Of a DNA stretch of 64,000 bases, positions 1-64,000 are shown piece by piece. This stretch comes from an uncultured Maricaulis sp. GTDB lineage: Bacteria > Pseudomonadota > Alphaproteobacteria > Caulobacterales > Maricaulaceae. Position numbers and translations under genes: made by a program. How positions within the stretch are numbered: position 1 is the stretch's first letter; the number at the start of each line of letters is the position of its first letter. A model generated the notes under the pieces. The model saw only the letters and a program-made list of their open reading frames with translations. It did not search any database and had not been told where the DNA came from. The stretch spans positions 62,001-126,000 of the forward strand of contig NZ_CAMYLS010000001.1 of the NCBI RefSeq assembly GCF_947259345.1. Reading direction: 5' to 3'.

Positions 1-503
1 GCGACTTTCCCACCGCCGGCCCTCACATCTTTTGCCAGCGCAATCAGGCGCTGACGGGCATCGCTCGGCAAAATGGAGAGTGTAATGCCGGACAAGTAGA
101 GCCAATCGGCTTGTCCGGCCGCCGCAAGCGCGGTGGCGATGCCGGGCAGGCTGAACAGGTCGCGTGCCGCCGACTGGTCACGCCAGTAGTCGAAGCTGCG
201 CTCGCCCGCTGTATCTGTGCGGATGGCATACAGGCCCGGCCGTCGATCGGGATGACGCAGCACATGCTCTGTCCCCAGGCCTTCATCGCGCCAGGCGGCG
301 ACCATCGCATCGGACCAGGCATCGGTGCCAAGCGCAGTGATATAGTCGACGCGGCAGCTCTGGCGGGCCAGGCCGATTGCCGTGTTCAGTGTATCGCCGC
401 CCTGGCCCAGCCGCACGGTTTCGCCAAGCACGACCGTTTCACCGGCGCCGGAGAGCTCAAGCATCGCTTCGCCGATGACGGCAATATGCGGGCGCCGGGT
501 CAT
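1..503 (-). CDS. kdgK: 2-keto-3-deoxygluconate kinase, PfkB family (3' end cut by window edge)
   Basis: Only the first ~167 codons are present. The start ATG at 503-501 lies two bases after the stop of the mannonate dehydratase gene, so the two are surely co-transcribed and probably translationally coupled. The N-terminus shows the PfkB-family sugar-binding segment (LGQGGDTLNTAIGLAR near residue 30) and then a strand reading DYITALGTD. The C-terminal GAGD anion-hole motif lies outside the window. The PfkB fold is clear. Specificity for KDG is inferred from its position behind manD: mannonate dehydratase makes KDG, and KDG kinase phosphorylates it to KDPG for Entner-Doudoroff aldolase cleavage. 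Another keto-sugar kinase cannot be excluded from half a protein. Confidence 0.85.
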   Translation of the reverse strand, partial: MTRRPHIAVIGEAMLELSGAGETVVLGETVRLGQGGDTLNTAIGLARQSCRVDYITALGTDAWSDAMVAAWRDEGLGTEHVLRHPDRRPGLYAIRTDTAGERSFDYWRDQSAARDLFSLPGIATALAAAGQADWLYLSGITLSILPSDARQRLIALAKDVRAGGGKV

Positions 504-505
504 GT

Positions 506-1714
506 CTACCAATTCCACATCGATCCGTCGGTCAGGCGGGCGACGGGGAGTTGTTTGGGGTCATAGGGGTATTTGGCCGCCAGGGTCTCGTCGATGTCGA
601 CGCCATGTCCGGCTGTTTCGCCAGGGTGGAGATAGCCATCCGCGAAGCTGTAGGCGTGCGGGAAGACGGCATCAGTCTCCTCGGAGTGACGCATATATTC
701 CTGAATCCCGAAATTCGGTACCCACAGGTCGAAATGCAGCGCCGCACCCATGCAGGCGGGCGACAGATCGGTGGCGCCATGGGCGCCGGTGCGCACCTGA
801 TACAGAGCGGCCAGTCCGGCGATCTGTCGCAAATGGGTGATGCCGCCCGCATGGACCACAGTCGTCCGGATAAAGTCGATCAGCTGTTCCTCGATCAGGG
901 TGCGGCAGTCATGTATGGAGTTGAAAATTTCGCCGACGGCCAGCGGTGTGGTGGTGTGCTGGCGGACAATCCGGAAGGCTTCCTGGTTTTCTGCTGGTGT
1001 GCAGTCTTCCATCCAAAACAGGCGATAGGGTTCGAGCGATTTTCCCAGGCGCGCAGCCTCGATCGGGGTCAGCCGGTGATGCACATCGTGCAGGAGCTCG
1101 ATTTCGGGTCCGTAATTGGCCCGCAGGCGTTCGAAGAGCCTGGGCGCATGATCAAGATAGGCCGGCGTTGACCAGACGGTTTCCATGGGCAGTGCGCTGT
1201 CGGCGGGTTCGTAATAAAGCCCGCCCATGCCGACGCCATAAGCGCCCTTCACGCCGGGCACACCGGACTGGGCCCGGACCGCCTTGTAGCCCATCTCCTG
1301 ATAGCGCCCGACCGCATCAACCGTTTCTTCAATGTCAGCGCCATTGGCATGACCGTAGACCAGCACGCCATCACGCGAGGCGCCGCCGAGCAATTGGTAG
1401 AGAGGCAGGCCGGCGGCCTTGGCCTTGATGTCCCAGAGCGCCGTGTCGACCGCAGCAATGGCCGACATGGTCACCGGTCCGCGACGCCAATAGGCTCCGC
1501 GATAGAGGAATTGCCAGATGTCCTCGACCCGGTGCGCATCACGGCCGATCAGGAGCGGGATGACGTGATCTTCCAGATAGGCGACGACCGCTTTCTCGCG
1601 GCCGTTGAGCGTGGCATCGCCTATGCCGTGAAGCCCTTGATCAGTCAGTATTTTCAGGGTCACAAAGTTTCGGCCGGGACAGGTTACGATGACCTTGGCA
1701 TCCGTGATCTTCAT
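506..1714 (-). CDS. manD: D-mannonate dehydratase, enolase superfamily (ManD/RspA group)
   Basis: Cytoplasmic enzyme of 402 residues converting D-mannonate to 2-keto-3-deoxygluconate, the third step of glucuronate breakdown. An upstream extension is open, but the usual family start [20 protein letters not shown] at 1714 has a GGAG ribosome site about 7 bases upstream and is preferred. Enolase-superfamily features are visible in order: an N-terminal capping domain, a metal-ligand region with DVHHRLTP, the second ligand in WMEDCTP, the third in VGEIFNS, and the C-terminal [11 protein letters not shown] segment with the histidine typical of true ManD. Glucuronate released from xylan by the GH115 enzyme is the likely source of substrate. 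The gene is divergent from the mannonate oxidoreductase, with a palindromic operator between them. Confidence 0.93.
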
Positions 1715-1735
1715 CGTGAGCTCCGACCTGTTTAC

Positions 1736-1746
1736 TTGTCGGACAA
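1736..1746. promoter_or_regulatory. TTGTCGGACAA operator, probable GntR/FCD site
   Basis: A perfect 5-bp-arm palindrome around one central base, lying between the divergent mannonate dehydratase and mannonate oxidoreductase genes. The same sequence with the alternative central base occurs in front of xylX (4480-4490). Relatives with one changed arm lie in front of xylD and of the GH3 xylosidase gene. The likely binder is the GntR/FCD protein encoded at 11686-12459, because FadR-subfamily regulators commonly bind TTGT-N3-ACAA-like palindromes. The assignment is inferred. Confidence 0.6.
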
Positions 1747-1860
1747 TTGATTGACGTGCCACTGCAGCTCTGTCAACTTCGTAGCCGATCCGAACATGAA
1801 GAGGGTGGTCGAAGAGGGGCGCGGGCGTGTGGTCGCATCATCTTTTCTGCCGGGGAGTGG

Positions 1861-3351
1861 ATGAGACTTACCAGGAAACAGCTTGACCATCTCCCGTCCG
1901 GCCTGGCGCGTCCGTCTTATGATCGTAGCCAGCCTGTCGGCGTGGTCCATCTCGGCCTGGGCGCGTTCCACCGCGCTCATCAGGCGGTCTATTTCGATGC
2001 CCTGATGCAAGCCGGCGAGCGCGGCTGGATGATCCGGGGCGCGTCACTGCGATCCGGACGGGTAGCGGCTCAGCTCAATCCCCAGGACGGACTCTATACC
2101 TGTCATGTCCGCGACGCTGAAGGCGAGGCCCGTCAGCTGGTCGGCTCGATCCATGATGTGCTGGTCGCGCCGGATGATCCTGCCGCTCTGATTTCTGCCA
2201 TGAGTGCCGCCGAAACGGCGCTGGTGACGCTCACGGTCACCGAGAAGGGGTATCGTCTCGACCCGCAAAGCGGGGCGCTTCTGTTGGGCGCGGCTGACAT
2301 CCAGTCCGACCTTGCCAATCCGGACAGGCCGACGACCGTGCCCGGCTTGTTGACAGCGGCGCTGGCCGCTCGCCGGGCCGCAGGCCTGGCCGCTTTCACC
2401 ACACTGTCCTGCGACAATATTCCCGACAATGGGCGGCGCACCCGAGCGGCCGTTCTGGCCTTTGCCAAAGCGCGGGACCCGGATCTCGAGCGCTGGATTG
2501 CCGATACGGCCGCCTTCCCATCTTCCATGGTGGATCGGATTGTTCCGGCGACAACGTTGGCCGATATCGATGCGCTGGAAAATGTGGCCGGTTATCGCGA
2601 CGAGGCGATGGTGAAGACGGAGGGCTTCACGCAGTGGGTGGTCGAGGACTGGTTTTCAGATCGGCGCCCGCCGCTGGAATTGGTCGGAGTGGAGATGACC
2701 GATGATGTTGCCGCCTGGGAACGGATCAAATTGCGTCTGCTCAACGGGTCTCACTCGACGCTAGCCTATCTAGGCGCCCTGGCCGGGCATGATTTCGTCC
2801 ATCAGGCCATGGCGGCTCCGGGATTTGCCGATCTGGTCGAGGCGATCTGGGACGAGGCCGAGCCGACCCTGGACGCGCCAGCCGGCTTTGATGCGGCGAC
2901 CTATCGAAATGCCCTCACGCGCCGCTTTGCCAATCCGGCGCTTGAACATTCGCTCGTCCAGATTGCCATGGATGGGTCGCAGAAACTGCCGCAGCGATTG
3001 CTGGCGACCTTGCGCGAGCGGCATGCGCGTGGCGACGCCTCCCCCGCCCTGTGTTTGGCCATTGCTGCGTGGATGCGCTGGCAAATGGGGCAAGACGAGC
3101 AGGGGCGCGCTTTCGAGGTCGATGATCCGCTCGCCTCGCAAACACGCGCGGCCCTCGCGGCGGCCGGACCGGAACCGGCAGACCAAGTCGCTGCCTTGCT
3201 CGCAATCGAGGCGATTTTTGGCAATGACCTGGTCGGGCGCGCCGGGATCGTCGATACGCTGGTCGCGGCACTGACCGAATTGCGAAGCCGAGGCGCGGCA
3301 GCCTGTGTGGCGAGCGGCCTTGCCCGCGCAATGAACCCGGCGGATGCTTGA
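1861..3351 (+). CDS. uxuB: D-mannonate oxidoreductase (fructuronate reductase), mannitol dehydrogenase family
   Basis: NAD-dependent cytoplasmic dehydrogenase of 496 residues that interconverts D-fructuronate and D-mannonate, the step before ManD. Start ATG 1861 follows a GGGGAG ribosome site and gives the usual N-terminus; an upstream extension is open but unlikely. The long-chain mannitol dehydrogenase signature is visible: a Rossmann strand GVVHLGLGAFHRAHQAVYFD near residue 25, the FTTLSCDNIPDNG segment, TEGFTQWVVEDWF, and the catalytic K-x5-N-x2-H-like stretch KLRLLNGSHSTLAYLG near residue 290. The fructuronate assignment rests on the neighbouring kdgK and manD; the family also includes mannitol and altronate enzymes. 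A LacI regulator follows directly. Uronate isomerase, needed to make fructuronate, is not in the window. Confidence 0.88.
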   Translation: MRLTRKQLDHLPSGLARPSYDRSQPVGVVHLGLGAFHRAHQAVYFDALMQAGERGWMIRGASLRSGRVAAQLNPQDGLYTCHVRDAEGEARQLVGSIHDVLVAPDDPAALISAMSAAETALVTLTVTEKGYRLDPQSGALLLGAADIQSDLANPDRPTTVPGLLTAALAARRAAGLAAFTTLSCDNIPDNGRRTRAAVLAFAKARDPDLERWIADTAAFPSSMVDRIVPATTLADIDALENVAGYRDEAMVKTEGFTQWVVEDWFSDRRPPLELVGVEMTDDVAAWERIKLRLLNGSHSTLAYLGALAGHDFVHQAMAAPGFADLVEAIWDEAEPTLDAPAGFDAATYRNALTRRFANPALEHSLVQIAMDGSQKLPQRLLATLRERHARGDASPALCLAIAAWMRWQMGQDEQGRAFEVDDPLASQTRAALAAAGPEPADQVAALLAIEAIFGNDLVGRAGIVDTLVAALTELRSRGAAACVASGLARAMNPADA

Positions 3352-3393
3352 ATGGTGAGTCTGAGCAAAAAGACCACGAGGCGGGGAGGCCGC

Positions 3394-4443
3394 GTGAGCA
3401 GAAGCAAGAAGCGCACTGGGGGCGTGACCATGGATCACGTCGCGCGGGAGGCGGGTGTCTCCCTGATGACGGTTTCGCGTGTCATGAACAATGTGCCCGG
3501 CGTCAAGGCATCGACGCGCGACAGCGTCATGCGGGCCGTCAAGGCGTTGGGCTATTCGCCCAATGCAGCCGCGCGCAGCCTGGCGCGCAACGGCGCTGGC
3601 CGGATCGGCCTGCTCTATTCCAACCCGTCTGCCGGTTATCTGTCGCAATTCCTGGTCGGCGCACTGGATGGTGCTCAGACAAGTGGCGCGCTCCTCGTCA
3701 TCGAAAAGTGTGACGCGTCTCTGGAGAGTGAGGCCGCCGCGATCGGGCGACTGATTGCCGGCGGCATGGCGGGCGTCATTCTGCCGGCTCCCCATGCGGA
3801 GTCTGACAGTGCAATTGCCGCACTGCGAGAGGCGGGTGTTGTGGCGATTGCAGTGGGGACAGGGCACGCACGGCCTGATGCCCATGGCGTTCGCATGGAT
3901 GATTTCGCAGCCGCGGCGGAGATGACGCGACACCTGATCGAGCTCGGGCATCGCCGGATCGGCTTTATCAAGGGAGCCGTCAATCAGACCGCCAGTGTCG
4001 AGCGTCTGTTGGGTTTCGAGACAGAAATCCGGCGTGCCGATCCCCCTGCCGACTGTCTGGTGGAGCCCGGAGACTTTACCTATCGATCGGGATTCGAGGC
4101 AGCCGAACGCCTGTTATCGTCGGATCATCCACCGACCGCTATCTTTGCTTCCAATGATGACATGGCCGCCGGTGCTCTGGCTGCCGCGCACCGGCGCGGT
4201 CTGGATGTGCCGGGGGATTTGTCTGTTGCCGGTTTCGATGACACGCCCCTCGCGACGGCCGTCTGGCCGGAGCTGACCACAATCCGACAACCCGTGGCCC
4301 GCATGGCGGAGGCTGCCCTGCGGCTGGTCCTGCAGGAATCCCGCGATCAGTCAAGGCGCGACAGCCGGGCGCCAATCGATCAGCTTCTCCCGCACCAGCT
4401 CATCGTGCGCGCCTCGACCGGCCAGGTCCCGGACAAATCCTGA
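3394..4443 (+). CDS. LacI-family transcriptional regulator (LacI-1)
   Basis: DNA-binding repressor-type protein of about 349 residues. The N-terminal helix-turn-helix reads VTMDHVAREAGVSLMTVSRV, followed by the hinge helix NAAARSLARN and a periplasmic-binding-protein-like effector domain. An ATG at 3352 abuts the uxuB stop without a ribosome site. The in-frame GTG at 3394 has GGGGAGG 4-9 bases upstream and is the better start. It clusters by eye with LacI-3 (57383-58426): both have GLLY-NPSAGY and the E-RLLGF/ERYAGF segments. It is probably co-transcribed with uxuB. A good candidate target is the TGTTAGCGCTA box just downstream at 4496 in the xylX promoter, which resembles the Caulobacter XylR operator as I recall it. 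The effector is unknown; xylose or a uronate are plausible. Confidence 0.9.
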   Translation: MSRSKKRTGGVTMDHVAREAGVSLMTVSRVMNNVPGVKASTRDSVMRAVKALGYSPNAAARSLARNGAGRIGLLYSNPSAGYLSQFLVGALDGAQTSGALLVIEKCDASLESEAAAIGRLIAGGMAGVILPAPHAESDSAIAALREAGVVAIAVGTGHARPDAHGVRMDDFAAAAEMTRHLIELGHRRIGFIKGAVNQTASVERLLGFETEIRRADPPADCLVEPGDFTYRSGFEAAERLLSSDHPPTAIFASNDDMAAGALAAAHRRGLDVPGDLSVAGFDDTPLATAVWPELTTIRQPVARMAEAALRLVLQESRDQSRRDSRAPIDQLLPHQLIVRASTGQVPDKS

Positions 4444-4470
4444 TTCTTTGATTCACACCCACCAGAAGGC

Positions 4471-4510
4471 TTGACTTCATTGTCCGACAAATTGATGTTA
4501 GCGCTATTAA
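4471..4510 (+). promoter_or_regulatory. xylX promoter with two different overlapping operators
   Basis: A TTGACT hexamer at 4471-4476 is a plausible -35 box. The palindrome TTGTCCGACAA (4480-4490) falls in what would be the spacer. The LacI-type box TGTTAGCGCTATTAA (4496-4510, palindromic core TAGCGCTA 4499-4506) covers the presumed -10/start region. No convincing -10 hexamer is seen. The arrangement suggests joint control by the GntR/FCD protein and a LacI protein. The 15-base LacI box is matched at 14 of 15 positions in reverse orientation upstream of the TonB receptor gene. Confidence 0.55.
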
Positions 4511-4556
4511 AAAGTCCGAAATGGACCTGTTGCCGCAGACAATCCTCGGGGGAGGA

Positions 4557-5720
4557 ATGATCAAGCTAGCTGACTGCCTGCCGGCGGACCGGGACGCTGC
4601 TGTCCTGATCGGCCGTCTTGCCTTGCCGGACGGACCGACACCGGTTCTCGTCCGCCACGGGCGCGTTCTTGATATCTCGCGATTTGCCGCCACGGTCTCG
4701 GAGGCCCTTGCCGATATCGACGCGCTTGATGCCGCCGATGGGCAGGATCTCGGATCAATCGAGGATCTTGGTCTGGCGGCTGATTTCGCCGAAGCCTCAT
4801 CCGGGGTGCCCCGGCTTCTGGCCCCGGTCGATCTGCAATGCGTGAAGGCGTCCGGCGTCACATTTGCCATCTCCGCGATCGAGCGTGTGATCGAGGAACG
4901 GGCCCAGGGTCACGCCGACCGGGCGCGCGACATCCGCGAGGCGTTGCAGGCCCGGATCGGGGCCGATATTGCCTCGGTCAAGCCGGGATCCAAGTCCGCA
5001 GCCGAGCTGAAGGCGGCGCTGATCTCGGACGGTTTGTGGTCACAATATCTGGAAGTGGCGATTGGTCCGGACGCCGAGATTTTCACCAAATCCCCGGCTC
5101 TGTCAGCTGTTGGCTGGGGCGACAAGGTCGGGGTCCGGTCCGACTCGGACTGGAATAATCCGGAGCCCGAGATTGCCCTCGTCTGCGATGGTCGCGGGCG
5201 GCCGGTTGGTGCCACCTTGGGCAATGATGTCAATCTGCGCGATTTCGAGGGCCGTTCAGCCCTCTTGCTCGGCAAGGCCAAGGACAATAACGCGTCCTGT
5301 GCGCTGGGGCCTTTTATTCGATTGTTCGACGACGCGTTCGGTCTGGATGATGTGCGTCAGGCCGAGATCTCGCTCGAGATCGAGGGGCGGGACGGTTTCA
5401 CGCTGAGCGGCCAGAGCTCGATGTCGCAGATCAGCCGTGATCCGCTCGAACTGGTTGGACAGGCCATTGGCAAGCATCACCAGTATCCCGATGGTTTCGC
5501 GCTCATGCTCGGCACCATGTTCGCGCCTGTCGCGGATCGAGATGCGCCGGGACAGGGCTTCACCCACAAGATCGGGGATCGCGTGACGGTCTCCACGCCG
5601 CGCCTAGGCGCGCTCGTCAATGAGGTCACGACCTGCGACCAGGCACCGGCCTGGACCCTCGGCATTGCCGGATTGATGCATAACCTGGCGGAGCGCGGCC
5701 TCTTGCGAGGTGCCCGATGA
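4557..5720 (+). CDS. xylX: 2-keto-3-deoxy-D-xylonate dehydratase, FAA-hydrolase fold
   Basis: Cytoplasmic enzyme of 387 residues in the Weimberg pathway: it dehydrates 2-keto-3-deoxyxylonate to 2-ketoglutarate semialdehyde. The sequence is strikingly close to Caulobacter XylX as I know it, including VDLQC-KA-GVTFA near residue 90, GLWSQYLEVAIGPDAEIFTK near 160, NNPEPE near 200 (acidic metal ligands), GNDVNLRDFEGRSALLL, KAKDNNASCA, HQYPDGFALMLGTMFAP and PGQGFTHKIGDRV. The ATG at 4557 gives the family N-terminus, but its GGGGGAGGA ribosome site sits unusually close (about one base). An ATG at 4521 is in frame without any ribosome site. It overlaps xylB by 4 bases (ATGA), so the two are translationally coupled. 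It heads the xylX-xylB-transporter-xylC-epimerase run. Confidence 0.95.
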   Translation: MIKLADCLPADRDAAVLIGRLALPDGPTPVLVRHGRVLDISRFAATVSEALADIDALDAADGQDLGSIEDLGLAADFAEASSGVPRLLAPVDLQCVKASGVTFAISAIERVIEERAQGHADRARDIREALQARIGADIASVKPGSKSAAELKAALISDGLWSQYLEVAIGPDAEIFTKSPALSAVGWGDKVGVRSDSDWNNPEPEIALVCDGRGRPVGATLGNDVNLRDFEGRSALLLGKAKDNNASCALGPFIRLFDDAFGLDDVRQAEISLEIEGRDGFTLSGQSSMSQISRDPLELVGQAIGKHHQYPDGFALMLGTMFAPVADRDAPGQGFTHKIGDRVTVSTPRLGALVNEVTTCDQAPAWTLGIAGLMHNLAERGLLRGAR

Positions 5721-6475
5721 GCGCTGCAATCTATCCCTCGCTCAAGGGACGGCTTGTTGTCCTCACCGGCGGCGGGTCCGGCATTGGTGCTGCGCTGACC
5801 GAAGGTTTTTGCCGTCAGGGCGCGCAAGTCGTGTTTCTGGACATTTGTGATGATGCAGGCGAGGCATTGGCTGAGCGGCTTTCAAGCCTCGATCCGGCAC
5901 CGGTCTATCGACATTGCGATCTGACCGATCTCGATGCGCTTCATGCGTGTTTCGACGAAATCGGTACGCGCTTTGGCGCGGTGGATGTGCTTATCAACAA
6001 TGCCGCCAATGACGATCGTCACGTGATCGCCGATGTCACACCGGAATACTGGGATGACCGGATGGCGGTGAATCTGCGGCACAAGTATTTCGCCACGCGC
6101 GCCGTCGCGGCGGGTATGAAAGAAAAGGGGGCTGGGGTTGTCATCAATCTCGGCTCGATCTCCTGGCATCTCGCCCTGCCGGACTTGTCCGTCTACCAGA
6201 CGGCCAAGGCGGCAATCGAGGGCATGACACGCGCCCTGGCGCGCGAGCTGGGACCGGATGGCATCCGCGTCGCCTGTATTGTGCCGGGCAATGTCAAAAC
6301 GCCGCGCCAGGAAAAATGGTACACGCCGGAAGGCGAAGCCGAGATTGTCGCCGCCCAGTGCCTGAAACTGCGAGTGGAGCCCAAGGACATTCTGGCCATG
6401 GCCCTGTTCCTGGCGTCCGATGACGCCCGGGCCTGTACCGGACACGCGTATTTCGTCGATGCGGGCTGGAGATAA
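5717..6475 (+). CDS. xylB: D-xylose 1-dehydrogenase (NAD+), short-chain dehydrogenase
   Basis: SDR of 252 residues that oxidises D-xylose to D-xylono-lactone, the first Weimberg step. Classical SDR features: nucleotide motif TGGGSGIGA near residue 18, NNAAND near 93, catalytic Ser in NLGSISWH near 145, and Y-x3-K in YQTAKAAIEG near 159. The tail GNVKTPRQEKWYTPEGEAEI and the ending FVDAGWR match Caulobacter XylB closely as I remember it. Translation starts inside the xylX stop (ATGA overlap at 5717-5720). A small GGGCC-AAA-GGCCC hairpin (6492-6504) lies between this gene and the downstream transporter gene and could damp polarity or processing; its role is unknown. Confidence 0.95.
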   Translation: MSAAIYPSLKGRLVVLTGGGSGIGAALTEGFCRQGAQVVFLDICDDAGEALAERLSSLDPAPVYRHCDLTDLDALHACFDEIGTRFGAVDVLINNAANDDRHVIADVTPEYWDDRMAVNLRHKYFATRAVAAGMKEKGAGVVINLGSISWHLALPDLSVYQTAKAAIEGMTRALARELGPDGIRVACIVPGNVKTPRQEKWYTPEGEAEIVAAQCLKLRVEPKDILAMALFLASDDARACTGHAYFVDAGWR

Positions 6476-6523
6476 GACGCATCATCAAGAAGGGCCAAAG
6501 GCCCATATGGGGAGAGTTGGACA

Positions 6524-7957
6524 ATGACAGAAACGGCAGATAGCGCCGGAAGCGCTTCGGTACCCGCCGAAGCGCCGAATATGGGCTATATCCTCGCCAT
6601 CGCGATCGTTGCGACGATCGGGGGCTTCCTCTTTGGTTATGACAGTGGCGTGATCAACGGCACTGTTGATGGTCTCCAGACGGCTTTCAACTCGGAAGAG
6701 ATCGGGACGGGCTGGAATGTCGCGTCGATGCTTCTGGGCTGTGCGGTCGGCGCGCTGATCGCCGGTCGGGCGGCTGACATTTTCGGGCGCCGTACCCTGC
6801 TTGTTGTCGCCGCTGTGTTCTTCATTGTTTCCGCCTTCGGCTCGGGGATTGCGGGTGGCTCGACAGAGTTCGTGATCTATCGCCTTCTGGGCGGTCTGGC
6901 CGTGGGTGCTGCCAGCGTCATGGCGCCGGCCTACATCTCCGAGATCGCGCCAGCGAGCATTCGCGGACGTCTCGCCACCATCCAGCAGATCGCCATCATT
7001 GCCGGTCTGTTCTTTTCCTTCCTGTCCAACTATCTGCTGGCCCAGACCGCGGGCGGTTCGACCGTGGAATTCTGGCTCGGTTTCGAGACATGGCGCTGGA
7101 TGTTCTGGATGGAACTCCTGCCGGCCGTGATCTTCCTGATCGCGCTATTCTCCATCCCGGAGAGCCCCCGCTTCCTGGTTTTCAAGAAGAAAACCGAGCA
7201 AGCGACCGGTGTGTTGTCCAAATTGTTCGGGCCGGTATCGGCGAAGCGCAAGGTCGGGGAAATCGAGGCCTCGCTGGCTGATGACCACCAGCCCAGCTTG
7301 CGCGATCTGATCAGCCCGATCACCAAGAAGATCCGCCCGATCGTCTGGGTCGGCATAGGTCTGGCCAGCTTCCAGCAGCTGGTCGGCATTAACATCATTT
7401 TCTATTATGGCGCTGTGCTCTGGCAGGCGGCGGGTTTCACCGAGAGTGATGCGCTTTTGACCAATGTCCTGTCCGGGGCCTTGTCGATCGGTTCGGTGGT
7501 TGTTGCCCTGCTCGTCATCGACAAGCTCGGCCGCAAGCCGATGCTGATCATCGGTTCGATCGGCATGGCGATCACGCTCGGTCTTTGTGCTTTCGCTTTC
7601 TCGACCGGTGAGCTGATCGAAGGCTCGCTGAGCCTGTCGGACAATATGGCGTTGCTCGCCCTGGTCGCGGCCAATGTCTATGTGATGTTCTTCAACTTCT
7701 CCTGGGGCCCGGTCATGTGGGTCATGCTGGGTGAAATGTTCCCCAACCAGATCCGCGGATCCGGCCTGGCAGTTGCCGGCCTCTTCCAATGGGGAACAAA
7801 CTTCCTGATTTCCATCACCTTCCTCTCCCTGCTCAGCTCGATCGGGCTGGCGGGCGCCTACGGCATCTATACCGTCTTCGCCGTCATCTCGATCTGGTTC
7901 GTGATCAAGATGGTTCGCGAAACTCGCGGTAAAGAGCTGGAGGATATGGAAGGCTAG
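6524..7957 (+). CDS. MFS sugar/proton symporter, probable D-xylose transporter
   Basis: Inner-membrane transporter of 477 residues with twelve predicted membrane segments and the sugar-porter signatures: a first helix GFLFGYDSGVINGT, the loop 2-3 motif AGRAADIFGRR, PESPRFLVFKKK after helix 6, QQLVGINIIFYY in helix 7, the repeated loop motif DKLGRKPM, and a C-terminal ETRGKELEDME. A GGGGAGAG ribosome site precedes ATG 6524. Its place inside the xylX-xylB-xylC run points to D-xylose as substrate (XylE/GlcP-like H+ symport); related pentoses or glucose are possible. An intrinsic terminator directly follows, so the downstream xylC may need read-through or its own promoter. Confidence 0.9.
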   Translation: MTETADSAGSASVPAEAPNMGYILAIAIVATIGGFLFGYDSGVINGTVDGLQTAFNSEEIGTGWNVASMLLGCAVGALIAGRAADIFGRRTLLVVAAVFFIVSAFGSGIAGGSTEFVIYRLLGGLAVGAASVMAPAYISEIAPASIRGRLATIQQIAIIAGLFFSFLSNYLLAQTAGGSTVEFWLGFETWRWMFWMELLPAVIFLIALFSIPESPRFLVFKKKTEQATGVLSKLFGPVSAKRKVGEIEASLADDHQPSLRDLISPITKKIRPIVWVGIGLASFQQLVGINIIFYYGAVLWQAAGFTESDALLTNVLSGALSIGSVVVALLVIDKLGRKPMLIIGSIGMAITLGLCAFAFSTGELIEGSLSLSDNMALLALVAANVYVMFFNFSWGPVMWVMLGEMFPNQIRGSGLAVAGLFQWGTNFLISITFLSLLSSIGLAGAYGIYTVFAVISIWFVIKMVRETRGKELEDMEG

Positions 7958-7976
7958 ACGTCACGATTGTCCCTGC

Positions 7977-8011
7977 AGACCCGGGTGGGGCGACCTGCCC
8001 GGGTCTCTTTT
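7977..8011 (+). terminator. Rho-independent terminator after the xylose transporter gene
   Basis: A 9-bp GC-rich stem, AGACCCGGG (7977-7985) paired with CCCGGGTCT (7998-8006), encloses a 12-base loop and is followed by CTTTT. It lies 20 bases after the transporter stop and about 30 bases before the xylC start, so it may act as a partial terminator lowering xylC and epimerase expression. Confidence 0.7.
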
Positions 8012-8039
8012 CCGAAACGTCCACGTGCACGATGACGCC

Positions 8040-8900
8040 ATGAGCCAAGTTGAACTGATCTGGGACCTCAAGGCCGAACTGGGCGAAGGCCCGGTCTGGT
8101 CCGCGCGCGATCGCTGCGTCTGGTTTGTCGATATCAAGGGCCGCAAACTACATCGCTACGGCGTCGATGATGGCTCAAAGGCCAGCTGGGACACGCCGGA
8201 CCAGAGCGGCTTTGCCCTGCCGGCCGAGGATGGCAGCCTGGTCTGCGGTGTTCGCGGCGGGCTCTATCGCTTCGATCCCGTTTCGGGCGAGTTCAACCTT
8301 CTCACGGCGGTCGAGATTGATCGTCCGCAGAACCGGCTCAATGACGGCTATGTCGCGCCGGACGGATCCCTCTGGTTCGGCTCCATGGACGACAGCGAGC
8401 GCGACAAGACCGGAGCTCTGTATCGCTGGACGCCGGACAGCGGCGTTGTGTTGAAAGGCGACGGCTACGGCGTCACCAATGGCCCGGTCCTCAGCCCTGA
8501 CAGCACAACGCTCTATCATCACGACACGCTGGAGAAGACGGTCGAGGCCTTTGATCATGCCGACGGAAACATCTCCAATCGGCGTGTGTTTGCGGTCATG
8601 GATGAGGGCTATTGCGATGGCCCCTCCATGGATAGTGCGGGCGTCCTGACGATCGGTCTTTTCGGAGGTTGGGGCGTCGCCCGATACGCGCCGGACGGAC
8701 GCAAGCTCGGTAAAATCGAATTCCCCGTATCCGCTGTCACAAAAGCTGCTTTCGGCGATGACGATCTGCGCACGCTGTATTGCACCACGGCCTGGCTGCA
8801 CCAGACCCCCGATCAACGCGAGGGCCAGCCACTGGCCGGCGGATTGTTCAAAGTGCGGGTGGACACGCCCGGACAGCCCCAATCTCTGATCAAGCTGTGA
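8040..8900 (+). CDS. xylC: Xylono-1,4/1,5-lactonase, SMP-30/gluconolactonase family
   Basis: Six-bladed beta-propeller lactonase of 286 residues that hydrolyses xylonolactone to xylonate, the second Weimberg step. Family marks are visible: the N-terminal metal-binding Glu in AELGEGPVW near residue 15, NRLNDGYVAPDGSLWFGSM near 100 (metal and substrate residues), NGPVLSPDSTTLYHHDTLEKT near 150, and DGPSMDSAG near 195. No signal peptide, so it is cytoplasmic. ATG 8040 gives the usual MSQVELIWDLKAELGEG start; the GTG at 8025 is in frame but neither has a strong ribosome site. The last two bases of the stop region overlap the GTG start of the epimerase gene. Confidence 0.92.
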   Translation: MSQVELIWDLKAELGEGPVWSARDRCVWFVDIKGRKLHRYGVDDGSKASWDTPDQSGFALPAEDGSLVCGVRGGLYRFDPVSGEFNLLTAVEIDRPQNRLNDGYVAPDGSLWFGSMDDSERDKTGALYRWTPDSGVVLKGDGYGVTNGPVLSPDSTTLYHHDTLEKTVEAFDHADGNISNRRVFAVMDEGYCDGPSMDSAGVLTIGLFGGWGVARYAPDGRKLGKIEFPVSAVTKAAFGDDDLRTLYCTTAWLHQTPDQREGQPLAGGLFKVRVDTPGQPQSLIKL

Positions 8901-9760
8901 GATTGAAGCTGGCGGCGGCTGGCTATGAGGCCGAGCTGGCGCCGGGTATCGGCGGCGCGGTTCTCGCCCTGCGATGGTGCGGACGCGATATACTCAGGCC
9001 GACGCCGGTGCCACCGTCATCTGTGGTCGCGACCGCGAACTTCCCGCTTATCCCTTATGCCAACCGGATTGCCGGCGGGCATTTCGACTGGGACGGAAAG
9101 ACGATCGATTTGGCCATACTCGCGGACTTCGCACCGCATGCCTTGCACGGAAACGGGTGGCTGATGGGGTGGGACGTGCTCGGTCAGTCGGACACGTCCG
9201 CGGCTTTCGGCCTGACACGTTCAGCGGAGGACTGGCCCTCAAGCTGGCGTGGGGACCAATCCTTCGCGTTGACGGAGGCCGGGCTGACTCAGGTGTTGTC
9301 TGTCACCAATACCGGGGATCACCCGATGCCGGCGGGGCTGGGTTTCCATCCCTGTTTCCAGCTCGGTGGCGCGCCTAGCGTCGACTTTGATGCCGGGCAG
9401 GTCTGGTTGGTAGATGACACGCAGATCCCCGATCGGCTCTCAAAGCCCGAGGTCATCGCCTGTTTCAAGGGTGGGCGGTCAGTCCGGGACGCGGACCGGA
9501 TTGACCATTGTTATGTTGGGTGGTCGGGCGTTGCGTTGATCAACACCCTGGCCGGGCGTGCCAGGCTTGAAGCGTCTGCCAATGCCCGACATCTGCACGT
9601 CTATACGCCGCCCGGGGGCGCGAATGTTTGTCTTGAACCGGTGACTCACCGTCCCGATGCCGTTCATGGTCAAGTGGGTGAAATGCCGGTTCTTGCGCCA
9701 GGCGAGACGGAGGTCCTGACCATCCGCATCGGCCTGGATGTGTCTGCGCGCCCGGGGTGA
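8897..9760 (+). CDS. Aldose 1-epimerase (mutarotase) family protein
   Basis: A GalM-like beta-sandwich enzyme of 287 residues. I place the start at GTG 8897, overlapping the xylC TGA (GTGA); this yields RLKLAAAGYEAELAPGIGGAVLALRW, the normal family beginning, whereas upstream starts would run through xylC. Catalytic residues expected for the family are visible: a substrate-binding His in LHGNGW near residue 80, the acid His in GLGFHPCFQL near 155, and the base Glu in CLEPVTH near 245. It probably interconverts xylose (or arabinose) anomers so that XylB receives its preferred form. No clear ribosome site is seen, which fits translational coupling to xylC. It converges on xylD with only 9 bases between stops. 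Confidence 0.87.
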   Translation: MRLKLAAAGYEAELAPGIGGAVLALRWCGRDILRPTPVPPSSVVATANFPLIPYANRIAGGHFDWDGKTIDLAILADFAPHALHGNGWLMGWDVLGQSDTSAAFGLTRSAEDWPSSWRGDQSFALTEAGLTQVLSVTNTGDHPMPAGLGFHPCFQLGGAPSVDFDAGQVWLVDDTQIPDRLSKPEVIACFKGGRSVRDADRIDHCYVGWSGVALINTLAGRARLEASANARHLHVYTPPGGANVCLEPVTHRPDAVHGQVGEMPVLAPGETEVLTIRIGLDVSARPG

Positions 9761-9769
9761 CCCGCAGCC

Positions 9770-11554
9770 TCAGTGATTATCGCGCGGATTGCCGAAGGTC
9801 TCGATGATGCGGCGGTACTTCACGGCCGGTTCGAGCGCCGCGCCCGTCTCCAATTGTCCGATCGTGTCGCGCTGGAGTTCCTGCCAAGGCGTCTGGGACG
9901 CCGGGTAGGGATAGCCGCCACTCGCCTCCAGGGCCTCGCGGCGTGCCTGGATTTCCTCTTCCGGCACGAGCCAGTCCACCGTCGCTGCGTTGAGGTCGAT
10001 CCGCAGTCGGTCGCCGGTCTTTATCAAGGCGATATTGCCGCCCGCCGCCGCTTCCGGGGAGGCGTGCAGGATCGAGGGCGATCCGGAGGTGCCGGACTGG
10101 CGTCCATCGCCTATGCATGGCAGCACGGTAATGCCTTGTTTGATCAGATAATTTGGCGGGCGCATGTTCACGACTTCTGCGGCACCGGGATGGCCGATCG
10201 GGCCGGATCCGCGCATCACCAATATGCCGTCATCGCCAATCGCCTCGGCCGGGTCATCAATGCGTTTGTGGTAGTCTTCCGGGCCGTCAAAGACATGCAC
10301 CGTGCCTTCAAACGCATTCGGGTCATCAGGGTCCGACAGATAGCGCTCGCGGAAGGCCTTGGCGATGACGCTGGTTTTCATCAAGGCGCTGTCGAACAGG
10401 TTGCCGCTCAGAACGACAAAACCGGCATCCTTGAGCAAGGGTGCGTCGAAGGGCCAAATCACATCCGGCAAAATGATCTCGGCGCCACGGCAATTCTCAC
10501 CGATTGTCTGGCCGTTCACCGTTTTCGCCGCCTCGCGAAGGAGGTTTTGCGCCATGAGCTGGGCTGCGACGGCGGGAACACCGCCAGCCTGATGGAAATC
10601 CTCGCCCAGATAGGCACCAGCCGGCTGCATGTTGACCATCAGCGGGATCTTGTGCCCGTGCTCTTGCCAGCGCTTGAGCGGCAGGTCGACCCCGGAATGA
10701 CGGGCGAGCGCTGTCAGATGGACAGCGGCATTGGTTGAGCCGCCCAGCGCGGAATTGATGGCGATGGCGTTGAGAAAGGCATCCTCGGTGAGAATGTCGG
10801 ATGGCTTGAGGTCCTCATGGACCATATCGACGATGCGTTTGCCGGTCTGATAGGAAATCTGGCCACGCTCGCGATAGGGCGCCGGGATGGCGGCCGAGCC
10901 GGGCAGGCTCATGCCGAGCGCCTCGGTCAGGCAATTCATGGTCGAAGCCGTGCCCATCGTATTGCAATAGCCGACTGAGGGTGCCGAAGTGGCCACCAGT
11001 TCGATGAAGCCCTCATAGTCCAGCTCGCCGCGCGCCATCATTTCGCGGGCCTGCCAGATGATGGACCCGGAACCGATTCGCTTGCCCTGGCGCCAGCCAT
11101 TCAGCATCGGACCAACCGAAAGCGCGATCGCCGGGATGTCGACCGTTGCTGCCGCCATCAAGCAGGCCGGCGCAGTCTTGTCGCAGCCAACCGTCAGGAC
11201 GACTCCGTCAAGCGGGTAGCCGTAGAGCAGTTCGACCAGTCCCATATAGGCGAGATTGCGATCAAGGCCGGCGGTCGGGCGCTTGCCGGTTTCCTGGATC
11301 GGGTGGACCGGGAATTCGAGTGCGATGCCGCCCGCTTCCCGTATGCCTTCGCGAACCCGCTTCGCCAATTCGATATGGTGGCGATTGCACGGTGCGATAT
11401 CGGACCCGGTCTGTGCGATGCCAATGATCGGCTTGCCGGAGCGGAGCTCTTCCAGTGTCAGTCCATAGTTCAGGTAGCGCTCCAGATAGAGCGCTGTCAT
11501 GTCCGGGTTTTCAGGATTGTCAAACCAGGCGCGTGATCGCAGGCGTTTCGTCAT
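9770..11554 (-). CDS. xylD: D-xylonate dehydratase, IlvD/Edd family (iron-sulfur)
   Basis: Cytoplasmic [2Fe-2S]-type dehydratase of 594 residues turning D-xylonate into 2-keto-3-deoxyxylonate, the third Weimberg step. The three cluster cysteines are C56 (APCNRHH), C124 (GCDKTAPA) and C197 (YCNTMGTA). The N-terminus [28 protein letters not shown] and the segments [13 protein letters not shown] and [22 protein letters not shown] match the pentonate-dehydratase subgroup, and it looks like Caulobacter XylD. L-arabonate activity is common in the group and possible here. It is transcribed opposite to the xylXBC run, with a modified TTGTC-N-GACAA site (11599-11609) about 45 bases upstream of its start. 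The ribosome site is weak. Confidence 0.94.
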
Positions 11555-11598
11555 GAAAGATCTCTATGGTCGGTAATCCCCTGATGGAAGGGATGGAT

Positions 11599-11609
11599 TA
11601 CTCCGACAA
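11599..11609. promoter_or_regulatory. TACTCCGACAA, degenerate copy of the GntR/FCD-type operator
   Basis: Upstream of xylD. One arm (GACAA) is intact and the other reads TACTC instead of TTGTC, exactly as in the copy at 12583-12593. The flanking AAAT is shared with the sites at 4480 and 12583. The repeated identical departure suggests a real sub-class of site rather than chance, but it is an inference from four sequences. Confidence 0.45.
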
Positions 11610-11685
11610 ATAGAGCGCATTTGGCGCGCTAGCAAGCCGCGTTGGTGAGGCGAGGCGTCCAAACTCCTGAAAATCCGAAGCAGAA

Positions 11686-12459
11686 TCAGCGTGCGTTGTC
11701 GCCGGCATCGGCTTTCTGGCTGCGGCGAAGGGCGCGCGCGGTATCGCGAAGCGCGGCTCCGACAAGCTCCGCCATGGCGCTGCGGGCCGCTTCCGGGCCG
11801 CCAGCGGCGATTGCATCGAAGACGCGCCAATGATCTGGCATCGGGTCTCGCGGCAATTCGTCCTTGCGGGCCTTGTATACTGTCGTCCAGCGAACGCCGG
11901 CGCCGATTGTGCTCGCCAGGCTGCGCAGCGGCATGTTGCCGGACGCTTCCAGGACGGCATCATGGAAGGCCCGGTCTGCGCTCTGGCCCTCTTCGGTGTT
12001 GAGCGTATGCCGCTCCATATTCATCAAGGCTTGCCGCATGATGGTCAGGTGATGCGGTTCGCGTCTTTCCGCGGCCAGTGCCGCGGCGGCGGGCTCAATG
12101 ATCATGCGCAGCTCGAACAGGCCGTCGATCAGGTCGGGATCGGGCTCAGTCGCGAAATACCAAGCGAGTACATCGGGATCGAGCAGATTCCAGCGTTGCG
12201 GCTGGGTGACGCGTGTGCCGGTTTTCGGGCGGCTCTCCACCAGCCCCTTGGCGGACAGGATGCGCACCGCTTCGCGATAGGCGCTGCGGGAGACTTTCAG
12301 CCGTTCAGAGAAGTTGATCTCGTTCGGCAGGATCTCGCCCGGGGCGTATTGACCCGAAACGATCGCGACGCCGAGATCATGGGCGATCGTACCATGAATT
12401 CGGGCCGGATTTCCTGTCCGCCGACGCGGCTTGTCCGATGTTTTGTCTGTCGGTGCCAT
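11686..12459 (-). CDS. GntR-family regulator with FCD effector domain (FadR/UxuR subfamily)
   Basis: Regulator of 257 residues. The winged helix-turn-helix spans roughly residues 25-90 (GEILPNEINFSERLKVSRSA, then AVRILSAKGLVESRPKTGTRV). The FCD all-helical ligand domain follows, with FELRMIIEPAAAALAAE near residue 130 and the metal-ligand pattern DRAFHDAVLEASGN near 175. I chose ATG 12459 because AAGGAT lies about 7 bases upstream and because upstream starts add a non-family extension. Regulators of this group control glucuronate, mannonate and pentonate genes. The recurrent TTGTCSGACAA palindromes in front of manD/uxuB, xylX, xylD and the divergent GH3 gene are the natural candidates for its sites. 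The likely inducer is a sugar acid such as xylonate, mannonate or KDG. Confidence 0.9.
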   Translation of the reverse strand: MAPTDKTSDKPRRRTGNPARIHGTIAHDLGVAIVSGQYAPGEILPNEINFSERLKVSRSAYREAVRILSAKGLVESRPKTGTRVTQPQRWNLLDPDVLAWYFATEPDPDLIDGLFELRMIIEPAAAALAAERREPHHLTIMRQALMNMERHTLNTEEGQSADRAFHDAVLEASGNMPLRSLASTIGAGVRWTTVYKARKDELPRDPMPDHWRVFDAIAAGGPEAARSAMAELVGAALRDTARALRRSQKADAGDNAR

Positions 12460-12582
12460 GTCGAGATCCTTCACTCCTGCCGTGTACCGGATCGATTTCG
12501 CATCGCGAAACCGTCGGAAAATCACGGGTTTTGCCTGTACGGTCATACTTCCCGGGGCCTTAGGTGTCCATATGGCGTCATA

Positions 12583-12593
12583 TACTCGGACAA
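12583..12593. promoter_or_regulatory. TACTCGGACAA, degenerate GntR/FCD-type operator between gntR and the GH3 xylosidase gene
   Basis: Lies in the divergent region between the GntR gene (start 12459, minus) and the GH3 gene (start 12690, plus). It has the same arm change as the xylD copy. A possible promoter for the GH3 gene follows directly: TTGACC at 12599-12604 and TACTAT at 12624-12629, though the 19-base spacer is long. A site here would allow autoregulation plus control of the xylosidase. Confidence 0.45.
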
Positions 12594-12689
12594 ATGCATT
12601 GACCTGCCCCCCTTGCCTCGTCTTACTATCGGGCAAACAGCAAGCGCCGGGTAAGTGAAGTCCGGCCTGTGACAGGGGAAGAGACCAAT

Positions 12690-15119
12690 ATGAGCGTCTT
12701 GACGCATGCCTATGAATTTGTCCGGCAGACCGGCCGGATGGCCTTGCCAGCCACCCTCTTGGCCGCGATGGCCGCGCAATCCGCCTGCGCCGCGCAGGCG
12801 CCAGACCGGCCGGGTCCGGATGCGATCTATCGCGATGCCAGCCAGCCGATCGAGGCCCGGGTCGAGGATCTGCTCTCGCGCATGACGCTCGAGGAGAAAG
12901 TCGCCCAGATGATCGGCATCTGGCAGAACAAGGCTGAAATCCAGACCCCGTCCGGCGACTTCTCGGCCGAGCGAGCCTCCGAGAACTATCCCAACGGCCT
13001 CGGTCAGATCTCCCGTCCCTATGACCGCCAGGGCGTCGAGCCCGGCACCCAGGCGGCCGGTGCCAATGCCGGGGCGCTCAATCGCGATGAGCGTGAGACC
13101 GTCGAATACATCAATGCCGCCCAGCGCTGGGCGATAGAAGAGACACGCCTTGGCATCCCGCTCCTCTTCCACGAAGAGGCGCTGCACGGCTATGTGGCGC
13201 CAAACGCAACCAGTTTCCCGCAATCCATTGGCCTCGCATCGACTTGGGATACCGAATTGCTCGAGGGTGTGTTCAACGTCGCTTCGCGCGAGATGCGCCT
13301 GCGCGGCGTCCACCTGACGCTGGCTCCGATCGTCGACATTGCCCGCGATCAGCGCTGGGGACGGATTGAGGAAACCTATGGCGAGGATCCTTATCTGGTT
13401 TCCGAGTTGGGCATCGCCGCCGTCCGTGGTTTCCAGGGTGATGACCTGCCGCTCGCGGAAGACCGCGTCTTCGTGACGCTCAAGCACATGACCGGACATG
13501 GTCAGCCCGAAAGCGGTATGAATATCGGTCCGGCCCAGATATCCGAACGGGAATTGCGGGAGAATTTCCTGCTGCCCTTCGAGCGCCTCGTTGAAGAGAC
13601 GGAAGTCATGCAGATCATGGCCTCCTATAACGAGATTGATGGCGTTCCCAGCCATGCCAACCGTTGGCTCCTGACCGATGTTCTCCGTGATGAGTGGGGT
13701 TATGAGGGTCTGGTCGTCAGCGACTATTTCGCCATTCGCGAACTGATCAGCCGCCACCGCATGTATGACAATATCGAGGATGCGGCTGTCCGCGCCCTTG
13801 AAGCCGGTGTCGATGTCGAACTGCCCCATGGGGACGGCTTCCTCAGCCTGCCGGACATGGTGGCCGAAGGCCGGATCAGCGAAGAGCAGATCGACACGGT
13901 CGTCCGCCGCATCCTGCGCCTGAAATTCCTGACGGGCGTGTGGGAAAACCCTTATGCCGACGCCGACGCGGCGGTGGCCGGTACGGCCACGGACGATGCC
14001 ATCGCCCTGGCCCGCACGGCGGCGCAACGCGCCATGGTGCTGTTGGAGAATCGCGACAACACCCTGCCGCTCGACCCGGAGGCTATCGGCACTTTGGCCG
14101 TGATCGGCACCCACGCGGTCGATACCCCGATCGGGGGCTATTCCGACCAGCCGCGTCATGTGGTCAGCATTCTGGAAGGTTTCCAGAATGCCGCCGATGA
14201 CCGCTTTGACGTCGTCTATTCGGAAGGCGTGCGCCTGACCGAGAGCCGGCAATGGGCGGCTGACCAGGTCGATCTCGTCGATCCCGCGGTCAATGCCGAA
14301 CTGATCGAGGCCGCCGTGGCGACGGCCCGCGAGGCCGATGTCATCCTGATGGTGCTCGGCGAGAACGAGCAGCTCAGCCGCGAAGCCTGGGCCGACAATC
14401 ATCTGGGCGACCGCGCCGACCTGCAACTGGTCGGACAGCAGCTCGACCTGGCCCGCGAAATCTTCGCCCTTGGCAAGCCGACCATCGTCGTCCTGCTGAA
14501 TGGCCGCCCGCTGGCCGTCAACTTCCTGTCCGAAAACGCCGATGCCTTGATCGAAGGTTGGTATCTGGGTCAGGAAACCGGCAATGGCGTCGCCGACGTC
14601 GTCCTGGGCGAGGTCAATCCGAGTGGCCATTTGCCGGTGACGATTGCCCGTTCAGTCGGCCAGCTTCCGGTCTTCTACAATCACAAACCGTCGGCCCGTC
14701 GCGGCTATCTCTTTGACGAGGAAGCCCCGCTCTACCCGTTCGGCTACGGCCTGTCCTACACCACATTCGACATGTCAGAGCCGCGCCTGGTCGAGGACAT
14801 GATCTCGGCCGGTGAGAGTGCTTTCGTCGAGGTTGATGTGACCAATACCGGTGATCGTGCCGGTGACGACGTCGTCCAGCTCTATATCCGAGATGATCTC
14901 GCCATGGTGACACGGCCAGTCCTGCAATTGGCGGGTTTCCAGCGGGTCTCCCTCGATGCGGGTGAGAGCCAGACCCTGCGTTTTGAAGTCACAGAGCGTG
15001 CGATGTCACTATGGAATCTCGACATGGAACGTGTGGTCGAGCCCGGCACTTTCACCCTCTCGGTGGGCGCGGACTCGACCGATCTGCAATCGGTCACACT
15101 CACCGTGACCGAAGACTAA
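12690..15119 (+). CDS. Secreted GH3 beta-xylosidase / beta-glucosidase
   Basis: Glycoside hydrolase family 3 enzyme of 809 residues that removes terminal beta-linked sugars from xylo- or gluco-oligosaccharides. Start ATG 12690 follows AGGGGAAGAG. An N-terminal export signal ends near ACAAQA (residues 32-37), so it is exported, probably to the periplasm. The GH3 barrel shows TRLGIPLLFHEEALHGY, the substrate region PIVDIARDQRWGRIEETYGEDPYL and KHMTGHGQPESGMN. The catalytic nucleophile is D345 in VVSDYFA. The C-terminal GH3 sandwich and a fibronectin-III-like domain (TNTGDRAGDDVVQLYI) complete it. The EETYGEDPYL layout is the one commonly seen in xylosidases. It is immediately followed by the GH115 gene (35-base gap, AAAGG ribosome site), consistent with joint action on glucuronoxylan. 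Confidence 0.92.
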   Translation: MSVLTHAYEFVRQTGRMALPATLLAAMAAQSACAAQAPDRPGPDAIYRDASQPIEARVEDLLSRMTLEEKVAQMIGIWQNKAEIQTPSGDFSAERASENYPNGLGQISRPYDRQGVEPGTQAAGANAGALNRDERETVEYINAAQRWAIEETRLGIPLLFHEEALHGYVAPNATSFPQSIGLASTWDTELLEGVFNVASREMRLRGVHLTLAPIVDIARDQRWGRIEETYGEDPYLVSELGIAAVRGFQGDDLPLAEDRVFVTLKHMTGHGQPESGMNIGPAQISERELRENFLLPFERLVEETEVMQIMASYNEIDGVPSHANRWLLTDVLRDEWGYEGLVVSDYFAIRELISRHRMYDNIEDAAVRALEAGVDVELPHGDGFLSLPDMVAEGRISEEQIDTVVRRILRLKFLTGVWENPYADADAAVAGTATDDAIALARTAAQRAMVLLENRDNTLPLDPEAIGTLAVIGTHAVDTPIGGYSDQPRHVVSILEGFQNAADDRFDVVYSEGVRLTESRQWAADQVDLVDPAVNAELIEAAVATAREADVILMVLGENEQLSREAWADNHLGDRADLQLVGQQLDLAREIFALGKPTIVVLLNGRPLAVNFLSENADALIEGWYLGQETGNGVADVVLGEVNPSGHLPVTIARSVGQLPVFYNHKPSARRGYLFDEEAPLYPFGYGLSYTTFDMSEPRLVEDMISAGESAFVEVDVTNTGDRAGDDVVQLYIRDDLAMVTRPVLQLAGFQRVSLDAGESQTLRFEVTERAMSLWNLDMERVVEPGTFTLSVGADSTDLQSVTLTVTED

Positions 15120-15154
15120 ACCGACGTACCGACACGTAACCGAAAGGCGGCCCC

Positions 15155-18016
15155 ATGCGCTGGACTTCAACCTGGCACATTCTTCCGGCCGTCCTTGCGG
15201 TCATCCTGGTCGCCTGTCAGCCGGAGGCTGACAGGCCAGAAATCTCCTCCGAGGCGGACGTCGGGACGGGTTGTGCGGGTGAGGCCACAATCTGTCCCGG
15301 TCGTCCTGCTGCTGACGGTTTTGCGCTTGTCGCCGACGGTCTGGCCGCGGCTATCATCACGGATCCCGACGACGCACCCGGCTTGTTGCGGGCGGCCGGT
15401 GATCTCGCCGAAGACCTGGCAGCCGTGTCCGGCCAACCCGTTGCGTCGGGTGTTGAAGTGGCGGCTGGTCGTGCCGTCATTGTCGGGACGCTTGGCGGCA
15501 ACGGCCTCATTGATGCCCTGGTCGCTGAAGGGCGGCTCGATGTGTCCGGTGTTGACGGGGTGTGGGAAGCCTATCTTCACCAGGTCGTCGACAATCCGGC
15601 CCCGGGCATAGAGCGGGCGCTGGTCATCGCCGGCGCTGACATGCGCGGCACGATCTATGGTGTCTATGACGTCTCCCGCGCTGCCGGCGTCTCGCCTTGG
15701 CATTGGTGGGCGGATGTGCCGGTTGACCGCCACGACCAGCTCCAGGTCTCGGCTGGCCATCGGAGGGACGCACCCTCGGTGCGCTATCGCGGGATTTTCC
15801 TGAATGACGAAAACCCGGCGCTCTATGGCTGGGTCAATGAGACCTATGGCGGTTTCAACCATGATTTCTACGAGCAGGTCTTCGAGCTGATCCTGCGCCA
15901 GCGCGCCAATTATCTCTGGCCGGCCATGTGGGGGAAGGCCTTCTCCGACGATGATCCGCTCAACGCCCCGACCGCTGACATGTATGGCGTGGTGATCGGG
16001 ACCTCCCACCATGAGCCGCTGATGCGGGCGCATGTCGAATGGGCCCGCTATGGCGAGGGGCCGTGGGACTTCGCCGCCAACCCCGAAACCTTGCGCGAAT
16101 TCTGGCGCGAGGGTGTCGAGCGCATGGGCGAGCATGAGAGTCTGGTGACGATCGGCATGCGCGGTGATGGCGATGAGGCCATGACCGAGGGTACAGCCAT
16201 CGCGCTTCTGGAAAGCGTGGTTGAGGCCCAGCGTGAGATCATCACCGAGGTAACCGGTCGTCCGGCGTCCGAAACACCCCAGGTCTGGGCGCTCTACAAG
16301 GAAGTTCAGGACTATTTCGACCAGGGCATGGATGTGCCCGACGATGTGACCCTGCTCTTTGCCGACGACAATTGGGGTAATATCCGCCGCCTGCCCGCCC
16401 GCGGCGCCGACCGCGAGGGCGGCTATGGCGTCTATTATCACTTCGACTATGTCGGCGATCCGCGGAACTATAAATGGCTCAACACGACCCAGATCGAACG
16501 GACCTGGGAGCAGATGAACCTGGCCTGGGAGCATGGCGCTCATGAGCTCTGGATCGTCAATGTCGGCGATCTCAAGCCGATGGAATTCCCGATCAGCTTC
16601 TTCCTCGACCAGGCCTGGGATCCCGAGGCCATGACGCTGGAGGCGATGTCCGGTTATACGCAGGACTGGGCCGCCGAACAGTTTGGCGAGGCGGAGGCGG
16701 GCGCGATTGCGGAACTCCTGACCCGCTACACCCAGTACAATGCCCGGCGCAAACCCGAGCTGATTGATGCCGAGACCTTCTCGCTGACCGGTTTTGATGA
16801 GGCGGATCGGGTCGAGGCGGACTGGCAAGCGCTCGCGGCCGAGGCCGATGCCGTCCGGGCCCGCTTGCCAGAGACTTATGACGATGCCTTCGTCCAGCTG
16901 GTCTGGTTCCCGATCCAGGCCAGCGCCAACCTCACTTCGCTCCACATCGAGACGGCGCGCAACCGTCTGTGGGCGGCGCAGGGCCGGGTCACGGCGAATG
17001 AGGCGGCAGACCGGGTCGCTGAATTGTTCGAGCGCGATGCCGAGCTGGAGCGGATTTATCACCAGGATGTGGCGGACGGGAAATGGAATCATTTCATGTC
17101 CCAGACCCATATCTCCTACACCTATTGGCAACAGCCGGAGGAAGATCTTCTGCCGGAAACCGTTCGCGTCGAGCCGCTTGATGGCGCCCATCTCGGGCTG
17201 GCCCTGTCGAGCGGCGGCGAGGCGCTTGTGTTCGAGCGCCATGGCCAGGCAGAGCGGCAGATCGAGCTGTTCGATCGCGGCCACAGTCCGGCTGTGGCGG
17301 AGCTTTCGGTGAGCGCGGACTGGATTATCCTGTCCCGCACTGAGGGCGGTGCCGGCGAGGTGGACGTCACGATCGACTGGACAGCGCTGGCACCGGGCGA
17401 GCATGCCGGTCAGATCATGGTCATCGGGTCTGGTGGCGCCTCCTACACGGTGCCGGTCATTGCCCGCCAGCGGGCGACCGATCCGGCGCCGGGGCACTTC
17501 GTCGAGGCCGATGGCCACGTCACGATCGAGGCTGCCGACCAGGCTGCGTCGGTCAATGCTGACGGTGTTGCCTGGGTGGAGATTCCCGAGATCGGCCGCA
17601 GCCGCTCCGGGATGAGCGTCCTGCCCGCCAACTCACCCTCCCACGCGCCGGGCGAGGGCCCCTATCTCGACTATCCGGTCTATCTCTGGTCCACGGGCGA
17701 GGTCGAGATCGATGTCACCCTGTCGCCGACGCTCGATTATCTCGACCGCGGTGGCATGCGTTATGGAATCCAGCTCGATAACGGCCCGATCGAGGTCGTC
17801 AATGTCCAGGGCGATGGCAGTCACGAGGCCTGGATGCGCAATGTCGCCGATAGTGTCACCGTGTTGACCACGCGCCATAACGTCGAGGCAGAGGGCGCAC
17901 ACACCATCCGGCTCTGGCTCATCGATCCCGGCCTGGTCTTCCAGCGGGTATCGCTGCGCACGCGCGACCTTCCCGACAGTTATCTGGGACCGCCCGCCAG
18001 CGCGCGCAGCGAGTAG
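15155..18016 (+). CDS. GH115 xylan alpha-1,2-glucuronidase, lipoprotein
   Basis: Large enzyme of 953 residues expected to release (4-O-methyl)-D-glucuronic acid from internal and terminal xylose units of glucuronoxylan. The signal ends in a lipobox LVAC with Cys21. GH115 family segments are recognisable: VGTLGGN near residue 110, DMRGTIYGVYDVSRAAGVSPWHWWADVPV near 150-180, YRGIFLNDENP near 210, YLWPAMWGKAFSDDDP near 250, GVVIGTSHHEPLMRAH, DDNWGNIRRLP near 405, and ELWIVNVGDLKPMEFPISFF near 465. A C-terminal beta-sandwich with GMSVLPANSPSHAPGEGPYL is also typical. It is probably co-transcribed with the GH3 gene. Its product feeds the glucuronate genes at the left edge. Assignment to the family is firm; exact bond preference is from family knowledge. 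Confidence 0.93.
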   Translation: MRWTSTWHILPAVLAVILVACQPEADRPEISSEADVGTGCAGEATICPGRPAADGFALVADGLAAAIITDPDDAPGLLRAAGDLAEDLAAVSGQPVASGVEVAAGRAVIVGTLGGNGLIDALVAEGRLDVSGVDGVWEAYLHQVVDNPAPGIERALVIAGADMRGTIYGVYDVSRAAGVSPWHWWADVPVDRHDQLQVSAGHRRDAPSVRYRGIFLNDENPALYGWVNETYGGFNHDFYEQVFELILRQRANYLWPAMWGKAFSDDDPLNAPTADMYGVVIGTSHHEPLMRAHVEWARYGEGPWDFAANPETLREFWREGVERMGEHESLVTIGMRGDGDEAMTEGTAIALLESVVEAQREIITEVTGRPASETPQVWALYKEVQDYFDQGMDVPDDVTLLFADDNWGNIRRLPARGADREGGYGVYYHFDYVGDPRNYKWLNTTQIERTWEQMNLAWEHGAHELWIVNVGDLKPMEFPISFFLDQAWDPEAMTLEAMSGYTQDWAAEQFGEAEAGAIAELLTRYTQYNARRKPELIDAETFSLTGFDEADRVEADWQALAAEADAVRARLPETYDDAFVQLVWFPIQASANLTSLHIETARNRLWAAQGRVTANEAADRVAELFERDAELERIYHQDVADGKWNHFMSQTHISYTYWQQPEEDLLPETVRVEPLDGAHLGLALSSGGEALVFERHGQAERQIELFDRGHSPAVAELSVSADWIILSRTEGGAGEVDVTIDWTALAPGEHAGQIMVIGSGGASYTVPVIARQRATDPAPGHFVEADGHVTIEAADQAASVNADGVAWVEIPEIGRSRSGMSVLPANSPSHAPGEGPYLDYPVYLWSTGEVEIDVTLSPTLDYLDRGGMRYGIQLDNGPIEVVNVQGDGSHEAWMRNVADSVTVLTTRHNVEAEGAHTIRLWLIDPGLVFQRVSLRTRDLPDSYLGPPASARSE

Positions 18017-18713
18017 ACCCAAGCACCGATATCGCCACGGCGCTTGCGCCTGGCGGTTTGGGCAGGAGGAGGGTGCGGGATGCCGGCCGGAGCCGATAAG
18101 GCGCTGATTTAATGAGGGTAGCTTCGACAAGCATCCCGCACGCGGAGTTTTCCCGGGCTGTCTCCACCCCGATTCCAATGCGCCAGGTAGATGGGGTCGG
18201 TCGTTTAGTGCCCCGCGACCTGATCGCACGCCCTGCCGGAGCTTTGGATTGTCACATCCAACGCGCGGACAGGCTCCGCTCGCCTCCGGGCACAAGTGAC
18301 TGAGCTCGCGCCTCCCGTCCCGAAAACCGAGGGCATTATGGCGCTGCGTGGAAGGGGGGCGGATAAGTTTTGTGAAAATTTCCGCTCCAAAACCGTCATC
18401 CCGGCGCAGGCCGGGACCCAGTGCGCGACGCAAGCTGTTGCCAGGCTTGGCAAAATCGCGCCTGCGAGACTGGGTCCTGACTTGCGCCGGGATGACGGTT
18501 TTTGGGTGCCAGGGCGGGGATAAGCGGAACTTGTCTCCGCCTTGCCGCTACCGCCGCCGCAAACCAAACCCATCTATCCCGGATGGCGCTGCGCACCTCC
18601 GGGATAGATGAAAAAGGGGTGGAGGCGAGGCGAAGCCCCATGCCGTCTGCGGCCTCACCACTCCGTCTTGCTCATCAAGGGCGCGGCGCCGGCGAGCGCG
18701 CGGGCGGCAAGCG
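18017..18713. other. 697-bp convergent intergenic region without a gene
   Basis: Between the convergent GH115 and GH43 genes. No reading frame here has a ribosome site with a protein-like composition. It contains a weak stem-loop right after the GH115 stop (18031-18053, followed only by GTTTGGG), a long inverted repeat (18389-18505, listed separately), and a perfect 13-bp stem, CATCTATCCCGGA at 18571-18583 with its complement at 18598-18610, that has no T-tract on either downstream side. The rest shows nothing recognisable. Confidence 0.7.
18389..18505. repeat. Long imperfect inverted repeat, REP/terminator-like (CCGTCATCCCGGC type)
   Basis: Two arms of about 34 bases (AAAACCGTCATCCCGGCGCA... 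and its near complement ending GCCGGGATGACGGTTTTT) enclose roughly 45 bases. The right arm ends in TTTTTG on the plus strand, and the left arm begins with a run of A, which reads as T on the minus strand, so the element could terminate transcripts from both the GH115 and GH43 genes. Elements beginning GTCATCCCGGC are, from general experience, dispersed palindromic repeats in alphaproteobacterial genomes. No coding frame runs through it. Confidence 0.65.
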
Positions 18714-20429
18714 CTAGTCAGGGTGGCTCGGCGTATAGGCGTGCGGGCCCATGGTGACGCCGACGAAACCGCCTGCGGTGCGGGTGGAGAGAATGGTCCC
18801 GTCGGCACCGCGCAGCAGGTTCTGCCAGCCGCCATCAGGCAGGCGATAATCAAAATCGTAGCGCGGCCCGCGGGCCGTGGCCCGGACCTCGATCATGGCG
18901 CCGTCGCCCAGATCGACCGGGGCTGTGGCGATAACGGTGCCGTCTGACGGAGTGTCGCGGCCGGCACGACGCCGTAGCTGGATGGCGAGCCCGTTCTCAG
19001 TCTGTTCGAGACCGATGAAAAACCAGTACTCGTCATTTTGAAGGACGGCGAGCCCGGCCCGCGCGCCAGTCGTGTCGGGGGTAAAGCTGAAGGCCAGCTC
19101 TGCCTGGCCGAACATGTGCTGCTGGCGTCGGCCGAAATAGGACGGGTTGGAAAAGTCACCCAGCCCGACCGGGCGCGGTTCAAGTTCCAGCGCTTCGCCG
19201 TCGAGCTGCCACCAGTTTTCGCGCGGATTGCGCATCATCATCCAGTCCGGCCCCATCTCGCTTGTGTCGAACTCGTCGACGACCGTGAAGGCCCCCGCCA
19301 TCGGGGCGATGTCCGGATCGCCGGCTGGCAGGTCGGGGCGCGCGGTGGCATAGGGAATAGCCTCGCCCGGTGCTGTTATGCGTGGCCAGCCACCCTCCCA
19401 GCTCACCGGCATAAGGAAGGTCTCGCGACCGGTATTGTACTGGTCATCGCCATAGGGACGCACGGCGAGGAAGGTGGCCCACCAGTCACCGTCCGGTGTC
19501 TGCACGAGATCGGCATGGCCGGCCGAGGTGATCGGATTGGCGCGGTCGCGCGGCAGGTCACGCTGAGTGAGGACCGGATTGTTTTCGTACGCGGTGTAGG
19601 GACCCATCGGCGCGTCACCGACCAGCACGACCTGGGAATGATTCTCCGCCGTGCCGCCCTCGGCCGCCATCAGGTAATAGCGTCCGTCAACCTTGTAGAT
19701 GTGCGGGCCTTCGATCCAGATCGGCTGTTCGGAAAAGTCGACGCCGCCATCGATCAGCACAATGCGCTCGCCAAACGTCTCCAGCGTTTCGAGATTGAAT
19801 TCCTGGATCCAGACAGCCCGATGGCCTTCATATTCCGGTTCGCGATCCGGCGGACCGTTATTGAGGATATAGGCGCGGCCGTCATCGTCCACAAAGAGCG
19901 ACGGGTCGATGGCGCCGACGAGATCGGGCAGCCAGACCGGGTCCGACCAGGGTCCGGCCGGGTCGGTGGCCGTGATCAGGAAATTGTCGCCGCAATCGAC
20001 GCAGGTATTGAGGATGTAAAAGAGCCCGTCATGATATTCGATGGCTGGGGCGAACAGGCCGCGCGACAGGCCGAGCGTGCCGAAATCCATCTGGTCGGGC
20101 CGGTCGATCGCATTGCCGATCTGCTCCCAGTGGACGAGGTCGCTGGAGCGGAACACCGGCAGGCCGGGAAAATAGGCAAAGGTCGAGGTGACGAGAAAAT
20201 ATTCTTCACCCGCCCGCGTATTGGACGGGTCCGGATAAAAGCCTCCGAGCACCGGATTGAGGTAGGTTTCTGAATCCTGCGGGACGCCCTCATGGACCGG
20301 GTCGCCACCGGAATAGGTGAAATGCTCGAAACGGGCGGGGGTAATGCCGCCGGTCGGGGTCTCGCGCGTGTCGGCAGAGCAGGCAGCGAGTATGGCCAGG
20401 CTGACGCCCAGCAGGAGATGGCGGGTCAT
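18714..20429 (-). CDS. GH43 beta-xylosidase / arabinofuranosidase, lipoprotein
   Basis: Family GH43 five-bladed propeller enzyme of 571 residues with a C-terminal beta-sandwich domain. The signal ends in the lipobox LAAC with Cys17. The catalytic base is D67 in LGGFYPDPSN; the pKa-modulating Asp is in VGAIDPSLFVDDDGRAY near residue 170; the acid Glu lies in IEGPHIYKVDGRYYLM near 235. The C-terminal part (from about residue 370) resembles the GH43 laminin-G-like domain (FGQAELAFSF, LAVLQNDEYWFFIGL). The ATG overlaps the stop of the preceding halogenase-like gene (TGATG), so the enzyme is translationally coupled to that operon. Activity is most likely on xylo-oligosaccharides or arabinose side chains. 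Confidence 0.92.
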   Translation of the reverse strand: MTRHLLLGVSLAILAACSADTRETPTGGITPARFEHFTYSGGDPVHEGVPQDSETYLNPVLGGFYPDPSNTRAGEEYFLVTSTFAYFPGLPVFRSSDLVHWEQIGNAIDRPDQMDFGTLGLSRGLFAPAIEYHDGLFYILNTCVDCGDNFLITATDPAGPWSDPVWLPDLVGAIDPSLFVDDDGRAYILNNGPPDREPEYEGHRAVWIQEFNLETLETFGERIVLIDGGVDFSEQPIWIEGPHIYKVDGRYYLMAAEGGTAENHSQVVLVGDAPMGPYTAYENNPVLTQRDLPRDRANPITSAGHADLVQTPDGDWWATFLAVRPYGDDQYNTGRETFLMPVSWEGGWPRITAPGEAIPYATARPDLPAGDPDIAPMAGAFTVVDEFDTSEMGPDWMMMRNPRENWWQLDGEALELEPRPVGLGDFSNPSYFGRRQQHMFGQAELAFSFTPDTTGARAGLAVLQNDEYWFFIGLEQTENGLAIQLRRRAGRDTPSDGTVIATAPVDLGDGAMIEVRATARGPRYDFDYRLPDGGWQNLLRGADGTILSTRTAGGFVGVTMGPHAYTPSHPD

Positions 20430-21949
20430 CACATTGGCTCCGTTTCGGCGGCGCAATTGCCGGCAATGAACTGGGCATGGTTCGGCATGTGATCCGACGA
20501 GGCCTGCATGGCCTGGCGGATCTGGGCCAGACGGCGTCGGGTCTCGTCCTCGGACAGACATTCTGCGACCGGATCAAAAGATCGCGGCTTCAGGCCCTGG
20601 CCGATCATCACGGCGAACCAGCTGGTGTCGTTGAACAGCTCGTCATTTTCCCGGAAGACCCGGCCATAGCCCTCGAAAATGCGGTATTTCTCGGCCAGAC
20701 CCGGTGGGACTTGCATGGTCCGGCAATGATCCCAGAACGGCGTGTCATCCCGTGTCGTGGCGTTGTAGTGCAGGATGATGAAGTCGCGCACGCGCTCGAA
20801 TTCGTCCTTGGTCCGGGCATTGAAGCGGTCAATATCGGCCTGCTCGAAGCTTTTGCGCGGGAACATCTGGAGAAGTTTGGCGATGCCGCTCTGGATCAAG
20901 TGGATCGAAGTCGATTCAAGCGGCTCCAGGAAGCCGGACGACAGACCAAGTGCCACGCAATTCTTGACCCAGGCCTTTTTGCGCCGACCCGTTACGAAGC
21001 GAAGCAGTTTTGGGTCGGCCAGCGGTTTGCCATCCAGATTGGCGAGGAGGGTTGCGGCGGCTTCGTCCTCGGAGATGTGGTTGGACGAGAAGACATAGCC
21101 ATTGCCGGTGCGGTGCTGCAGCGGTATGCGCCACTGCCAGCCGGCCTCGCGCGCGGTGGCGCGGGTATAGGGCGTGATGTCGCCGACGCCTTCGCATGGA
21201 ACGGCGAGCGCCCGGTCACAGGGCAGCCAGTCCGTCCAGTCCTCATATCCTGCCTTAAGCGTCTGTTCGATCAGGAGGCCGCGAAACCCCGAGCAGTCGA
21301 TGAAGAGATCGCCCTCGATTCGGTCTCCATTCTCCAGCTCCACGGATTGAATGAAGCCGTCTTCGGCGCGCTGGTGCACTTGTGTGACCTTGCCTTCCAC
21401 GCGCTTGACCCCTCGCTCTTCAGCAAAGCCGCGCAGGAATTTCGAGTAGAGATGGGCGTCAAAATGGAAGGCATAGGCTATCTGGCCCAGCGGTGAGGTC
21501 CCGGCATTGGCGATCGGGCGCATGAATTTCCCGTTCTCGCCGGCGACGGATTGCAGGGAATAATCGGTAATGGGGTGAGGCTCACCGAGCTGGTTCATGC
21601 GTAGCCAGAACGCATGGAAGGAGACGCCTTCCATGTTGACCCCAAACGGGCCGAAGGGGTGGAAATAGCGCTCGCCCTTGCGGCCCCAATCGACGAACTG
21701 AATCCCCAGTTTGAAGCTGCCCTTCGTGTCTCGCATAAAGCGATCCTCGTCGAGACCGAGCATGGTGTTGAAGATCTTGATCTGCGGGATGGTCGCTTCC
21801 CCGACACCGACTATGCCGATGGCGTCACTTTCAACCAGCGTGATGTTGCCATAGTCCGGGCCCAGGACCTTCCCGAGGGCTGCGGCGGTCATCCAGCCGG
21901 CGGTCCCGCCACCCACGATGACGGTCTTGCGGATACGTTGATCACTCAT
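20429..21949 (-). CDS. Tryptophan 7-halogenase-like flavoprotein (Hal1)
   Basis: FADH2-dependent halogenase family, 506 residues. Expected residues are present: nucleotide motif GGGTAGW near residue 13, the lysine equivalent to the active-site Lys of PrnA (K80 in GSFKLGIQF), the WxWxIP motif in GWQWRIPLQH near 270, and FLEPLESTSIHL near 340 carrying the catalytic Glu-Ser pair. Start MSDQ at 21949 has GAGG six bases upstream and lies 8 bases after the stop of Hal2. Members of this family beside TonB-dependent receptors in Caulobacterales and Xanthomonas are widespread. Some tested relatives halogenate free indoles, but the natural substrate is generally unknown. No separate flavin reductase is nearby. 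The final gene of the operon is the GH43 enzyme. Confidence 0.88.
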   Translation of the reverse strand: MSDQRIRKTVIVGGGTAGWMTAAALGKVLGPDYGNITLVESDAIGIVGVGEATIPQIKIFNTMLGLDEDRFMRDTKGSFKLGIQFVDWGRKGERYFHPFGPFGVNMEGVSFHAFWLRMNQLGEPHPITDYSLQSVAGENGKFMRPIANAGTSPLGQIAYAFHFDAHLYSKFLRGFAEERGVKRVEGKVTQVHQRAEDGFIQSVELENGDRIEGDLFIDCSGFRGLLIEQTLKAGYEDWTDWLPCDRALAVPCEGVGDITPYTRATAREAGWQWRIPLQHRTGNGYVFSSNHISEDEAAATLLANLDGKPLADPKLLRFVTGRRKKAWVKNCVALGLSSGFLEPLESTSIHLIQSGIAKLLQMFPRKSFEQADIDRFNARTKDEFERVRDFIILHYNATTRDDTPFWDHCRTMQVPPGLAEKYRIFEGYGRVFRENDELFNDTSWFAVMIGQGLKPRSFDPVAECLSEDETRRRLAQIRQAMQASSDHMPNHAQFIAGNCAAETEPM

Positions 21950-21957
21950 GTCTGTCC

Positions 21958-23484
21958 TCATGCGGGCGCGGCCGGCTCAGCGGCACGGCAATGGCGGTCG
22001 ATGAATTCCTGGTGCTTGGGCATGCTGGCGGCGGCGCCCGCGACGGCGCGGCGCATCTGGTCGAATGCCTCGATGATGCGGTCGTCCGGGGCAGCGTCGA
22101 CCAACGGGTCATAGCCTTCCGGCATGACATTCTGGCCCAGGAGGACAGCGTGCCAGCTCGCTTCCGCGAACAGCTCGTCCTCATATCGGAAGAGACGGCC
22201 CTTATGCCTGAAGAGCTCGAGCTTGTGTTGTAGCGTCTCGGGAATGTCCATGTTGCGGCAATGATCCCAAAGCGGCAGTCCGAAACGTTCATTGGCGTGG
22301 TAATGCAAAACAATGAAGTCGCGGATGTGCCGGTAGAGATACTCGGCCTGCCGATTGTATTCGGCGATGCCTGCGGGGTCGAAACTCTTGTCCGGGAAGA
22401 GCGCCATCAGTCGCGAAATTCCGGCCTGGGTGATGTGGATGGATGTGGATTCCAGCGGTTCTAGAAAGCCTGAGGCCAGACCGATCGCGACGCAATTCTT
22501 CACCCAAGCCTGTTTGCGTCGGCCGGTGGTGAAGCGAATGGGTTTGGGGTCGTTGAGCGGTTCGCCATCAAGATTATTCAGCAAGGTTCGGGTCGCCTCG
22601 TCCTCGGAGAGGTGGTCGGCTGAGTAAACCAGACCTGATCCGATCCTGTGCTGGAGGGGGATCCGCCATTGCCAGCCGGCATCGCGAGCGGTCGAGCGGG
22701 TGAAGGGTGTGAGTTCACCCGCGCTGGCCGATGACACGGCGATGGCCCTGTTGCAGGGCAACCAGTGAGTCCAGTCCTCGAAGCCGGCTTTCAGGGTTTG
22801 CTCAATCAGCAGGCCTCGGAAACCGGAGCAGTCAACAAAGAGGTCACCGCTGATTTGCGCGCCCGATTCCATTTGCACGGACTCGATGAAGCCGTCTTCG
22901 CCTCGTTGGTGGACATCGACGACCTTGCCTTCGACCCGCTTGACGCCGCGCGCCTCGCTATAGCCTCTCAGGTGACGGGCGTAGAGCGAGGCATCGAAAT
23001 GATAGGCCCAGTGCAGGCTGGAGACGGGCGTTTGATGCTCACGCGGAACTGGCCCGAACCGGTTTTGCCGTGCCGCGACATCACATAGATTATAGTCGCC
23101 GAAGGGGGCGGCATGACCGAGTTGCCGACATTTCAGCCAGTACTGGTGGAATTTTACCGCATTCATATCGGCGCCATAGGCTCCGAAAGGGTGCAGGTAG
23201 GTATGACCGGGTCGAGTCCAGTCGACGAATTCGATTGCCGTCTTGATGGTGCCCTGGGTGGCGCGCAGGAAATCCCGCTCGTCGAGACCGAGCAGCTCAT
23301 TGAAGTGGCGGATCGGCGGGATGGTGGCTTCGCCGACGCCGACAATCCCGATCGCCTCGGATTCAATCAGGGTGATCTTCGTGCGGCCATTGCCCACCAA
23401 CCGAGACAAGGCAGCCGCGGTCATCCAGCCGGCTGATCCACCACCAACGATAACAACGTGGTCGAGCGTGTTCGGATTGATCAT
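21958..23484 (-). CDS. Tryptophan 7-halogenase-like flavoprotein (Hal2)
   Basis: Paralogue of 508 residues, intact by motif: GGGSAGW near residue 14, GVGEATIPPI near 50, active-site-type K81 in GTIKTAIEF, HPFGAYGAD, DCSGFRGLLIEQTLKAGFEDW near 220, GWQWRIPLQHRIGSG near 275 (WxWxIP), and FLEPLESTSIHITQAGI near 345. Its ATG overlaps the stop of Hal3 by 4 bases. Similarity to Hal1 runs over the whole length, including the LPCNRAIAV region, so the pair probably arose by tandem duplication. The substrate is unknown. Co-transcription with GH43 and divergence from the TonB receptor tie it to glycan uptake rather than to a natural-product cluster. Confidence 0.87.
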   Translation of the reverse strand: MINPNTLDHVVIVGGGSAGWMTAAALSRLVGNGRTKITLIESEAIGIVGVGEATIPPIRHFNELLGLDERDFLRATQGTIKTAIEFVDWTRPGHTYLHPFGAYGADMNAVKFHQYWLKCRQLGHAAPFGDYNLCDVAARQNRFGPVPREHQTPVSSLHWAYHFDASLYARHLRGYSEARGVKRVEGKVVDVHQRGEDGFIESVQMESGAQISGDLFVDCSGFRGLLIEQTLKAGFEDWTHWLPCNRAIAVSSASAGELTPFTRSTARDAGWQWRIPLQHRIGSGLVYSADHLSEDEATRTLLNNLDGEPLNDPKPIRFTTGRRKQAWVKNCVAIGLASGFLEPLESTSIHITQAGISRLMALFPDKSFDPAGIAEYNRQAEYLYRHIRDFIVLHYHANERFGLPLWDHCRNMDIPETLQHKLELFRHKGRLFRYEDELFAEASWHAVLLGQNVMPEGYDPLVDAAPDDRIIEAFDQMRRAVAGAAASMPKHQEFIDRHCRAAEPAAPA

Positions 23485-24932
23485 GCGGGACGGGCTCCGG
23501 CCTGGAGGCGCTTGAGGGCGCCGCGGTGATCGGGCAGGGATCGGGCGGTCTGATCGGCCATTTGGCGGACCTGGTTGATCCGGGCGGCCAAGGCGGCAGC
23601 ATCGATGGTGTCAGCCAATGGGTCGTGCTGTCGTGGCCGGATGCCGAGCCCGAGCCAGGCTGCGACCCAAGTGGTGTCGCCGAACAGGTCGTGTTCGCGG
23701 TCCGCCACACGTCCGCGCGCCTCGAAAAGCGCGCGAGCATGGCGAAGCTCATCGGATTGCGGGGCAGAGCGTGCCGCCACCCACGCAGGTTCGGGGCGGG
23801 TTTGGCAGGACCCGACGAGGCGCGCAAGATCTCGCGCGGCAGCGCACTCCTGCGCAAACTTCTTATTGTGAGACCCGGCTTCAGCCAGCATCGCATCGTC
23901 GGACGGAAGCAAGCCGGGAAGCCGTTCGAGCGTCCGAGCCAGCAATGCGAATTCGGCGTCTGAAATCGGATCGGGCTGACACGCTGCCGCGCCGATGGCG
24001 AGGCAATTGCCGGTCCAGGGCTTCAGGTGCCGACCGAGTTCCAGACGGGTCCAGGATGTGTCGTCGCAGTCGGTCGTGTCGACGTTTGAGAACTGGCGCG
24101 TGATTGTTCTGTCCGGCAAAGGGATCTGCATCGACCAGCCGGTCGGTGTGGCGGCAATACCGGTGGCTGGCGGCAGGAGTGCCGCTGCGGGCTCGGTTCG
24201 GGTCTGTTCAAGCCGGAAGGGTGTGTCGCCACCCCAGTCCTCTTTCTCCATGCCGAGCGATGTGGCGAGGCGAGCGTCCGGGCCAGTCGCGTCGATATAG
24301 AGGTCTGCCTCATGTCGGACACCGCCATCATCGACCAGCGCGGCGATCCGGCCTTTCTCGATCTTGATCTCGGCGACGCGCCCGGTACGACTTTCAACCC
24401 CGCGCGCGAGGGCGGTATCGCGAAGTCGCCTGACATAAGCCGCGCAATCCAGGTGAAAACCGAAATCCAGCGTGGACAGGAATTGGCGCGGATCACGGCT
24501 GGGTGGCGCGAAGCGACCCAGTTCAATCGCGGCGCCGGCCAGTGAGTGGGCGGCGTAGTCGGCAAGGCCCGATCCGAGAGCCGCCAATTGGTGATGGAAC
24601 TGGATGGCCCCCCAGCGGGCGCCGACCTCTCCGTGTGGCAGGATGAAGCTTTCCGCATCGGCCACAAAGCCTGTGAATGCCCGGCCCAGGCGCGCACTGG
24701 CCCCACAGCTGATCAGGATCTCCAGATCGTCCAGGCCTATGCGGGCATGCAATCGCCGCAGATTCGGCGACGCGGACAGCGCCGGCACGCAGGTCGGGCC
24801 TTCATCCTTGAGAACCGCAATACGTATGTCGGGTCGGGCGGCAAGAGCTGCGCGCAACGCCAAGGCGGTGAGCCAGCCATCCGGGCCACCGCCGACGATC
24901 AGGATGGACGTGAGAGATGTGGTCCGTGCCAT
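23481..24932 (-). CDS. Degenerate tryptophan-halogenase-like flavoprotein (Hal3)
   Basis: A diverged paralogue of 483 residues. The FAD-binding N-terminus remains (VGGGPDGW near residue 13, with Asp for the usual Ala) and so does a DLYIDATGPDARLA segment. All three catalytic signatures are lost: the active-site Lys position reads R81 (ASARLGRAF), WxWxIP reads GWSMQIPL, and the FLEPLESTS segment is replaced by IGAAACQPDPISDAE. The reading frame is open end to end and coupled by overlap to Hal2, so it is not a decaying pseudogene. It may be a flavin-binding partner or a monooxygenase or oxidase without halogenation. ATG 24932 lies 7 bases after the Hal4 stop, with only a weak ribosome site. Confidence 0.8.
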   Translation of the reverse strand: MARTTSLTSILIVGGGPDGWLTALALRAALAARPDIRIAVLKDEGPTCVPALSASPNLRRLHARIGLDDLEILISCGASARLGRAFTGFVADAESFILPHGEVGARWGAIQFHHQLAALGSGLADYAAHSLAGAAIELGRFAPPSRDPRQFLSTLDFGFHLDCAAYVRRLRDTALARGVESRTGRVAEIKIEKGRIAALVDDGGVRHEADLYIDATGPDARLATSLGMEKEDWGGDTPFRLEQTRTEPAAALLPPATGIAATPTGWSMQIPLPDRTITRQFSNVDTTDCDDTSWTRLELGRHLKPWTGNCLAIGAAACQPDPISDAEFALLARTLERLPGLLPSDDAMLAEAGSHNKKFAQECAAARDLARLVGSCQTRPEPAWVAARSAPQSDELRHARALFEARGRVADREHDLFGDTTWVAAWLGLGIRPRQHDPLADTIDAAALAARINQVRQMADQTARSLPDHRGALKRLQAGARPA

Positions 24933-24939
24933 CTTGGTT

Positions 24940-26436
24940 CTATCCCGCTGCCGCGGCGGCAGCCCGCGGCAGCGCATCGGCATGTTGCGGCATCAGGTCT
25001 GAGAGCCGGTCGAGCTCGTGGGCGAATGCGCGCATTTCACCCTTTGGGCGTCCCGGCCGCGGATCGAGACGACGAGGATGAATGTGCTGACCCAGATAGA
25101 CGGCCTGCCAGCTCGGCTTCAGGAAGACGCCCTGTTCATAGTCTTCGATCAGGCCGCGCTCGCGAAAGGCTTCCATCTTCTCGGCCAGGCTGTCCGGGAC
25201 CGACATGGTCTGACAGTATTGCCAGAAGGGTGTGTCGTCCCGTTCTGTGGCTTTGTAGTGAAGGATAAGGAAATCCCGGATTCGGGTGTATTCGCGATCC
25301 ATGATGCGGTTGAACTCCTCCGTCTCCACCGGGTTCCATTCCCCGGTTGGAAAGAGATCCAGCAAATGCCCGATTGCGGACTGGATGAGGTGGATTGACG
25401 TCGATTCCAGCGGCTCGAGGAAACCGGACGACAGGCCGATGGCGACGCAATTGGCGTTCCATTGCCGTTTCCGTTTGCCCGCCACAAAGCGCAGCCGATT
25501 GGGCTCGCCCAGTGGTTCGCCTTCCAATTGCTCGCGCAACAGGGTCTCTGCTGCGTCATCATCCATGAACCGGCTCGCATAGACGTGGCCATTGCCAACG
25601 CGGTGCTGCAAGGGAATGCGCCATGCCCAGCCGGCGGCGAGCGCGGTGGCGCGTGTAAAGGGCGGCAAATCACCCGTCGAGCTCGACGGCATGGCGATGG
25701 CGCGATCGCAGGGCAGCCAATGGGACCAGTCTTCATAGCCGCTGGACAAGGCGCCCTCGGTGATCAGCCCGCGAAAGCCTGAACAGTCGATAAAAAAGTC
25801 GGCGTCGCGGTGTTGGCCGTCCTCGAGCGAGACCGAGCGAACGCGCCCGCTTTCACCGTCGAGCTGAACATTGTTTATCCGCCCTTCGGTACGGACCACG
25901 CCGCGCGCCTCCGCGTACGCCCGAAGGTAGCGAGCATAGAGGCCGGCATCGAACTGGAAGGCATAGGCATAGGTTGAGGCAAGATCGCGCGGGTCTGCGG
26001 CCGGTGCGCGAAAGCGATGCTTGCGGGCCATCCGGATGGCCAGCGAATAGGTGTCGAGCGGGCCGAGCGCGGCTTCGCCGCCGCCAGCCTGCCACTGGTG
26101 ATGAAAATCGACCGGGTCACCCGGAACGCCAAAGGCCCCGAATGGGTGCATATAGCGGTCGCCGATGCGGCCCCAGTCGCGAAACTCGATGGCCAATTTG
26201 TAAGTCGCCTTGGTCCGCGCCATGAAATCGGCCTCGTCAATGCCGAGGCTCGCATTGAAGTAGCGTATATGGGGTATGGTCGACTCGCCGACGCCAACCG
26301 TGCCAATCGCCTCGGATTCAATCAATTCGACTTGAATCTGTTGGTTGGGGAAACGGTTGGAGAGGGCAGCTGCGGTCATCCAGCCAGCCGTCCCCCCCCC
26401 AATAATCAACACGCGATTGACTCTATTGTCTGACAT
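24940..26436 (-). CDS. Tryptophan 7-halogenase-like flavoprotein (Hal4), first gene of the operon
   Basis: Protein of 498 residues with a full halogenase motif set: GGGTAGW near residue 13, GVGESTIPHI near 50, K80 in ATYKLAIEF, W270/W272 in GWAWRIPLQH, and E344-S345 in FLEPLESTSIHL. The spacing of these residues mirrors PrnA (K79, W272/W274, E346/S347). It is the promoter-proximal member of the hal4-hal3-hal2-hal1-GH43 operon, divergent from the TonB receptor gene. A TTGTCTGACAT sequence, one mismatch from the GntR/FCD-type palindrome, overlaps its start codon (26426-26436); this may be chance because it also encodes the N-terminus. Function in the glycan context is unknown. Confidence 0.88.
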   Translation of the reverse strand: MSDNRVNRVLIIGGGTAGWMTAAALSNRFPNQQIQVELIESEAIGTVGVGESTIPHIRYFNASLGIDEADFMARTKATYKLAIEFRDWGRIGDRYMHPFGAFGVPGDPVDFHHQWQAGGGEAALGPLDTYSLAIRMARKHRFRAPAADPRDLASTYAYAFQFDAGLYARYLRAYAEARGVVRTEGRINNVQLDGESGRVRSVSLEDGQHRDADFFIDCSGFRGLITEGALSSGYEDWSHWLPCDRAIAMPSSSTGDLPPFTRATALAAGWAWRIPLQHRVGNGHVYASRFMDDDAAETLLREQLEGEPLGEPNRLRFVAGKRKRQWNANCVAIGLSSGFLEPLESTSIHLIQSAIGHLLDLFPTGEWNPVETEEFNRIMDREYTRIRDFLILHYKATERDDTPFWQYCQTMSVPDSLAEKMEAFRERGLIEDYEQGVFLKPSWQAVYLGQHIHPRRLDPRPGRPKGEMRAFAHELDRLSDLMPQHADALPRAAAAAAG

Positions 26437-26547
26437 TGTAACCCGGCCTCCCCGCCGATCTCCTCTGAAGCTTATCGGAGCAGATCAATCAGCGTCAACG
26501 CTCCAACCGCGTGAAATAGCAAGCAGGAATAGGGCCGTATTCATGAA

Positions 26548-26563
26548 TTGACAACGTGGACAA
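26548..26563. promoter_or_regulatory. TTGACAACGTGGACAA, possible LacI-type operator
   Basis: In the divergent region between hal4 and the TonB receptor gene. It matches 13 of 16 positions of the perfect palindrome TTGACAACGCTGTCAA found between the GH9 and GH3 beta-glucan genes (41107-41122). A short perfect palindrome ACGCTAGCGT follows at 26566-26575. Both have the CG- or TA-centred symmetry common in LacI-family sites. Which regulator binds is unknown. Confidence 0.4.
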
Positions 26564-26688
26564 TTACGCTAGCGTTGCATTCGAGGAACAGGTCGGAACA
26601 AGCTTTCAATCAGTTGGCAGACGGAGGTTGCCTTGATCCGGATCTTGGATTACCGATTTCAATAATCAGACATTTGCAATATGCAAAA

Positions 26689-26703
26689 TTAGTAGCGCTA
26701 ACA
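26689..26703 (-). promoter_or_regulatory. TGTTAGCGCTACTAA LacI-type box upstream of the TonB receptor gene
   Basis: Read on the minus strand, this 15-mer differs at one base from the box in the xylX promoter (4496-4510) and contains the same TAGCGCTA core. It ends 28 bases before the receptor start codon, which is a suitable place for a repressor. A perfect TTTGCA-ATA-TGCAAA inverted repeat lies just upstream (26673-26687). The region 26437-26730 (294 bases) otherwise holds no gene. Confidence 0.6.
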
Positions 26704-26730
26704 AAAGCGCGTCAAAGGGGAGGAAGTCTG

Positions 26731-29700
26731 ATGGAAAAATCACCGACGGTACCCGTGTACCTTGCGGGTCGTGGTCGCTGTCGCGGCTGGAAGACGGGCG
26801 TATCTGCTTTCGCCCTGACTGCGCTGCTTGCCGTGTCACCGACTTATGGCCAGGACGACGATACGCCGGACGATGCAGAGGAAAGTTCGTCGACGGATGT
26901 TATCCAGGTCACCGGATTCCGGTCCAGTCTGCAAACATCGCAAACGATCAAGCGCGACAGTGAAGTCGTGGTTGACTCGATTACAGCTGACGACATTGGC
27001 GCCCTGCCGGATCGCTCCGTCACCGAGGCGCTGCAGCGCGTGCCGGGGGTCTCGATTGACCGCTTCCGCGCGGGTGTCGATCCGGATCACTTCTCGATCG
27101 AAGGGTCGGGCGTTGTTGTGCGTGGTTTGACCTGGGTTCGCTCTGAACTCAACGGACGTGATACCTTCTCGGCCAATAACGGCCGCATCCTCAGCTTCTC
27201 CGACGTTCCGTCCGAACTCATGGGCGGCGTCGACGTGTTCAAGAGTCCGTCCGCGGACATGATCGAGGGCGGAATTTCCGGCACGATCAACCTGCGCACT
27301 CGCCGTCCCTTCGATGGGGCGCCGACCATCTCCGGCTCGATCGAGTCGAGCTACGGAGATTTCGCGGAGGAGTCGGCGCCGACCTATTCCGTGATGGGGT
27401 CAAATCGCTGGGATACCGGCACGAGCGGTGAGTTCGGTCTGCTGATCAACTATGTGAACTCCGAACTGATTTCCCGTTCTGACGGGCAACAGATTTCGAA
27501 CTACGCCGAACGCACTCTCTATGACAACGGCGATGTCGTGGATCCGGGGGCCGGCACGCCGGTCGGCACGGTCTACTTCCCGCGCGGTGCGGCCTTCCGC
27601 TCTCAGATTTTCGAGCGTCAACGCGAAGGTCTCGGTGCGGCGGCCCAGTGGCGTTCGGAAGATCGCACGATGGAGGCCACGCTCCAGTACCTGCGCTCCG
27701 ACTCGCAACAGGCCTGGACCGAGCATGCGATGGAAATCGCGACCGACAATGTCGCGTCGTCCGGCGATTCTCGTGCTGTGGCCGGGACGCAATTGACCTT
27801 CGGCCCGACCGGCCTGTTCACCTCGGGCGCGATCACGTCCGATGACAATGGTTGGCGGGCTGACCAAAACGGTGCCGACGCCCGCTCTCCTATCGGTGGT
27901 CTGCAGTCGAACAATATCCGTCGTGATGTGATGCAGAACTATCTGACCGAGGATATAGGCTTCAATTTCAAGTGGGCGCCGAATGAAAGCTGGTCTTTCA
28001 ACTTCGACTTCCAGCGCGTCGAGTCCGAGGTCGATGTCATCGATATCGGTCTTTGGACCTCGACCTATCAGAACGCGGTCATTCAGATGAATGGTGACGA
28101 CATCCCGTCCGTCACCTTCACCCCGCCCGGTCCTGACGGCACGCCGTGTGCCGGAGACCCGGGTACGGCAAACTGTCCGGGCTATTTCCGTCCGCCGCAT
28201 GACAGTTTTTCGGACCCGTTCAATTCATTCCCCCGCGCCGCGATGGACCATCTCGAGCAAAGCGAAGGGACGCTCGATTCTTTCCGCGCCGACGGTGAGT
28301 ATCACTTCAACAATCCCGATCGCTGGGCAGAATCCATCCGTTTTGGCTATCGGCATGCAAACCGCGACCAGATCACACGCTTCTCGACCTATAACTGGGG
28401 CGTGATCTCCGAGCAGTGGGGCAATGGTGGCCCTGTCTGGCTCGACGGCAATGTCGCTGGCGTTGGCAATCTTGCGGACAACTTCTCGACCTTTGCCTTC
28501 GACAACTTCATGCGTGGTGATGTGCCCGTACCGACCGGCGACCAGCCGCGACTGTTCTGGGGCGAGAACATTATCGACAACTACGCGAACATGGAGAATT
28601 TCGCCTCGACCGTCGGCACCTCATGGCGCCCCACGACGACGTGCGAAAACTGGGAACCGCTTGCCGCGCGTTGCGGCCAGATGGAGCCGGGTACGCCCTT
28701 CCTTCTGCAGGAAGTTAATCCGATCCAGGAGACCTCCGACGCTCTCTATGCGATGTTCCGCTTCGATCAGGATCTGGATAGCGGCACGCAGGTCTCCGGC
28801 AATTTTGGCCTGCGCTGGGTCAGCATGACTCGCGACACGCAGGGCTATCATTCCTTCACGGATGTGAACTTCAACACCGATGCGGAATGTGCGGCAATTC
28901 CGGCCGGTCAGACGCCGCCGAACTTCTGTCTGCTCAGTCAGGCCGAGCGGGACGCTGCCCGTAGTTTTGCGGACGGCTCGATCACGCCGAACGCGACCAG
29001 TCACGAAATGGAATACTATCTTCCGAGCTTCAACGTCGTGGCCCGGATGGAGAATGGTTGGCAGTTCCGCTTCGGCGCGTCCAAGACCATCACCATGCCG
29101 GATGTGGGCCTGACGAGGAACTACTACAACATCACCCTGCAAGGTCCGGAATTTGGTCAGAACAACGAATTCCTCGGCCCGCGCATTAGCTCGACCGTTG
29201 GCAATCCCTATCTTGACCCGATCGAGTCGATGAATTTCGACGCATCGGCCGAGTGGTATTTCGCCGATGTCGGCTCGCTGACCGTCGCGCTCTTCTACAA
29301 GCAGCTCGACAATGTCATCACGAACGGCACCGACCGTCTGTCCTTCACCAATAACGGAGCGACTTTCGACGGGATCGTGACCACGCCGTCGAATTCCCCG
29401 GAACAGGGTACGGTCAAGGGCTTCGAGCTCGCCTACCAGCAGACCTATGACTTCCTGCCGGGCCCGTTGTCGAACCTGGGCATGAACGCAAGCTACACCT
29501 ATGTCGACAGTGAAGGGGTGGTTCAGTCCACGCTCTCCGCGACCGACCCGGATGTGGCGGCCGGCCGGGTGGCGAATATCGACACCAGCCTGCTTCCGCT
29601 TCAGGGCCTGTCCGAACACACATTCAACGTGTCCGGCTTCTATGAATCGGATCGACTGGCGTTGCGCCTTGCCTACGCTTGGCGTTCCGACTTCGTGGTG

Positions 29701-29937
29701 ACCGTTCGTGATGTGATCGTGCCGTTCGCACCGATCGTGCAGGAGAGTGGTGGTCAGCTCGATGGCTCCGCCTTCTTCTCGATCAATGACAATATCCGTG
29801 TCGGGGTGCAGGGTGTGAACCTGCTCAACCAGGTCACACGCACCAGCCAGGTCCTGAATGACGACCTGCTGACCGCGCCGCGCTCCTGGTTCATGAATGA
29901 CCGTCGGGTCACCTTCATCCTGCGGGCAACCTACTAG
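26731..29937 (+). CDS. TonB-dependent outer-membrane receptor, probable xylo-oligosaccharide transporter
   Basis: Outer-membrane receptor of 1068 residues. Start ATG 26731 follows AGGGGAGGAAG; upstream in-frame codons are not needed. The signal peptide ends near PTYGQ (about residue 37), followed by an acidic linker and a TonB-box-like STDVIQVTGFRSSL. The plug domain has DDIGALPDRSVTEALQRVPGVSIDRF and GLTWVRSELNGRD, then a 22-strand barrel ends in VTFILRATY. The length and plug style are those of the carbohydrate-type receptors of Caulobacter, Xanthomonas and Shewanella. Context (GH10 downstream, GH43 and halogenase operon divergent, shared operator with xylX) points to uptake of xylan fragments. 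A strong terminator follows. Confidence 0.93.
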   Translation: MEKSPTVPVYLAGRGRCRGWKTGVSAFALTALLAVSPTYGQDDDTPDDAEESSSTDVIQVTGFRSSLQTSQTIKRDSEVVVDSITADDIGALPDRSVTEALQRVPGVSIDRFRAGVDPDHFSIEGSGVVVRGLTWVRSELNGRDTFSANNGRILSFSDVPSELMGGVDVFKSPSADMIEGGISGTINLRTRRPFDGAPTISGSIESSYGDFAEESAPTYSVMGSNRWDTGTSGEFGLLINYVNSELISRSDGQQISNYAERTLYDNGDVVDPGAGTPVGTVYFPRGAAFRSQIFERQREGLGAAAQWRSEDRTMEATLQYLRSDSQQAWTEHAMEIATDNVASSGDSRAVAGTQLTFGPTGLFTSGAITSDDNGWRADQNGADARSPIGGLQSNNIRRDVMQNYLTEDIGFNFKWAPNESWSFNFDFQRVESEVDVIDIGLWTSTYQNAVIQMNGDDIPSVTFTPPGPDGTPCAGDPGTANCPGYFRPPHDSFSDPFNSFPRAAMDHLEQSEGTLDSFRADGEYHFNNPDRWAESIRFGYRHANRDQITRFSTYNWGVISEQWGNGGPVWLDGNVAGVGNLADNFSTFAFDNFMRGDVPVPTGDQPRLFWGENIIDNYANMENFASTVGTSWRPTTTCENWEPLAARCGQMEPGTPFLLQEVNPIQETSDALYAMFRFDQDLDSGTQVSGNFGLRWVSMTRDTQGYHSFTDVNFNTDAECAAIPAGQTPPNFCLLSQAERDAARSFADGSITPNATSHEMEYYLPSFNVVARMENGWQFRFGASKTITMPDVGLTRNYYNITLQGPEFGQNNEFLGPRISSTVGNPYLDPIESMNFDASAEWYFADVGSLTVALFYKQLDNVITNGTDRLSFTNNGATFDGIVTTPSNSPEQGTVKGFELAYQQTYDFLPGPLSNLGMNASYTYVDSEGVVQSTLSATDPDVAAGRVANIDTSLLPLQGLSEHTFNVSGFYESDRLALRLAYAWRSDFVVTVRDVIVPFAPIVQESGGQLDGSAFFSINDNIRVGVQGVNLLNQVTRTSQVLNDDLLTAPRSWFMNDRRVTFILRATY

Positions 29938-29954
29938 GTTGGCCCAATAATTGG

Positions 29955-29994
29955 GGGGCGCAGGAACGGTTCGCCGTCCCTGCGCCCCTTTTTT
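29955..29994 (+). terminator. Strong intrinsic terminator after the TonB receptor gene
   Basis: A 15-bp stem with one mismatch (GGGGCGCAGGAACGG, 29955-29969, with its complement at 29974-29988), closed by a stable TTCG tetraloop and followed by six T. It separates the receptor transcript from the GH10 gene, which starts 31 bases further on. Confidence 0.9.
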
Positions 29995-30024
29995 CTTGCG
30001 TGAATGACAAACCCGGAGGGGTCC

Positions 30025-31170
30025 ATGGTCAAAGCCATCAATCGACGTGAGGCACTTCTTCTCGCTGCCGGCGGTTTGGCCGCCTGTTCCGCTCCGAACG
30101 TCCTGGCAGACGAGTCGCGGTCCCTTCATAGACTGGCCCAGGCCAAGGGCATGCGCTTCGGGACTGCGGTCGGCATGGGGCAGGCGGGGACCTTGACGGG
30201 TGCATTCGGCGATCCGGACTATCGCGCTCTTATCGAGCGTGAATGCGGCATCTTGGTCCATGAGAATGCCCTTAAATGGTATGTACTTCGCCCTGACGCC
30301 GACACCTATTTCTATGACCCGGCCGACCGGCTGGTGGATTTTGCCAGCGAGCAAAACATGGCGGTGCGCGGCCATACCCTGCTCTGGAACCGGGAAGAAT
30401 ACTCGCCAGCCTGGGTCAATAATTACAACTTCGGGAGCCGTCCGGGGGCGGAGGCGGAACGCCTCGTGGTCGACCATGTTCGCGCGATTGTTGCGCGCTA
30501 TCGTGGCCGGATCACCTCCTGGGATGTGATCAATGAAACCATTGATCCGTCGACCGGACGCCTGCGCGAAACCTCGCTGACACGCCACCTCGGAGAAAAC
30601 ATCATAGACATCGCCTACCACGCGACCCGTGAGGCCGATCCGGACGGCGAGATTGTCTATAATGATTATATGAGCTGGGAAGCCGGCCATGAAACCCATC
30701 AGGAAGGCGTACTGCGTCTTCTCGAAGGCATGGTTGAGCGCGGCGTCCCGATCGACGCGCTTGGCGTGCAGAGCCATATCGGTTCGGGCAATTACGATAC
30801 GTCCGTCGGTTTCGACACAGCCCGCGACGACCATTGGCGGGGCTTTCTGGATCAGGTTACCGGCCTCGGCCTAGACCTTGCCATCACCGAGTTCGACGTC
30901 CACGACAAGAATCTGCCCTATGACATCGAGAGCCGGGATCAGGCAGTAGCCGAACTGGCGCGCCGCTATCTCGATCTGATGTTCAGCTACCCCCAGACAC
31001 GGGATGTCCTCGTCTGGGGGCTCTCGGATCGCTATTCCTGGCTTCAGAATGTCTGGCCGCGGAGCGATGGTGCGGCCAAGCGGCCGACGCCTTATGATGC
31101 CGATTTCCGGGCGAAACCGTTGCGCGCTGCAATTGCGGCAGCGTTCGAGGCTGCGGCGCCTCGCGGTTGA
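30025..31170 (+). CDS. GH10 endo-1,4-beta-xylanase, exported lipoprotein
   Basis: Family GH10 TIM-barrel xylanase of 381 residues that cuts the xylan backbone. ATG 30025 follows GGAGG at 6 bases; an earlier ATG at 30004 lacks a ribosome site. The N-terminus NRREALLLAAGGLAAC has a twin-arginine-like pair and a lipobox with Cys21, so it may be exported folded and anchored to a membrane. Catalytic acid/base is E171 in SWDVINETID and nucleophile E289 in LAITEFDVHD. The segments HENALKWYVLRP, RGHTLLWNREEYSPAW and GVQSHIGSG line the substrate cleft. The terminator before it suggests its own promoter or read-through. It would supply oligosaccharides to the receptor and exo-enzymes. Confidence 0.95.
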   Translation: MVKAINRREALLLAAGGLAACSAPNVLADESRSLHRLAQAKGMRFGTAVGMGQAGTLTGAFGDPDYRALIERECGILVHENALKWYVLRPDADTYFYDPADRLVDFASEQNMAVRGHTLLWNREEYSPAWVNNYNFGSRPGAEAERLVVDHVRAIVARYRGRITSWDVINETIDPSTGRLRETSLTRHLGENIIDIAYHATREADPDGEIVYNDYMSWEAGHETHQEGVLRLLEGMVERGVPIDALGVQSHIGSGNYDTSVGFDTARDDHWRGFLDQVTGLGLDLAITEFDVHDKNLPYDIESRDQAVAELARRYLDLMFSYPQTRDVLVWGLSDRYSWLQNVWPRSDGAAKRPTPYDADFRAKPLRAAIAAAFEAAAPRG

Positions 31171-31306
31171 TACGGGGTAATTTCCGGCGCGTTCGGAGGC
31201 AAAACCGAACCAGCAGGTGCAATCCGCGCGCTCTTTGACGGCTGACGCCTATTTCAATCCTTGCCTTTGCACCGGCGCAAGCCATCTATGCGAGCAGGAG
31301 ATTGCC

Positions 31307-32434
31307 ATGCGCCGCGCCAGTTTTTTGATCCTGATTCTTGTTGCCTTCGTGGCAATGACCGCCATCGTCGCCTTTCGGACCCTGATGCCGTCAGGCGAAG
31401 CCGAGATGGGGCGCGGGTCTCGCGTCCTGCCGGTGGCCGTCGCGACCGTGCCCAGTGTCGAGTTTGCCGATGTGGTGGAAGCGCTCGGAACCGCGCGTGC
31501 CAATGAGACGGTGACCATAACGGCCCGCGTCACCGATACGATCTCGCGTATCAATTTCGAATCCGGCCAGCGGGTCGATGCCGGAACGATCCTGGTCGAG
31601 CTCACCGATACAGAAGAGGCGGCCGGGCTCACCGAAGCGCGGACGACGCTGCGTGAAGCACGGCGTGATCTTGATCGGACGAATGATCTGATTGCCCGCG
31701 CGGTGGTGCCCCAATCGCGCCTGGACGAGGCAACGGCAGCCGTCGAGCGCGCGGCCGCCCGCGTTGCCTCCATCGAGGCCCAGCTGGCTGACCGTATTGT
31801 GCGGGCGCCTTTCGCCGGGATTGTGGGGCTCCGTGAAGTCAGCCTCGGCGGTCTGGTCCGGCCCGGTGACACGATTGCCCGCCTCGATGATACCAGCCGG
31901 ATCAAGCTCGATTTCACCGTGCCCGAGCGCTTTCTGGCCGTGGTGGCCCCCGGCATGGAGATTGCTGCGCAAACCTCAGCCTACCCGGGTGAGGTCTTCT
32001 CCGGCGAAATCGCCCAGATCGACAGCCGTATTGATCCGGTAACCCGTAGTGTGATCATTCGCGCTGAAATCGAGAATCTTGATGGGCGACTCCTGCCCGG
32101 CCAGCTCATGACCGTGGAGGTCCGCCGCGATATTCGCGATCGTCCCGCTGTGCCCGGTGCGGCCCTGACCCGTTATCTGGATCAGACCTATGTCTATGTC
32201 GTCGAAAGCAGTGACGGCGAGACGGTGGTTCGCCAACGGACGATCACCCTCGGCCGCCGCTCCGGCACCATGGTCGAGGTGCTGTCAGGGCTTGAGACGG
32301 GCGAGCAGATTATCGCGGAGGGCGTGCATCGCGTCCGTGATGGCGCTGCCGTCACGATCACGCGAGAGATGCAGCTGGGTGCCAATGGCGCAATGACCGG
32401 CATCGCTGTTTCAGGGAGCAGCGCAGCACAATGA
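31307..32434 (+). CDS. RND efflux periplasmic adaptor (membrane fusion protein)
   Basis: Periplasmic adaptor of 375 residues. ATG 31307 has AGGAG 7 bases upstream. One N-terminal membrane anchor (residues 5-25) is followed by the lipoyl half-motif region, a short coiled-coil hairpin (TLREARRDLDRTNDLIARAVVPQSRLDEATAAVERA, described in part: residues ~105-150), the second lipoyl half IVRAPFAGIVGLREVSLGG, and a barrel with FTVPERFLAVV. It overlaps the pump gene by ATGA. Adaptor and pump form the inner part of a tripartite export system; no outer-membrane channel gene is adjacent, so a TolC-like protein from elsewhere is expected. The short hairpin fits an HAE1-type pump. The substrate is unknown; a link to the xylan genes is positional only. 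Confidence 0.92.
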   Translation: MRRASFLILILVAFVAMTAIVAFRTLMPSGEAEMGRGSRVLPVAVATVPSVEFADVVEALGTARANETVTITARVTDTISRINFESGQRVDAGTILVELTDTEEAAGLTEARTTLREARRDLDRTNDLIARAVVPQSRLDEATAAVERAAARVASIEAQLADRIVRAPFAGIVGLREVSLGGLVRPGDTIARLDDTSRIKLDFTVPERFLAVVAPGMEIAAQTSAYPGEVFSGEIAQIDSRIDPVTRSVIIRAEIENLDGRLLPGQLMTVEVRRDIRDRPAVPGAALTRYLDQTYVYVVESSDGETVVRQRTITLGRRSGTMVEVLSGLETGEQIIAEGVHRVRDGAAVTITREMQLGANGAMTGIAVSGSSAAQ

Positions 32435-35400
32435 CACTTTCCGATATCGCGGTCCGGCGTCCCGTTCTGGCTTTTGTTTTTTGTGCCCTGATTGTCGTCT
32501 TCGGCGTGCTGGGCCTGCGTGGCTTGCCGCTGCGCGAATTGCCGGATGTCGATCGTCCCGTTGTGTCGGTTTCCGCGAACTATCCCGGCGCCAACGCCGA
32601 AGTGGTCGAGAACCGCGTCACCCAGCTGATCGAAGACCAGCTGTCCGGCATTGATGGTGTCGAGACGATCACCTCGTCCTCGCGCGACAGCTCTTCGCGG
32701 GTCACAATCACCTTCTCGCTGGATCGCAATATCGAAGCCGCGGCCAATGATGTCCGGGACTCGGTATCGCGCATTATCGACCGACTTCCCCAAGACGTCG
32801 AACAGGTCGAGGTGCGCAAGCAGGATAGCGATGCACGCCCCTTCATCTGGTATAATCTGCTCTCCGACCGGATGACATCCGAGGAGTTGTCGGACTACGC
32901 CGAACGGACCTTGCTCGACCGCTTCTCGGTGATTGATGGCGTCGCCCAGGTGCGTATCGGCGGTCAGCGTCGCTACTCGATGCGTATCTGGCTCGACCCC
33001 CAGGCCATGGCGGCGCGCGGGGTGACGGTCGCGGATATCGACGGCGCGCTGCGAACCCAGAATGTCGAGGTCCCGGGCGGGTCGGTCGAAACGCCGGACA
33101 CCCAGATTGTTGTGCGCGTCGAGCGCCTCTTCGCTGACCCGGACTCTTTCGCCCGCCTCCCCATTGCCCGTACAGGCGAGGGGCATGTTGTGCGGCTGGC
33201 CGAGGTCGCAGACGTGGAGTTGGCGGCCGAAGAGCCGCGCACACTGTTCCGCGGCAATGGGCAGAACATGATCGGACTGGGCTTTGTGCGCCAGAGCCAG
33301 GCCAATTCGGTTGAAGTGGCTGATCTGATTGCGGCTGAGGCTGACCGCATCCGGCTCAACTTGCCTGAAGGCATGGAGATGATCTCCGCCTCGGACGATA
33401 CGGTCTTTATCGAGGAGTCGATCAAGGAGGTCTGGCGCACCCTGGCGATCGCCGCGACCCTTGTGGTGCTCGTGATCTATCTCTTTCTCGGCAGCTTCCG
33501 CGCCGCCATCATCCCCGCTGCGGTGGTCCCGGTCTGTCTGATCGGTGTGTTTGCGGTCCTTTCGGTCGCGGGTTTCTCGATCAATATCCTGACTTTGCTG
33601 GCTCTGGTCCTGGCGATCGGCCTTGTCGTCGACGACTCCATCGTGGTGCTGGAAAACATCCAGCGCCGGGTCGATATGGGCGAACCGCCGGCATTGGCGT
33701 CGCTTCGCGGCGGGCGACAGGTTTTCTTCGCGGTGATTGCCACAACCGCGGTTCTTGTTGCGGTCTTCGTGCCGCTTGTCTTTCTGCCGGGCTTCATCGG
33801 CCGCATCTTTACCGAGCTGGCCCTGACCATTGCCGGTGCGGTCGTGCTGTCCAGCTTCGTCGCGCTGACGCTCTCGCCGATGATGGCGTCCAAGCTCTTG
33901 AAGCCCAGCCGCGAAGCCAAAGGCCTAGCCAGATGGGTCAATCTCCTGGTCGAGAAAGCCCGACGCGCTTACCGGGATAGTCTCGAGATCGCGCTGAAGA
34001 TGCCAATCATCATCGTGCCGATGGTGGTGGTCGCCATGGGCGGCTCAGCCTTCCTGCTCGACCGCCTGCCGGCCGAGCTGACACCGCCGGAAGATCGCGG
34101 TTCCTTCTTCGGCCGCTTCGCCGGACCGGAAGGGGCGAGCTTTGACTACATGTCGGCGCAGGCCGACCAGGTTGAGGCGATCGCCATGGAGTATGTGAAC
34201 GCCGGCGAGTTGAACCGGGTTCTGGTGATCTCGCCGGGCTGGGGTGGCAGCGGGTTCAATTCCGGCTTCGTGATCGGGACCATGGCCGATTGGGACGAGC
34301 GTCGCCCGGGCAGCGAGATCATGCGCGAGATCAATGGTCGCCTGGGGCAGCTGACCGGGATCCAGGCGTTTGCCTCAATGCGTTCCTCACTCGGCGGTGG
34401 CGGCGGCGGTGACGATGTCCAATTCGTCCTGCAGGGCCCCGACTATGGCAGTCTCGACCGGCAGGCAGAGCGTTTGCTGGCGGCCATCCAGGAGGGCAAT
34501 CCGGGCCTGTTGCGCGCTCGCAAGAATTACGAGCCGACCAGCCCGCGCCTGATCGTCGATATCGACCGCGAACGGGCCGCTGATCTGGGCGTTTCGGTCT
34601 CCGAGATCGGTCAGACCCTCCAGACCCATCTCGGCTCGCGCCGGGTCGGCCAATTCATCGATCGCGGTGAAGCCTATAATGTCATCATGGAGAACCGCCG
34701 CGAAGCCCGCTCCAGCGCCCAGGATCTGGAAACGCTCTATGTCTCCGGTCGCAGCGGTGAGCTGATCCCGCTCTCCAATCTGGTCTCCTTGAGTGAGGTC
34801 GGCGAAGCGTCTTCCCGCAATCGGGTCGACCGGCAGCGCTCGATAACCATCTCTGCCACGCTCGCTGAAGGCTATACGCTCGGTGAAGCGGTTGGCTGGC
34901 TCGATGGCTGGGCCCAGCGCGACCTGCCGCCGGAAATGAGCACGACCTATCTGGGTGGAGCGAAGGAATTCCTGGACGCAAATTCGGCCGTTCTTTTTGC
35001 TTTCGGCATGGCGTTGCTGATCGTCTTCCTGGTTCTGGCTGCCCAGTTCGAGAGCCTGATCCAGCCGCTTGTGATCATGCTGACAGTGCCGCTCGCCGTG
35101 GCCGGCGGCCTGTTCGGGCTCGAACTGGTCGGGTCCAGTTTGAACATCTATTCGCAGATCGGTCTGGTTATCCTGATTGGACTGGCGGCAAAGAATGGCA
35201 TCCTCATTGTCGAGTTCGCCAATCAGCTGCGCGAGACGGGTCGCGATTTGCGGACGGCCACGCTGGATGCGGCGGAAACCCGCTTCCGGCCAATCCTGAT
35301 GACCGGCATCTCGACGGCGATCGGTGCTTTCCCGCTGGTCATCGGGACCGGACCAGGCGCGGAGAGCCGAATCACGATCGGCGTGGTGATCTTTGCCGGC

Positions 35401-35553
35401 GTGGCGGTGGCGACGCTCTTCACACTCTTCGTCATTCCGGTCGCCTATGGCGTACTCGGTCGCTTCACCAAGACCCCGAACTGGGTCTCGCGCCGGCTGG
35501 AAGAAGAGGCGCGCCAGCATGGCGATGATTCCGTGGAAGTGCCGGCCGAATAG
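32431..35553 (+). CDS. RND efflux pump inner-membrane subunit (HAE1, AcrB/MexB-like)
   Basis: Proton-driven exporter of 1040 residues with twelve membrane helices and two large periplasmic loops. Recognisable parts are the N-terminal helix with RRPVLAFVFCALIV, the NYPGANAEVVE start of the porter domain, helix 4 with GLVVDDSIVVLENIQRR (the paired Asp of the proton relay), PEDRGSFFGRF, and the helix-10 region GLVILIGLAAKNGILIVEFANQL with Lys. A glycine-rich insert (SSLGGGGGGDDVQFVL) lies in the second porter half. Translational coupling to the adaptor gene is clear. The ending EEARQHGDDSVEVPAE is hydrophilic. It converges on the crotonase gene, with 9 bases between stops. Substrate cannot be told from sequence. 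Confidence 0.93.
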   Translation: MTLSDIAVRRPVLAFVFCALIVVFGVLGLRGLPLRELPDVDRPVVSVSANYPGANAEVVENRVTQLIEDQLSGIDGVETITSSSRDSSSRVTITFSLDRNIEAAANDVRDSVSRIIDRLPQDVEQVEVRKQDSDARPFIWYNLLSDRMTSEELSDYAERTLLDRFSVIDGVAQVRIGGQRRYSMRIWLDPQAMAARGVTVADIDGALRTQNVEVPGGSVETPDTQIVVRVERLFADPDSFARLPIARTGEGHVVRLAEVADVELAAEEPRTLFRGNGQNMIGLGFVRQSQANSVEVADLIAAEADRIRLNLPEGMEMISASDDTVFIEESIKEVWRTLAIAATLVVLVIYLFLGSFRAAIIPAAVVPVCLIGVFAVLSVAGFSINILTLLALVLAIGLVVDDSIVVLENIQRRVDMGEPPALASLRGGRQVFFAVIATTAVLVAVFVPLVFLPGFIGRIFTELALTIAGAVVLSSFVALTLSPMMASKLLKPSREAKGLARWVNLLVEKARRAYRDSLEIALKMPIIIVPMVVVAMGGSAFLLDRLPAELTPPEDRGSFFGRFAGPEGASFDYMSAQADQVEAIAMEYVNAGELNRVLVISPGWGGSGFNSGFVIGTMADWDERRPGSEIMREINGRLGQLTGIQAFASMRSSLGGGGGGDDVQFVLQGPDYGSLDRQAERLLAAIQEGNPGLLRARKNYEPTSPRLIVDIDRERAADLGVSVSEIGQTLQTHLGSRRVGQFIDRGEAYNVIMENRREARSSAQDLETLYVSGRSGELIPLSNLVSLSEVGEASSRNRVDRQRSITISATLAEGYTLGEAVGWLDGWAQRDLPPEMSTTYLGGAKEFLDANSAVLFAFGMALLIVFLVLAAQFESLIQPLVIMLTVPLAVAGGLFGLELVGSSLNIYSQIGLVILIGLAAKNGILIVEFANQLRETGRDLRTATLDAAETRFRPILMTGISTAIGAFPLVIGTGPGAESRITIGVVIFAGVAVATLFTLFVIPVAYGVLGRFTKTPNWVSRRLEEEARQHGDDSVEVPAE

Positions 35554-35562
35554 CGACAGGCG

Positions 35563-36348
35563 TCAGACCTTGCCGCTGAAGTCCGGTGCCCGCTTCTCCA
35601 GAAAGGCCCGATAGCCTTCCTGGAAATCGTCGCTCTGGAATGAGTCCAGGAAAAGCTGCCGTGTTTCGTCCGTATCGCCGTCGACCCCGGCGCGGATCAG
35701 ATGGATGACGCGTTTGATGGCGCGAGCCGACCCGGTCGAGCGCGAGAGCATAAGGTCGAGATAGGTGGCGACTTCGGCGTCCAGGCGGTCTGGCGCGAAA
35801 CAGCGATTGATCAAGCCGATCTCCATGGCTTCTTCCGCATCGACAAGGCGGGCCGAGTAGAGCAGATCCTTGGCGATAGAGACGCCGACCGCGTCAATCA
35901 GCCGTTTGGTGTCATTGAGCGTATAGGCCAACCCCATCTTGGCCGGCGTGATCCCGAAGCGACCATCGGAAGCGGCAAAGCGCAGGTCGCAGGACAAGGC
36001 CAGCCCGCATCCGCCGCCCACACAGGCGCCACGGATGACCGCAAGTGTGGGCTTGGGGAAATGGGCCAGCGCATCGAGGCCGGCGGCGATGGCACGGGTC
36101 CCGGCGAGGGCTGATTCCGGGGTCGCATAGACAGTCTCGAACTCGGAGATGTCCGCGCCGGCGGTAAAGTTTTCGCCTGCACCACGCACCAGAAGGACCT
36201 TGATCCCGTCATCCGACGCGGCTTCGTCCAGCAAGTCGGGCAATGCTGCCCACATCGCCGCATTGAGGGCGTTGCGACGGGTGGGCCGGTTGAGCACAAG
36301 GGTCGCATGCCGGTCATGGCGTTCAAGATAGATCGGCGCGTCGGTCAC
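35563..36348 (-). CDS. Enoyl-CoA hydratase/isomerase (crotonase) family protein lacking both hydratase glutamates
   Basis: Crotonase-fold protein of 261 residues. The acyl-CoA oxyanion-hole segments NFTAGADISEF near residue 70 and RGACVGGGCGLALSCDLRFA near 106-125 are clear. At the two positions where hydratases carry catalytic glutamates (Glu144 and Glu164 of the rat enzyme) this protein has G115 (GGGCGLAL) and A136 (FGITPAKMGL). It is therefore unlikely to be an ordinary hydratase; isomerase, thioesterase or another crotonase reaction is possible. The gene stands alone between the RND pump (convergent) and the GH3 gene (same strand, 81 bases downstream). No link to glycan use is evident. 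Confidence 0.85.
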   Translation of the reverse strand: MTDAPIYLERHDRHATLVLNRPTRRNALNAAMWAALPDLLDEAASDDGIKVLLVRGAGENFTAGADISEFETVYATPESALAGTRAIAAGLDALAHFPKPTLAVIRGACVGGGCGLALSCDLRFAASDGRFGITPAKMGLAYTLNDTKRLIDAVGVSIAKDLLYSARLVDAEEAMEIGLINRCFAPDRLDAEVATYLDLMLSRSTGSARAIKRVIHLIRAGVDGDTDETRQLFLDSFQSDDFQEGYRAFLEKRAPDFSGKV

Positions 36349-36429
36349 GGAAGGCTCCGGGCTGGCAGGCTGGGACGGACACTCTGTCCCTGCCCGCCGC
36401 CCGGCGGCAAGTCGCGTGGCGGTTCCGTC

Positions 36430-39003
36430 TCAGTTGTCCGTGTCGCCACAGGTCCGCATGGCGTCAGTATCCGACTCCAGTCGCACCTCGCTGATGCCGA
36501 TTTCGCCGCCATCCGCTGGCAGGTCGAGCGTGAAGGCCGCATTGATGGCACTCATGTCGACCCCGGCCTCCGCGAAGCAATTGAGCGACACACGGTATTC
36601 GACCCAATTGCCCTGCGCGATGCTGAGCGGGAGAGCTGCTTCGCAGGGCGCATCAGCCGCGCAGCCCATACCGATCTGCACGGTTTCCGGGGCGTTGCCG
36701 AACGCGCGCGCCAGGAAAGCCAGTTCCATGGCGCCGTTCGCCTGGCGTTCCAGATCAATGGCGTCATCTGAGGTAATGCGAAGCCCGGTGTCGGCGCTAT
36801 TCCAGATGATGTGGAGGGAGTCTTCCTGCGCTGTGCGATCAGTCGCGCCGACACGAATGCCGTCGAGCTCGATGGGCAGGGTTTGCGAGGTGTCAGCCGC
36901 GCGGCCCGAGTACACGGTCATCTGCCATGGTTCGATGGCCTGGCCTCTCGAATAATAGGTCCCGTCCGGGGCCGTATCGCTAACTGACAGGCCCGACTCC
37001 TCGGACAGCGGGCCGAGCGGGTCAATATCATCAAAGCTCAGGCCATAACCCAGCGGAAAGAGCGGATCATAGTCGGCATCGCCCGGATTGAGCGGTTCGC
37101 CGACGGCGTTACCGGGCCAAGAGTAGGAAAGCCGGCCCGTGAAGTCGAAATCCGCTTGGGTCTGGAACAGCATATCAGCGATACCACCACCCTCGCTTCC
37201 CGGCAGCCAGGCAGCAACGAAGGCGTCGGAGGCGTTGATTTCCGGATTGGTCCACATGGGGCGCCCGGACAGGAAGACGCTGACGATTGGCGTGCCATCG
37301 GCACCCAGGTCTGACAGGCGCGCGGTATCAAAGCCCGTCGGCACAAAGTCGAGATGGTCACGATCGCCCTGGAATTCGGCATAGGGGTCCTCGCCATACA
37401 CGGCGATGACGACATCGGCGCTGGCACCGGACTGGCCGTCCGGATCATGAATGACGGTACCGCCAGCGGCCTCGACGGTTTCGCGGATACCGTCGAGAAT
37501 TGTTTGGCCGTTCGGGAATTCGGAGTTCTCGTGACCACCACCCTGCCAGGACAGGGTCCAGCCGCCGGAAGCCTTGGCGATGCTGTCGGCACCGTCGCCG
37601 ACGACGAGCACTGTCAGACCGGGATCCAGCGGCAGGGTCTGGTCGGCATTCTTGAGCAGGACAAGACTTTCGCGGACGGCCTGACGGGCTATCGCACGAT
37701 GTTCCGGCGCAGCCAGGATGCTGGCATCTCCGGCCAGCGGACGGGCGCTCGGGGCTGGCAGTTCGAAAATGCCGGAATTGATCTTGACGCGCAGGATGCG
37801 TCGTACCGCATCATCAAGGCGGGCTTCGCTGATCACGCCGGAGCGGACATGCGCCAGGGTGGATTGATAGAGCTCGCGCCAGCTGTCCGGCGCCATATAC
37901 ATGTCGAGCCCGGCATTGAAGGCCTCCGGGCAATCGGTCGATGTGCAGCCCGGGATCAGGCCATGACCATTCCAGTCACCGACCACGAAGCCCTGGAAGC
38001 CAAGCCGGTCCTTCAGCACGTCGGTCAGCAAGGCTTCATTGCCGTGCATTGGCTGGTCCCACCAGCTCGAGAAGGACGCCATGACAGTTTGAACGCCGGC
38101 CGGAATGGCGGTGAGGTAGCCTGCAGCATGAATGTCCCGCAGTTCGGCCTCGGAGATCAGGGCATCGCCCTGGTCACGGCCACGCTCGGTGCCACCATCG
38201 GCGAGATAGTGTTTGGCGCTGGAGATCACGTGGCCGGTCGACATGAAGCTCTCGGTTCCGGGGCGTCCCTGCAAGCCGTAGACAATGCGGTCGCCATAGG
38301 AGGCGACAATGGCCGGGTCTTCGGAGAAGCCTTCATAGGTGCGGCCCCAACGATCGTCCTGAGGCACGGCCAGGGTCGGCGCGAACGTCCAGTCATGACC
38401 TGAGACTGATAGTTCGAGGGCGGTGACCCGGTAGATATCTTCAATCAGGTCGGGATTCCGCATCGCACCGAGGCCGATATTGTGCGGGAAAACGACCGCA
38501 CCACGCAGATTGGCGTGACCGTGGACGGCATCAATGCCCCAGATAATCGGGATCGCGACCTCAACGCCTTCCGGATCAATCGAAGCGTTGAAATAGGCGT
38601 CGGCGGCTTCCAGCCAGGTCTCGGTGTCCGCATAGGGGAGCGGGCCTGGTGCCGAATTTCCACCGCTCAGCACTGACCCGAGCCGGTATTCACGCACGTC
38701 CTCCGGCGTCACCGAACCGCTGTCGGCCTGGATGACCTGGCCGACTTTCTGCTCCAGCGTCATGACGGCCAGGATGGCGTCGATCTGTGCCTCAACTTCC
38801 GGGTCGAGCGGCGGCGGGGTGAAGCTGGGCCATAATTCCGGATGGATCACCCCGTCGGCCGCGACGTCATTCGCGGTCGCCATCTCCGTCGGCGCCGGCG
38901 AGCTTGCATCGACCTGCTCATCGGGGGCTTGGCAGGCGGCAAGCGCGAGCAGGACGGTCGCGGAGCTGGTCAGTCGGAGGGCGTGTCGGGCGTATCCGCG
39001 CAT
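36430..39003 (-). CDS. GH3 exo-beta-glucosidase (ExoP-like), lipoprotein
   Basis: GH3 enzyme of 857 residues acting on beta-1,3/1,4-gluco-oligosaccharides. ATG 39003 has AAGGAC about 6 bases upstream. The lipobox LAAC gives Cys24. GH3 signatures: IPIIWGIDAVHGHANLRGA near residue 151, FAPTLAVPQDDRWGRTYEGFSEDP near 207-230, AKHYLADGGTERGRDQGD near 263, and nucleophile D343 in VVGDWNGHG, the variant typical of the barley-ExoI/ExoP branch. The second domain has PLDPGLTVLVVGDGADS. A C-terminal ~170-residue domain with a pair of cysteines resembles the ExoP beta-sandwich. It sits 56 bases downstream of the GH9 cellulase gene, so the pair would degrade beta-glucan or cellulose chains to glucose. Confidence 0.92.
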   Translation of the reverse strand: MRGYARHALRLTSSATVLLALAACQAPDEQVDASSPAPTEMATANDVAADGVIHPELWPSFTPPPLDPEVEAQIDAILAVMTLEQKVGQVIQADSGSVTPEDVREYRLGSVLSGGNSAPGPLPYADTETWLEAADAYFNASIDPEGVEVAIPIIWGIDAVHGHANLRGAVVFPHNIGLGAMRNPDLIEDIYRVTALELSVSGHDWTFAPTLAVPQDDRWGRTYEGFSEDPAIVASYGDRIVYGLQGRPGTESFMSTGHVISSAKHYLADGGTERGRDQGDALISEAELRDIHAAGYLTAIPAGVQTVMASFSSWWDQPMHGNEALLTDVLKDRLGFQGFVVGDWNGHGLIPGCTSTDCPEAFNAGLDMYMAPDSWRELYQSTLAHVRSGVISEARLDDAVRRILRVKINSGIFELPAPSARPLAGDASILAAPEHRAIARQAVRESLVLLKNADQTLPLDPGLTVLVVGDGADSIAKASGGWTLSWQGGGHENSEFPNGQTILDGIRETVEAAGGTVIHDPDGQSGASADVVIAVYGEDPYAEFQGDRDHLDFVPTGFDTARLSDLGADGTPIVSVFLSGRPMWTNPEINASDAFVAAWLPGSEGGGIADMLFQTQADFDFTGRLSYSWPGNAVGEPLNPGDADYDPLFPLGYGLSFDDIDPLGPLSEESGLSVSDTAPDGTYYSRGQAIEPWQMTVYSGRAADTSQTLPIELDGIRVGATDRTAQEDSLHIIWNSADTGLRITSDDAIDLERQANGAMELAFLARAFGNAPETVQIGMGCAADAPCEAALPLSIAQGNWVEYRVSLNCFAEAGVDMSAINAAFTLDLPADGGEIGISEVRLESDTDAMRTCGDTDN

Positions 39004-39059
39004 GTGAATGTCCTTGGTCCAAGCAGTGGGGATTGAGCAGGTGAGGGTGTCAGCCGGCG

Positions 39060-40979
39060 TCAATCGGTTGTGGTGGCGGTGGTGTCGAGCCAGGCGGCGA
39101 GCCAGAAGAAGGGCGCATTCCAGTTGATCGCGACTTCATTCAGCGCGTAGGCACGGTAATCATCGACCCAGCAGGTTTGCGGCGCACATTGGCCGCGCAT
39201 TTCGCGGGCAACCGGGTCGCTCATATTGGTCGCGTTGGCGCCGCCCGAGAGGGCACCGGGCGGTGCGGGCGGAAACTCGGGATCGGCCCCGGCACCCCAG
39301 AAGCGGTGATGCGGGTATTGCAGCGGCCGGGCGCCATATCCGCCGACATAGGATTGGTCGAGCGCATTGCGGCCAAGCAGATAATCCATCGCGTCGATGG
39401 CGCCTTGGCGGTAGGACGGATTGCCGGTGAGGTCGTGGGCGATGGCCAGAACAAGGCCGCGATTGGCAAGATTGCCGTTCGACCCCCAGACATACTGGTC
39501 GGCACTCATCGGCACCGCATATCCTTCCGCGTCCCGGTCCAGGAGATACTGGTCCGCGGTGGCGAGGATCTGTCGGCGCGCGCTGTCGACGAGCGCGGCC
39601 GGGAGACCGGCCTCGTTTTGCAGGATCGTGATCGCCGGCAGGAGGTGGACGGCGGGCCAGGCGATAGTCGCACCGCGCACTTGCAGGATCGGAGCTTCCT
39701 CCGGTGTTGGTGCGCCGGCCTGCAGATCGGTGAGGAATTCATCTTCGCCGGTGGTCAGATAGAGTTCGGTCGCGGCCCAGGCGAATTCGTCTTCCAGATT
39801 GAAATCGCCATAGGCACCACCGCCGCCGAAATTGCCATAGGCATAGATTTCAGGGTGCCGGCGGGCGGCAGCATAGGCGCGCCGGGCGGCCTCCAGACTG
39901 CGCGCAGCAAAAGCCGGATCGAGCGTCTCCCATAGACGCGCCGCCTGGGCGGCGGAGGCCGCCAGATTGAGACTGGCAGCAGTTGAGGGCGGCAGGAGAA
40001 AGCGCTCTTCGCTGGCATCTGACGGCAGGATCGGCAGTGGGAGCCACTGGCGCTCATGGACTTTGTGATGGGCCAGTCCACCGGCATCAATCTCGGTCAG
40101 CTCAAGCGGCTCGCGCCCATTCTGACGGCCAAGCGGGACAGACAGGTGGGCGCCTTCCGGCACTTGCATGGCGAGCATGAATTCAAGCTGCCAGCGCGCC
40201 TCGTCGAGGATGTCGGAGACATGATTGCCGTTCTCCGGCATGGGCGCGCGACCATCGCTCCAGATGGCGCGGACCGCGTCTGGCTGGTGAGCCAGCCGCT
40301 CGACGAAATTCTGCAGTGTCCAGACCGCAATCCCGCCATTGACCACGTATTTCCCGTAATCGCCGGCATCGGCCCAGCCGCCGGTCACATCGAGCCGATA
40401 ATCGCAGCCCGGCCAGGTATTGCCCGCCTCGTCCGTCCCGTGAAAACAGGTCGGTTGGCTGTTCGGGAAGCCTGCATCCCGGACCCAGGCCCTCCCCTGG
40501 ATAAAGTCCGCTTCGATCGGCGTGCCCAGACGGTTGTGGTAGAAATAGGTGAGGGCATCGACGCTGAGCTGGTCGAAGGGGCGCGCGCTGACTGTGAAGG
40601 GGTGGCTGGTTTCACCGCAGGCTTGCAGCCGGTAGGCCTCGCCGGGTGTGTCCAGGGCACTCAGATCGATGCGGTGAACCGCGTCCCCGGAGCTGGCATT
40701 GGCACTGAAGACCGTGCTTTCACCGGTGAGCCTGATTTGATCGTCCGCGTCGAGAATCTGCCAGCTGACGGGGCTATTGATGGCGGCGCGAAGAATGGCT
40801 GTCTTGGCGCTTGCGGTCTCGAAACCGACCTGGTTCAGGCGCAAGGCAGGCGCATCATCGGGAAAGGCTGGTTCAACCCGGCACGCCTCGGCTATTGCCG
40901 CACTGTTCGCCATCAAGACGAAGGCCGCCGCATTTGCCGCGAAGCTCAAGTGCCTGGCTATATTGCGCTTGTTTTCCAA
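39060..40979 (-). CDS. GH9 endo-beta-glucanase (cellulase) with N-terminal Ig-like domain
   Basis: Exported enzyme of 639 residues. The signal peptide spans residues 1-30 (FVLMANSAAIA). An Ig-like cellulase N-domain (LRLNQVGFETASAKTAIL) precedes the GH9 alpha/alpha barrel. The catalytic base and neighbouring Asp are D207 and D204 in GGWADAGDYGKYVVNGG; the acid is E615 in NEVAINWNAPFFW near the C-terminus. GSNGNLANRGLVLAIAHDL and YVGGYGARPLQYPHHR are typical GH9 segments. The start is a TTG at 40979 preceded by GGGGAA; no ATG gives a full signal peptide. It is divergent from the beta-glucosidase operon, with a perfect LacI-type palindrome between. Beta-glucan or soluble cellulose derivatives are likely substrates. 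Confidence 0.9.
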   Translation of the reverse strand: MENKRNIARHLSFAANAAAFVLMANSAAIAEACRVEPAFPDDAPALRLNQVGFETASAKTAILRAAINSPVSWQILDADDQIRLTGESTVFSANASSGDAVHRIDLSALDTPGEAYRLQACGETSHPFTVSARPFDQLSVDALTYFYHNRLGTPIEADFIQGRAWVRDAGFPNSQPTCFHGTDEAGNTWPGCDYRLDVTGGWADAGDYGKYVVNGGIAVWTLQNFVERLAHQPDAVRAIWSDGRAPMPENGNHVSDILDEARWQLEFMLAMQVPEGAHLSVPLGRQNGREPLELTEIDAGGLAHHKVHERQWLPLPILPSDASEERFLLPPSTAASLNLAASAAQAARLWETLDPAFAARSLEAARRAYAAARRHPEIYAYGNFGGGGAYGDFNLEDEFAWAATELYLTTGEDEFLTDLQAGAPTPEEAPILQVRGATIAWPAVHLLPAITILQNEAGLPAALVDSARRQILATADQYLLDRDAEGYAVPMSADQYVWGSNGNLANRGLVLAIAHDLTGNPSYRQGAIDAMDYLLGRNALDQSYVGGYGARPLQYPHHRFWGAGADPEFPPAPPGALSGGANATNMSDPVAREMRGQCAPQTCWVDDYRAYALNEVAINWNAPFFWLAAWLDTTATTTD

Positions 40980-41106
40980 TGTATTCCCCGGTTCGACCCG
41001 CGTCTGGATTGGGCCGCGCTCGCTGCTGGCTGCGGGACTTGCCCGTTCCCAGCCCCTCCCGAGCCGCGCTTGACAGACTGCGATCTTGGCGTGAAATTGT
41101 CAGCAA

Positions 41107-41122
41107 TTGACAACGCTGTCAA
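41107..41122. promoter_or_regulatory. TTGACAACGCTGTCAA palindromic operator
   Basis: A near-perfect 16-bp palindrome: arms TTGACA/TGTCAA around ACGC. A 13-of-16 relative lies upstream of the TonB receptor (26548-26563). The position between divergent glycan operons fits a LacI-family repressor; no direct evidence for the binder. Confidence 0.5.
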
Positions 41123-41146
41123 CGGCGCGTCACGGGGAGGCCAATC

Positions 41147-41245
41147 ATGCGAATTCAGGTCATCGAAAGAGCGTGCACAGGCTTTCCGGTTCCGGCGACA
41201 GCAGGTCGATTGGGCCGTTCACTCTTCGGCTTCTCATCCCTCTGA
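41147..41245 (+). CDS. Putative 32-residue leader peptide ahead of the GH3 beta-glucosidase operon
   Basis: ATG 41147 has an ideal ribosome site (GGGGAGG ending 6 bases upstream). The frame encodes MRIQVIERACTGFPVPATAG followed by twelve residues ending GFSSL and stops at TGA 41243-41245. Only 8 bases later an intrinsic terminator begins, so a ribosome on the stop codon would reach into the hairpin. This is the layout of a translated leader in an attenuator, or of an independently transcribed small-protein gene. No run of one regulatory amino acid is seen, so classical amino-acid attenuation does not apply. I do not recognise the peptide. It is short, and chance cannot be ruled out without conservation data. 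Confidence 0.5.
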   Translation: MRIQVIERACTGFPVPATAGRLGRSLFGFSSL

Positions 41246-41253
41246 ATGACTGG

Positions 41254-41285
41254 CCGGGGCCTGGTGACGAGGCCCCGGTATTTTT
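41254..41285 (+). terminator. Intrinsic terminator inside the 5' leader of the GH3 beta-glucosidase operon
   Basis: A perfect 9-bp stem, CCGGGGCCT (41254-41262) with AGGCCCCGG (41270-41278), a 7-base loop, and the tail TATTTTT. It stands 22 bases before the start codon of the GH3 gene and just after the leader frame, with no other gene upstream on this strand for it to terminate. Confidence 0.8.
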
Positions 41286-41307
41286 CGGCCAATTGCTAGG
41301 ACTGTTC

Positions 41308-43632
41308 ATGACATTGCGTATTCCCGTGCTCGCCGTTTCGGCCGTACTTGCCGCTTGCCAGCCGACCGGTGGTTCGTCGGAAACCGTCACTCAAACGGAC
41401 GCCGGTGTAACCGCGCCTGCAGCCGCCGTCTCGCCCAGGGTTCAAGCCCTGGTGTCGCAAATGACTTTGGCGGAGAAGCTCGGTCAATTGCACCAGGCTG
41501 CGGGCGGTCGCTCGCGAAATCTCAACTCACGCCTCACACCCGACGAGCTTGATCGGGTACGTCGGGGCGAGATCGGTTCCTACCTGCATGTCGCCGGCGC
41601 CGCGCCCTTGGGCGAGCTGCAGCAGGTTGCCGTCGAGGAGAGCCGTCTGGGCATCCCGCTCCTCTTTGCGATGGATGTGGTTCACGGCTATCGCACCATT
41701 TTTCCGGTCCCGATCGCCATGGCCAGCACCTGGGACCCCGCTGACCTGGAAAGCGCCAGCCGGATCGCGGCCGCAGAGGCCAGCTCCGCAGGTCTGCACT
41801 GGACCTTCGCGCCGATGATCGACATTGCCCGCGATCCGCGATGGGGCCGGATCGTCGAGGGGGCGGGCAGTGATCCCTATCTGGGCGCCCGCATGGCGGT
41901 GGCCCAGATTGAGGGGTTCCAGTCCGAGGACCTCGCTGCTGGCGACACGCTGATGGCGACGGCCAAGCATTTTGGCGCTTATGGCGCGCCGATCGGCGGT
42001 CGCGATTACGGGACTGCCGACATATCCGAGCGCTCGCTGCACGAAACCTATCTGCCACCTTTTTATGCGGCCAGTGAGGCCGGTGCCGCGTCGATGATGA
42101 CGGCCTTCAACGATATCGCCGGCGTGCCAAGCACGTCGAACGAGCACCTGATTGACGGTGTCCTGCGCGGCGAATGGGGCTTTGACGGGCTCATTGTGAG
42201 CGACTGGAATGCCATTGCCGAGCTGATGAATCACGGCGTCGCTGACACCCGGGCCGACGCGGGTGCGCTGGCCTTGCGGGCCGGGGTCGATATGGACATG
42301 ACCAGCGATGTGTTCGCGCAGGACCTCGCCGCCGCGATCGAAGCCGATCCGGCCCTGATGGCGGATCTCGACCGGGCGGTCATGCATGTGCTGACAGCCA
42401 AGGAGCGCCTTGGCCTGTTCGACGACCCGATGGCTTATCACGATCCCGAACGGGAAGCCTCAGCCATGCTGACTGAAGCGGCTCGCGCCGAAGCCCGGCG
42501 CATTGCCGCGCGCAGTATTGTCATGCTGGAAAACCGTGACGGAACGCTTCCCCTTGCGGCGGAAACCGGTCGTATTGCGGTGATTGGCGGGTTGGCCGAG
42601 GACGCGTCCACGCAATTGGGGTCCTGGCGCGCCCGCGGAACACCGGAGACGGTGACCGGCTTGTTGCAGGGTTTGCGTGAAGGCGCCCCGGCGGGGGTGG
42701 AAATCACCTATGAAGCCGGGGTCTCTCCCACGAGCGATGACCTGTCCGGCATCCCGGCAGCGATCGCCGCTGCCGAGACGGCTGATCATGTGATCCTGGT
42801 CGTGGGCGAGGATTATGACCTGTCCGGTGAAGCGCGATCGCGCTCCAGCCTGTACATGCCAGACAGTCAGCGTGCCCTGGCGCGCGCCGTACTCGACACC
42901 GGTCGCCCGGTCACCGTCGTCCTGGTCAGCGGCCGTCCGCTCGCCATCCCGGACATCGCCGAGCAAGCCGATGCGGTGCTGGCCAGCTGGATGCTGGGCG
43001 TAGAGGCCGGACCGGCGCTTGCCGATATCATCTTCGGCCGCGTTTCACCGGCCGGCCGTTTGCCCGTTTCCTTCCCACGCACGACGGGGCAGGCGCCGTT
43101 CACCTATTCAGAGCATCCCGGAGGCCGTCCGGCGGACCCGGACCTGTCGCGTGACAGCAATCGTTTCCATGATCTGCCGATCACGCCGCTTTATGCCTTC
43201 GGCCACGGGCTGAGCTATTCGCAATTCGAATATGGCGCGATCCGTCTCGACGCCGCCCGTGTTGCGCCCGGCGATCTCATTCGCCTCACCGTCCCGGTCA
43301 CGAATACCGGCAATCGGGCGGCGGACGAGGTGGTGCAGCTCTACATGCGTGACCCGGTCGCTTCGGTTGCGCGACCGCGTCTGGAATTACGCGGTTTTGC
43401 ACGCATTGCGCTGGAGGCGGGAGAGACCCGCTCAGTCACGTTCATTCTCGACCCAGCCCAGTTCGCGGTGTTCCAGGCGCCGGGCGACTGGCGGATCGAA
43501 GCCGGCGCGATCACCCTGCATGTCGGGGCCTCGTCGGCAGATCTGCGCCAGAGCGCGGAGCTTACAGTGAGTGAGGCGGGACGATCCTCCCGTCCGGCGG
43601 CTGCGATCGCCAGTCGGGTCGAGGTGGAATGA
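41308..43632 (+). CDS. GH3 beta-glucosidase (BglX-like), lipoprotein
   Basis: GH3 enzyme of 774 residues. ATG 41308 has AGGA 7 bases upstream, within the tail of the leader terminator. The lipobox LAAC lies near residue 13. Family segments: RLGIPLLFAMDVVHGYRTIFPVPIAMAS, FAPMIDIARDPRWGRIVEGAGSDPYL, TAKHFGAYGAPIGGRDYG, nucleophile D299 in VSDWNAIAEL, a GH3 C-domain with VGEDYDLSGEARSRSSL, and a fibronectin-III-like end with NTGNRAADEVVQLYMRD. The RDPRWGRIVEGAGSDPY layout is that of E. coli BglX. It should hydrolyse cellobiose and related oligomers outside the cytoplasm. The ATGA overlap with the lactonase gene starts a tightly packed run of five genes. Confidence 0.93.
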   Translation: MTLRIPVLAVSAVLAACQPTGGSSETVTQTDAGVTAPAAAVSPRVQALVSQMTLAEKLGQLHQAAGGRSRNLNSRLTPDELDRVRRGEIGSYLHVAGAAPLGELQQVAVEESRLGIPLLFAMDVVHGYRTIFPVPIAMASTWDPADLESASRIAAAEASSAGLHWTFAPMIDIARDPRWGRIVEGAGSDPYLGARMAVAQIEGFQSEDLAAGDTLMATAKHFGAYGAPIGGRDYGTADISERSLHETYLPPFYAASEAGAASMMTAFNDIAGVPSTSNEHLIDGVLRGEWGFDGLIVSDWNAIAELMNHGVADTRADAGALALRAGVDMDMTSDVFAQDLAAAIEADPALMADLDRAVMHVLTAKERLGLFDDPMAYHDPEREASAMLTEAARAEARRIAARSIVMLENRDGTLPLAAETGRIAVIGGLAEDASTQLGSWRARGTPETVTGLLQGLREGAPAGVEITYEAGVSPTSDDLSGIPAAIAAAETADHVILVVGEDYDLSGEARSRSSLYMPDSQRALARAVLDTGRPVTVVLVSGRPLAIPDIAEQADAVLASWMLGVEAGPALADIIFGRVSPAGRLPVSFPRTTGQAPFTYSEHPGGRPADPDLSRDSNRFHDLPITPLYAFGHGLSYSQFEYGAIRLDAARVAPGDLIRLTVPVTNTGNRAADEVVQLYMRDPVASVARPRLELRGFARIALEAGETRSVTFILDPAQFAVFQAPGDWRIEAGAITLHVGASSADLRQSAELTVSEAGRSSRPAAAIASRVEVE

Positions 43633-44654
43633 TGGCAACGCGACGTACCCTCCTGGCCGGCGGCGGTGCCAGCCTGTTGCTGGCTGCCTGCCAACGCACG
43701 TCGGCCGAGTCCGGCCCGGCGCCAGTCGTTCAGGTCGAGCGCCGCGACCCGCGTCTGGACACGCTCATTCGACCGGGCACGGACGCCCGGATAATCGGGA
43801 CCGGATATCAATGGGCTGAAGGCCCGGCCTGGGACCGGCAGCGCCACTGCCTCTACTTTACCGACGTTCCGGCCAACCGGGCCTATCGATGGCGGCCCGG
43901 TCATGAGGTCGAAGTCTGGCTCGACCCGTCGGGCATTCCGGCTGATCAAGCCGAGGGGTTTCGCGAACCGGGGGCAAACGGGTTGTGGATGCGCGAGGAT
44001 GGCAACTTGCTCGCCTGTGTCCACGGCAGCCGGGCCCTGGAAATACTCGACCCGGACAGCCTGTCGCGAACGCGGCTGGTGAGCGAGTTCCAGGGGCAGC
44101 GTTTCAACTCGCCCAATGATCTGGTCGAGGCGGCGGACGGCAGTATCTATTTCACCGATCCGCCCTACGGCCTTGAAGGGCTGGACGCGTCTCCGCTCAA
44201 GGAAATGGTGGTCAATGGCGTTTATCGCCGCGCTCCGGATGGGCAGGTAGAGCGGCTCATCTCGGATATGAGCTTTCCGAACGGGATCGCGCTGTCGCCC
44301 GACGAACGTCGTCTCTATGTGGCCCAGTCGGACCCACAATCGCCTGTCATACGATGCCTCGATCTGGATCCCGATGGCCATGTCATCGGCGATCAGCGCT
44401 TCTACGATGCGTCGGGTCTGGATGGCCCGGGGCTGCCGGACGGCATGGCGGTCGATGATCGGGGCCATGTCTTTGCAACCGGGCCGGGCGGGGTCCTCGT
44501 CCTGGCACCGGACGGGACCTTGCTGGGCCGGGTATTGACCGGTCGCGGTACAGCGAACTGCGCTTTTGGTGAAGATGGTCGCACGCTTTTCCTGACCGCG
44601 CAGGACCGGCTCCTGCGTCTCGAAACCCTCAGCCGGGGTGTGCAATGGATGTAG
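43629..44654 (+). CDS. Gluconolactonase/SMP-30 family lactonase, exported lipoprotein
   Basis: Six-bladed propeller lactonase of 341 residues. The N-terminus ATRRTLLAGGGASLLLAAC combines a twin-arginine-type signal with a lipobox, so it acts outside the cytoplasm. Metal-site segments: the Glu in GYQWAEGPAWD near residue 62, the Asn in RFNSPNDLVEAADGSIYFTDPPYG near 160, NGIALSPDERRLYVAQSD near 220, and DGMAVDDRGHVFATGPGG near 275. This is the longer PpgL/gluconolactonase type rather than the XylC type. Overlap with the GH3 gene on one side and with the gluconate transporter on the other suggests that glucose made by the GH3 enzyme is oxidised to gluconolactone in the periplasm, opened here, and imported as gluconate. 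No glucose dehydrogenase gene is in the window. Confidence 0.88.
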   Translation: MMATRRTLLAGGGASLLLAACQRTSAESGPAPVVQVERRDPRLDTLIRPGTDARIIGTGYQWAEGPAWDRQRHCLYFTDVPANRAYRWRPGHEVEVWLDPSGIPADQAEGFREPGANGLWMREDGNLLACVHGSRALEILDPDSLSRTRLVSEFQGQRFNSPNDLVEAADGSIYFTDPPYGLEGLDASPLKEMVVNGVYRRAPDGQVERLISDMSFPNGIALSPDERRLYVAQSDPQSPVIRCLDLDPDGHVIGDQRFYDASGLDGPGLPDGMAVDDRGHVFATGPGGVLVLAPDGTLLGRVLTGRGTANCAFGEDGRTLFLTAQDRLLRLETLSRGVQWM

Positions 44655-45997
44655 GCGGCTGGCTGACCGAATACCGGCCGCTCCTGGCCACGCTGGTCGC
44701 GATTGCGGCATTGCTGGCGCTGATCCTTCGGGCGCGCATGCCCGCCTTTGCAGCCCTCATCCTGGTCAGCGCACTCGCCGCGCTCGCGGCCGGGATGGCA
44801 CCGTCAGACGCGTTCGACACGCTGACGCGTGGCATGGGCGGGACGCTGGGCTTCGTGGCTGTGGTGATCGGGCTCGGTGCACTTTTCGGGGTCATACTTG
44901 AGCGATCGGGCGGACTGGAGAGCCTGGCCCAACGGCTCCTCACAGGGCGGCAGGCGGGCGCTGGGCGATGGCTGATGGGCGGGCTCGGTCTGCTCGCGTC
45001 GATTCCGGTCTTCTTTGATGTCGCCCTGATCATTCTGGCGCCGCTGGTCTTCGCCTTCGCCCGCCGGACCGGCCGACCGGTGCTCAGCTTCGGCCTGCCC
45101 CTGGTCTGCGGGCTGGCCGTCGCGCACAGCTTCATTCCGCCCACGCCCGGCCCGATCGCCGTGGCCGAGATCCTCGGCGCTGATCTGGGCCTGGTCATTC
45201 TGTTCGGAATCCTCGCCGGATTGCCCGCGCTGGCCATGGCCGGCCCGCTCTTCGCGGGTTGGCTGGACCGCACCGGGCGGCTGCCCATCGGTGCAATAGC
45301 CGGTGAGGCAGGAACCCCGACCGAGCGACCCGCCAATGCCGGTCTGACGGCGGCACTGATCAGTCTTCCCCTGGCGCTCATTCTGGCCGGCACGCTGGCG
45401 TCTCGCTTTGATCTCCCGCCCGCGCTCGGATATTCGCTGGCCGTGATCGGGCATCCTTTCATGGCATTGCTGCTGGCTTGCGGCATGACCTGGCTCGTCT
45501 TCCGGCCGACGAATGACGCGCAGCGCCGCAATTTATCGGACGGGATTGCCAGGGCCCTGGAGCCGACCGGAGCTGTTATCCTGGTGACCGGAGCCGGAGG
45601 CGCGTTCAAACAAGTGCTCGTTGATACGGGCGCCGGCGCGCAGCTGGCCGATGGTGCAATGGCGCTGGGGTTGGTGCCGCTGGTCGCCGGATTTGTTCTG
45701 GCGCTTCTGGTTCGCGTTGCGCAGGGCAGTGCGACGGTTGCCATGATCACCGCTGCCGGTCTGACCGCCCCGCTCGCGGACGCGGCCGGCCTCGCGCCGA
45801 CACAATTGGCACTCTGCGTGATTGCCATCGCTGCCGGCGCGACCGCGCTCTCGCACGTCAATGACAGCGGATTCTGGCTGGTCAGCCGCATTTTCGGGCT
45901 CGATGTCCGGCAGACGCTTGCGAGCTGGACCGTCGCCACGCTGATCATCGGACTTGCGGGATTCGCCGCGGCGCTCATCCTGTCACTACTGGTCTGA
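44645..45997 (+). CDS. GntP-family gluconate:H+ symporter
   Basis: Inner-membrane permease of 450 residues with about twelve to fourteen hydrophobic segments. GntP-family features: the GLGALFGVILERSGGLESLAQRLL segment near residue 75, LGLLASIPVFFDVALIILAPLVFA near 115, HSFIPPTPGPIAVAEILGADLGL near 160, GAGGAFKQVLVDTGAGAQLAD near 315, and RVAQGSATVAMITAAGL plus SHVNDSGFWLV near the end. The gene starts 10 bases inside the preceding lactonase gene. Gluconate or a related aldonate (including xylonate) is the likely cargo, matching the lactonase. Confidence 0.9.
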   Translation: MDVGGWLTEYRPLLATLVAIAALLALILRARMPAFAALILVSALAALAAGMAPSDAFDTLTRGMGGTLGFVAVVIGLGALFGVILERSGGLESLAQRLLTGRQAGAGRWLMGGLGLLASIPVFFDVALIILAPLVFAFARRTGRPVLSFGLPLVCGLAVAHSFIPPTPGPIAVAEILGADLGLVILFGILAGLPALAMAGPLFAGWLDRTGRLPIGAIAGEAGTPTERPANAGLTAALISLPLALILAGTLASRFDLPPALGYSLAVIGHPFMALLLACGMTWLVFRPTNDAQRRNLSDGIARALEPTGAVILVTGAGGAFKQVLVDTGAGAQLADGAMALGLVPLVAGFVLALLVRVAQGSATVAMITAAGLTAPLADAAGLAPTQLALCVIAIAAGATALSHVNDSGFWLVSRIFGLDVRQTLASWTVATLIIGLAGFAAALILSLLV

Positions 45998-46020
45998 CAG
46001 TGACCGGAAGGCGAGGGGTT

Positions 46021-47370
46021 TTGGCGGCGACGACAGGTATTGGGCGCTATGCTGGCTATGGCGTCGGTGATTTCGGACTGAATATCTATTGGAACGCGCT
46101 CTCGCTCGTCCTGATGTTCTGGTACGCCGAAGTCGTCGGGCTGAGTCCGACCGTGGCGGGCGGAATATATTTCGTAGGCATGGCTTGGGATGCGGTGACC
46201 GATGCCGTCGTTGCCAGTCTGTCGGCACGAACACGGTCGCGCTTCGGGACCTATCGGCCGCACATTCTTTTTGGTGGCGTGGCGCTGGGCGTGAGTTTTT
46301 GCGTCCTGTTCTGGATCCCGCCCCTGGAGGGGGTGGCGCTCATTGCCGCCCTGACCCTGGCTCACATCCTTTTTCGAACTGTCTACACGATCGTCGCTGT
46401 CCCCTATTCGGCACTCGCCTCGCGGCTCAGCTATGACAGCGTCGAGCGGACCACATTTTCCGGCGTACGGATGTTCTTTGCCTTTGCCGGGCTGCTGACC
46501 GTCTCCGGCCTTTGGTTTCCGCTCGTGCGAACGTTTGGCGGCGATGACACGGCAGCACCCGGTTTTCAGGCGGCGGCGCTTATTGGGGCCGTGATTGCAA
46601 CCATGGCGCTGGCCCTTTGCTTTGCGGGAACGCGGGAACAGCCCCTGCCCGGACGATGTTCCGATGACCCGCCTCCTGGCCTATGGCGCTTCATTCCAGC
46701 CATCCGGGACAATCGCGCCTTGGCAATCCTGCTTTGCATGATCTTCTTGCAGTCCGGGGCTGTTGCCAGCCTGCTCATTCCGCTCACCTTCTTTATCGAG
46801 GTCAACGCCCCGGTCTTCGCCCGCAAGGAAGTCGTGATGACCGCCTATGCCAGCGCGACGCTGGCCTCAATTCCGGTCTGGACGCTCTTCATCCGCCGAT
46901 TTGGCAAGAAGGCCGGCTGGGTGCTGGCCTGCGGCCTGGCGATTGTTTGCGGGCTTGATCTCGCAATTGCCGGAGCACGCGTTATCGCTGGCGTGCCGCT
47001 CCAGATCATCGGCTATGGAGCGGCTTTTGGTGCTTTCGGTGTTCTGGTCTGGTCCTTTGTTCCCGATACGGTCGAATACGGGCAATGGAAGACCGGCGAA
47101 CGCAATGAAGGCGCGGTGTTCGGTTCCGTGCTGCTGGTCCAGAAACTCTCGGGCGGGCTGATGGGCCTGTTTGTCGGTTTCATGTTGTCCGAGGTCGGGT
47201 ATGACATTGATGCGGCGACCCAAAGTGCAGCCACAGCCGAAGGTATTCGATTTCACATTTTCCTGATGCCATCCCTGTTGCTGGCTTTGTCGGTGCTGCT
47301 CATTCTAAAGTTGCCGCTGAATCGTCGCCTCCATGCCCGAATTGTCGGGCAGATGGGCGGGCGGGAATGA
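46021..47370 (+). CDS. GPH-family (MelB-like) sugar:cation symporter, MFS superfamily
   Basis: Twelve-helix transporter of about 449 residues. I prefer the TTG at 46021, which has GAGGGG about 5 bases upstream; a GTG at 46000 sits 2 bases after the GntP stop without a ribosome site. The helix 1-3 region reads GYGVGDFGLNIYWNALSLVLMFWYAEVVGL, followed by the loop 2-3 motif DAVTDAVVASLSARTRSRFGTYRPHI, a variant of the GPH D-P-x2-G-x2-SDR-x3-RFGRR motif. Later segments (FSGVRMFFAFAG, FVPDTVEYGQWKTGERNEG) are also typical. GPH proteins carry glucosides, xylosides and hexuronides. Here a gluco-oligosaccharide or glucoside is suggested by the operon; this is inference. Confidence 0.87.
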   Translation: MAATTGIGRYAGYGVGDFGLNIYWNALSLVLMFWYAEVVGLSPTVAGGIYFVGMAWDAVTDAVVASLSARTRSRFGTYRPHILFGGVALGVSFCVLFWIPPLEGVALIAALTLAHILFRTVYTIVAVPYSALASRLSYDSVERTTFSGVRMFFAFAGLLTVSGLWFPLVRTFGGDDTAAPGFQAAALIGAVIATMALALCFAGTREQPLPGRCSDDPPPGLWRFIPAIRDNRALAILLCMIFLQSGAVASLLIPLTFFIEVNAPVFARKEVVMTAYASATLASIPVWTLFIRRFGKKAGWVLACGLAIVCGLDLAIAGARVIAGVPLQIIGYGAAFGAFGVLVWSFVPDTVEYGQWKTGERNEGAVFGSVLLVQKLSGGLMGLFVGFMLSEVGYDIDAATQSAATAEGIRFHIFLMPSLLLALSVLLILKLPLNRRLHARIVGQMGGRE

Positions 47371-47419
47371 TGGAGCAGGATCAGTTGAGATCGTTGCGGG
47401 CTTCGGGGGAGGTGCTGCC

Positions 47420-48454
47420 ATGGCGAGAATGATCGACGTTGCCGAGAAGGCGGGCGTCTCCATCAAGACCGTATCACGGGTCCTGAACAATGAGCCGCAC
47501 GTCAAGGAAGGACTGCGCGAGCGTGTCCGCGCCGCGGCAAAGGAAGTGGGCTATGTTCCGTCCAGCACAGCGCGGGCGCTGCGCTCCCGACGGTCCTACG
47601 CGATCCATATGGTCAGCCACTCGCATCGTTCAGCTTATGTGAACGCCATCCAGTTCGGCGCAGTGCAGACCTGCCAGGAGCGTGGCTATCAACTCATGGT
47701 GTCCTTGATGGAGGACTTGCGCGACATGCCGGAGGCCGACCTGGTCACACGGTTCGAGCGCCTGGTCGAGGCTTCCAAGCCGGATGGCCTGATCCTCGTG
47801 CCGCCCTTGTCCAATGATGAGCGCCTCTATCACGTGCTCGAGCGTTTCGACATGCCGATCGCGCGTGTGGGTCCCAATAACCTGCCCGACGCGCGTATCA
47901 GCGTCAAAATCAATGAGCGCGAGGCCGCGCGTGAACTGACCGCGCATCTGATCGAATTGGGTCATCGCCGGATCGCCTTTGTGCGCGGCAAGGAGGACCA
48001 GAACGCCACGCATGAGCGCTATGCAGGTTACAGGGATGCGCTTGACCAGGCCGGAATAGCCCTGGATGAGCGCCTGGTGCGACCGGGGGATTTCGACTTC
48101 TCTGCCGGATTGGAGGCTGGCGATGCCCTGTTTGCCATGACCGACCGGCCGACGGCGGTCTTTGCGGCCAATGATGACATGGCTGCCGGCGTCCTTATGG
48201 CGGCTCACCGGTTGCGACTCGACGTACCCGACGACGTGTCGGTTGTCGGCTTTGACGATTCAGAGATTGCCGAGAAAATGTGGCCATCCCTGACAACCGT
48301 GAGGCAGCCGCTCTTGACGATGGGGAATGAGGCGACGCGGCAGCTGATTGATGCGGCGACACAGTCCGACCCGACGCAAATGGACGCTCCGAACGAGTAT
48401 CTCGACTATGAAATCATCTACCGCGAGTCGACCGGACCGCTCCGTCGAGCCTGA
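47420..48454 (+). CDS. LacI-family transcriptional regulator (LacI-2)
   Basis: Regulator of 344 residues. ATG 47420 has GGGGAGG about 9 bases upstream; upstream frames are not family-like. The helix-turn-helix reads MIDVAEKAGVSIKTVSRVLN, with hinge helix SSTARALRSRR, then a sugar-binding-protein-like domain with HLIELGHRRIAFVRGK near residue 180, AVFAANDDMAAGVLMAAHRL near 260 and VPDDVSVVGFDDSEIAE near 285. It ends the beta-glucosidase/lactonase/transporter run, 49 bases after the GPH transporter gene. It probably senses a product of beta-glucan breakdown. Candidate sites are the palindrome at 41107-41122 and its relative at 26548-26563. Confidence 0.9.
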   Translation: MARMIDVAEKAGVSIKTVSRVLNNEPHVKEGLRERVRAAAKEVGYVPSSTARALRSRRSYAIHMVSHSHRSAYVNAIQFGAVQTCQERGYQLMVSLMEDLRDMPEADLVTRFERLVEASKPDGLILVPPLSNDERLYHVLERFDMPIARVGPNNLPDARISVKINEREAARELTAHLIELGHRRIAFVRGKEDQNATHERYAGYRDALDQAGIALDERLVRPGDFDFSAGLEAGDALFAMTDRPTAVFAANDDMAAGVLMAAHRLRLDVPDDVSVVGFDDSEIAEKMWPSLTTVRQPLLTMGNEATRQLIDAATQSDPTQMDAPNEYLDYEIIYRESTGPLRRA

Positions 48455-48580
48455 CGCCGCCGCGCTGCTGCACTCTTCTTTCTGTTTAATTTGACACCGG
48501 CCCCCCGGCATACTCAAACTTGGAAAAGAGCTCGACACGCTAACAATACAAATATGGTCGGCGGTACTGGGAGGTAAATT

Positions 48581-50104
48581 ATGAGTGCAGACGTGACGGC
48601 CGATCCGGCCGCGTCGCCAGCTGTGGCGTCAGACTCCGGTGGGGAGCCGCCTGTCAAGCGCTCAACAATCTTCCTTCATGGATCCCTCGCCTTGCCGCTG
48701 GCGGTCTATGGCTATCCGCTGGCGATCTGGCTGCCCGCGCACTATGCCGGCCAACTCGGTTTATCCCTCTCGGTGATTGGCCTGATCATCATGGTGGCCC
48801 GTTTCACCGATGTCTTTACCGATCCGTTGATGGGTGAGATTTCGGACCGGGGGCGCACGCGGTTCGGACGTCGCAAGCCCTATATCGCGTTGGGTGCGCC
48901 GGCGCTGATGGTCTCAACCTGGTTTCTTTTTGTGCCTCATGACGGGGCCGGAATTCTCTATTTCCTGCTTTGGCTGACACTGTTTTTCGCCAGCGCCACC
49001 ATGATCCAGATTCCCTTTCGCGCCTGGGGGGCTGAGCTATCCGGGAATTATCATGTGCGCAGCCAGGTAACCGCGGCGCGGGAGTTCTACTATCTGACCG
49101 GTCTTCTGATGGCCGCCGCTGTACCGATGGTGATCGAGATATTCGCGGATGGTGGCGCGGTGACCGAGATTTTCGTGGCGATCTGGCGGGATATAACCGG
49201 CGCTTTCACCGGCGAGCTGATGACGCGCACGCCGACCAGTCGGGCGGCCCTGACCGGGCCGGTCCTGATGGGCCTCGCCATTGCCATCATCATCGCGGTT
49301 CCGCTGCTTTCCACCTTGATCATCACGACCGTCAAGGAGCCGCCGCCCGCACCGCGTGAACGTGTCCCCATGATCGAGGGCTTTCGCCACCTCTGGCGCA
49401 ATGGCCCGATGCGGCGCGTGCTGATCATCGCCTTCCTGGTGATCGCCGGTGAAAGCCTCCGCAATGCGGTTTCGCTCTTCTTTATCCGCGACATTATCGG
49501 GATCCCGACGATCGGCGCCGCCTATTTTCTTTATTTCATCTCCGGCATTGCCGCGATCCCGTTCTGGCTCTGGCTGGGCCGAACCATTGGCAAGCATCGG
49601 GCCTTCATGGTCACGCTCGGTTTCGTCAGTGTGGTCAGTGCCTGCAACCTTCTGCTGGGCCGGGGTGATTACTTCGCCTTTTTCTGCCTCTTCCTGCTCA
49701 AGGGCTTTGCCTTCGGCGGCCTGCAATTCCTGCCGCTGGCGATGCTGGCCGATGTGGTGGATATCGACAGCGTCCGCTCGGGCGGCCGCCGCGCCGGGAC
49801 CTATTTCGCCGTGCTTGGCCTGTCGGAGAAGCTGGCTGCCGCCATCTTTACCGGCGTGGCTTTGAACATTGTCGGCTTGCTGGGCTATCATGCATCCGGC
49901 GGCGTAGACGCGTCGACCGATATTGGCGTGCTGTCCTTGCGACTGGTCTACTGCCTGGGTCCGATCGCCCTCTACGCCCTGTCTGTCCCGCTGATCTGGG
50001 GGTACCCGCTTACACCAAGCCGCCACGCCCGATTGCATGCCGGACTGGCCAAGCGGATTGAGCGGAAGGCGCGCGCGGTGGCTGCGGAGCAGGCAACTAA
50101 ATAG
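48581..50104 (+). CDS. GPH-family (MelB/XynP-like) glycoside:cation symporter
   Basis: Transporter of 507 residues with the canonical GPH motif DVFTDPLMGEISDRGRTRFG near residue 85 followed by RRKPYI, and twelve membrane helices. ATG 48581 has GGGAGG about 6 bases upstream. An unusual loop with an extra hydrophobic stretch (AVTEIFVAIWRDITGAFTGELM) is inserted around residues 185-210. The middle-to-C-terminal region (LLKGFAFGGLQFLPLAMLADVVDIDSVRSGG) is typical. It follows LacI-2 by 126 bases, which contain a half-match to the LacI box of xylX (CGCTAACA at 48538-48545) and a seven-codon frame MVGGTGR that ends just before the start. The substrate is probably a xylo- or gluco-oligosaccharide. 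Confidence 0.88.
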   Translation: MSADVTADPAASPAVASDSGGEPPVKRSTIFLHGSLALPLAVYGYPLAIWLPAHYAGQLGLSLSVIGLIIMVARFTDVFTDPLMGEISDRGRTRFGRRKPYIALGAPALMVSTWFLFVPHDGAGILYFLLWLTLFFASATMIQIPFRAWGAELSGNYHVRSQVTAAREFYYLTGLLMAAAVPMVIEIFADGGAVTEIFVAIWRDITGAFTGELMTRTPTSRAALTGPVLMGLAIAIIIAVPLLSTLIITTVKEPPPAPRERVPMIEGFRHLWRNGPMRRVLIIAFLVIAGESLRNAVSLFFIRDIIGIPTIGAAYFLYFISGIAAIPFWLWLGRTIGKHRAFMVTLGFVSVVSACNLLLGRGDYFAFFCLFLLKGFAFGGLQFLPLAMLADVVDIDSVRSGGRRAGTYFAVLGLSEKLAAAIFTGVALNIVGLLGYHASGGVDASTDIGVLSLRLVYCLGPIALYALSVPLIWGYPLTPSRHARLHAGLAKRIERKARAVAAEQATK

Positions 50105-50125
50105 GGGGCGGCGTGTTGGGCAGTG

Positions 50126-52279
50126 TCAGGCTGCCCGTTCACCTGAATTGCGAATTTTGAGCTGGTCGGACCGTAGCGGGTAGCCGAAATGCCAGCCTTG
50201 CAGATACTCGAAGCCGAGCAGGCGCAGCATGGCAGCCTGGCCCTCGGTTTCGACACCTTCTGCCACCATGTCCAGTGACAGGGCATCGCCCAGCAGGGCC
50301 AGCGCCTGCAACATCTTGTTGGGGCCTTCGCCGCGGCCAATGGATTGCACAAAGGTCTTGTCGATCTTGATCTTCGAGAAGGGCAGCATGTGCAAATAGC
50401 CCATGGAGGCGAAGCCTGTACCGAAGTCATCGAGATTGACCGTGAAGCCTGCTTCATGAAGCTCCAGCAAACGGCTCTTTGCCTGTTCGAAATCATCAAC
50501 CAGGACGGCTTCCGTCAGCTCGAACTCGATCTGGTCAGGTCTCATGCCGTGTGACGTTAGTTCGCGCAGATATCGTTCACACAGGCGACCATCATTGAGC
50601 TGGGCCGGAGACAGGTTGATCGAGACACTGTGAGGCGCTTTCGGCCCTATTTCGCGACAAACGGACTCAACCACAAAATCTCCGAGGCGGCGGATCAGTT
50701 TGGAATCTTCGGCGACCGGAATAAAGACGTCCGGAGGCACTGCACCACGGGTCGGATGCTCCCAACGCAGGAGCGCCTCGACCGAGGCTGTGCTGCCGTC
50801 ACAGGCGCGCGCGATCGGCTGGTAGACGACGAAGAATTCATCGCGGTCCAGCCCGGCCTCGATATCGGCTTCGAGCGCGCGGCGGGCATCGGCCTCAAGG
50901 CCGAGGCTGGCATTGAAGACAAGCGGTTTGTCGAGCTGATCGGCTTTGGCGCGATACATGGCCAGGTCGGCGTCATGAATAAGCTGGTTGAAGGTCTTCG
51001 GCGCCCCTTCATCGGAATGGGCGATGCCGATCGCGGCACCAATCTCGAACGGGCGACCGTCGATTTCGAACGGCCGCGCGAGGCTTTCCGACAAGCTGCG
51101 TGCAATGTTGAGGGCCTCACGGGCATCCTCCGCGCCGACCAGGGCACAGGCAAACTCGTCGCCGCCGACGCGAGCGATATGGATGTCGGCATCGACGGCA
51201 CCGCGGAAGCGGTGAGCCACGCGCCGGATGACATCATCACCGGCGCGGTGTCCGGCCTTGTCGTTGACGGCCTTGAAGCCGTTGAGGTCGATATAGATCA
51301 CCGCAGCTTCGCCATCCTCTGCGGCCCGGGTCGCTGCTTTGCTTTCGATGAAGCTGGTAAAGCCGAGCCGGTTCGGCAGGCCGCTGAGATTGTCGGTGCC
51401 GGCCGCGATGATGGCGCGCTTTTCGTTGCTCGCCGCGTGACGCGCGAGCGTGCGGGCCTTGAAGGCGATCAGTTGCGCGCAAATGAAGAAGGCGATGATG
51501 TAGGCGAGCAGCGGCAGGAATGCGAGCCGCAGAGTCTCGATGCCCGGGCGGGAGGCTTGCCAGCCGAGCCAGCCGAGCGAGTGCCCCTCATCATCCATGA
51601 TCTCCAGGCCGGCATTGGCGCGCGGCAAAGCGCCCTGATGGAGCGAGACATTCGAGACGAGGAAAACTTCCTCGAGCTCGGTCAGGAAATTCTGATCAAT
51701 GGCGGTTCCGATGATGATCACAGGATCAACCGTCGGATTGGTCATGGTTGCGCGATCGTCATACTCGCCGAGAACCGTGATCGAGGCCATATAGAGCTGA
51801 CCCCGGATCTTCAGGTAGTGAGTCGAAATGTAGCGTTCGGTATTGTAGCCGGCGGCCAGGTCGGCACGCAGGTCCGAAACCTGTTCATGGTTGAGCACGT
51901 CGGTCCGAAGCTGCTGACCGGACTCCCGATGCCACGCCATGCTTCGTGCGTCGTCCACGCCTACGATGGAAACAAAATCGAACGCAGTATGGTCCGAAAA
52001 AGACGAGGCAAGGCTTTCCGAAAGGACGGATTTCTCGCGCTCATTCCACAGCGTGAGCAACTCTCCCCACCAGCCATAGTCAGCGACCCAGGTCTCATTC
52101 TGGCGAGACGCCGCTTCGATGCCCGCGCTCAGTAATTGACGGTCATTCTGCACGGCATTGCGATTCAGGGCGCCGACAAAGAAATAGATCGTCAAAACGG
52201 AGGCAATCAGACTCACGAGCGTCGCCACATTGATGTAGCGCCCTAAAGTGCTGTCGAGTGTCCGTCCCATCCAGTCCAC
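50126..52279 (-). CDS. Membrane-bound CHASE4-like GGDEF-EAL protein (c-di-GMP turnover)
   Basis: Signalling protein of 717 residues. Two membrane helices (about residues 18-36 and 250-272) flank a periplasmic domain with WVADYGWWGELLTLWNE near 65, matching CHASE4 sensors. The GGDEF domain (about 285-445) has DNLSGLPNRLGF and an intact active site ARVGGDEFA near 372; a canonical RxxD inhibitory site is not seen just before it. The EAL domain (about 460-705) has EALLRWEHP, SINLSPAQL, ELTEAVL, LDDFGTGFASMGYL and IKIDKTFVQ, all expected for an active phosphodiesterase. Both activities may exist, with the GGDEF part possibly a GTP sensor. It converges on the GPH transporter gene. Ligand unknown. 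Confidence 0.93.
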   Translation of the reverse strand: MDWMGRTLDSTLGRYINVATLVSLIASVLTIYFFVGALNRNAVQNDRQLLSAGIEAASRQNETWVADYGWWGELLTLWNEREKSVLSESLASSFSDHTAFDFVSIVGVDDARSMAWHRESGQQLRTDVLNHEQVSDLRADLAAGYNTERYISTHYLKIRGQLYMASITVLGEYDDRATMTNPTVDPVIIIGTAIDQNFLTELEEVFLVSNVSLHQGALPRANAGLEIMDDEGHSLGWLGWQASRPGIETLRLAFLPLLAYIIAFFICAQLIAFKARTLARHAASNEKRAIIAAGTDNLSGLPNRLGFTSFIESKAATRAAEDGEAAVIYIDLNGFKAVNDKAGHRAGDDVIRRVAHRFRGAVDADIHIARVGGDEFACALVGAEDAREALNIARSLSESLARPFEIDGRPFEIGAAIGIAHSDEGAPKTFNQLIHDADLAMYRAKADQLDKPLVFNASLGLEADARRALEADIEAGLDRDEFFVVYQPIARACDGSTASVEALLRWEHPTRGAVPPDVFIPVAEDSKLIRRLGDFVVESVCREIGPKAPHSVSINLSPAQLNDGRLCERYLRELTSHGMRPDQIEFELTEAVLVDDFEQAKSRLLELHEAGFTVNLDDFGTGFASMGYLHMLPFSKIKIDKTFVQSIGRGEGPNKMLQALALLGDALSLDMVAEGVETEGQAAMLRLLGFEYLQGWHFGYPLRSDQLKIRNSGERAA

Positions 52280-52424
52280 CTGTTGGTCTTCTTGGAAAGG
52301 CGGACGATGGCGTAAAGAGGTAAAGGTCCGGTCAGCGCCGGATTATGATTTGATTCAAATTCTCGACATTACCCCCCGGGATAACGTCATTTTTCATGCA
52401 CGCGGGGGAGTCGGGGCCGCAAGC

Positions 52425-53666
52425 TCAGCCGGCTTCGAGTTCGGGTTTGGAATAGACGAATTGACCGACATCAATGCGGCCGGTGCGGAAGCCAGCCTCG
52501 CAATAGGCGAGGTAGAAACGCCAAATCCTGTCAAAGCGGGCGTCAAACCCCATGGGTTCGATGTCCGGCCAGCTTGCCCGATAGGCGCGATGCCACATTG
52601 CCAGCGTGCGGGCATAGCCATCCGCGAACATCTTCGTGTCCTTGGCGACGAGGCCGGCTTCGGCGGCGAGCGTGTCCAGAAGTGGCGCCGGAGGCAGCAT
52701 GCCGCCCGGAAAGACGTATTTCTGGATGAAGTCGACCGCATTGCGATAGCGCTCGAAATCCCGCTCGCGAATGGTGATGACCTGCAGGGCCGCTCGGCCA
52801 CCCGGCTGGAGGCAGTGATGGACCTGCTTGAAGTAGACCGGCCAATGTGCCTCGCCGACCGCTTCAAACATTTCGATCGAGGCGACAGCATCGAATCGTT
52901 CGGAGACATCGCGATAGTCCTGCAGTCGCAGATCGGCCTTGTCGCCTAGCCCCGCTGACTCCAAGCGTGACCGGGCATAGTCCAATTGCTCGCGCGACAG
53001 GGTCAGCCCGGTGACATGACAGCCGAAATCCCGGATTGCGACTTCGGCAAACCCGCCCCAGCCACAGCCGATCTCCAGAACACGGTCACCTGGTTTGAGG
53101 TTCAGGCTCTCGCAGATCCGCCGGTATTTGCGGGCCTGGGCCTGTGCCAGCGTGTCGTCCTCGCTTTCGAAAAGGGCTGCGGAATAGGTCATGCTCTCAT
53201 CAAGCCATTGCTCGTAGAAGGCATTGCCGAGATCGTAGTGAAACGAGATGTTGCGGCGGCTGCCGCGGCGGGTATTGGCGTTCATCCAGTGCTGGAGACG
53301 CGCCAGAAGACGGCTTGGGCCGCCTCGGCCATGGGCCGCGTCCACCTTGTCCAGCTCTGTCGCGAGCGCTGTCAGGAGGGCGGGCAGGTCAGAGGTTTTC
53401 CACTCATCATTCACATAGCCTTCGGAAAATCCCAGCACCCCGCTGGCGGCAATGCGCAGCAAGGCGTTCCAGCGGTGGATTGTCCAGTCGGCGACCATGC
53501 TTGCCTGGTCCGGGCCGACCGCAAACCGGTAGCCGCCGGGCAGCTCGATGCGCAGGCGTGCAGACGTCAACCCATCGAGCGCACGCGTGATCCGTCGCGC
53601 GGCGAAGGCTTGCAAGCGGGACGGACGGGTCGTTCCCGTCGTCGAATGGTTACTGTACGCGTCCAT
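52425..53666 (-). CDS. Cyclopropane-fatty-acyl-phospholipid synthase family methyltransferase
   Basis: SAM-dependent lipid methyltransferase of 413 residues. The N-terminal domain (about 1-110) has SEGYVNDEWKTSDLPALL. The catalytic domain starts with NISFHYDLGNAFYEQWLDESMTYSAA, then the SAM motif VLEIGCGWGGFAE near residue 200, the bicarbonate/active Glu region ASIEMFEAVGEAHW near 265 and QKYVFPGGMLP near 315, and ends with YLAYCEAGFRTGRID. ATG 53666 overlaps the DUF1365 stop (TGATG). Position behind an FAD oxidoreductase and DUF1365 gene and under an apparent RpoE/ChrR-type promoter matches singlet-oxygen regulons. In Rhodobacter sphaeroides a related methyltransferase (UfaM) makes methylated precursors of furan fatty acids, so that role is as likely as cyclopropanation. 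Confidence 0.9.
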   Translation of the reverse strand: MDAYSNHSTTGTTRPSRLQAFAARRITRALDGLTSARLRIELPGGYRFAVGPDQASMVADWTIHRWNALLRIAASGVLGFSEGYVNDEWKTSDLPALLTALATELDKVDAAHGRGGPSRLLARLQHWMNANTRRGSRRNISFHYDLGNAFYEQWLDESMTYSAALFESEDDTLAQAQARKYRRICESLNLKPGDRVLEIGCGWGGFAEVAIRDFGCHVTGLTLSREQLDYARSRLESAGLGDKADLRLQDYRDVSERFDAVASIEMFEAVGEAHWPVYFKQVHHCLQPGGRAALQVITIRERDFERYRNAVDFIQKYVFPGGMLPPAPLLDTLAAEAGLVAKDTKMFADGYARTLAMWHRAYRASWPDIEPMGFDARFDRIWRFYLAYCEAGFRTGRIDVGQFVYSKPELEAG

Positions 53667-54442
53667 CAATGCCTCCCCGGCATGGTGTCAATGGTTCCGC
53701 GGCGGGGGGCGAATAGCGCCAGCCCCTTGAGGCGCAATTTCAGCGCCTCCCACAGGATACCAAAAAAAATCCGCGCCGTATTGGTTGCGACGAGCCAGGC
53801 GGCGGCGCGCAATCGGGCGGGCTCGAGATCTTCCAGTCGCGCGGTGTGGGCCGCGCTGAGCACAACCTCGCCGTCGCGCTCCAGCTGGATACCGAGGCGG
53901 TACCGATCGCCCTCGAGGCTGATGCGGAAATGATAGGTCCCGGCAACCGGATTGAAGGGCGAGACAAAGAAGCGTTTTTCCGTTCGCAAGCGGACCAATC
54001 CGTCGGCGTCGGTCATGGGCCCCACCGGGAAGGCATAGGCGCAGCGCCCGCTGTGGAAATTGCTGACTTCGAAGATCAGGCCGATCAGCGTGCCGTCGGG
54101 GGCATGGGCGAAGAACACGGAGACCGGATTGAAAGCGAGGCCGAGCACGCGCGGCGCGGCCAGAAGCTGGATCCGACCGAAGGGGCCTGACACACCGGCG
54201 TCGCGAAGCCGGGTCTCGACCCAGTCGCGCAAGTCCAGATCCGCGCCGCCATGATCTCGTGTTTGCAGGCTCACCAGTGCGGCGCGATTGAACCCGAAGC
54301 CGAGGCGATGGGAGCGCGGCATTTCGGGCCCGTCGATATCCACCAGCACGGACGCAACGCGGTAGCGCAGGCTGTGATGGCGCGGCCTTCGCCGCGTATG
54401 GCCGACCTGGCCAATCAGGAGTGAGGCGGGGCGAGGGGTCAT
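53666..54442 (-). CDS. DUF1365 family protein
   Basis: Protein of 258 residues in the DUF1365 family, recognised by the N-terminal IGQVGHTRRRPRHHSLRYRV, then FGFNRAALVSLQTRDHGGAD, a central PRVLGLAFNPVSVFFAHAPDG near residue 100, and KRFFVSPFNPVAGTYHFRI near 165. No signal peptide; a C-terminal amphipathic region may meet the membrane. It is embedded by 4-base overlaps between the FAD oxidoreductase and the CFA-synthase-type gene. This trio is widely conserved in proteobacteria, often beside an ECF sigma/ChrR pair. Molecular role is not known to me; a part in modifying unsaturated membrane lipids is inferred from the company it keeps. ATG 54442 is fixed by the ATGA overlap. Confidence 0.9.
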   Translation of the reverse strand: MTPRPASLLIGQVGHTRRRPRHHSLRYRVASVLVDIDGPEMPRSHRLGFGFNRAALVSLQTRDHGGADLDLRDWVETRLRDAGVSGPFGRIQLLAAPRVLGLAFNPVSVFFAHAPDGTLIGLIFEVSNFHSGRCAYAFPVGPMTDADGLVRLRTEKRFFVSPFNPVAGTYHFRISLEGDRYRLGIQLERDGEVVLSAAHTARLEDLEPARLRAAAWLVATNTARIFFGILWEALKLRLKGLALFAPRRGTIDTMPGRH

Positions 54443-55791
54443 TCGGCAGCGATGGGCAAGGCGTCGCTTGTCGCCGGGGTCGTATGGCCGGGCCAGGCGA
54501 TGCGCGCATTCATGTCCGAATGGGACCACGGGCGTGATGTCGCGCCCAAGCTATCCGCCACAATGAGGCCGGACTGCAGGCCGTCCTCGTGAAAGCCCGA
54601 ACCCAGCCACGCGCCGCAATACCAGACGCCACCGCGTCCCTGGATCTGCCCGATGGCGGATTGCGCCGATATGGCGGCCTGGTCGAAGATCGGATGCTCA
54701 TAGGAATCGACGCGCAGCACCGTGCCCGGGTCCGGCTCGGTCTGGGGGTTGAGGGTGACAAACACCGGCGTTTTCACGGGCAGGGGCTGCAGCCGGTTCA
54801 TCCAGTAGGTCAGGCTGATCTCATTGGTGTCGCCGTGGCGCCGCTCCAGATAATTCCAGCTCGCCCAGGCCGAGCGCCGGCGGGGCATCAGGCGAGTGTC
54901 GGTATGGAGGACAGCTGTGTTCGGCCGGTAGCGGATCGCGGAGAGCAGCGTTCTCTCTTCATGGTCCGCATCCGAGACGAGTTTGAGCGCCTGGTCCGAA
55001 TGACAGGCCAGGACAACATCGTCATAGACCTCCCGGGTGCCATCAGCGAGCGACACCGTGACGCCCTGATCTGATCGCTGCAGGCCATGAACAGGTGTTC
55101 CAACACGGATTTTCCCGTCAATCGCCTCAGCCAGCGCTTCCACATAGGCTTGGCTGCCACCTGCAATCGTCCGCCATTGCGGGCGGTCCGTCAGCTGCAG
55201 AAGGCCGTGATTGAGGAAAAAGCGAAAGAAACTTCCGGCCGGAAAGCCACGCATCTGGTCGACGGGAGACGACCAGATCGCAGCACACATGGGCAGGATG
55301 TGATCTTCGCGGAAGGCGCGGGAATAGCCCTTTTCCTTTAGGAATTCGTCGAGGGTCAGGCTGGTGTCGGTGCTCCGGCTGTCTCGGGCATGCTGGTTCA
55401 GACGGAGAATGTCCGCGATCATGCGCCACATGCGCGGACGCACGAGATTGCGCCGCTGGGCAAAGAGTCCGCTTGGATTGGACGAGTATTCGAAACCGCC
55501 ATTGCCGATCGACGCCGCGAAGGACATGTCGCTCTCGGCCGTCTCGACTCCCAACTGGTCCATCAGGCTGACGAAATTGGGATAGTTCCGCGGATTATAG
55601 ACGATGAAGCCAGTGTCGACGCCGAAAGACTGTCCCTCAAGCTCGATCTGCGCGGTATTCGCATGTCCTCCGAGACGGTCGGCCGCTTCAAGGAGAGTCA
55701 CATTGTCGGTCTGCGAAAGTCGCCAGGCGGCGGCGAGTCCTGAAATGCCGGAGCCTATGACCGCGATGCGGCGTTTGGGAATCTGGGTCAT
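54439..55791 (-). CDS. FAD-dependent oxidoreductase, amine-oxidase/desaturase-like
   Basis: Flavoprotein of 450 residues. The N-terminal dinucleotide fold is IAVIGSGISGLAAAWRL with LLEAADRLGGHANT, followed by GVDTGFIVYNPRNYPNFVSLMDQLGV near residue 60, SPVDQMRGFPAGSFFRFF near 180, QAYVEALAEAID near 225 and SLTYWMNRLQPLP near 335. This is the family usually placed with DUF1365 and CFA-synthase genes (COG2907-like). First gene of the three-gene minus-strand operon, with a TGATCC-N18-TAACT promoter about 40 bases upstream. It may introduce or move double bonds in fatty acyl chains before or after methylation (compare UfaD of Rhodobacter); that is inference. Confidence 0.9.
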   Translation of the reverse strand: MTQIPKRRIAVIGSGISGLAAAWRLSQTDNVTLLEAADRLGGHANTAQIELEGQSFGVDTGFIVYNPRNYPNFVSLMDQLGVETAESDMSFAASIGNGGFEYSSNPSGLFAQRRNLVRPRMWRMIADILRLNQHARDSRSTDTSLTLDEFLKEKGYSRAFREDHILPMCAAIWSSPVDQMRGFPAGSFFRFFLNHGLLQLTDRPQWRTIAGGSQAYVEALAEAIDGKIRVGTPVHGLQRSDQGVTVSLADGTREVYDDVVLACHSDQALKLVSDADHEERTLLSAIRYRPNTAVLHTDTRLMPRRRSAWASWNYLERRHGDTNEISLTYWMNRLQPLPVKTPVFVTLNPQTEPDPGTVLRVDSYEHPIFDQAAISAQSAIGQIQGRGGVWYCGAWLGSGFHEDGLQSGLIVADSLGATSRPWSHSDMNARIAWPGHTTPATSDALPIAAE

Positions 55792-55830
55792 AGGGGTCTC
55801 GTGCAAGGCTTCAAAATCATTCTGGTAAGG

Positions 55831-55859
55831 AGTTACGCAGGCTTGGGCAGAGCGGATCA
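55831..55859 (-). promoter_or_regulatory. RpoE/ChrR-type promoter for the FAD-oxidoreductase operon
   Basis: On the minus strand TGATCC (55859-55854), exactly 18 bases, then TAACT (55835-55831). The consensus for the ChrR-controlled ECF sigma of Rhodobacter is, as I know it, TGATC-N18-TAAGA-like. It lies 40 bases before the operon start codon. The facing sigma-gene promoter has the same spacing. Confidence 0.75.
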
Positions 55860-55904
55860 CACGCTTGACGCGCGCGGTCATCGCCGGTGGATGGGACTGA
55901 GGAG

Positions 55905-55933
55905 TGATCCGGTCCGGCCCTGTCTTCGTAAGC
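55905..55933 (+). promoter_or_regulatory. RpoE/ChrR-type autoregulatory promoter of the ECF sigma gene
   Basis: TGATCC (55905-55910), 18 bases, TAAGC (55929-55933), about 75 bases before the sigma start codon. Spacing and both boxes agree with the ECF11-type consensus, and the motif is duplicated on the opposite strand 45 bases away, so chance is unlikely. Confidence 0.8.
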
Positions 55934-56008
55934 GGAAACATGTACGCTGCTGTCCAGACATTTGCCCGCCCGGCCGATCCCCGGGCTTCCGACCCGGGAA
56001 AGAGGTTC

Positions 56009-56593
56009 ATGACGGACCTGACTGAGCGGCCGAGTGCTGCGGTCGACAGCCGAACAATGTCCAACCTGCTTGTTCGGGTCGGGCAGGCGCGCGACCGTCA
56101 AGCTTTCCGGGCGTTGTTCGATCATTTCGCGCCGCGCATCCGGTCATTCCTGTTGCAGCGGCGCGTGCCGAAGGCGCAGGCGGAAGATATCACCCAGGAC
56201 GTGATGCTATCGGTCTGGCGCCGGGCGGCCAGTTTCGATCCCGCCAAAGCCGGCGCCTCGACCTGGATCTACACAATCGCGCGCAACCAGCACATCGACC
56301 AGTTCCGCAAGGCCAAACGGGCCGAGCAGATGGACGAAACCGATCCGTCCCTGCAACCGGAACCGGCGCCGGCGGCGGACGATTTGTGTGAGATGTCTGA
56401 GTCCGCGCAGAGTGTCGGAGCGGCGCTCGAAACCCTCTCACCTGACCAGCGTCAGGTCATCGACATGGCCTTTACTGAAGGCTTGTCCCACAGCGAAATC
56501 GCCGATCGGCTCGACTTGCCGCTCGGCACGGTAAAATCACGAATACGGCTTGCCATGGGCAAGCTGAAAACGACACTTGGAGACTTGGTATGA
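56009..56593 (+). CDS. rpoE: ECF RNA polymerase sigma factor, RpoE (ECF11/ChrR-controlled) type
   Basis: Sigma factor of 194 residues. Region 2 shows RQAFRALFDHFAPRIRSFLL near residue 30, the DITQDVMLSVWRRA helix and ASTWIYTIARNQHIDQFRKA near 90. Region 4 reads LSPDQRQVIDMAFTEGLSHSEIA, with DLPLGTVKSRIRLAMGKL at the C-terminus. ATG 56009 has AGAGG 5 bases upstream. Overlap by ATGA with the ChrR gene shows coupled synthesis with its anti-sigma. In Rhodobacter the homologous pair responds to singlet oxygen and organic peroxides. Target genes here very likely include its own operon and the divergent lipid-modification operon. Confidence 0.93.
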   Translation: MTDLTERPSAAVDSRTMSNLLVRVGQARDRQAFRALFDHFAPRIRSFLLQRRVPKAQAEDITQDVMLSVWRRAASFDPAKAGASTWIYTIARNQHIDQFRKAKRAEQMDETDPSLQPEPAPAADDLCEMSESAQSVGAALETLSPDQRQVIDMAFTEGLSHSEIADRLDLPLGTVKSRIRLAMGKLKTTLGDLV

Positions 56594-57261
56594 CCCAACG
56601 CGGTCATGTGCTGGACGACACTTGGTATCTCGACTACGCCGCCGGCGCTCTGGCGAGCGAGGCCGAGGACGTGCTTGTTCGCTCCCACATCGAACTCAAT
56701 GATGACGCCGAGGCTCGTTTGGCCCGCCTCGACCAGATCGGCGGCTCCCTTCTCGAGCAATTGCCGATCGGCGAGGCCCTGCCGTTCAGCGCCGACGATC
56801 TTCTCGACCTCGCTGATGCGACCGAAGGGGCAGTTGCTGAGTCTGCCCTGCCGGCGCCTCCGGACGCTCTGTCGGATGTCGACATTCCGCCGGCGCTCGC
56901 CGCCTATCTGGCGCGAACCGGTGTGAAGGTGAAATGGGAGTTTCTCGGCCCGGGTCTGCGCAAGGCTGTGCTGTGGCGCGGCGATGCAGACGAGCGTCTC
57001 TGGCTGTTGAAGGCAGAGCCTGGCGTCTCCATTCCGCATCACGGCCATAATGGCTCGGAGCTGACCCTCGTCCTGAAGGGCAGTTTCTGGGATGGCGAGC
57101 AGGAGTATCGGCGCGGCGATGTGGAAGAGGCGCATCCTGATATCGAGCACGATATCCGAATCGATCCATCTGGCGTCTGCGTCTGTCTGGCGCTGACCTG
57201 CGGCAAGCTGCGGTTCGACAATCCGCTTCTTCGGGCATTTCAGGTCTTTACCGGTCTCTAA
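56590..57261 (+). CDS. chrR: ChrR-type anti-sigma factor with cupin domain, zinc-site cysteines missing
   Basis: Anti-sigma protein of 223 residues. The N-terminal anti-sigma domain keeps H6 and H33, but the expected H-x3-C-x2-C zinc motif reads HIELNDDA, with N37 and A40 in place of both cysteines. The C-terminal cupin domain keeps the metal ligands H151, H153 and E157 (PHHGHNGSE) and a histidine at 182 or 187 (AHPDIEH). In the Rhodobacter protein the N-domain zinc is needed to hold the sigma factor, while the cupin domain is needed for singlet-oxygen release. This homologue must therefore fold without zinc or use other ligands. It is coupled to the sigma gene by a 4-base overlap. Confidence 0.9.
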   Translation: MTQRGHVLDDTWYLDYAAGALASEAEDVLVRSHIELNDDAEARLARLDQIGGSLLEQLPIGEALPFSADDLLDLADATEGAVAESALPAPPDALSDVDIPPALAAYLARTGVKVKWEFLGPGLRKAVLWRGDADERLWLLKAEPGVSIPHHGHNGSELTLVLKGSFWDGEQEYRRGDVEEAHPDIEHDIRIDPSGVCVCLALTCGKLRFDNPLLRAFQVFTGL

Positions 57262-57382
57262 GCCGGGCAACCGCACCAACACAGGTTTCCCGGACGAGTG
57301 ACGAAGGCGGGTGCGGGCGCGCGGCGTTTGCGCTACCATGCCGGATCACGTGATTTCGTCAGGTTCCGGGGTGGCGGCCAGC

Positions 57383-58426
57383 ATGAGTGTGAAGACACGG
57401 GCGAACAAGCAGTCCGGCGCGACGATCAAGGATGTGGCGAGCGCGGCCGGCGTGTCGGCGATGACAGTTTCGCGCGTTCTCAATGCCGAGCCGAATGTGC
57501 GGCCCGCCACGCGCGAACGTGTCCAGGCGGCCATCGTCGAGCTCAACTACAGGCCAAACCTGTCTGCGCGAAATCTCGCGCGGGCCAATGCCTATTTTAT
57601 CGGCCTGCTCTACGACAATCCGAGCGCCGGCTATATCAGTGAGTTGCTGATCGGGGCACTGAATCGCTGTCGCGCGTCGGGGTATCACCTGGTGCTCGAG
57701 AGTTGCGGTACCGCTGGCGATGACTGGGCGGCCGAGATCGCAGCCATGCTCCGGACCTCGAATTTCGACGGCATCATCATGCCGCCGCCGGTTTGCGACA
57801 ATGTGGATGTCATGGATGCGGTAGAGAAGGCGGGCATTCCGCACGTTCGAATAGCACCGGACACAGATCTGGATCGCGCGCCATGTGTGCTCACCGATGA
57901 CCGAGCGGCCTCGCGCCGGATGACCGAGTATCTGGTCGAGTTGGGCCATAGTCGAATTGGATTTGTGCTGGGTCCTGAAGAACATGGCGCCAGTCGTGAA
58001 CGCTATGCGGGTTTTCTCGAAGGCCTCGCTGCGCACGGCGTGGACAATGACGCGGAGCTGATCGCCCCCGGTGCCTTCACCTACAAGTCCGGGCTTGAGG
58101 CGGCGGACCGTCTGTTGTCGCTCGCAGATCGACCGACCGCGATCTTCGCATCCAATGATGACATGGCGGTGGCCGTGATCGCACTGGCCCATAAGCACGC
58201 GCTCGACGTGCCTCGGGAACTGACGGTGGTGGGTTTCGACGATACCCAGACCGCCACCGCGATCTGGCCGCAACTGACCACTGTCCGGCAGCCGATTTCC
58301 GACATGGCAAGCGCTGCAATCGAGCTGCTGGCCAGTCATCTCAATGGCGACCCCGACGCGGATGCACGTCGCGAGATCCGCTCCGAGATTGTTATTCGGG
58401 ACTCTTCCGCTCCACGCGCTCCCTAG
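57383..58426 (+). CDS. LacI-family transcriptional regulator (LacI-3)
   Basis: Regulator of 347 residues. The helix-turn-helix reads TIKDVASAAGVSAMTVSRVL, with hinge helix LSARNLARA, then the effector domain (IGLLYDNPSAGYISELLIGA near residue 72, LGHSRIGFVLGPEEHGASRERYAG near 190, AIFASNDDMAVAVIALAHKH near 260). It resembles LacI-1 throughout, more than LacI-2. ATG 57383 has only a weak ribosome site; GTG and ATG codons upstream are possible. It is isolated, 120 bases after chrR and before the partner-switch genes, with no metabolic gene next to it, so it likely acts on distant targets. The TGTTAGCGCTA boxes at xylX and the TonB receptor are possible sites for it as well as for LacI-1. Confidence 0.88.
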   Translation: MSVKTRANKQSGATIKDVASAAGVSAMTVSRVLNAEPNVRPATRERVQAAIVELNYRPNLSARNLARANAYFIGLLYDNPSAGYISELLIGALNRCRASGYHLVLESCGTAGDDWAAEIAAMLRTSNFDGIIMPPPVCDNVDVMDAVEKAGIPHVRIAPDTDLDRAPCVLTDDRAASRRMTEYLVELGHSRIGFVLGPEEHGASRERYAGFLEGLAAHGVDNDAELIAPGAFTYKSGLEAADRLLSLADRPTAIFASNDDMAVAVIALAHKHALDVPRELTVVGFDDTQTATAIWPQLTTVRQPISDMASAAIELLASHLNGDPDADARREIRSEIVIRDSSAPRAP

Positions 58427-58589
58427 CTTCACATCACCTGCTGTAAACGGCGCCGTGCGGCCCCGGATTGACAGAGATTGCCTCGAGAAAGCTGCCAGAG
58501 AACCTTGAGCAGCGGACGGCAAGGCGTACGGTCCATTGTGGCGTGTCGCGAAGGATTTCGCCGCGCGTCTGGGAATTGGGGAGAGGCTT

Positions 58590-58919
58590 GTGAGCAATTG
58601 GCGCAGCCAACCGGAAATTGATCTCCGCATCATTCAGGCATTGGTCGATGCGGTTGGACTGGACGCATTTGTTGGAATGCGAGGCCAGTTTGTTGATGAT
58701 TTGCGTGCGCTTTCAAATGCCTATCAGGAGGCCATTGCCGACTCTGATGTGGAGGCGGCCAAGGCCGCCGCGCACGCCCTGAAAGGGGCGGCCTCAAACA
58801 TTGGTCTGGCGCAACTCACGCAGATTGCGGCAGAGTTGGAGCGTGATGCAGGTGATCCGGGTGAGGTCTTGAACGAGGTTGTTGATCGGTCGATCGCTCG
58901 CTTGGAAGTGACCCCTTGA
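58590..58919 (+). CDS. HPt (histidine phosphotransfer) domain protein
   Basis: Single-domain protein of about 109 residues, all alpha-helical. The phosphoaccepting histidine is H62 in AAAHALKGAASNIGL, the HPt signature. Start GTG 58590 has GGGGAGAGG about 4 bases upstream; a longer form from 58536 is open but begins with a non-conserved extension. It sits first in a run with STAS, PP2C-phosphatase and kinase-like genes. In Pseudomonas the HPt protein HptB phosphorylates the receiver domain of the HsbR phosphatase; the downstream PP2C protein has such a receiver. The cognate hybrid sensor kinase is not in the window. Confidence 0.85.
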   Translation: MSNWRSQPEIDLRIIQALVDAVGLDAFVGMRGQFVDDLRALSNAYQEAIADSDVEAAKAAAHALKGAASNIGLAQLTQIAAELERDAGDPGEVLNEVVDRSIARLEVTP

Positions 58920-58972
58920 AACTTGCCGCGATTGTCGGTTCAGAGTGCTAAACGGCTGGGAGGAAGGCCAAG

Positions 58973-59275
58973 ATGGAGTACAGGATCGAAGCCCGGCGCG
59001 ACCGGCTCATCGTGTCGATATCAGGCGTCATCACATTTGATGATCATGAGGCGTTTCGTCAGATCGTCAGCGAGATCGCCGGGTCTGATCCGAGCATGGT
59101 CGAACTCTCCCTCGCCGGCACAAAGATGATCGACTCTGCCGGCATCGGCATGCTCTTGCTGGCCAAGGACAAGGCCGACAAATCTGGCAAAGCGCTCATT
59201 CTGTCCGGTGTGACAGGTCATGTCGCCAAGGTTGTCGAGCTGTCCAAGATCGATCAACTGATCAAGATCGTCTGA
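58973..59275 (+). CDS. STAS-domain anti-sigma factor antagonist (SpoIIAA/HsbA-like)
   Basis: Protein of 100 residues, the usual length for a single STAS domain. The phosphorylatable serine is S55 in KMIDSAGIGMLLLAKDKA. N-terminal strands RLIVSISGVITF and the C-terminal VVELSKIDQLIKIV match the fold. A good GGGAGG ribosome site precedes ATG 58973. It lies 7 bases upstream of the phosphatase gene, and with the kinase gene forms a partner switch: the kinase-like protein phosphorylates S55 and the PP2C enzyme removes the phosphate, which decides whether this protein can sequester its partner. Confidence 0.92.
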   Translation: MEYRIEARRDRLIVSISGVITFDDHEAFRQIVSEIAGSDPSMVELSLAGTKMIDSAGIGMLLLAKDKADKSGKALILSGVTGHVAKVVELSKIDQLIKIV

Positions 59276-59282
59276 GATCGCG

Positions 59283-60476
59283 ATGCCGGGCGATGTCGAC
59301 GCAAATCAGATCGGTCAGACGGCGGATAACGCGTTGATCCTGATCGTCGATGATCTGAGATCCTCCCGCAGCATGATTGCCTCAATCCTCAATGCGGCAG
59401 GCTTTCCCAACCATCTTTTCGCGAGCGATGGTGTCGAAGCCCTTGCAATCCTCGAGCGTGAGCCGGTTGAGATGGTAATTCTCGACATCGTCATGCCGAA
59501 CAAGGACGGGTTTGATGTTTGCCGGGAGGTTCGCCAACGTCTGAGATTGAATGTGCCGATCCTTATCCAGACGGCGCTTCAGGATGCCGACGAGCGGGCA
59601 TCGGCATTTGACGCCGGCGCCTCGGACGTGATCTCCAAACCCATTCACCCGCACGAGATCGCGTCGCGGGTTAGGCTGCATCTTGAGCGGCGCCGAATGC
59701 TGGATCGCCTTCAACGCTATCAGCGTCGGATGGACGACGAGCTGCAGGCCGCCGAGGCGATGCAGATATCGCTGCTCAAATCGGATGAGGATGTCGCCGC
59801 GATTGCGTCCCCGCGCGGCGCTGACCTCTGGACTTTCTACAAGGCGTCCAATCGGCTCGGCGGGGATCTCTGGCAGGTCTTCGAGATAGACGAAACACGT
59901 TTCGGTCTCTTCATGGTTGACCTTTCGGGCCATGGCGTCGCCGCCGCCATCAATGCCTTCCGGGTTCATATGCTGACAGATGCGCTGTCTCGCCACCGGT
60001 CCCGACCTGCTCGCTTCCTCGCGGCGGTCAATAACTATCTATGCCAGATGCTGCCGGTCGAGCATTTCGCGACCGCATTCTACGGCGTGGTTGATCCGAG
60101 TGTGGGGAAAATGGACTACGCGATTGCTGGAGCGCCGGCGCCGATCGTGCTGCAAGCGTCAGGCGGCTGGCAGGCGCTTGAGGGGAGTGGATTGATCCTC
60201 GGGTGCGCGCCAAAGACCGACTATGAAGCATACGAAGTTGATCTGGAGCGTGGCGATCGCGTGCTGTGTTACAGCGATGGGCTGTATGAGAATTTCGAGC
60301 GGCCTGAACTGTCTTTGGAGCCAGCGGATATCGCGCGACTGGCCTGTGAACTCTTGCCCGTCGAACGGGGCCCCGGATTCCTGCCGGCTCTCATCGAGCG
60401 GCTTTTCGAAGGACCAGATGCGCAGAGCCAGGATGATCTGACACTCTTGTTTCTCGAGGTGAGAGGGCATGGCTGA
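59283..60476 (+). CDS. Response-regulator PP2C (SpoIIE/RsbU-type) serine phosphatase
   Basis: Two-domain protein of 397 residues. An N-terminal receiver (about 15-135) has the acidic pair ILIVDDLRSS, phosphoacceptor D68 in MVILDIVMPNKDGFD and the conserved Lys in VISKPIHPHE. A short coiled coil (LERRRMLDRLQRYQRRM) leads to the PP2C domain (about 170-395), which keeps its manganese/magnesium ligands in RLGGDLWQVFEI, VDLSGHGVAAA, CYSDGLYE and SQDDLTLLF. Phosphorylation by the HPt protein likely turns on dephosphorylation of the STAS protein. It overlaps the next gene by 8 bases. The domain order equals the front part of Pseudomonas HsbR. Confidence 0.92.
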   Translation: MPGDVDANQIGQTADNALILIVDDLRSSRSMIASILNAAGFPNHLFASDGVEALAILEREPVEMVILDIVMPNKDGFDVCREVRQRLRLNVPILIQTALQDADERASAFDAGASDVISKPIHPHEIASRVRLHLERRRMLDRLQRYQRRMDDELQAAEAMQISLLKSDEDVAAIASPRGADLWTFYKASNRLGGDLWQVFEIDETRFGLFMVDLSGHGVAAAINAFRVHMLTDALSRHRSRPARFLAAVNNYLCQMLPVEHFATAFYGVVDPSVGKMDYAIAGAPAPIVLQASGGWQALEGSGLILGCAPKTDYEAYEVDLERGDRVLCYSDGLYENFERPELSLEPADIARLACELLPVERGPGFLPALIERLFEGPDAQSQDDLTLLFLEVRGHG

Positions 60477-61332
60477 GATAGAGCGACCGATTCGTGACGG
60501 CATTTGGGTTAGGCTTGACGAGTCACCCTTGGCTGCCGCGGTGTCCAAGTCGCTTTTGGACAGCTTTGGAGATGCCGTCATCCATAGCGCCACGCTTCCC
60601 GATGGTGCGATGATCGGCATTGTGATCGCCGACGACGCCCACGTTGAGGCCATAACCCATGCCGCAAATCACAATGCCGGCGCACTCCAATCCATCCTCA
60701 TAACCGATGACCCGGCGACCGGGACGCGGGCCGATTTTGTCCTGCCGAATGATGTCGACATTGAATCGATCATGTCGGTTTTGCGCTCCGCGAAGGAGTT
60801 CCACGATCAGGTGATGTCCTTGCGGGCTGATGTCGCTCGACGGAAGTCGGCGATTGGCACGATTGTGAATGGCCAGTTCGTGCTCCGAACACTCGATGAA
60901 GCGCGTAATCTCGCAACGATGATCGCGCTGGCCTGTCCCAATTCCGATCTGGTCGCGGTTGGTTTGCAGGAATTGCTCATCAACGCGGTCGAGCATGGAA
61001 ATCTCGAAATTAGTGCGGCGATGAAGCAGGATCTGCTCCTGGAAGGCCGTTGGCGTGAAGAGGTCGAGGCTCGCCTCGAAGATCCGGCCTATATCGACCG
61101 GGTAGTGATCCTCAGTTTTCAGCGCAGCGAGCGCATAATATCGATGACAATTCAGGATGATGGTCAGGGTTTTGATTATGCCAGCTATATTTCGAACACG
61201 TCGCCTGTTGACGGGTATCGAGGGCGTGGCATCGCCATGGCGCGTGATCTCTCCTTCACGTCGATCACCTATCATGGCGCGGGCAATCTTGTAGAGGCGA
61301 CGATCGTATTGCCGGCGAGCGAGGCCGATTAG
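60469..61332 (+). CDS. HATPase_c (RsbW/SpoIIAB-type) serine kinase with degenerate N-terminal receiver-like domain
   Basis: Protein of 287 residues. The C-terminal half is a GHKL ATPase: N-box LQELLINAVEHGN near residue 170, G1 box IQDDGQGFD near 230 and the G2-like YRGRGIAMARDL near 250. The first ~110 residues have the strand/helix rhythm of a receiver (IGIVIADDAHVEAI, SILITDDPATG, DFVLPNDVDIESIMSVL) without a clear phosphoacceptor Asp. In Pseudomonas HsbR the kinase domain is fused behind the PP2C domain; here it is a separate protein overlapping the phosphatase gene. It should phosphorylate the STAS protein or act as an anti-sigma factor. Confidence 0.87.
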   Translation: MAEIERPIRDGIWVRLDESPLAAAVSKSLLDSFGDAVIHSATLPDGAMIGIVIADDAHVEAITHAANHNAGALQSILITDDPATGTRADFVLPNDVDIESIMSVLRSAKEFHDQVMSLRADVARRKSAIGTIVNGQFVLRTLDEARNLATMIALACPNSDLVAVGLQELLINAVEHGNLEISAAMKQDLLLEGRWREEVEARLEDPAYIDRVVILSFQRSERIISMTIQDDGQGFDYASYISNTSPVDGYRGRGIAMARDLSFTSITYHGAGNLVEATIVLPASEAD

Positions 61333-61467
61333 GCGGTGCGGGAAAGCAATTCGAATATTCTCGCGTTCAGCTATGGTTCAGTCGAGAAATCCTCTAATCT
61401 GCTCCAGACAAGACGTGTTACTCGGAACGCAGGGGTGTTCCACACGGACTGCAGGGAGGGGATCCAG

Positions 61468-62376
61468 ATGAAAACCCAAATCATTGCGAGCGTGATCGCA
61501 TCGGCATTTTTGGCAGGCGCCGCGACGGCGCAAGACTTCACCGCACCGCCCTCATTCGGGTCGGTCAATCTCAGCTCCGGTTTCACGCCGGATCCGTACA
61601 ATGTCACCCTGACATCGGGCGGCCAGCTGCGGGCCAGCAATATCTCCAGCTCCTGCCGCGGCTGGATCGCGAATGCGCCTGATTATTCCGTCTATTATCA
61701 GGCCGGCAACATGTTCGATCTGACCATCAGTTCGGTTTCCAGTTCTGATACCACGCTCGTGATCAACGGGCCGTCCGGTAATTGGTATTGCGATGATGAT
61801 AGTGGCGAAGGTCTCAATCCGAGCCTGACTTTCGCCAATCCCGGTTCCGGGCGCTACGACATCTGGGTCGGGTCCTATTCGGAAGGTGACTATGCCCAGG
61901 CGACCCTGTCGATTTCCGAGCTTGGCATGGCCGGTGGCCAGCCGTCGCAAGGCGGCGGCAGCTATCAGAGCATTGACTGGTCCCTTCCGGCCAATTTCGG
62001 TAGCGCCAATCTGCGCGGCGGTTTCCAGCCGGATCCCTACCGGGTCAATATCATCTCCGGCGGCTCACACCGTGCCTCGGAAGTGCGCAGCGGCTGCGCG
62101 GGCTGGGTGTCTTCGGCGCCGGACTTCGAGCTGAATTTCACCGCGGGCTCGCTTCCGCTGATCCTGTCGGCAGCCTCGAGCTCGGACACGACAATCCTGG
62201 TCAATGATCCGAACGGCAACTGGTATTGCGATGATGATGGCGGCAATGCCGGCCTCAATCCGGCGCTGACATTCCACAACGCCGCATCGGGCACCTATGA
62301 CATCTGGATCGGCTCCTACAGCCAGGGCCAGAATGCCGAGGCCACGCTGTCGATCTCGGAGCTCTACAGCGAGTAA
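61468..62376 (+). CDS. Secreted protein made of two tandem beta-sandwich repeats (PPC-like)
   Basis: Exported protein of 302 residues, function unknown. The signal peptide ends near GAATAQ (residue 22). Two repeats of about 130 residues follow (about 23-155 and 170-300) with shared landmarks: FGSVNL/FGSANL, a GF-PDPY segment, a Cys in SSCRGW/SGCAGW, SSDTTLV/SSDTTIL, and NWYCDDD followed by an acidic-glycine stretch, LNPSLTF/LNPALTF, YDIWVGSY/YDIWIGSY and ATLSISEL. Each repeat thus has one cysteine pair and an acidic loop that could bind calcium. The overall pattern is like bacterial pre-peptidase C-terminal domains but there is no protease domain. GGGAGGGG gives a strong ribosome site. It is followed by a strong terminator. 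Confidence 0.82.
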   Translation: MKTQIIASVIASAFLAGAATAQDFTAPPSFGSVNLSSGFTPDPYNVTLTSGGQLRASNISSSCRGWIANAPDYSVYYQAGNMFDLTISSVSSSDTTLVINGPSGNWYCDDDSGEGLNPSLTFANPGSGRYDIWVGSYSEGDYAQATLSISELGMAGGQPSQGGGSYQSIDWSLPANFGSANLRGGFQPDPYRVNIISGGSHRASEVRSGCAGWVSSAPDFELNFTAGSLPLILSAASSSDTTILVNDPNGNWYCDDDGGNAGLNPALTFHNAASGTYDIWIGSYSQGQNAEATLSISELYSE

Positions 62377-62403
62377 GCCTCAAACGTCGATTGATGCAGA
62401 CCA

Positions 62404-62434
62404 GGGCGGCCGTTTCCTAACGGCCGCCCTTTTT
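62404..62434 (+). terminator. Strong intrinsic terminator after the two-repeat secreted protein
   Basis: A perfect 11-bp stem, GGGCGGCCGTT (62404-62414) and AACGGCCGCCC (62419-62429), with a TCCT loop and five T. It lies 28 bases after the stop codon. Confidence 0.93.
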
Positions 62435-62487
62435 CTGTTCGGGGTTCCGGTCTATGCCTTTGATCCTGATTATCGAGGTGGGTCTTC

Positions 62488-63651
62488 ATGCGTATCTTTC
62501 TGGCTGTTTGTGTCGCGCTTCTGCTCGCGGCGGCGGGCTTCATCTTCTTCATACTGCCGGCCCGGATCGATGCCGACATGAATGTCGTGACGCCGCATGA
62601 GCCCTACGCGCTGAGCGACGAGGCGGTGTCCCTGCACGACACGCTGCGGGTCGCCGACCTTCACTCCGACATGTTGCTATGGATGCGCGATCCGACGCGC
62701 TGGAATGATCGTGGTCATACCGATCTGCCGCGCCTGCGAGCAGGCGGCGTCGCGCTTCAGGTTTTCTCGAGCGTGACCAAGACGCCGTCCGGCCAGAATT
62801 ATGACAGCAATACCGCCGACAGTGACGACATCACCGCCCTGGCCATCGTCCAGCGCTGGCCGATGCGGACCTGGGACTCGATCCTCGAGCGCGCGGTCTA
62901 TCACGCCGATCGCCTCAACCGGCTGGCCGATCGCGATAACAGTTTCACCGTGGTTCGGACCCGCGCCGATCTCGAGGCCGTCCTCGCGGCCCGCGAAACC
63001 GATCCGACGGCGATGGCCGGCCTGCTGGAGACCGAGGGCGCGCATCCGCTCGAGGGCCAGATCGGGAATGTCGATGTGCTCTGGGATGCGGGCTATCGCA
63101 TGCTCGGCCTGCAGCACTTCTTCGACAATGAGCTCGGCGGCTCCCTGCATGGAGTCTCCGAGGCCGGGCTGACCGATTTCGGACGCGAGGTGATCCGCCG
63201 CATGGATGAGCGCGGCCTGATCATCGATGTCGCCCACTCCTCCCCGCAAGTCGTCGAGGACGTGCTGGCCATGACGGACAGCCCGCTTGTGGTCTCCCAT
63301 ACCGGCGTGCACGGCCATTGCGAAGTGAAGCGAAATATCCCCGATGCCCTGATGCAGCGGATCGCCGCCGGCGGCGGGCTGATCGGGATCGGTTTCTGGG
63401 CCGATGTGACCTGCGATGACAGCCCCGAAGGCGTCGCCGCGGCGATTATGGCCGCCATCGACCTGGTCGGCATCGACCATGTCGCCCTCGGCTCGGACTA
63501 TGACGGCACGGTCACCACCACCTTCGACGCCTCGGAATACGCCGTGCTGACCGACCGCCTGCTGGCTGCCGGCCTGAGCGCAGACGAGGTCCGCCAGGTG
63601 ATGGGCGAGAATACGATCCGGTTCTTCCTGGAGAATTTGCCGGCGGAATAG
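62488..63651 (+). CDS. Membrane dipeptidase (peptidase family M19)
   Basis: Zinc amidohydrolase-fold dipeptidase of 387 residues with an uncleaved N-terminal membrane anchor (residues 3-24), so it acts on the outer face of the inner membrane. M19 metal ligands are visible: HxD in ADLHSDMLLW near residue 57, the bridging Glu in GLLETEGAH near 175, His in IIDVAHSSPQVVEDV near 245 and in LVVSHTGVHGHCEVKRN near 270, and Asp in VALGSDYDGT near 335. GAGGTGGG precedes ATG 62488. Members cleave dipeptides, including D-amino-acid ones from peptidoglycan, and some beta-lactams. It converges on leuB (17 bases between stops) and shows no tie to the glycan genes. Confidence 0.93.
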   Translation: MRIFLAVCVALLLAAAGFIFFILPARIDADMNVVTPHEPYALSDEAVSLHDTLRVADLHSDMLLWMRDPTRWNDRGHTDLPRLRAGGVALQVFSSVTKTPSGQNYDSNTADSDDITALAIVQRWPMRTWDSILERAVYHADRLNRLADRDNSFTVVRTRADLEAVLAARETDPTAMAGLLETEGAHPLEGQIGNVDVLWDAGYRMLGLQHFFDNELGGSLHGVSEAGLTDFGREVIRRMDERGLIIDVAHSSPQVVEDVLAMTDSPLVVSHTGVHGHCEVKRNIPDALMQRIAAGGGLIGIGFWADVTCDDSPEGVAAAIMAAIDLVGIDHVALGSDYDGTVTTTFDASEYAVLTDRLLAAGLSADEVRQVMGENTIRFFLENLPAE

Positions 63652-63668
63652 GCACAGACGGGCACCCC

Positions 63669-64000
63669 CTATTCCGCCGCCACAGCCTCCGCCTCCAGAT
63701 GTTCCACCAGCTTCACCCCCGCCTGCGAACAGCTCAGCGAACCACCCAGATCCCCCGTCCATTCGCCCGCCCGATGCATGGCATCAACGGCGTCGCGAAT
63801 CCGCCCCGCCGCCCGCGTCTCGTCCAGGCTTTCCAGCAATTGCGCCGCCGCTTCGATGGCGCCGAACGGGTTGGCCTTGTCCTGGCCGGCTATGTCGGGG
63901 GCCGAGCCGTGGATGGGTTCGAAGAGGCCGGGTTTGCTGTCGCCCAGCGAGGCTGAGCCCAGAAGGCCGATCGAGCCGGGCAGCATGGAGGCTTCGTCGG
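63669..64000 (-). CDS. leuB: 3-isopropylmalate dehydrogenase, C-terminal part (5' end cut by window edge)
   Basis: The last ~110 codons of a beta-decarboxylating dehydrogenase, running in from the right edge. The segment [15 protein letters not shown] followed by [21 protein letters not shown] is the LeuB signature near the C-terminus; isocitrate and tartrate dehydrogenases differ there. It would oxidise 3-isopropylmalate in leucine synthesis. The extreme C-terminus ([20 protein letters not shown]) is as usual for alphaproteobacterial forms. Promoter and start are outside the window. Confidence 0.9.

Follow-up and report, generated by a model that had tools for sequence, protein, structure and literature searches.

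What do four adjoining tryptophan-halogenase-family genes do in a xylan-type locus, where they face a TonB receptor? This question is raised by a 64,000-nucleotide stretch of DNA from an uncultured Maricaulis sp., the whole of which we call the window. On its minus strand lie four PF04820 genes, H1-H2-H3-H4 in the order of transcription (20429-26436), and then a GH43 gene (Table 1). No other PF04820 match with E ≤ 0.001 was found in the source genome. The first-pass annotation of this DNA had described four such genes on one strand with gaps or overlaps of at most 8 bases, a GH43 gene joined by TGATG, a divergent TonB receptor (TBDT) and a GH10 gene after the receptor. All of this was confirmed by profile matches (PF04616 and PF17851, TIGR01782, PF00331) and by the junctions themselves, which are a 7-base gap from the H1 stop to the likely H2 ATG at 24932, overlaps of 4 bases at both H2/H3 and H3/H4, and TGATG at 20431-20427 between H4 and GH43.

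Table 1. Features of the halogenase-family cassette and its surroundings (positions in the window).
Feature	Coordinates	Strand	Evidence and description
H1	24940..26436	-	PF04820, 618 bits; K80 and E344 by alignment; intact flavin-dependent halogenase-like protein; constant H2 neighbour
H2	23481..24932 (longest ORF to 24983)	-	PF04820, 221 bits; catalytically degenerate halogenase-like protein, predicted pseudoenzyme
H3	21958..23484	-	PF04820, 663 bits; K81 and E345 by alignment; intact flavin-dependent halogenase-like protein
H4	20429..21961	-	PF04820, 674 bits; K84 and E349 by alignment; intact flavin-dependent halogenase-like protein
GH43 beta-xylosidase-type gene	18714..20429	-	PF04616 + PF17851; ATG inside TGATG
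TonB receptor (TBDT)	26731..29937 (longest ORF from 26548)	+	TIGR01782, 694 bits
GH10 xylanase-family gene, downstream of TBDT	30004..31170	+	PF00331, 264 bits
GH3 and GH115 genes belonging to this xylan-type locus	12669..18016	+	Pfam matches
TAGCGCTA palindrome, LacI-type operator candidate	26693..26700		H1-TBDT divergent promoter
Second TAGCGCTA palindrome	4499..4506		after LacI gene (3352-4443), before xylose-type operon

The GH43 gene begins at 20429, not at 20561, and by eye its N-terminus has a lipobox-like LAAC. We placed the start of the TBDT at ATG 26731, probably the true start rather than TTG 26548, because the start codon and ribosome-binding site there are conserved in two relatives. 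By eye no export signal was visible at the N-termini of H1-H4, where the Rossmann motif lies within about the first 30 residues of the longest ORF; the four proteins look cytoplasmic, which agrees with the earlier statement that all of them lack export signals. A dedicated flavin reductase was not found near the cassette, and the one PF01613 match of the genome is on another contig. The H1-H4 block stands head-to-head with the TBDT, which GH10 follows, and the opposite flank of the locus contains GH115, GH3 and a xylose-type operon with a LacI regulator. Also present is a mannonate dehydratase gene (506-1762, above the ManD cut-off), which fits glucuronate freed by GH115.

The window has the make-up of a xylan-type carbohydrate utilization locus containing a TonB-dependent receptor (CUT locus), with TBDT, GH10, GH43, GH115, GH3, Sugar_tr and LacI. 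As outlined in the accessible part of PMC1790865, CUT loci likewise combine a TBDT, glycoside hydrolases, transporters and a regulator. The word "halogenase" does not occur in the main text of that paper, and the four-part flavoprotein set stands outside the CUT definition as given there. The window TBDT probably imports plant-fibre sugars.

To see whether the arrangement recurs, we took from related genomes 60 regions that surround genes of the halogenase family; with the window these made 61 loci, holding 137 halogenase-family members. The 60 are part of the halogenase-family places among the matches listed, and a three-gene array in G034 is one example of a place outside them. We found that in all 17 four-gene same-strand arrays of these loci the degenerate member is in second place. 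A further 31 regions were added, 20 selected by a high H2-profile score and 11 taken from a class-wide H2-profile search, so in these the presence of H2 is by selection while its position and context are not. Twenty of the 31 entered a collection of 37 loci with complete sets, 34 of them contiguous and 3 in two blocks, H1-H2 and H4-H3. The other 11 (L122, L123, L125, L127, L131, L132, L140, L143, L144, L151 and L153) had an incomplete set or none and did not enter it, and L084 of the first batch, which has a short H2, is also outside the 37. The complete sets include those of Maricaulis maris and of a Niveispirillum cyanobacteriorum plasmid (NZ_CP025614.1). The split sets (L128-L130) come from three genomes of another family, and each of their genes groups with its namesakes. 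The H1-H4 arrangement is more than chance and is conserved across genera. In 398 phylum-wide genomes, with three candidates per genome scored, no match from a class other than Alphaproteobacteria rose above the range of the intact members; the highest reached 418 bits, where window H3 has 419.

Not all members are tied equally closely. Every H1-clade gene in the trees has an H2-type neighbour (26/26), which in L084 is a degenerate ORF of 266 aa, and H3-like and H4-like genes are also found without one. In G029, H1-H2 (L067) lies apart from H3 and H4 (L066), and the tree derives the two parts from different cassette types. The full set is not indispensable, because there are three-member forms (L122, L140, L144, L091), the short H2 of L084, an H4 in two ORFs in L151, and a xylan locus in G015 that retains one H1/H4 chimera.

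H1, H3 and H4 classify by sequence as flavin-dependent (tryptophan-type) halogenases. In each of the three, the catalytic Lys, the Glu, the following Ser and both Trp of WxWxIP are present in 37/37 sets and the FAD glycines of GxGxxG in 36-37 of 37, while the Thr after the Ser is present in 37/37 for H1 and H3 and in 32/37 for H4. In the residue numbering of PrnA the catalytic Lys and Glu are K79 and E346; the PDB title of 2jkc gives E346D. The catalytic Lys and Glu of flavin-dependent halogenases are covered in the portion of PMC8269204 available to us. In a search of PDB chains with H1 and H4, the relatives of H1 were 9luq, BrvH (6frl, 457 bits) and Xcc4156 (6y1w), and those of H4 were 9luq (541 bits), BrvH (522) and Xcc4156 (515). 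Together with 9luq, the best chains are BrvH and Xcc4156, and the HPFG-type motif that the accessible text ascribes to BrvH is also in H1 and H4. H1, H3 and H4 look like working enzymes, an activity read from their sequences.

In contrast, H2 is degenerate. In window H2, R occupies the position of the catalytic Lys, the Glu-Ser-Thr motif reads S-D-A, and GVGE is no longer there. Across the 37 complete sets the Lys is present in 3, the Glu in 2, the Ser in 1 and the Thr in none. The dinucleotide-binding (Rossmann) glycines are kept in 36/37, 32/37 and 23/37, and the Glu of GVGE in 1/37; many H2s may bind FAD. The earlier description as four halogenases does not fit: three members are intact, and the remaining one is a conserved degenerate member of the family.

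Although its catalytic residues are gone, H2 is predicted to retain the overall halogenase fold. AlphaFold2 gave window H2 a confident halogenase fold (pLDDT 89.6), for which the best Foldseek matches were BrvH and Xcc4156 (TM ~0.87). The H2 of L036, with 410 residues and 25% identity to window H2, was also predicted to have this fold (pLDDT 90.1), with a looser match (TM 0.81 by query length and 0.68 by target, rmsd ~5). We then compared dN/dS in four cassette pairs, in three of which synonymous sites are near saturation, and obtained 0.11-0.31 for H2 against 0.035-0.11 for its partners. The cleanest pair, L124/L126, gave 0.19 for H2 and 0.076-0.089 for the partners, and in L036/L037 the value for H2 (0.110) is hardly above that for H1 (0.100). 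By these ratios H2 evolves faster than its partners, yet under purifying selection. We rejected sequencing error and a decaying pseudogene as explanations of H2 on account of the dN/dS values, the predicted fold and the intact ORFs that relatives have.

A tree of the four proteins had been proposed as a check in the first-pass annotation. In our tree of the 61 loci H1 forms one group (support 97) and H4 another (96), the H2-type rows are on one side of a branch (support 83), and H3 requires two changes. In an extended tree, all 25 H2-type rows again fall to the same side of a branch, whose support is 89. The halogenase and receptor trees are quick trees that carry long-branch warnings, and with support below 95 the H2 grouping may reflect parallel degeneration. 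A recent local amplification of H1-H4 was ruled out by the tree. Judged by the trees, H1-H4 is probably one ancient cassette.

Halogenase-family genes adjoining TonB receptors are frequent in the related genomes. We found that patristic distances of H1, H3 and H4 correlate with those of the TBDT (Spearman 0.85, 0.84 and 0.90) more strongly than those of H2 (0.59), and 0/500 permutations were as high. The distances of H2 correlate nearly equally with H1 (0.75) and H3 (0.74). Since three genomes (G002, G005 and G017) each carry two sets of different type, co-divergence with the TBDT is not species history alone. Of 27 window-type TBDT genes in 61 genomes (E ≤ 1e-60, counted after merging gene pieces), 26 have a halogenase-family gene adjoining or near, in G048 about 4 kb off; the genome G058 has a window-type TBDT and no halogenase-family match. 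In the receptor tree, a fully supported branch separates the 37 full-set TBDTs and 13 others, which belong to partial sets, short arrays or single halogenases, from the 15 TBDTs of halogenase pairs. Full-set TBDTs are interspersed among receptors with partial sets or fewer halogenases (9 changes). By these distances, H1, H3 and H4 co-diverge with the TBDT.

The glycan genes beside the cassette vary. Neighbours outside the window were identified by their best BLAST match to window genes, except where Pfam gave the family. GH10, GH43 and GH115 occur in varying combination in the window, L050, L054, L089 and L150; GH9, GH3-ExoP and gluconate genes in L036, L037 and L048; a GH16 gene in L046; and a xylose isomerase-like gene with a carbohydrate kinase gene in L065. 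Given the GH9/GH3-ExoP and GH16 contexts, we rejected a xylan-specific role as what all the sets have in common. The set is found in loci of xylan type and of beta-glucan type and in loci that bear GH16, so the cassette follows the receptor class and not ferulate-bearing xylan. Independent movement of the block had been set beforehand as an observation that would speak against a plant-polymer role; the block does occur in differing glycan contexts, but the receptor moves along with it.

Two exact copies of the palindrome TAGCGCTA are in the window, against a mean of 0.20 in shuffled sequences, of which 1/100 reached 2; the palindrome was picked post hoc, being spotted in an alignment and then counted. 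A loose 14-base form has 3 matches, a number seen in 7/100 shuffles, and is not significant. Among even palindromes of 14-20 bases the H1-TBDT region has one weak site. The palindrome is also in L050 and L054, and the divergent region of 17/34 head-to-head sets contains one while the other half is without. L150 was counted as head-to-head, its automatic tail-side label having come from an overlong H1 ORF. The density is 1.12/kb in divergent regions against 0.016 elsewhere in those loci, about 70-fold. We take TAGCGCTA to resemble the xylose-regulon motif of Caulobacter. For about half of the sets, this distribution supports the view that one LacI-type regulator controls cassette and receptor jointly. 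With one copy before the xylose-type operon and one in the H1-TBDT promoter, the cassette is probably co-regulated with xylose use, as the first-pass annotation had expected for the xylan genes. A xylose-regulon palindrome upstream of receptor genes is described for CUT loci in PMC1790865.

Taken together, we consider it about an even call that H1-H4 make up a receptor-dedicated, cytoplasmic, heteromeric flavin halogenase-like system with H2 as a pseudoenzyme subunit; we infer the complex, its activity and its regulation. H1, H3 and H4 would be BrvH-type FAD enzymes able to carry out catalysis, and the reaction of the system is probably a flavin-dependent halogenation or an oxidation related to it. 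H2 would be a non-catalytic partner with a halogenase fold, most likely of H1, in a heterodimer or as a scaffold, with a task such as substrate recognition or control. A sugar repressor of the LacI type would govern expression of the cassette along with a class of TonB receptors whose ligands are beta-linked glycans, cassette and receptor would be inherited together, and the common target would be tied to the receptor or its uptake step, not to one glycan. A heteromeric enzyme with a pseudoenzyme is the simplest reading because of the fixed order, the kept identities, the H1-H2 linkage and the conserved degenerate member, although H2 could be an independent protein rather than a subunit. An ordinary paralogue array, in which independent halogenases act on different small aromatics taken up by the cell and H2 is a copy either in decay or put to another use independently, seems unlikely to us. 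Such an array would suit the faster evolution of H2, the tandem-deletion chimera in L047 and the commonness of PF04820, which has at least one match (E ≤ 1e-20) in 39/61 genomes among the matches listed. Against it, the members hold their positional identity in different genera and even where the set has been rearranged, and H2, present in 17/17 four-gene arrays, is under purifying selection and has a fold predicted with confidence, which is unlike decay.

As to the target, the glycan contexts vary while the set stays with the receptor, which leads us to prefer a target linked to the receptor over an aromatic borne by xylan. One form of this would be a heteromeric protein-modifying flavoenzyme that acts on the TonB receptor itself, with the rapidly evolving pseudoenzyme H2 as adaptor; in the cytoplasm it would halogenate or oxidize the nascent receptor at aromatic residues. 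The way in which the set tracks the receptor class across glycans would then be explained, and a relative, MibH, acts on a Trp-bearing peptide (a lanthipeptide) according to the text seen of PMC8269204, but we hold it to be improbable. Tryptophans 436, 617, 624 and 702 of the receptor (P0006) are conserved and would be candidate target residues. We rejected their conservation as evidence of modification, since Phe/Tyr positions are equally distinctive and shared descent could explain it. We also doubt the oxidation or halogenation of xylan-linked hydroxycinnamates, which the first-pass annotation had put forward as an example. The window cassette does lie in a xylan-type locus (GH10, GH43, GH115, GH3) and has TAGCGCTA in common with a xylose-type operon, and the window has a generic enoyl-CoA hydratase gene (35563-36348), a family that also includes feruloyl-CoA hydratases. 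Of 72 NCBIfam models matched, 25 were listed, and that gene product reached the cut-off of none of these; a Pfam scan of 40 window ORFs showed no feruloyl esterase family; and the same cassette is beside GH9/GH3-ExoP genes (L036, L037, L048) and GH16. What remains of the plant-polymer proposal is the tie to glycan uptake, without the lignin-linked aromatics. Equally doubtful is a halogenated small molecule, for example a brominated indole, released on polysaccharide against competitors: BrvH and Xcc4156 cluster with indole halogenases in the available text of PMC8269204 and efflux genes follow GH10, but a natural-product biosynthesis family was not evident in the Pfam scan of the 40 window ORFs, and co-divergence with the receptor is not predicted by it.

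Returning to the heteromeric reading, the set differs from the systems that it resembles. BrvH, Xcc4156 and the 'group C' flavin-dependent halogenases are treated in the accessible text of PMC8269204 as single active enzymes, whereas here there are four fixed orthologous members of which one is degenerate, even though that one is predicted to share the fold of BrvH. Blocks of SapC, Cupin_8 and Trp_halogenase genes (L033, L060) likewise link enzymes to a TBDT, but in these the halogenase comes after SapC and Cupin_8, H2 is absent and the receptor is of a different group. Among the matches listed (titles, abstracts and open text), we found no description of the H1-H4 cassette. A set of four fixed parts, one of them inactive yet conserved, offers a concrete hypothesis, that of a heteromeric enzyme with a pseudoenzyme subunit, and the probable H1-H2 partnership, the defined receptor class and the natural split and reduced forms provide material for testing it. 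In one annotated record (NZ_CP025614.1) every gene of the cassette, the degenerate H2 included, is named tryptophan halogenase. In the window, the genes downstream of GH10 encode HlyD-family and AcrB-family efflux proteins.

A single gene is what remains of the four-gene halogenase cassette at L047, a locus of genome G015, where it lies inside a xylan locus resembling that of the window. We found that the N-terminal part of this gene is H1-like, matching window H1 at 66-72% in three of the four blocks of 50 residues that span residues 51-250, and that its C-terminal part is H4-like, matching window H4 at 88-92% over residues 301-550. By this pattern along the sequence, the gene is probably a chimera of H1 and H4 produced by tandem deletion. 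The H4-type genes of one genus (L145-L149 and L151) carry the halide motif ESQ rather than EST.

In three relatives' loci (L036, L037 and L048) the cassette is flanked by relatives of the separate GH3-ExoP/GH9 block of the window (36430-48454); no halogenase-family gene adjoins that block in the window itself. As in the window, an HlyD gene adjoins GH10 in L054.

Features of the window and of related loci
Feature	Location	Position relative to neighbours
HlyD-family and AcrB-family efflux genes	window 31217-35553	immediately after GH10 gene
GH3-ExoP, GH9, GH3, SGL, GntP, MFS, LacI	window 36430-48454	separate block
Single halogenase-family gene	L047:1735-3399	
SapC and Cupin_8 genes	L033:6059-8042	between TonB receptor and halogenase
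SapC and Cupin_8 genes	L060:8572-10309	between TonB receptor and halogenase

The SapC/Cupin_8/halogenase arrangement is a receptor-linked block of a different kind. Another receptor group is adjoined by convergent halogenase pairs (L032, L034, L038, L045, L049, L052, L055, L059, L063 and L069), in which one member clusters weakly with H3, its partner with H4. An alpha-amylase gene was observed near the L032 pair.
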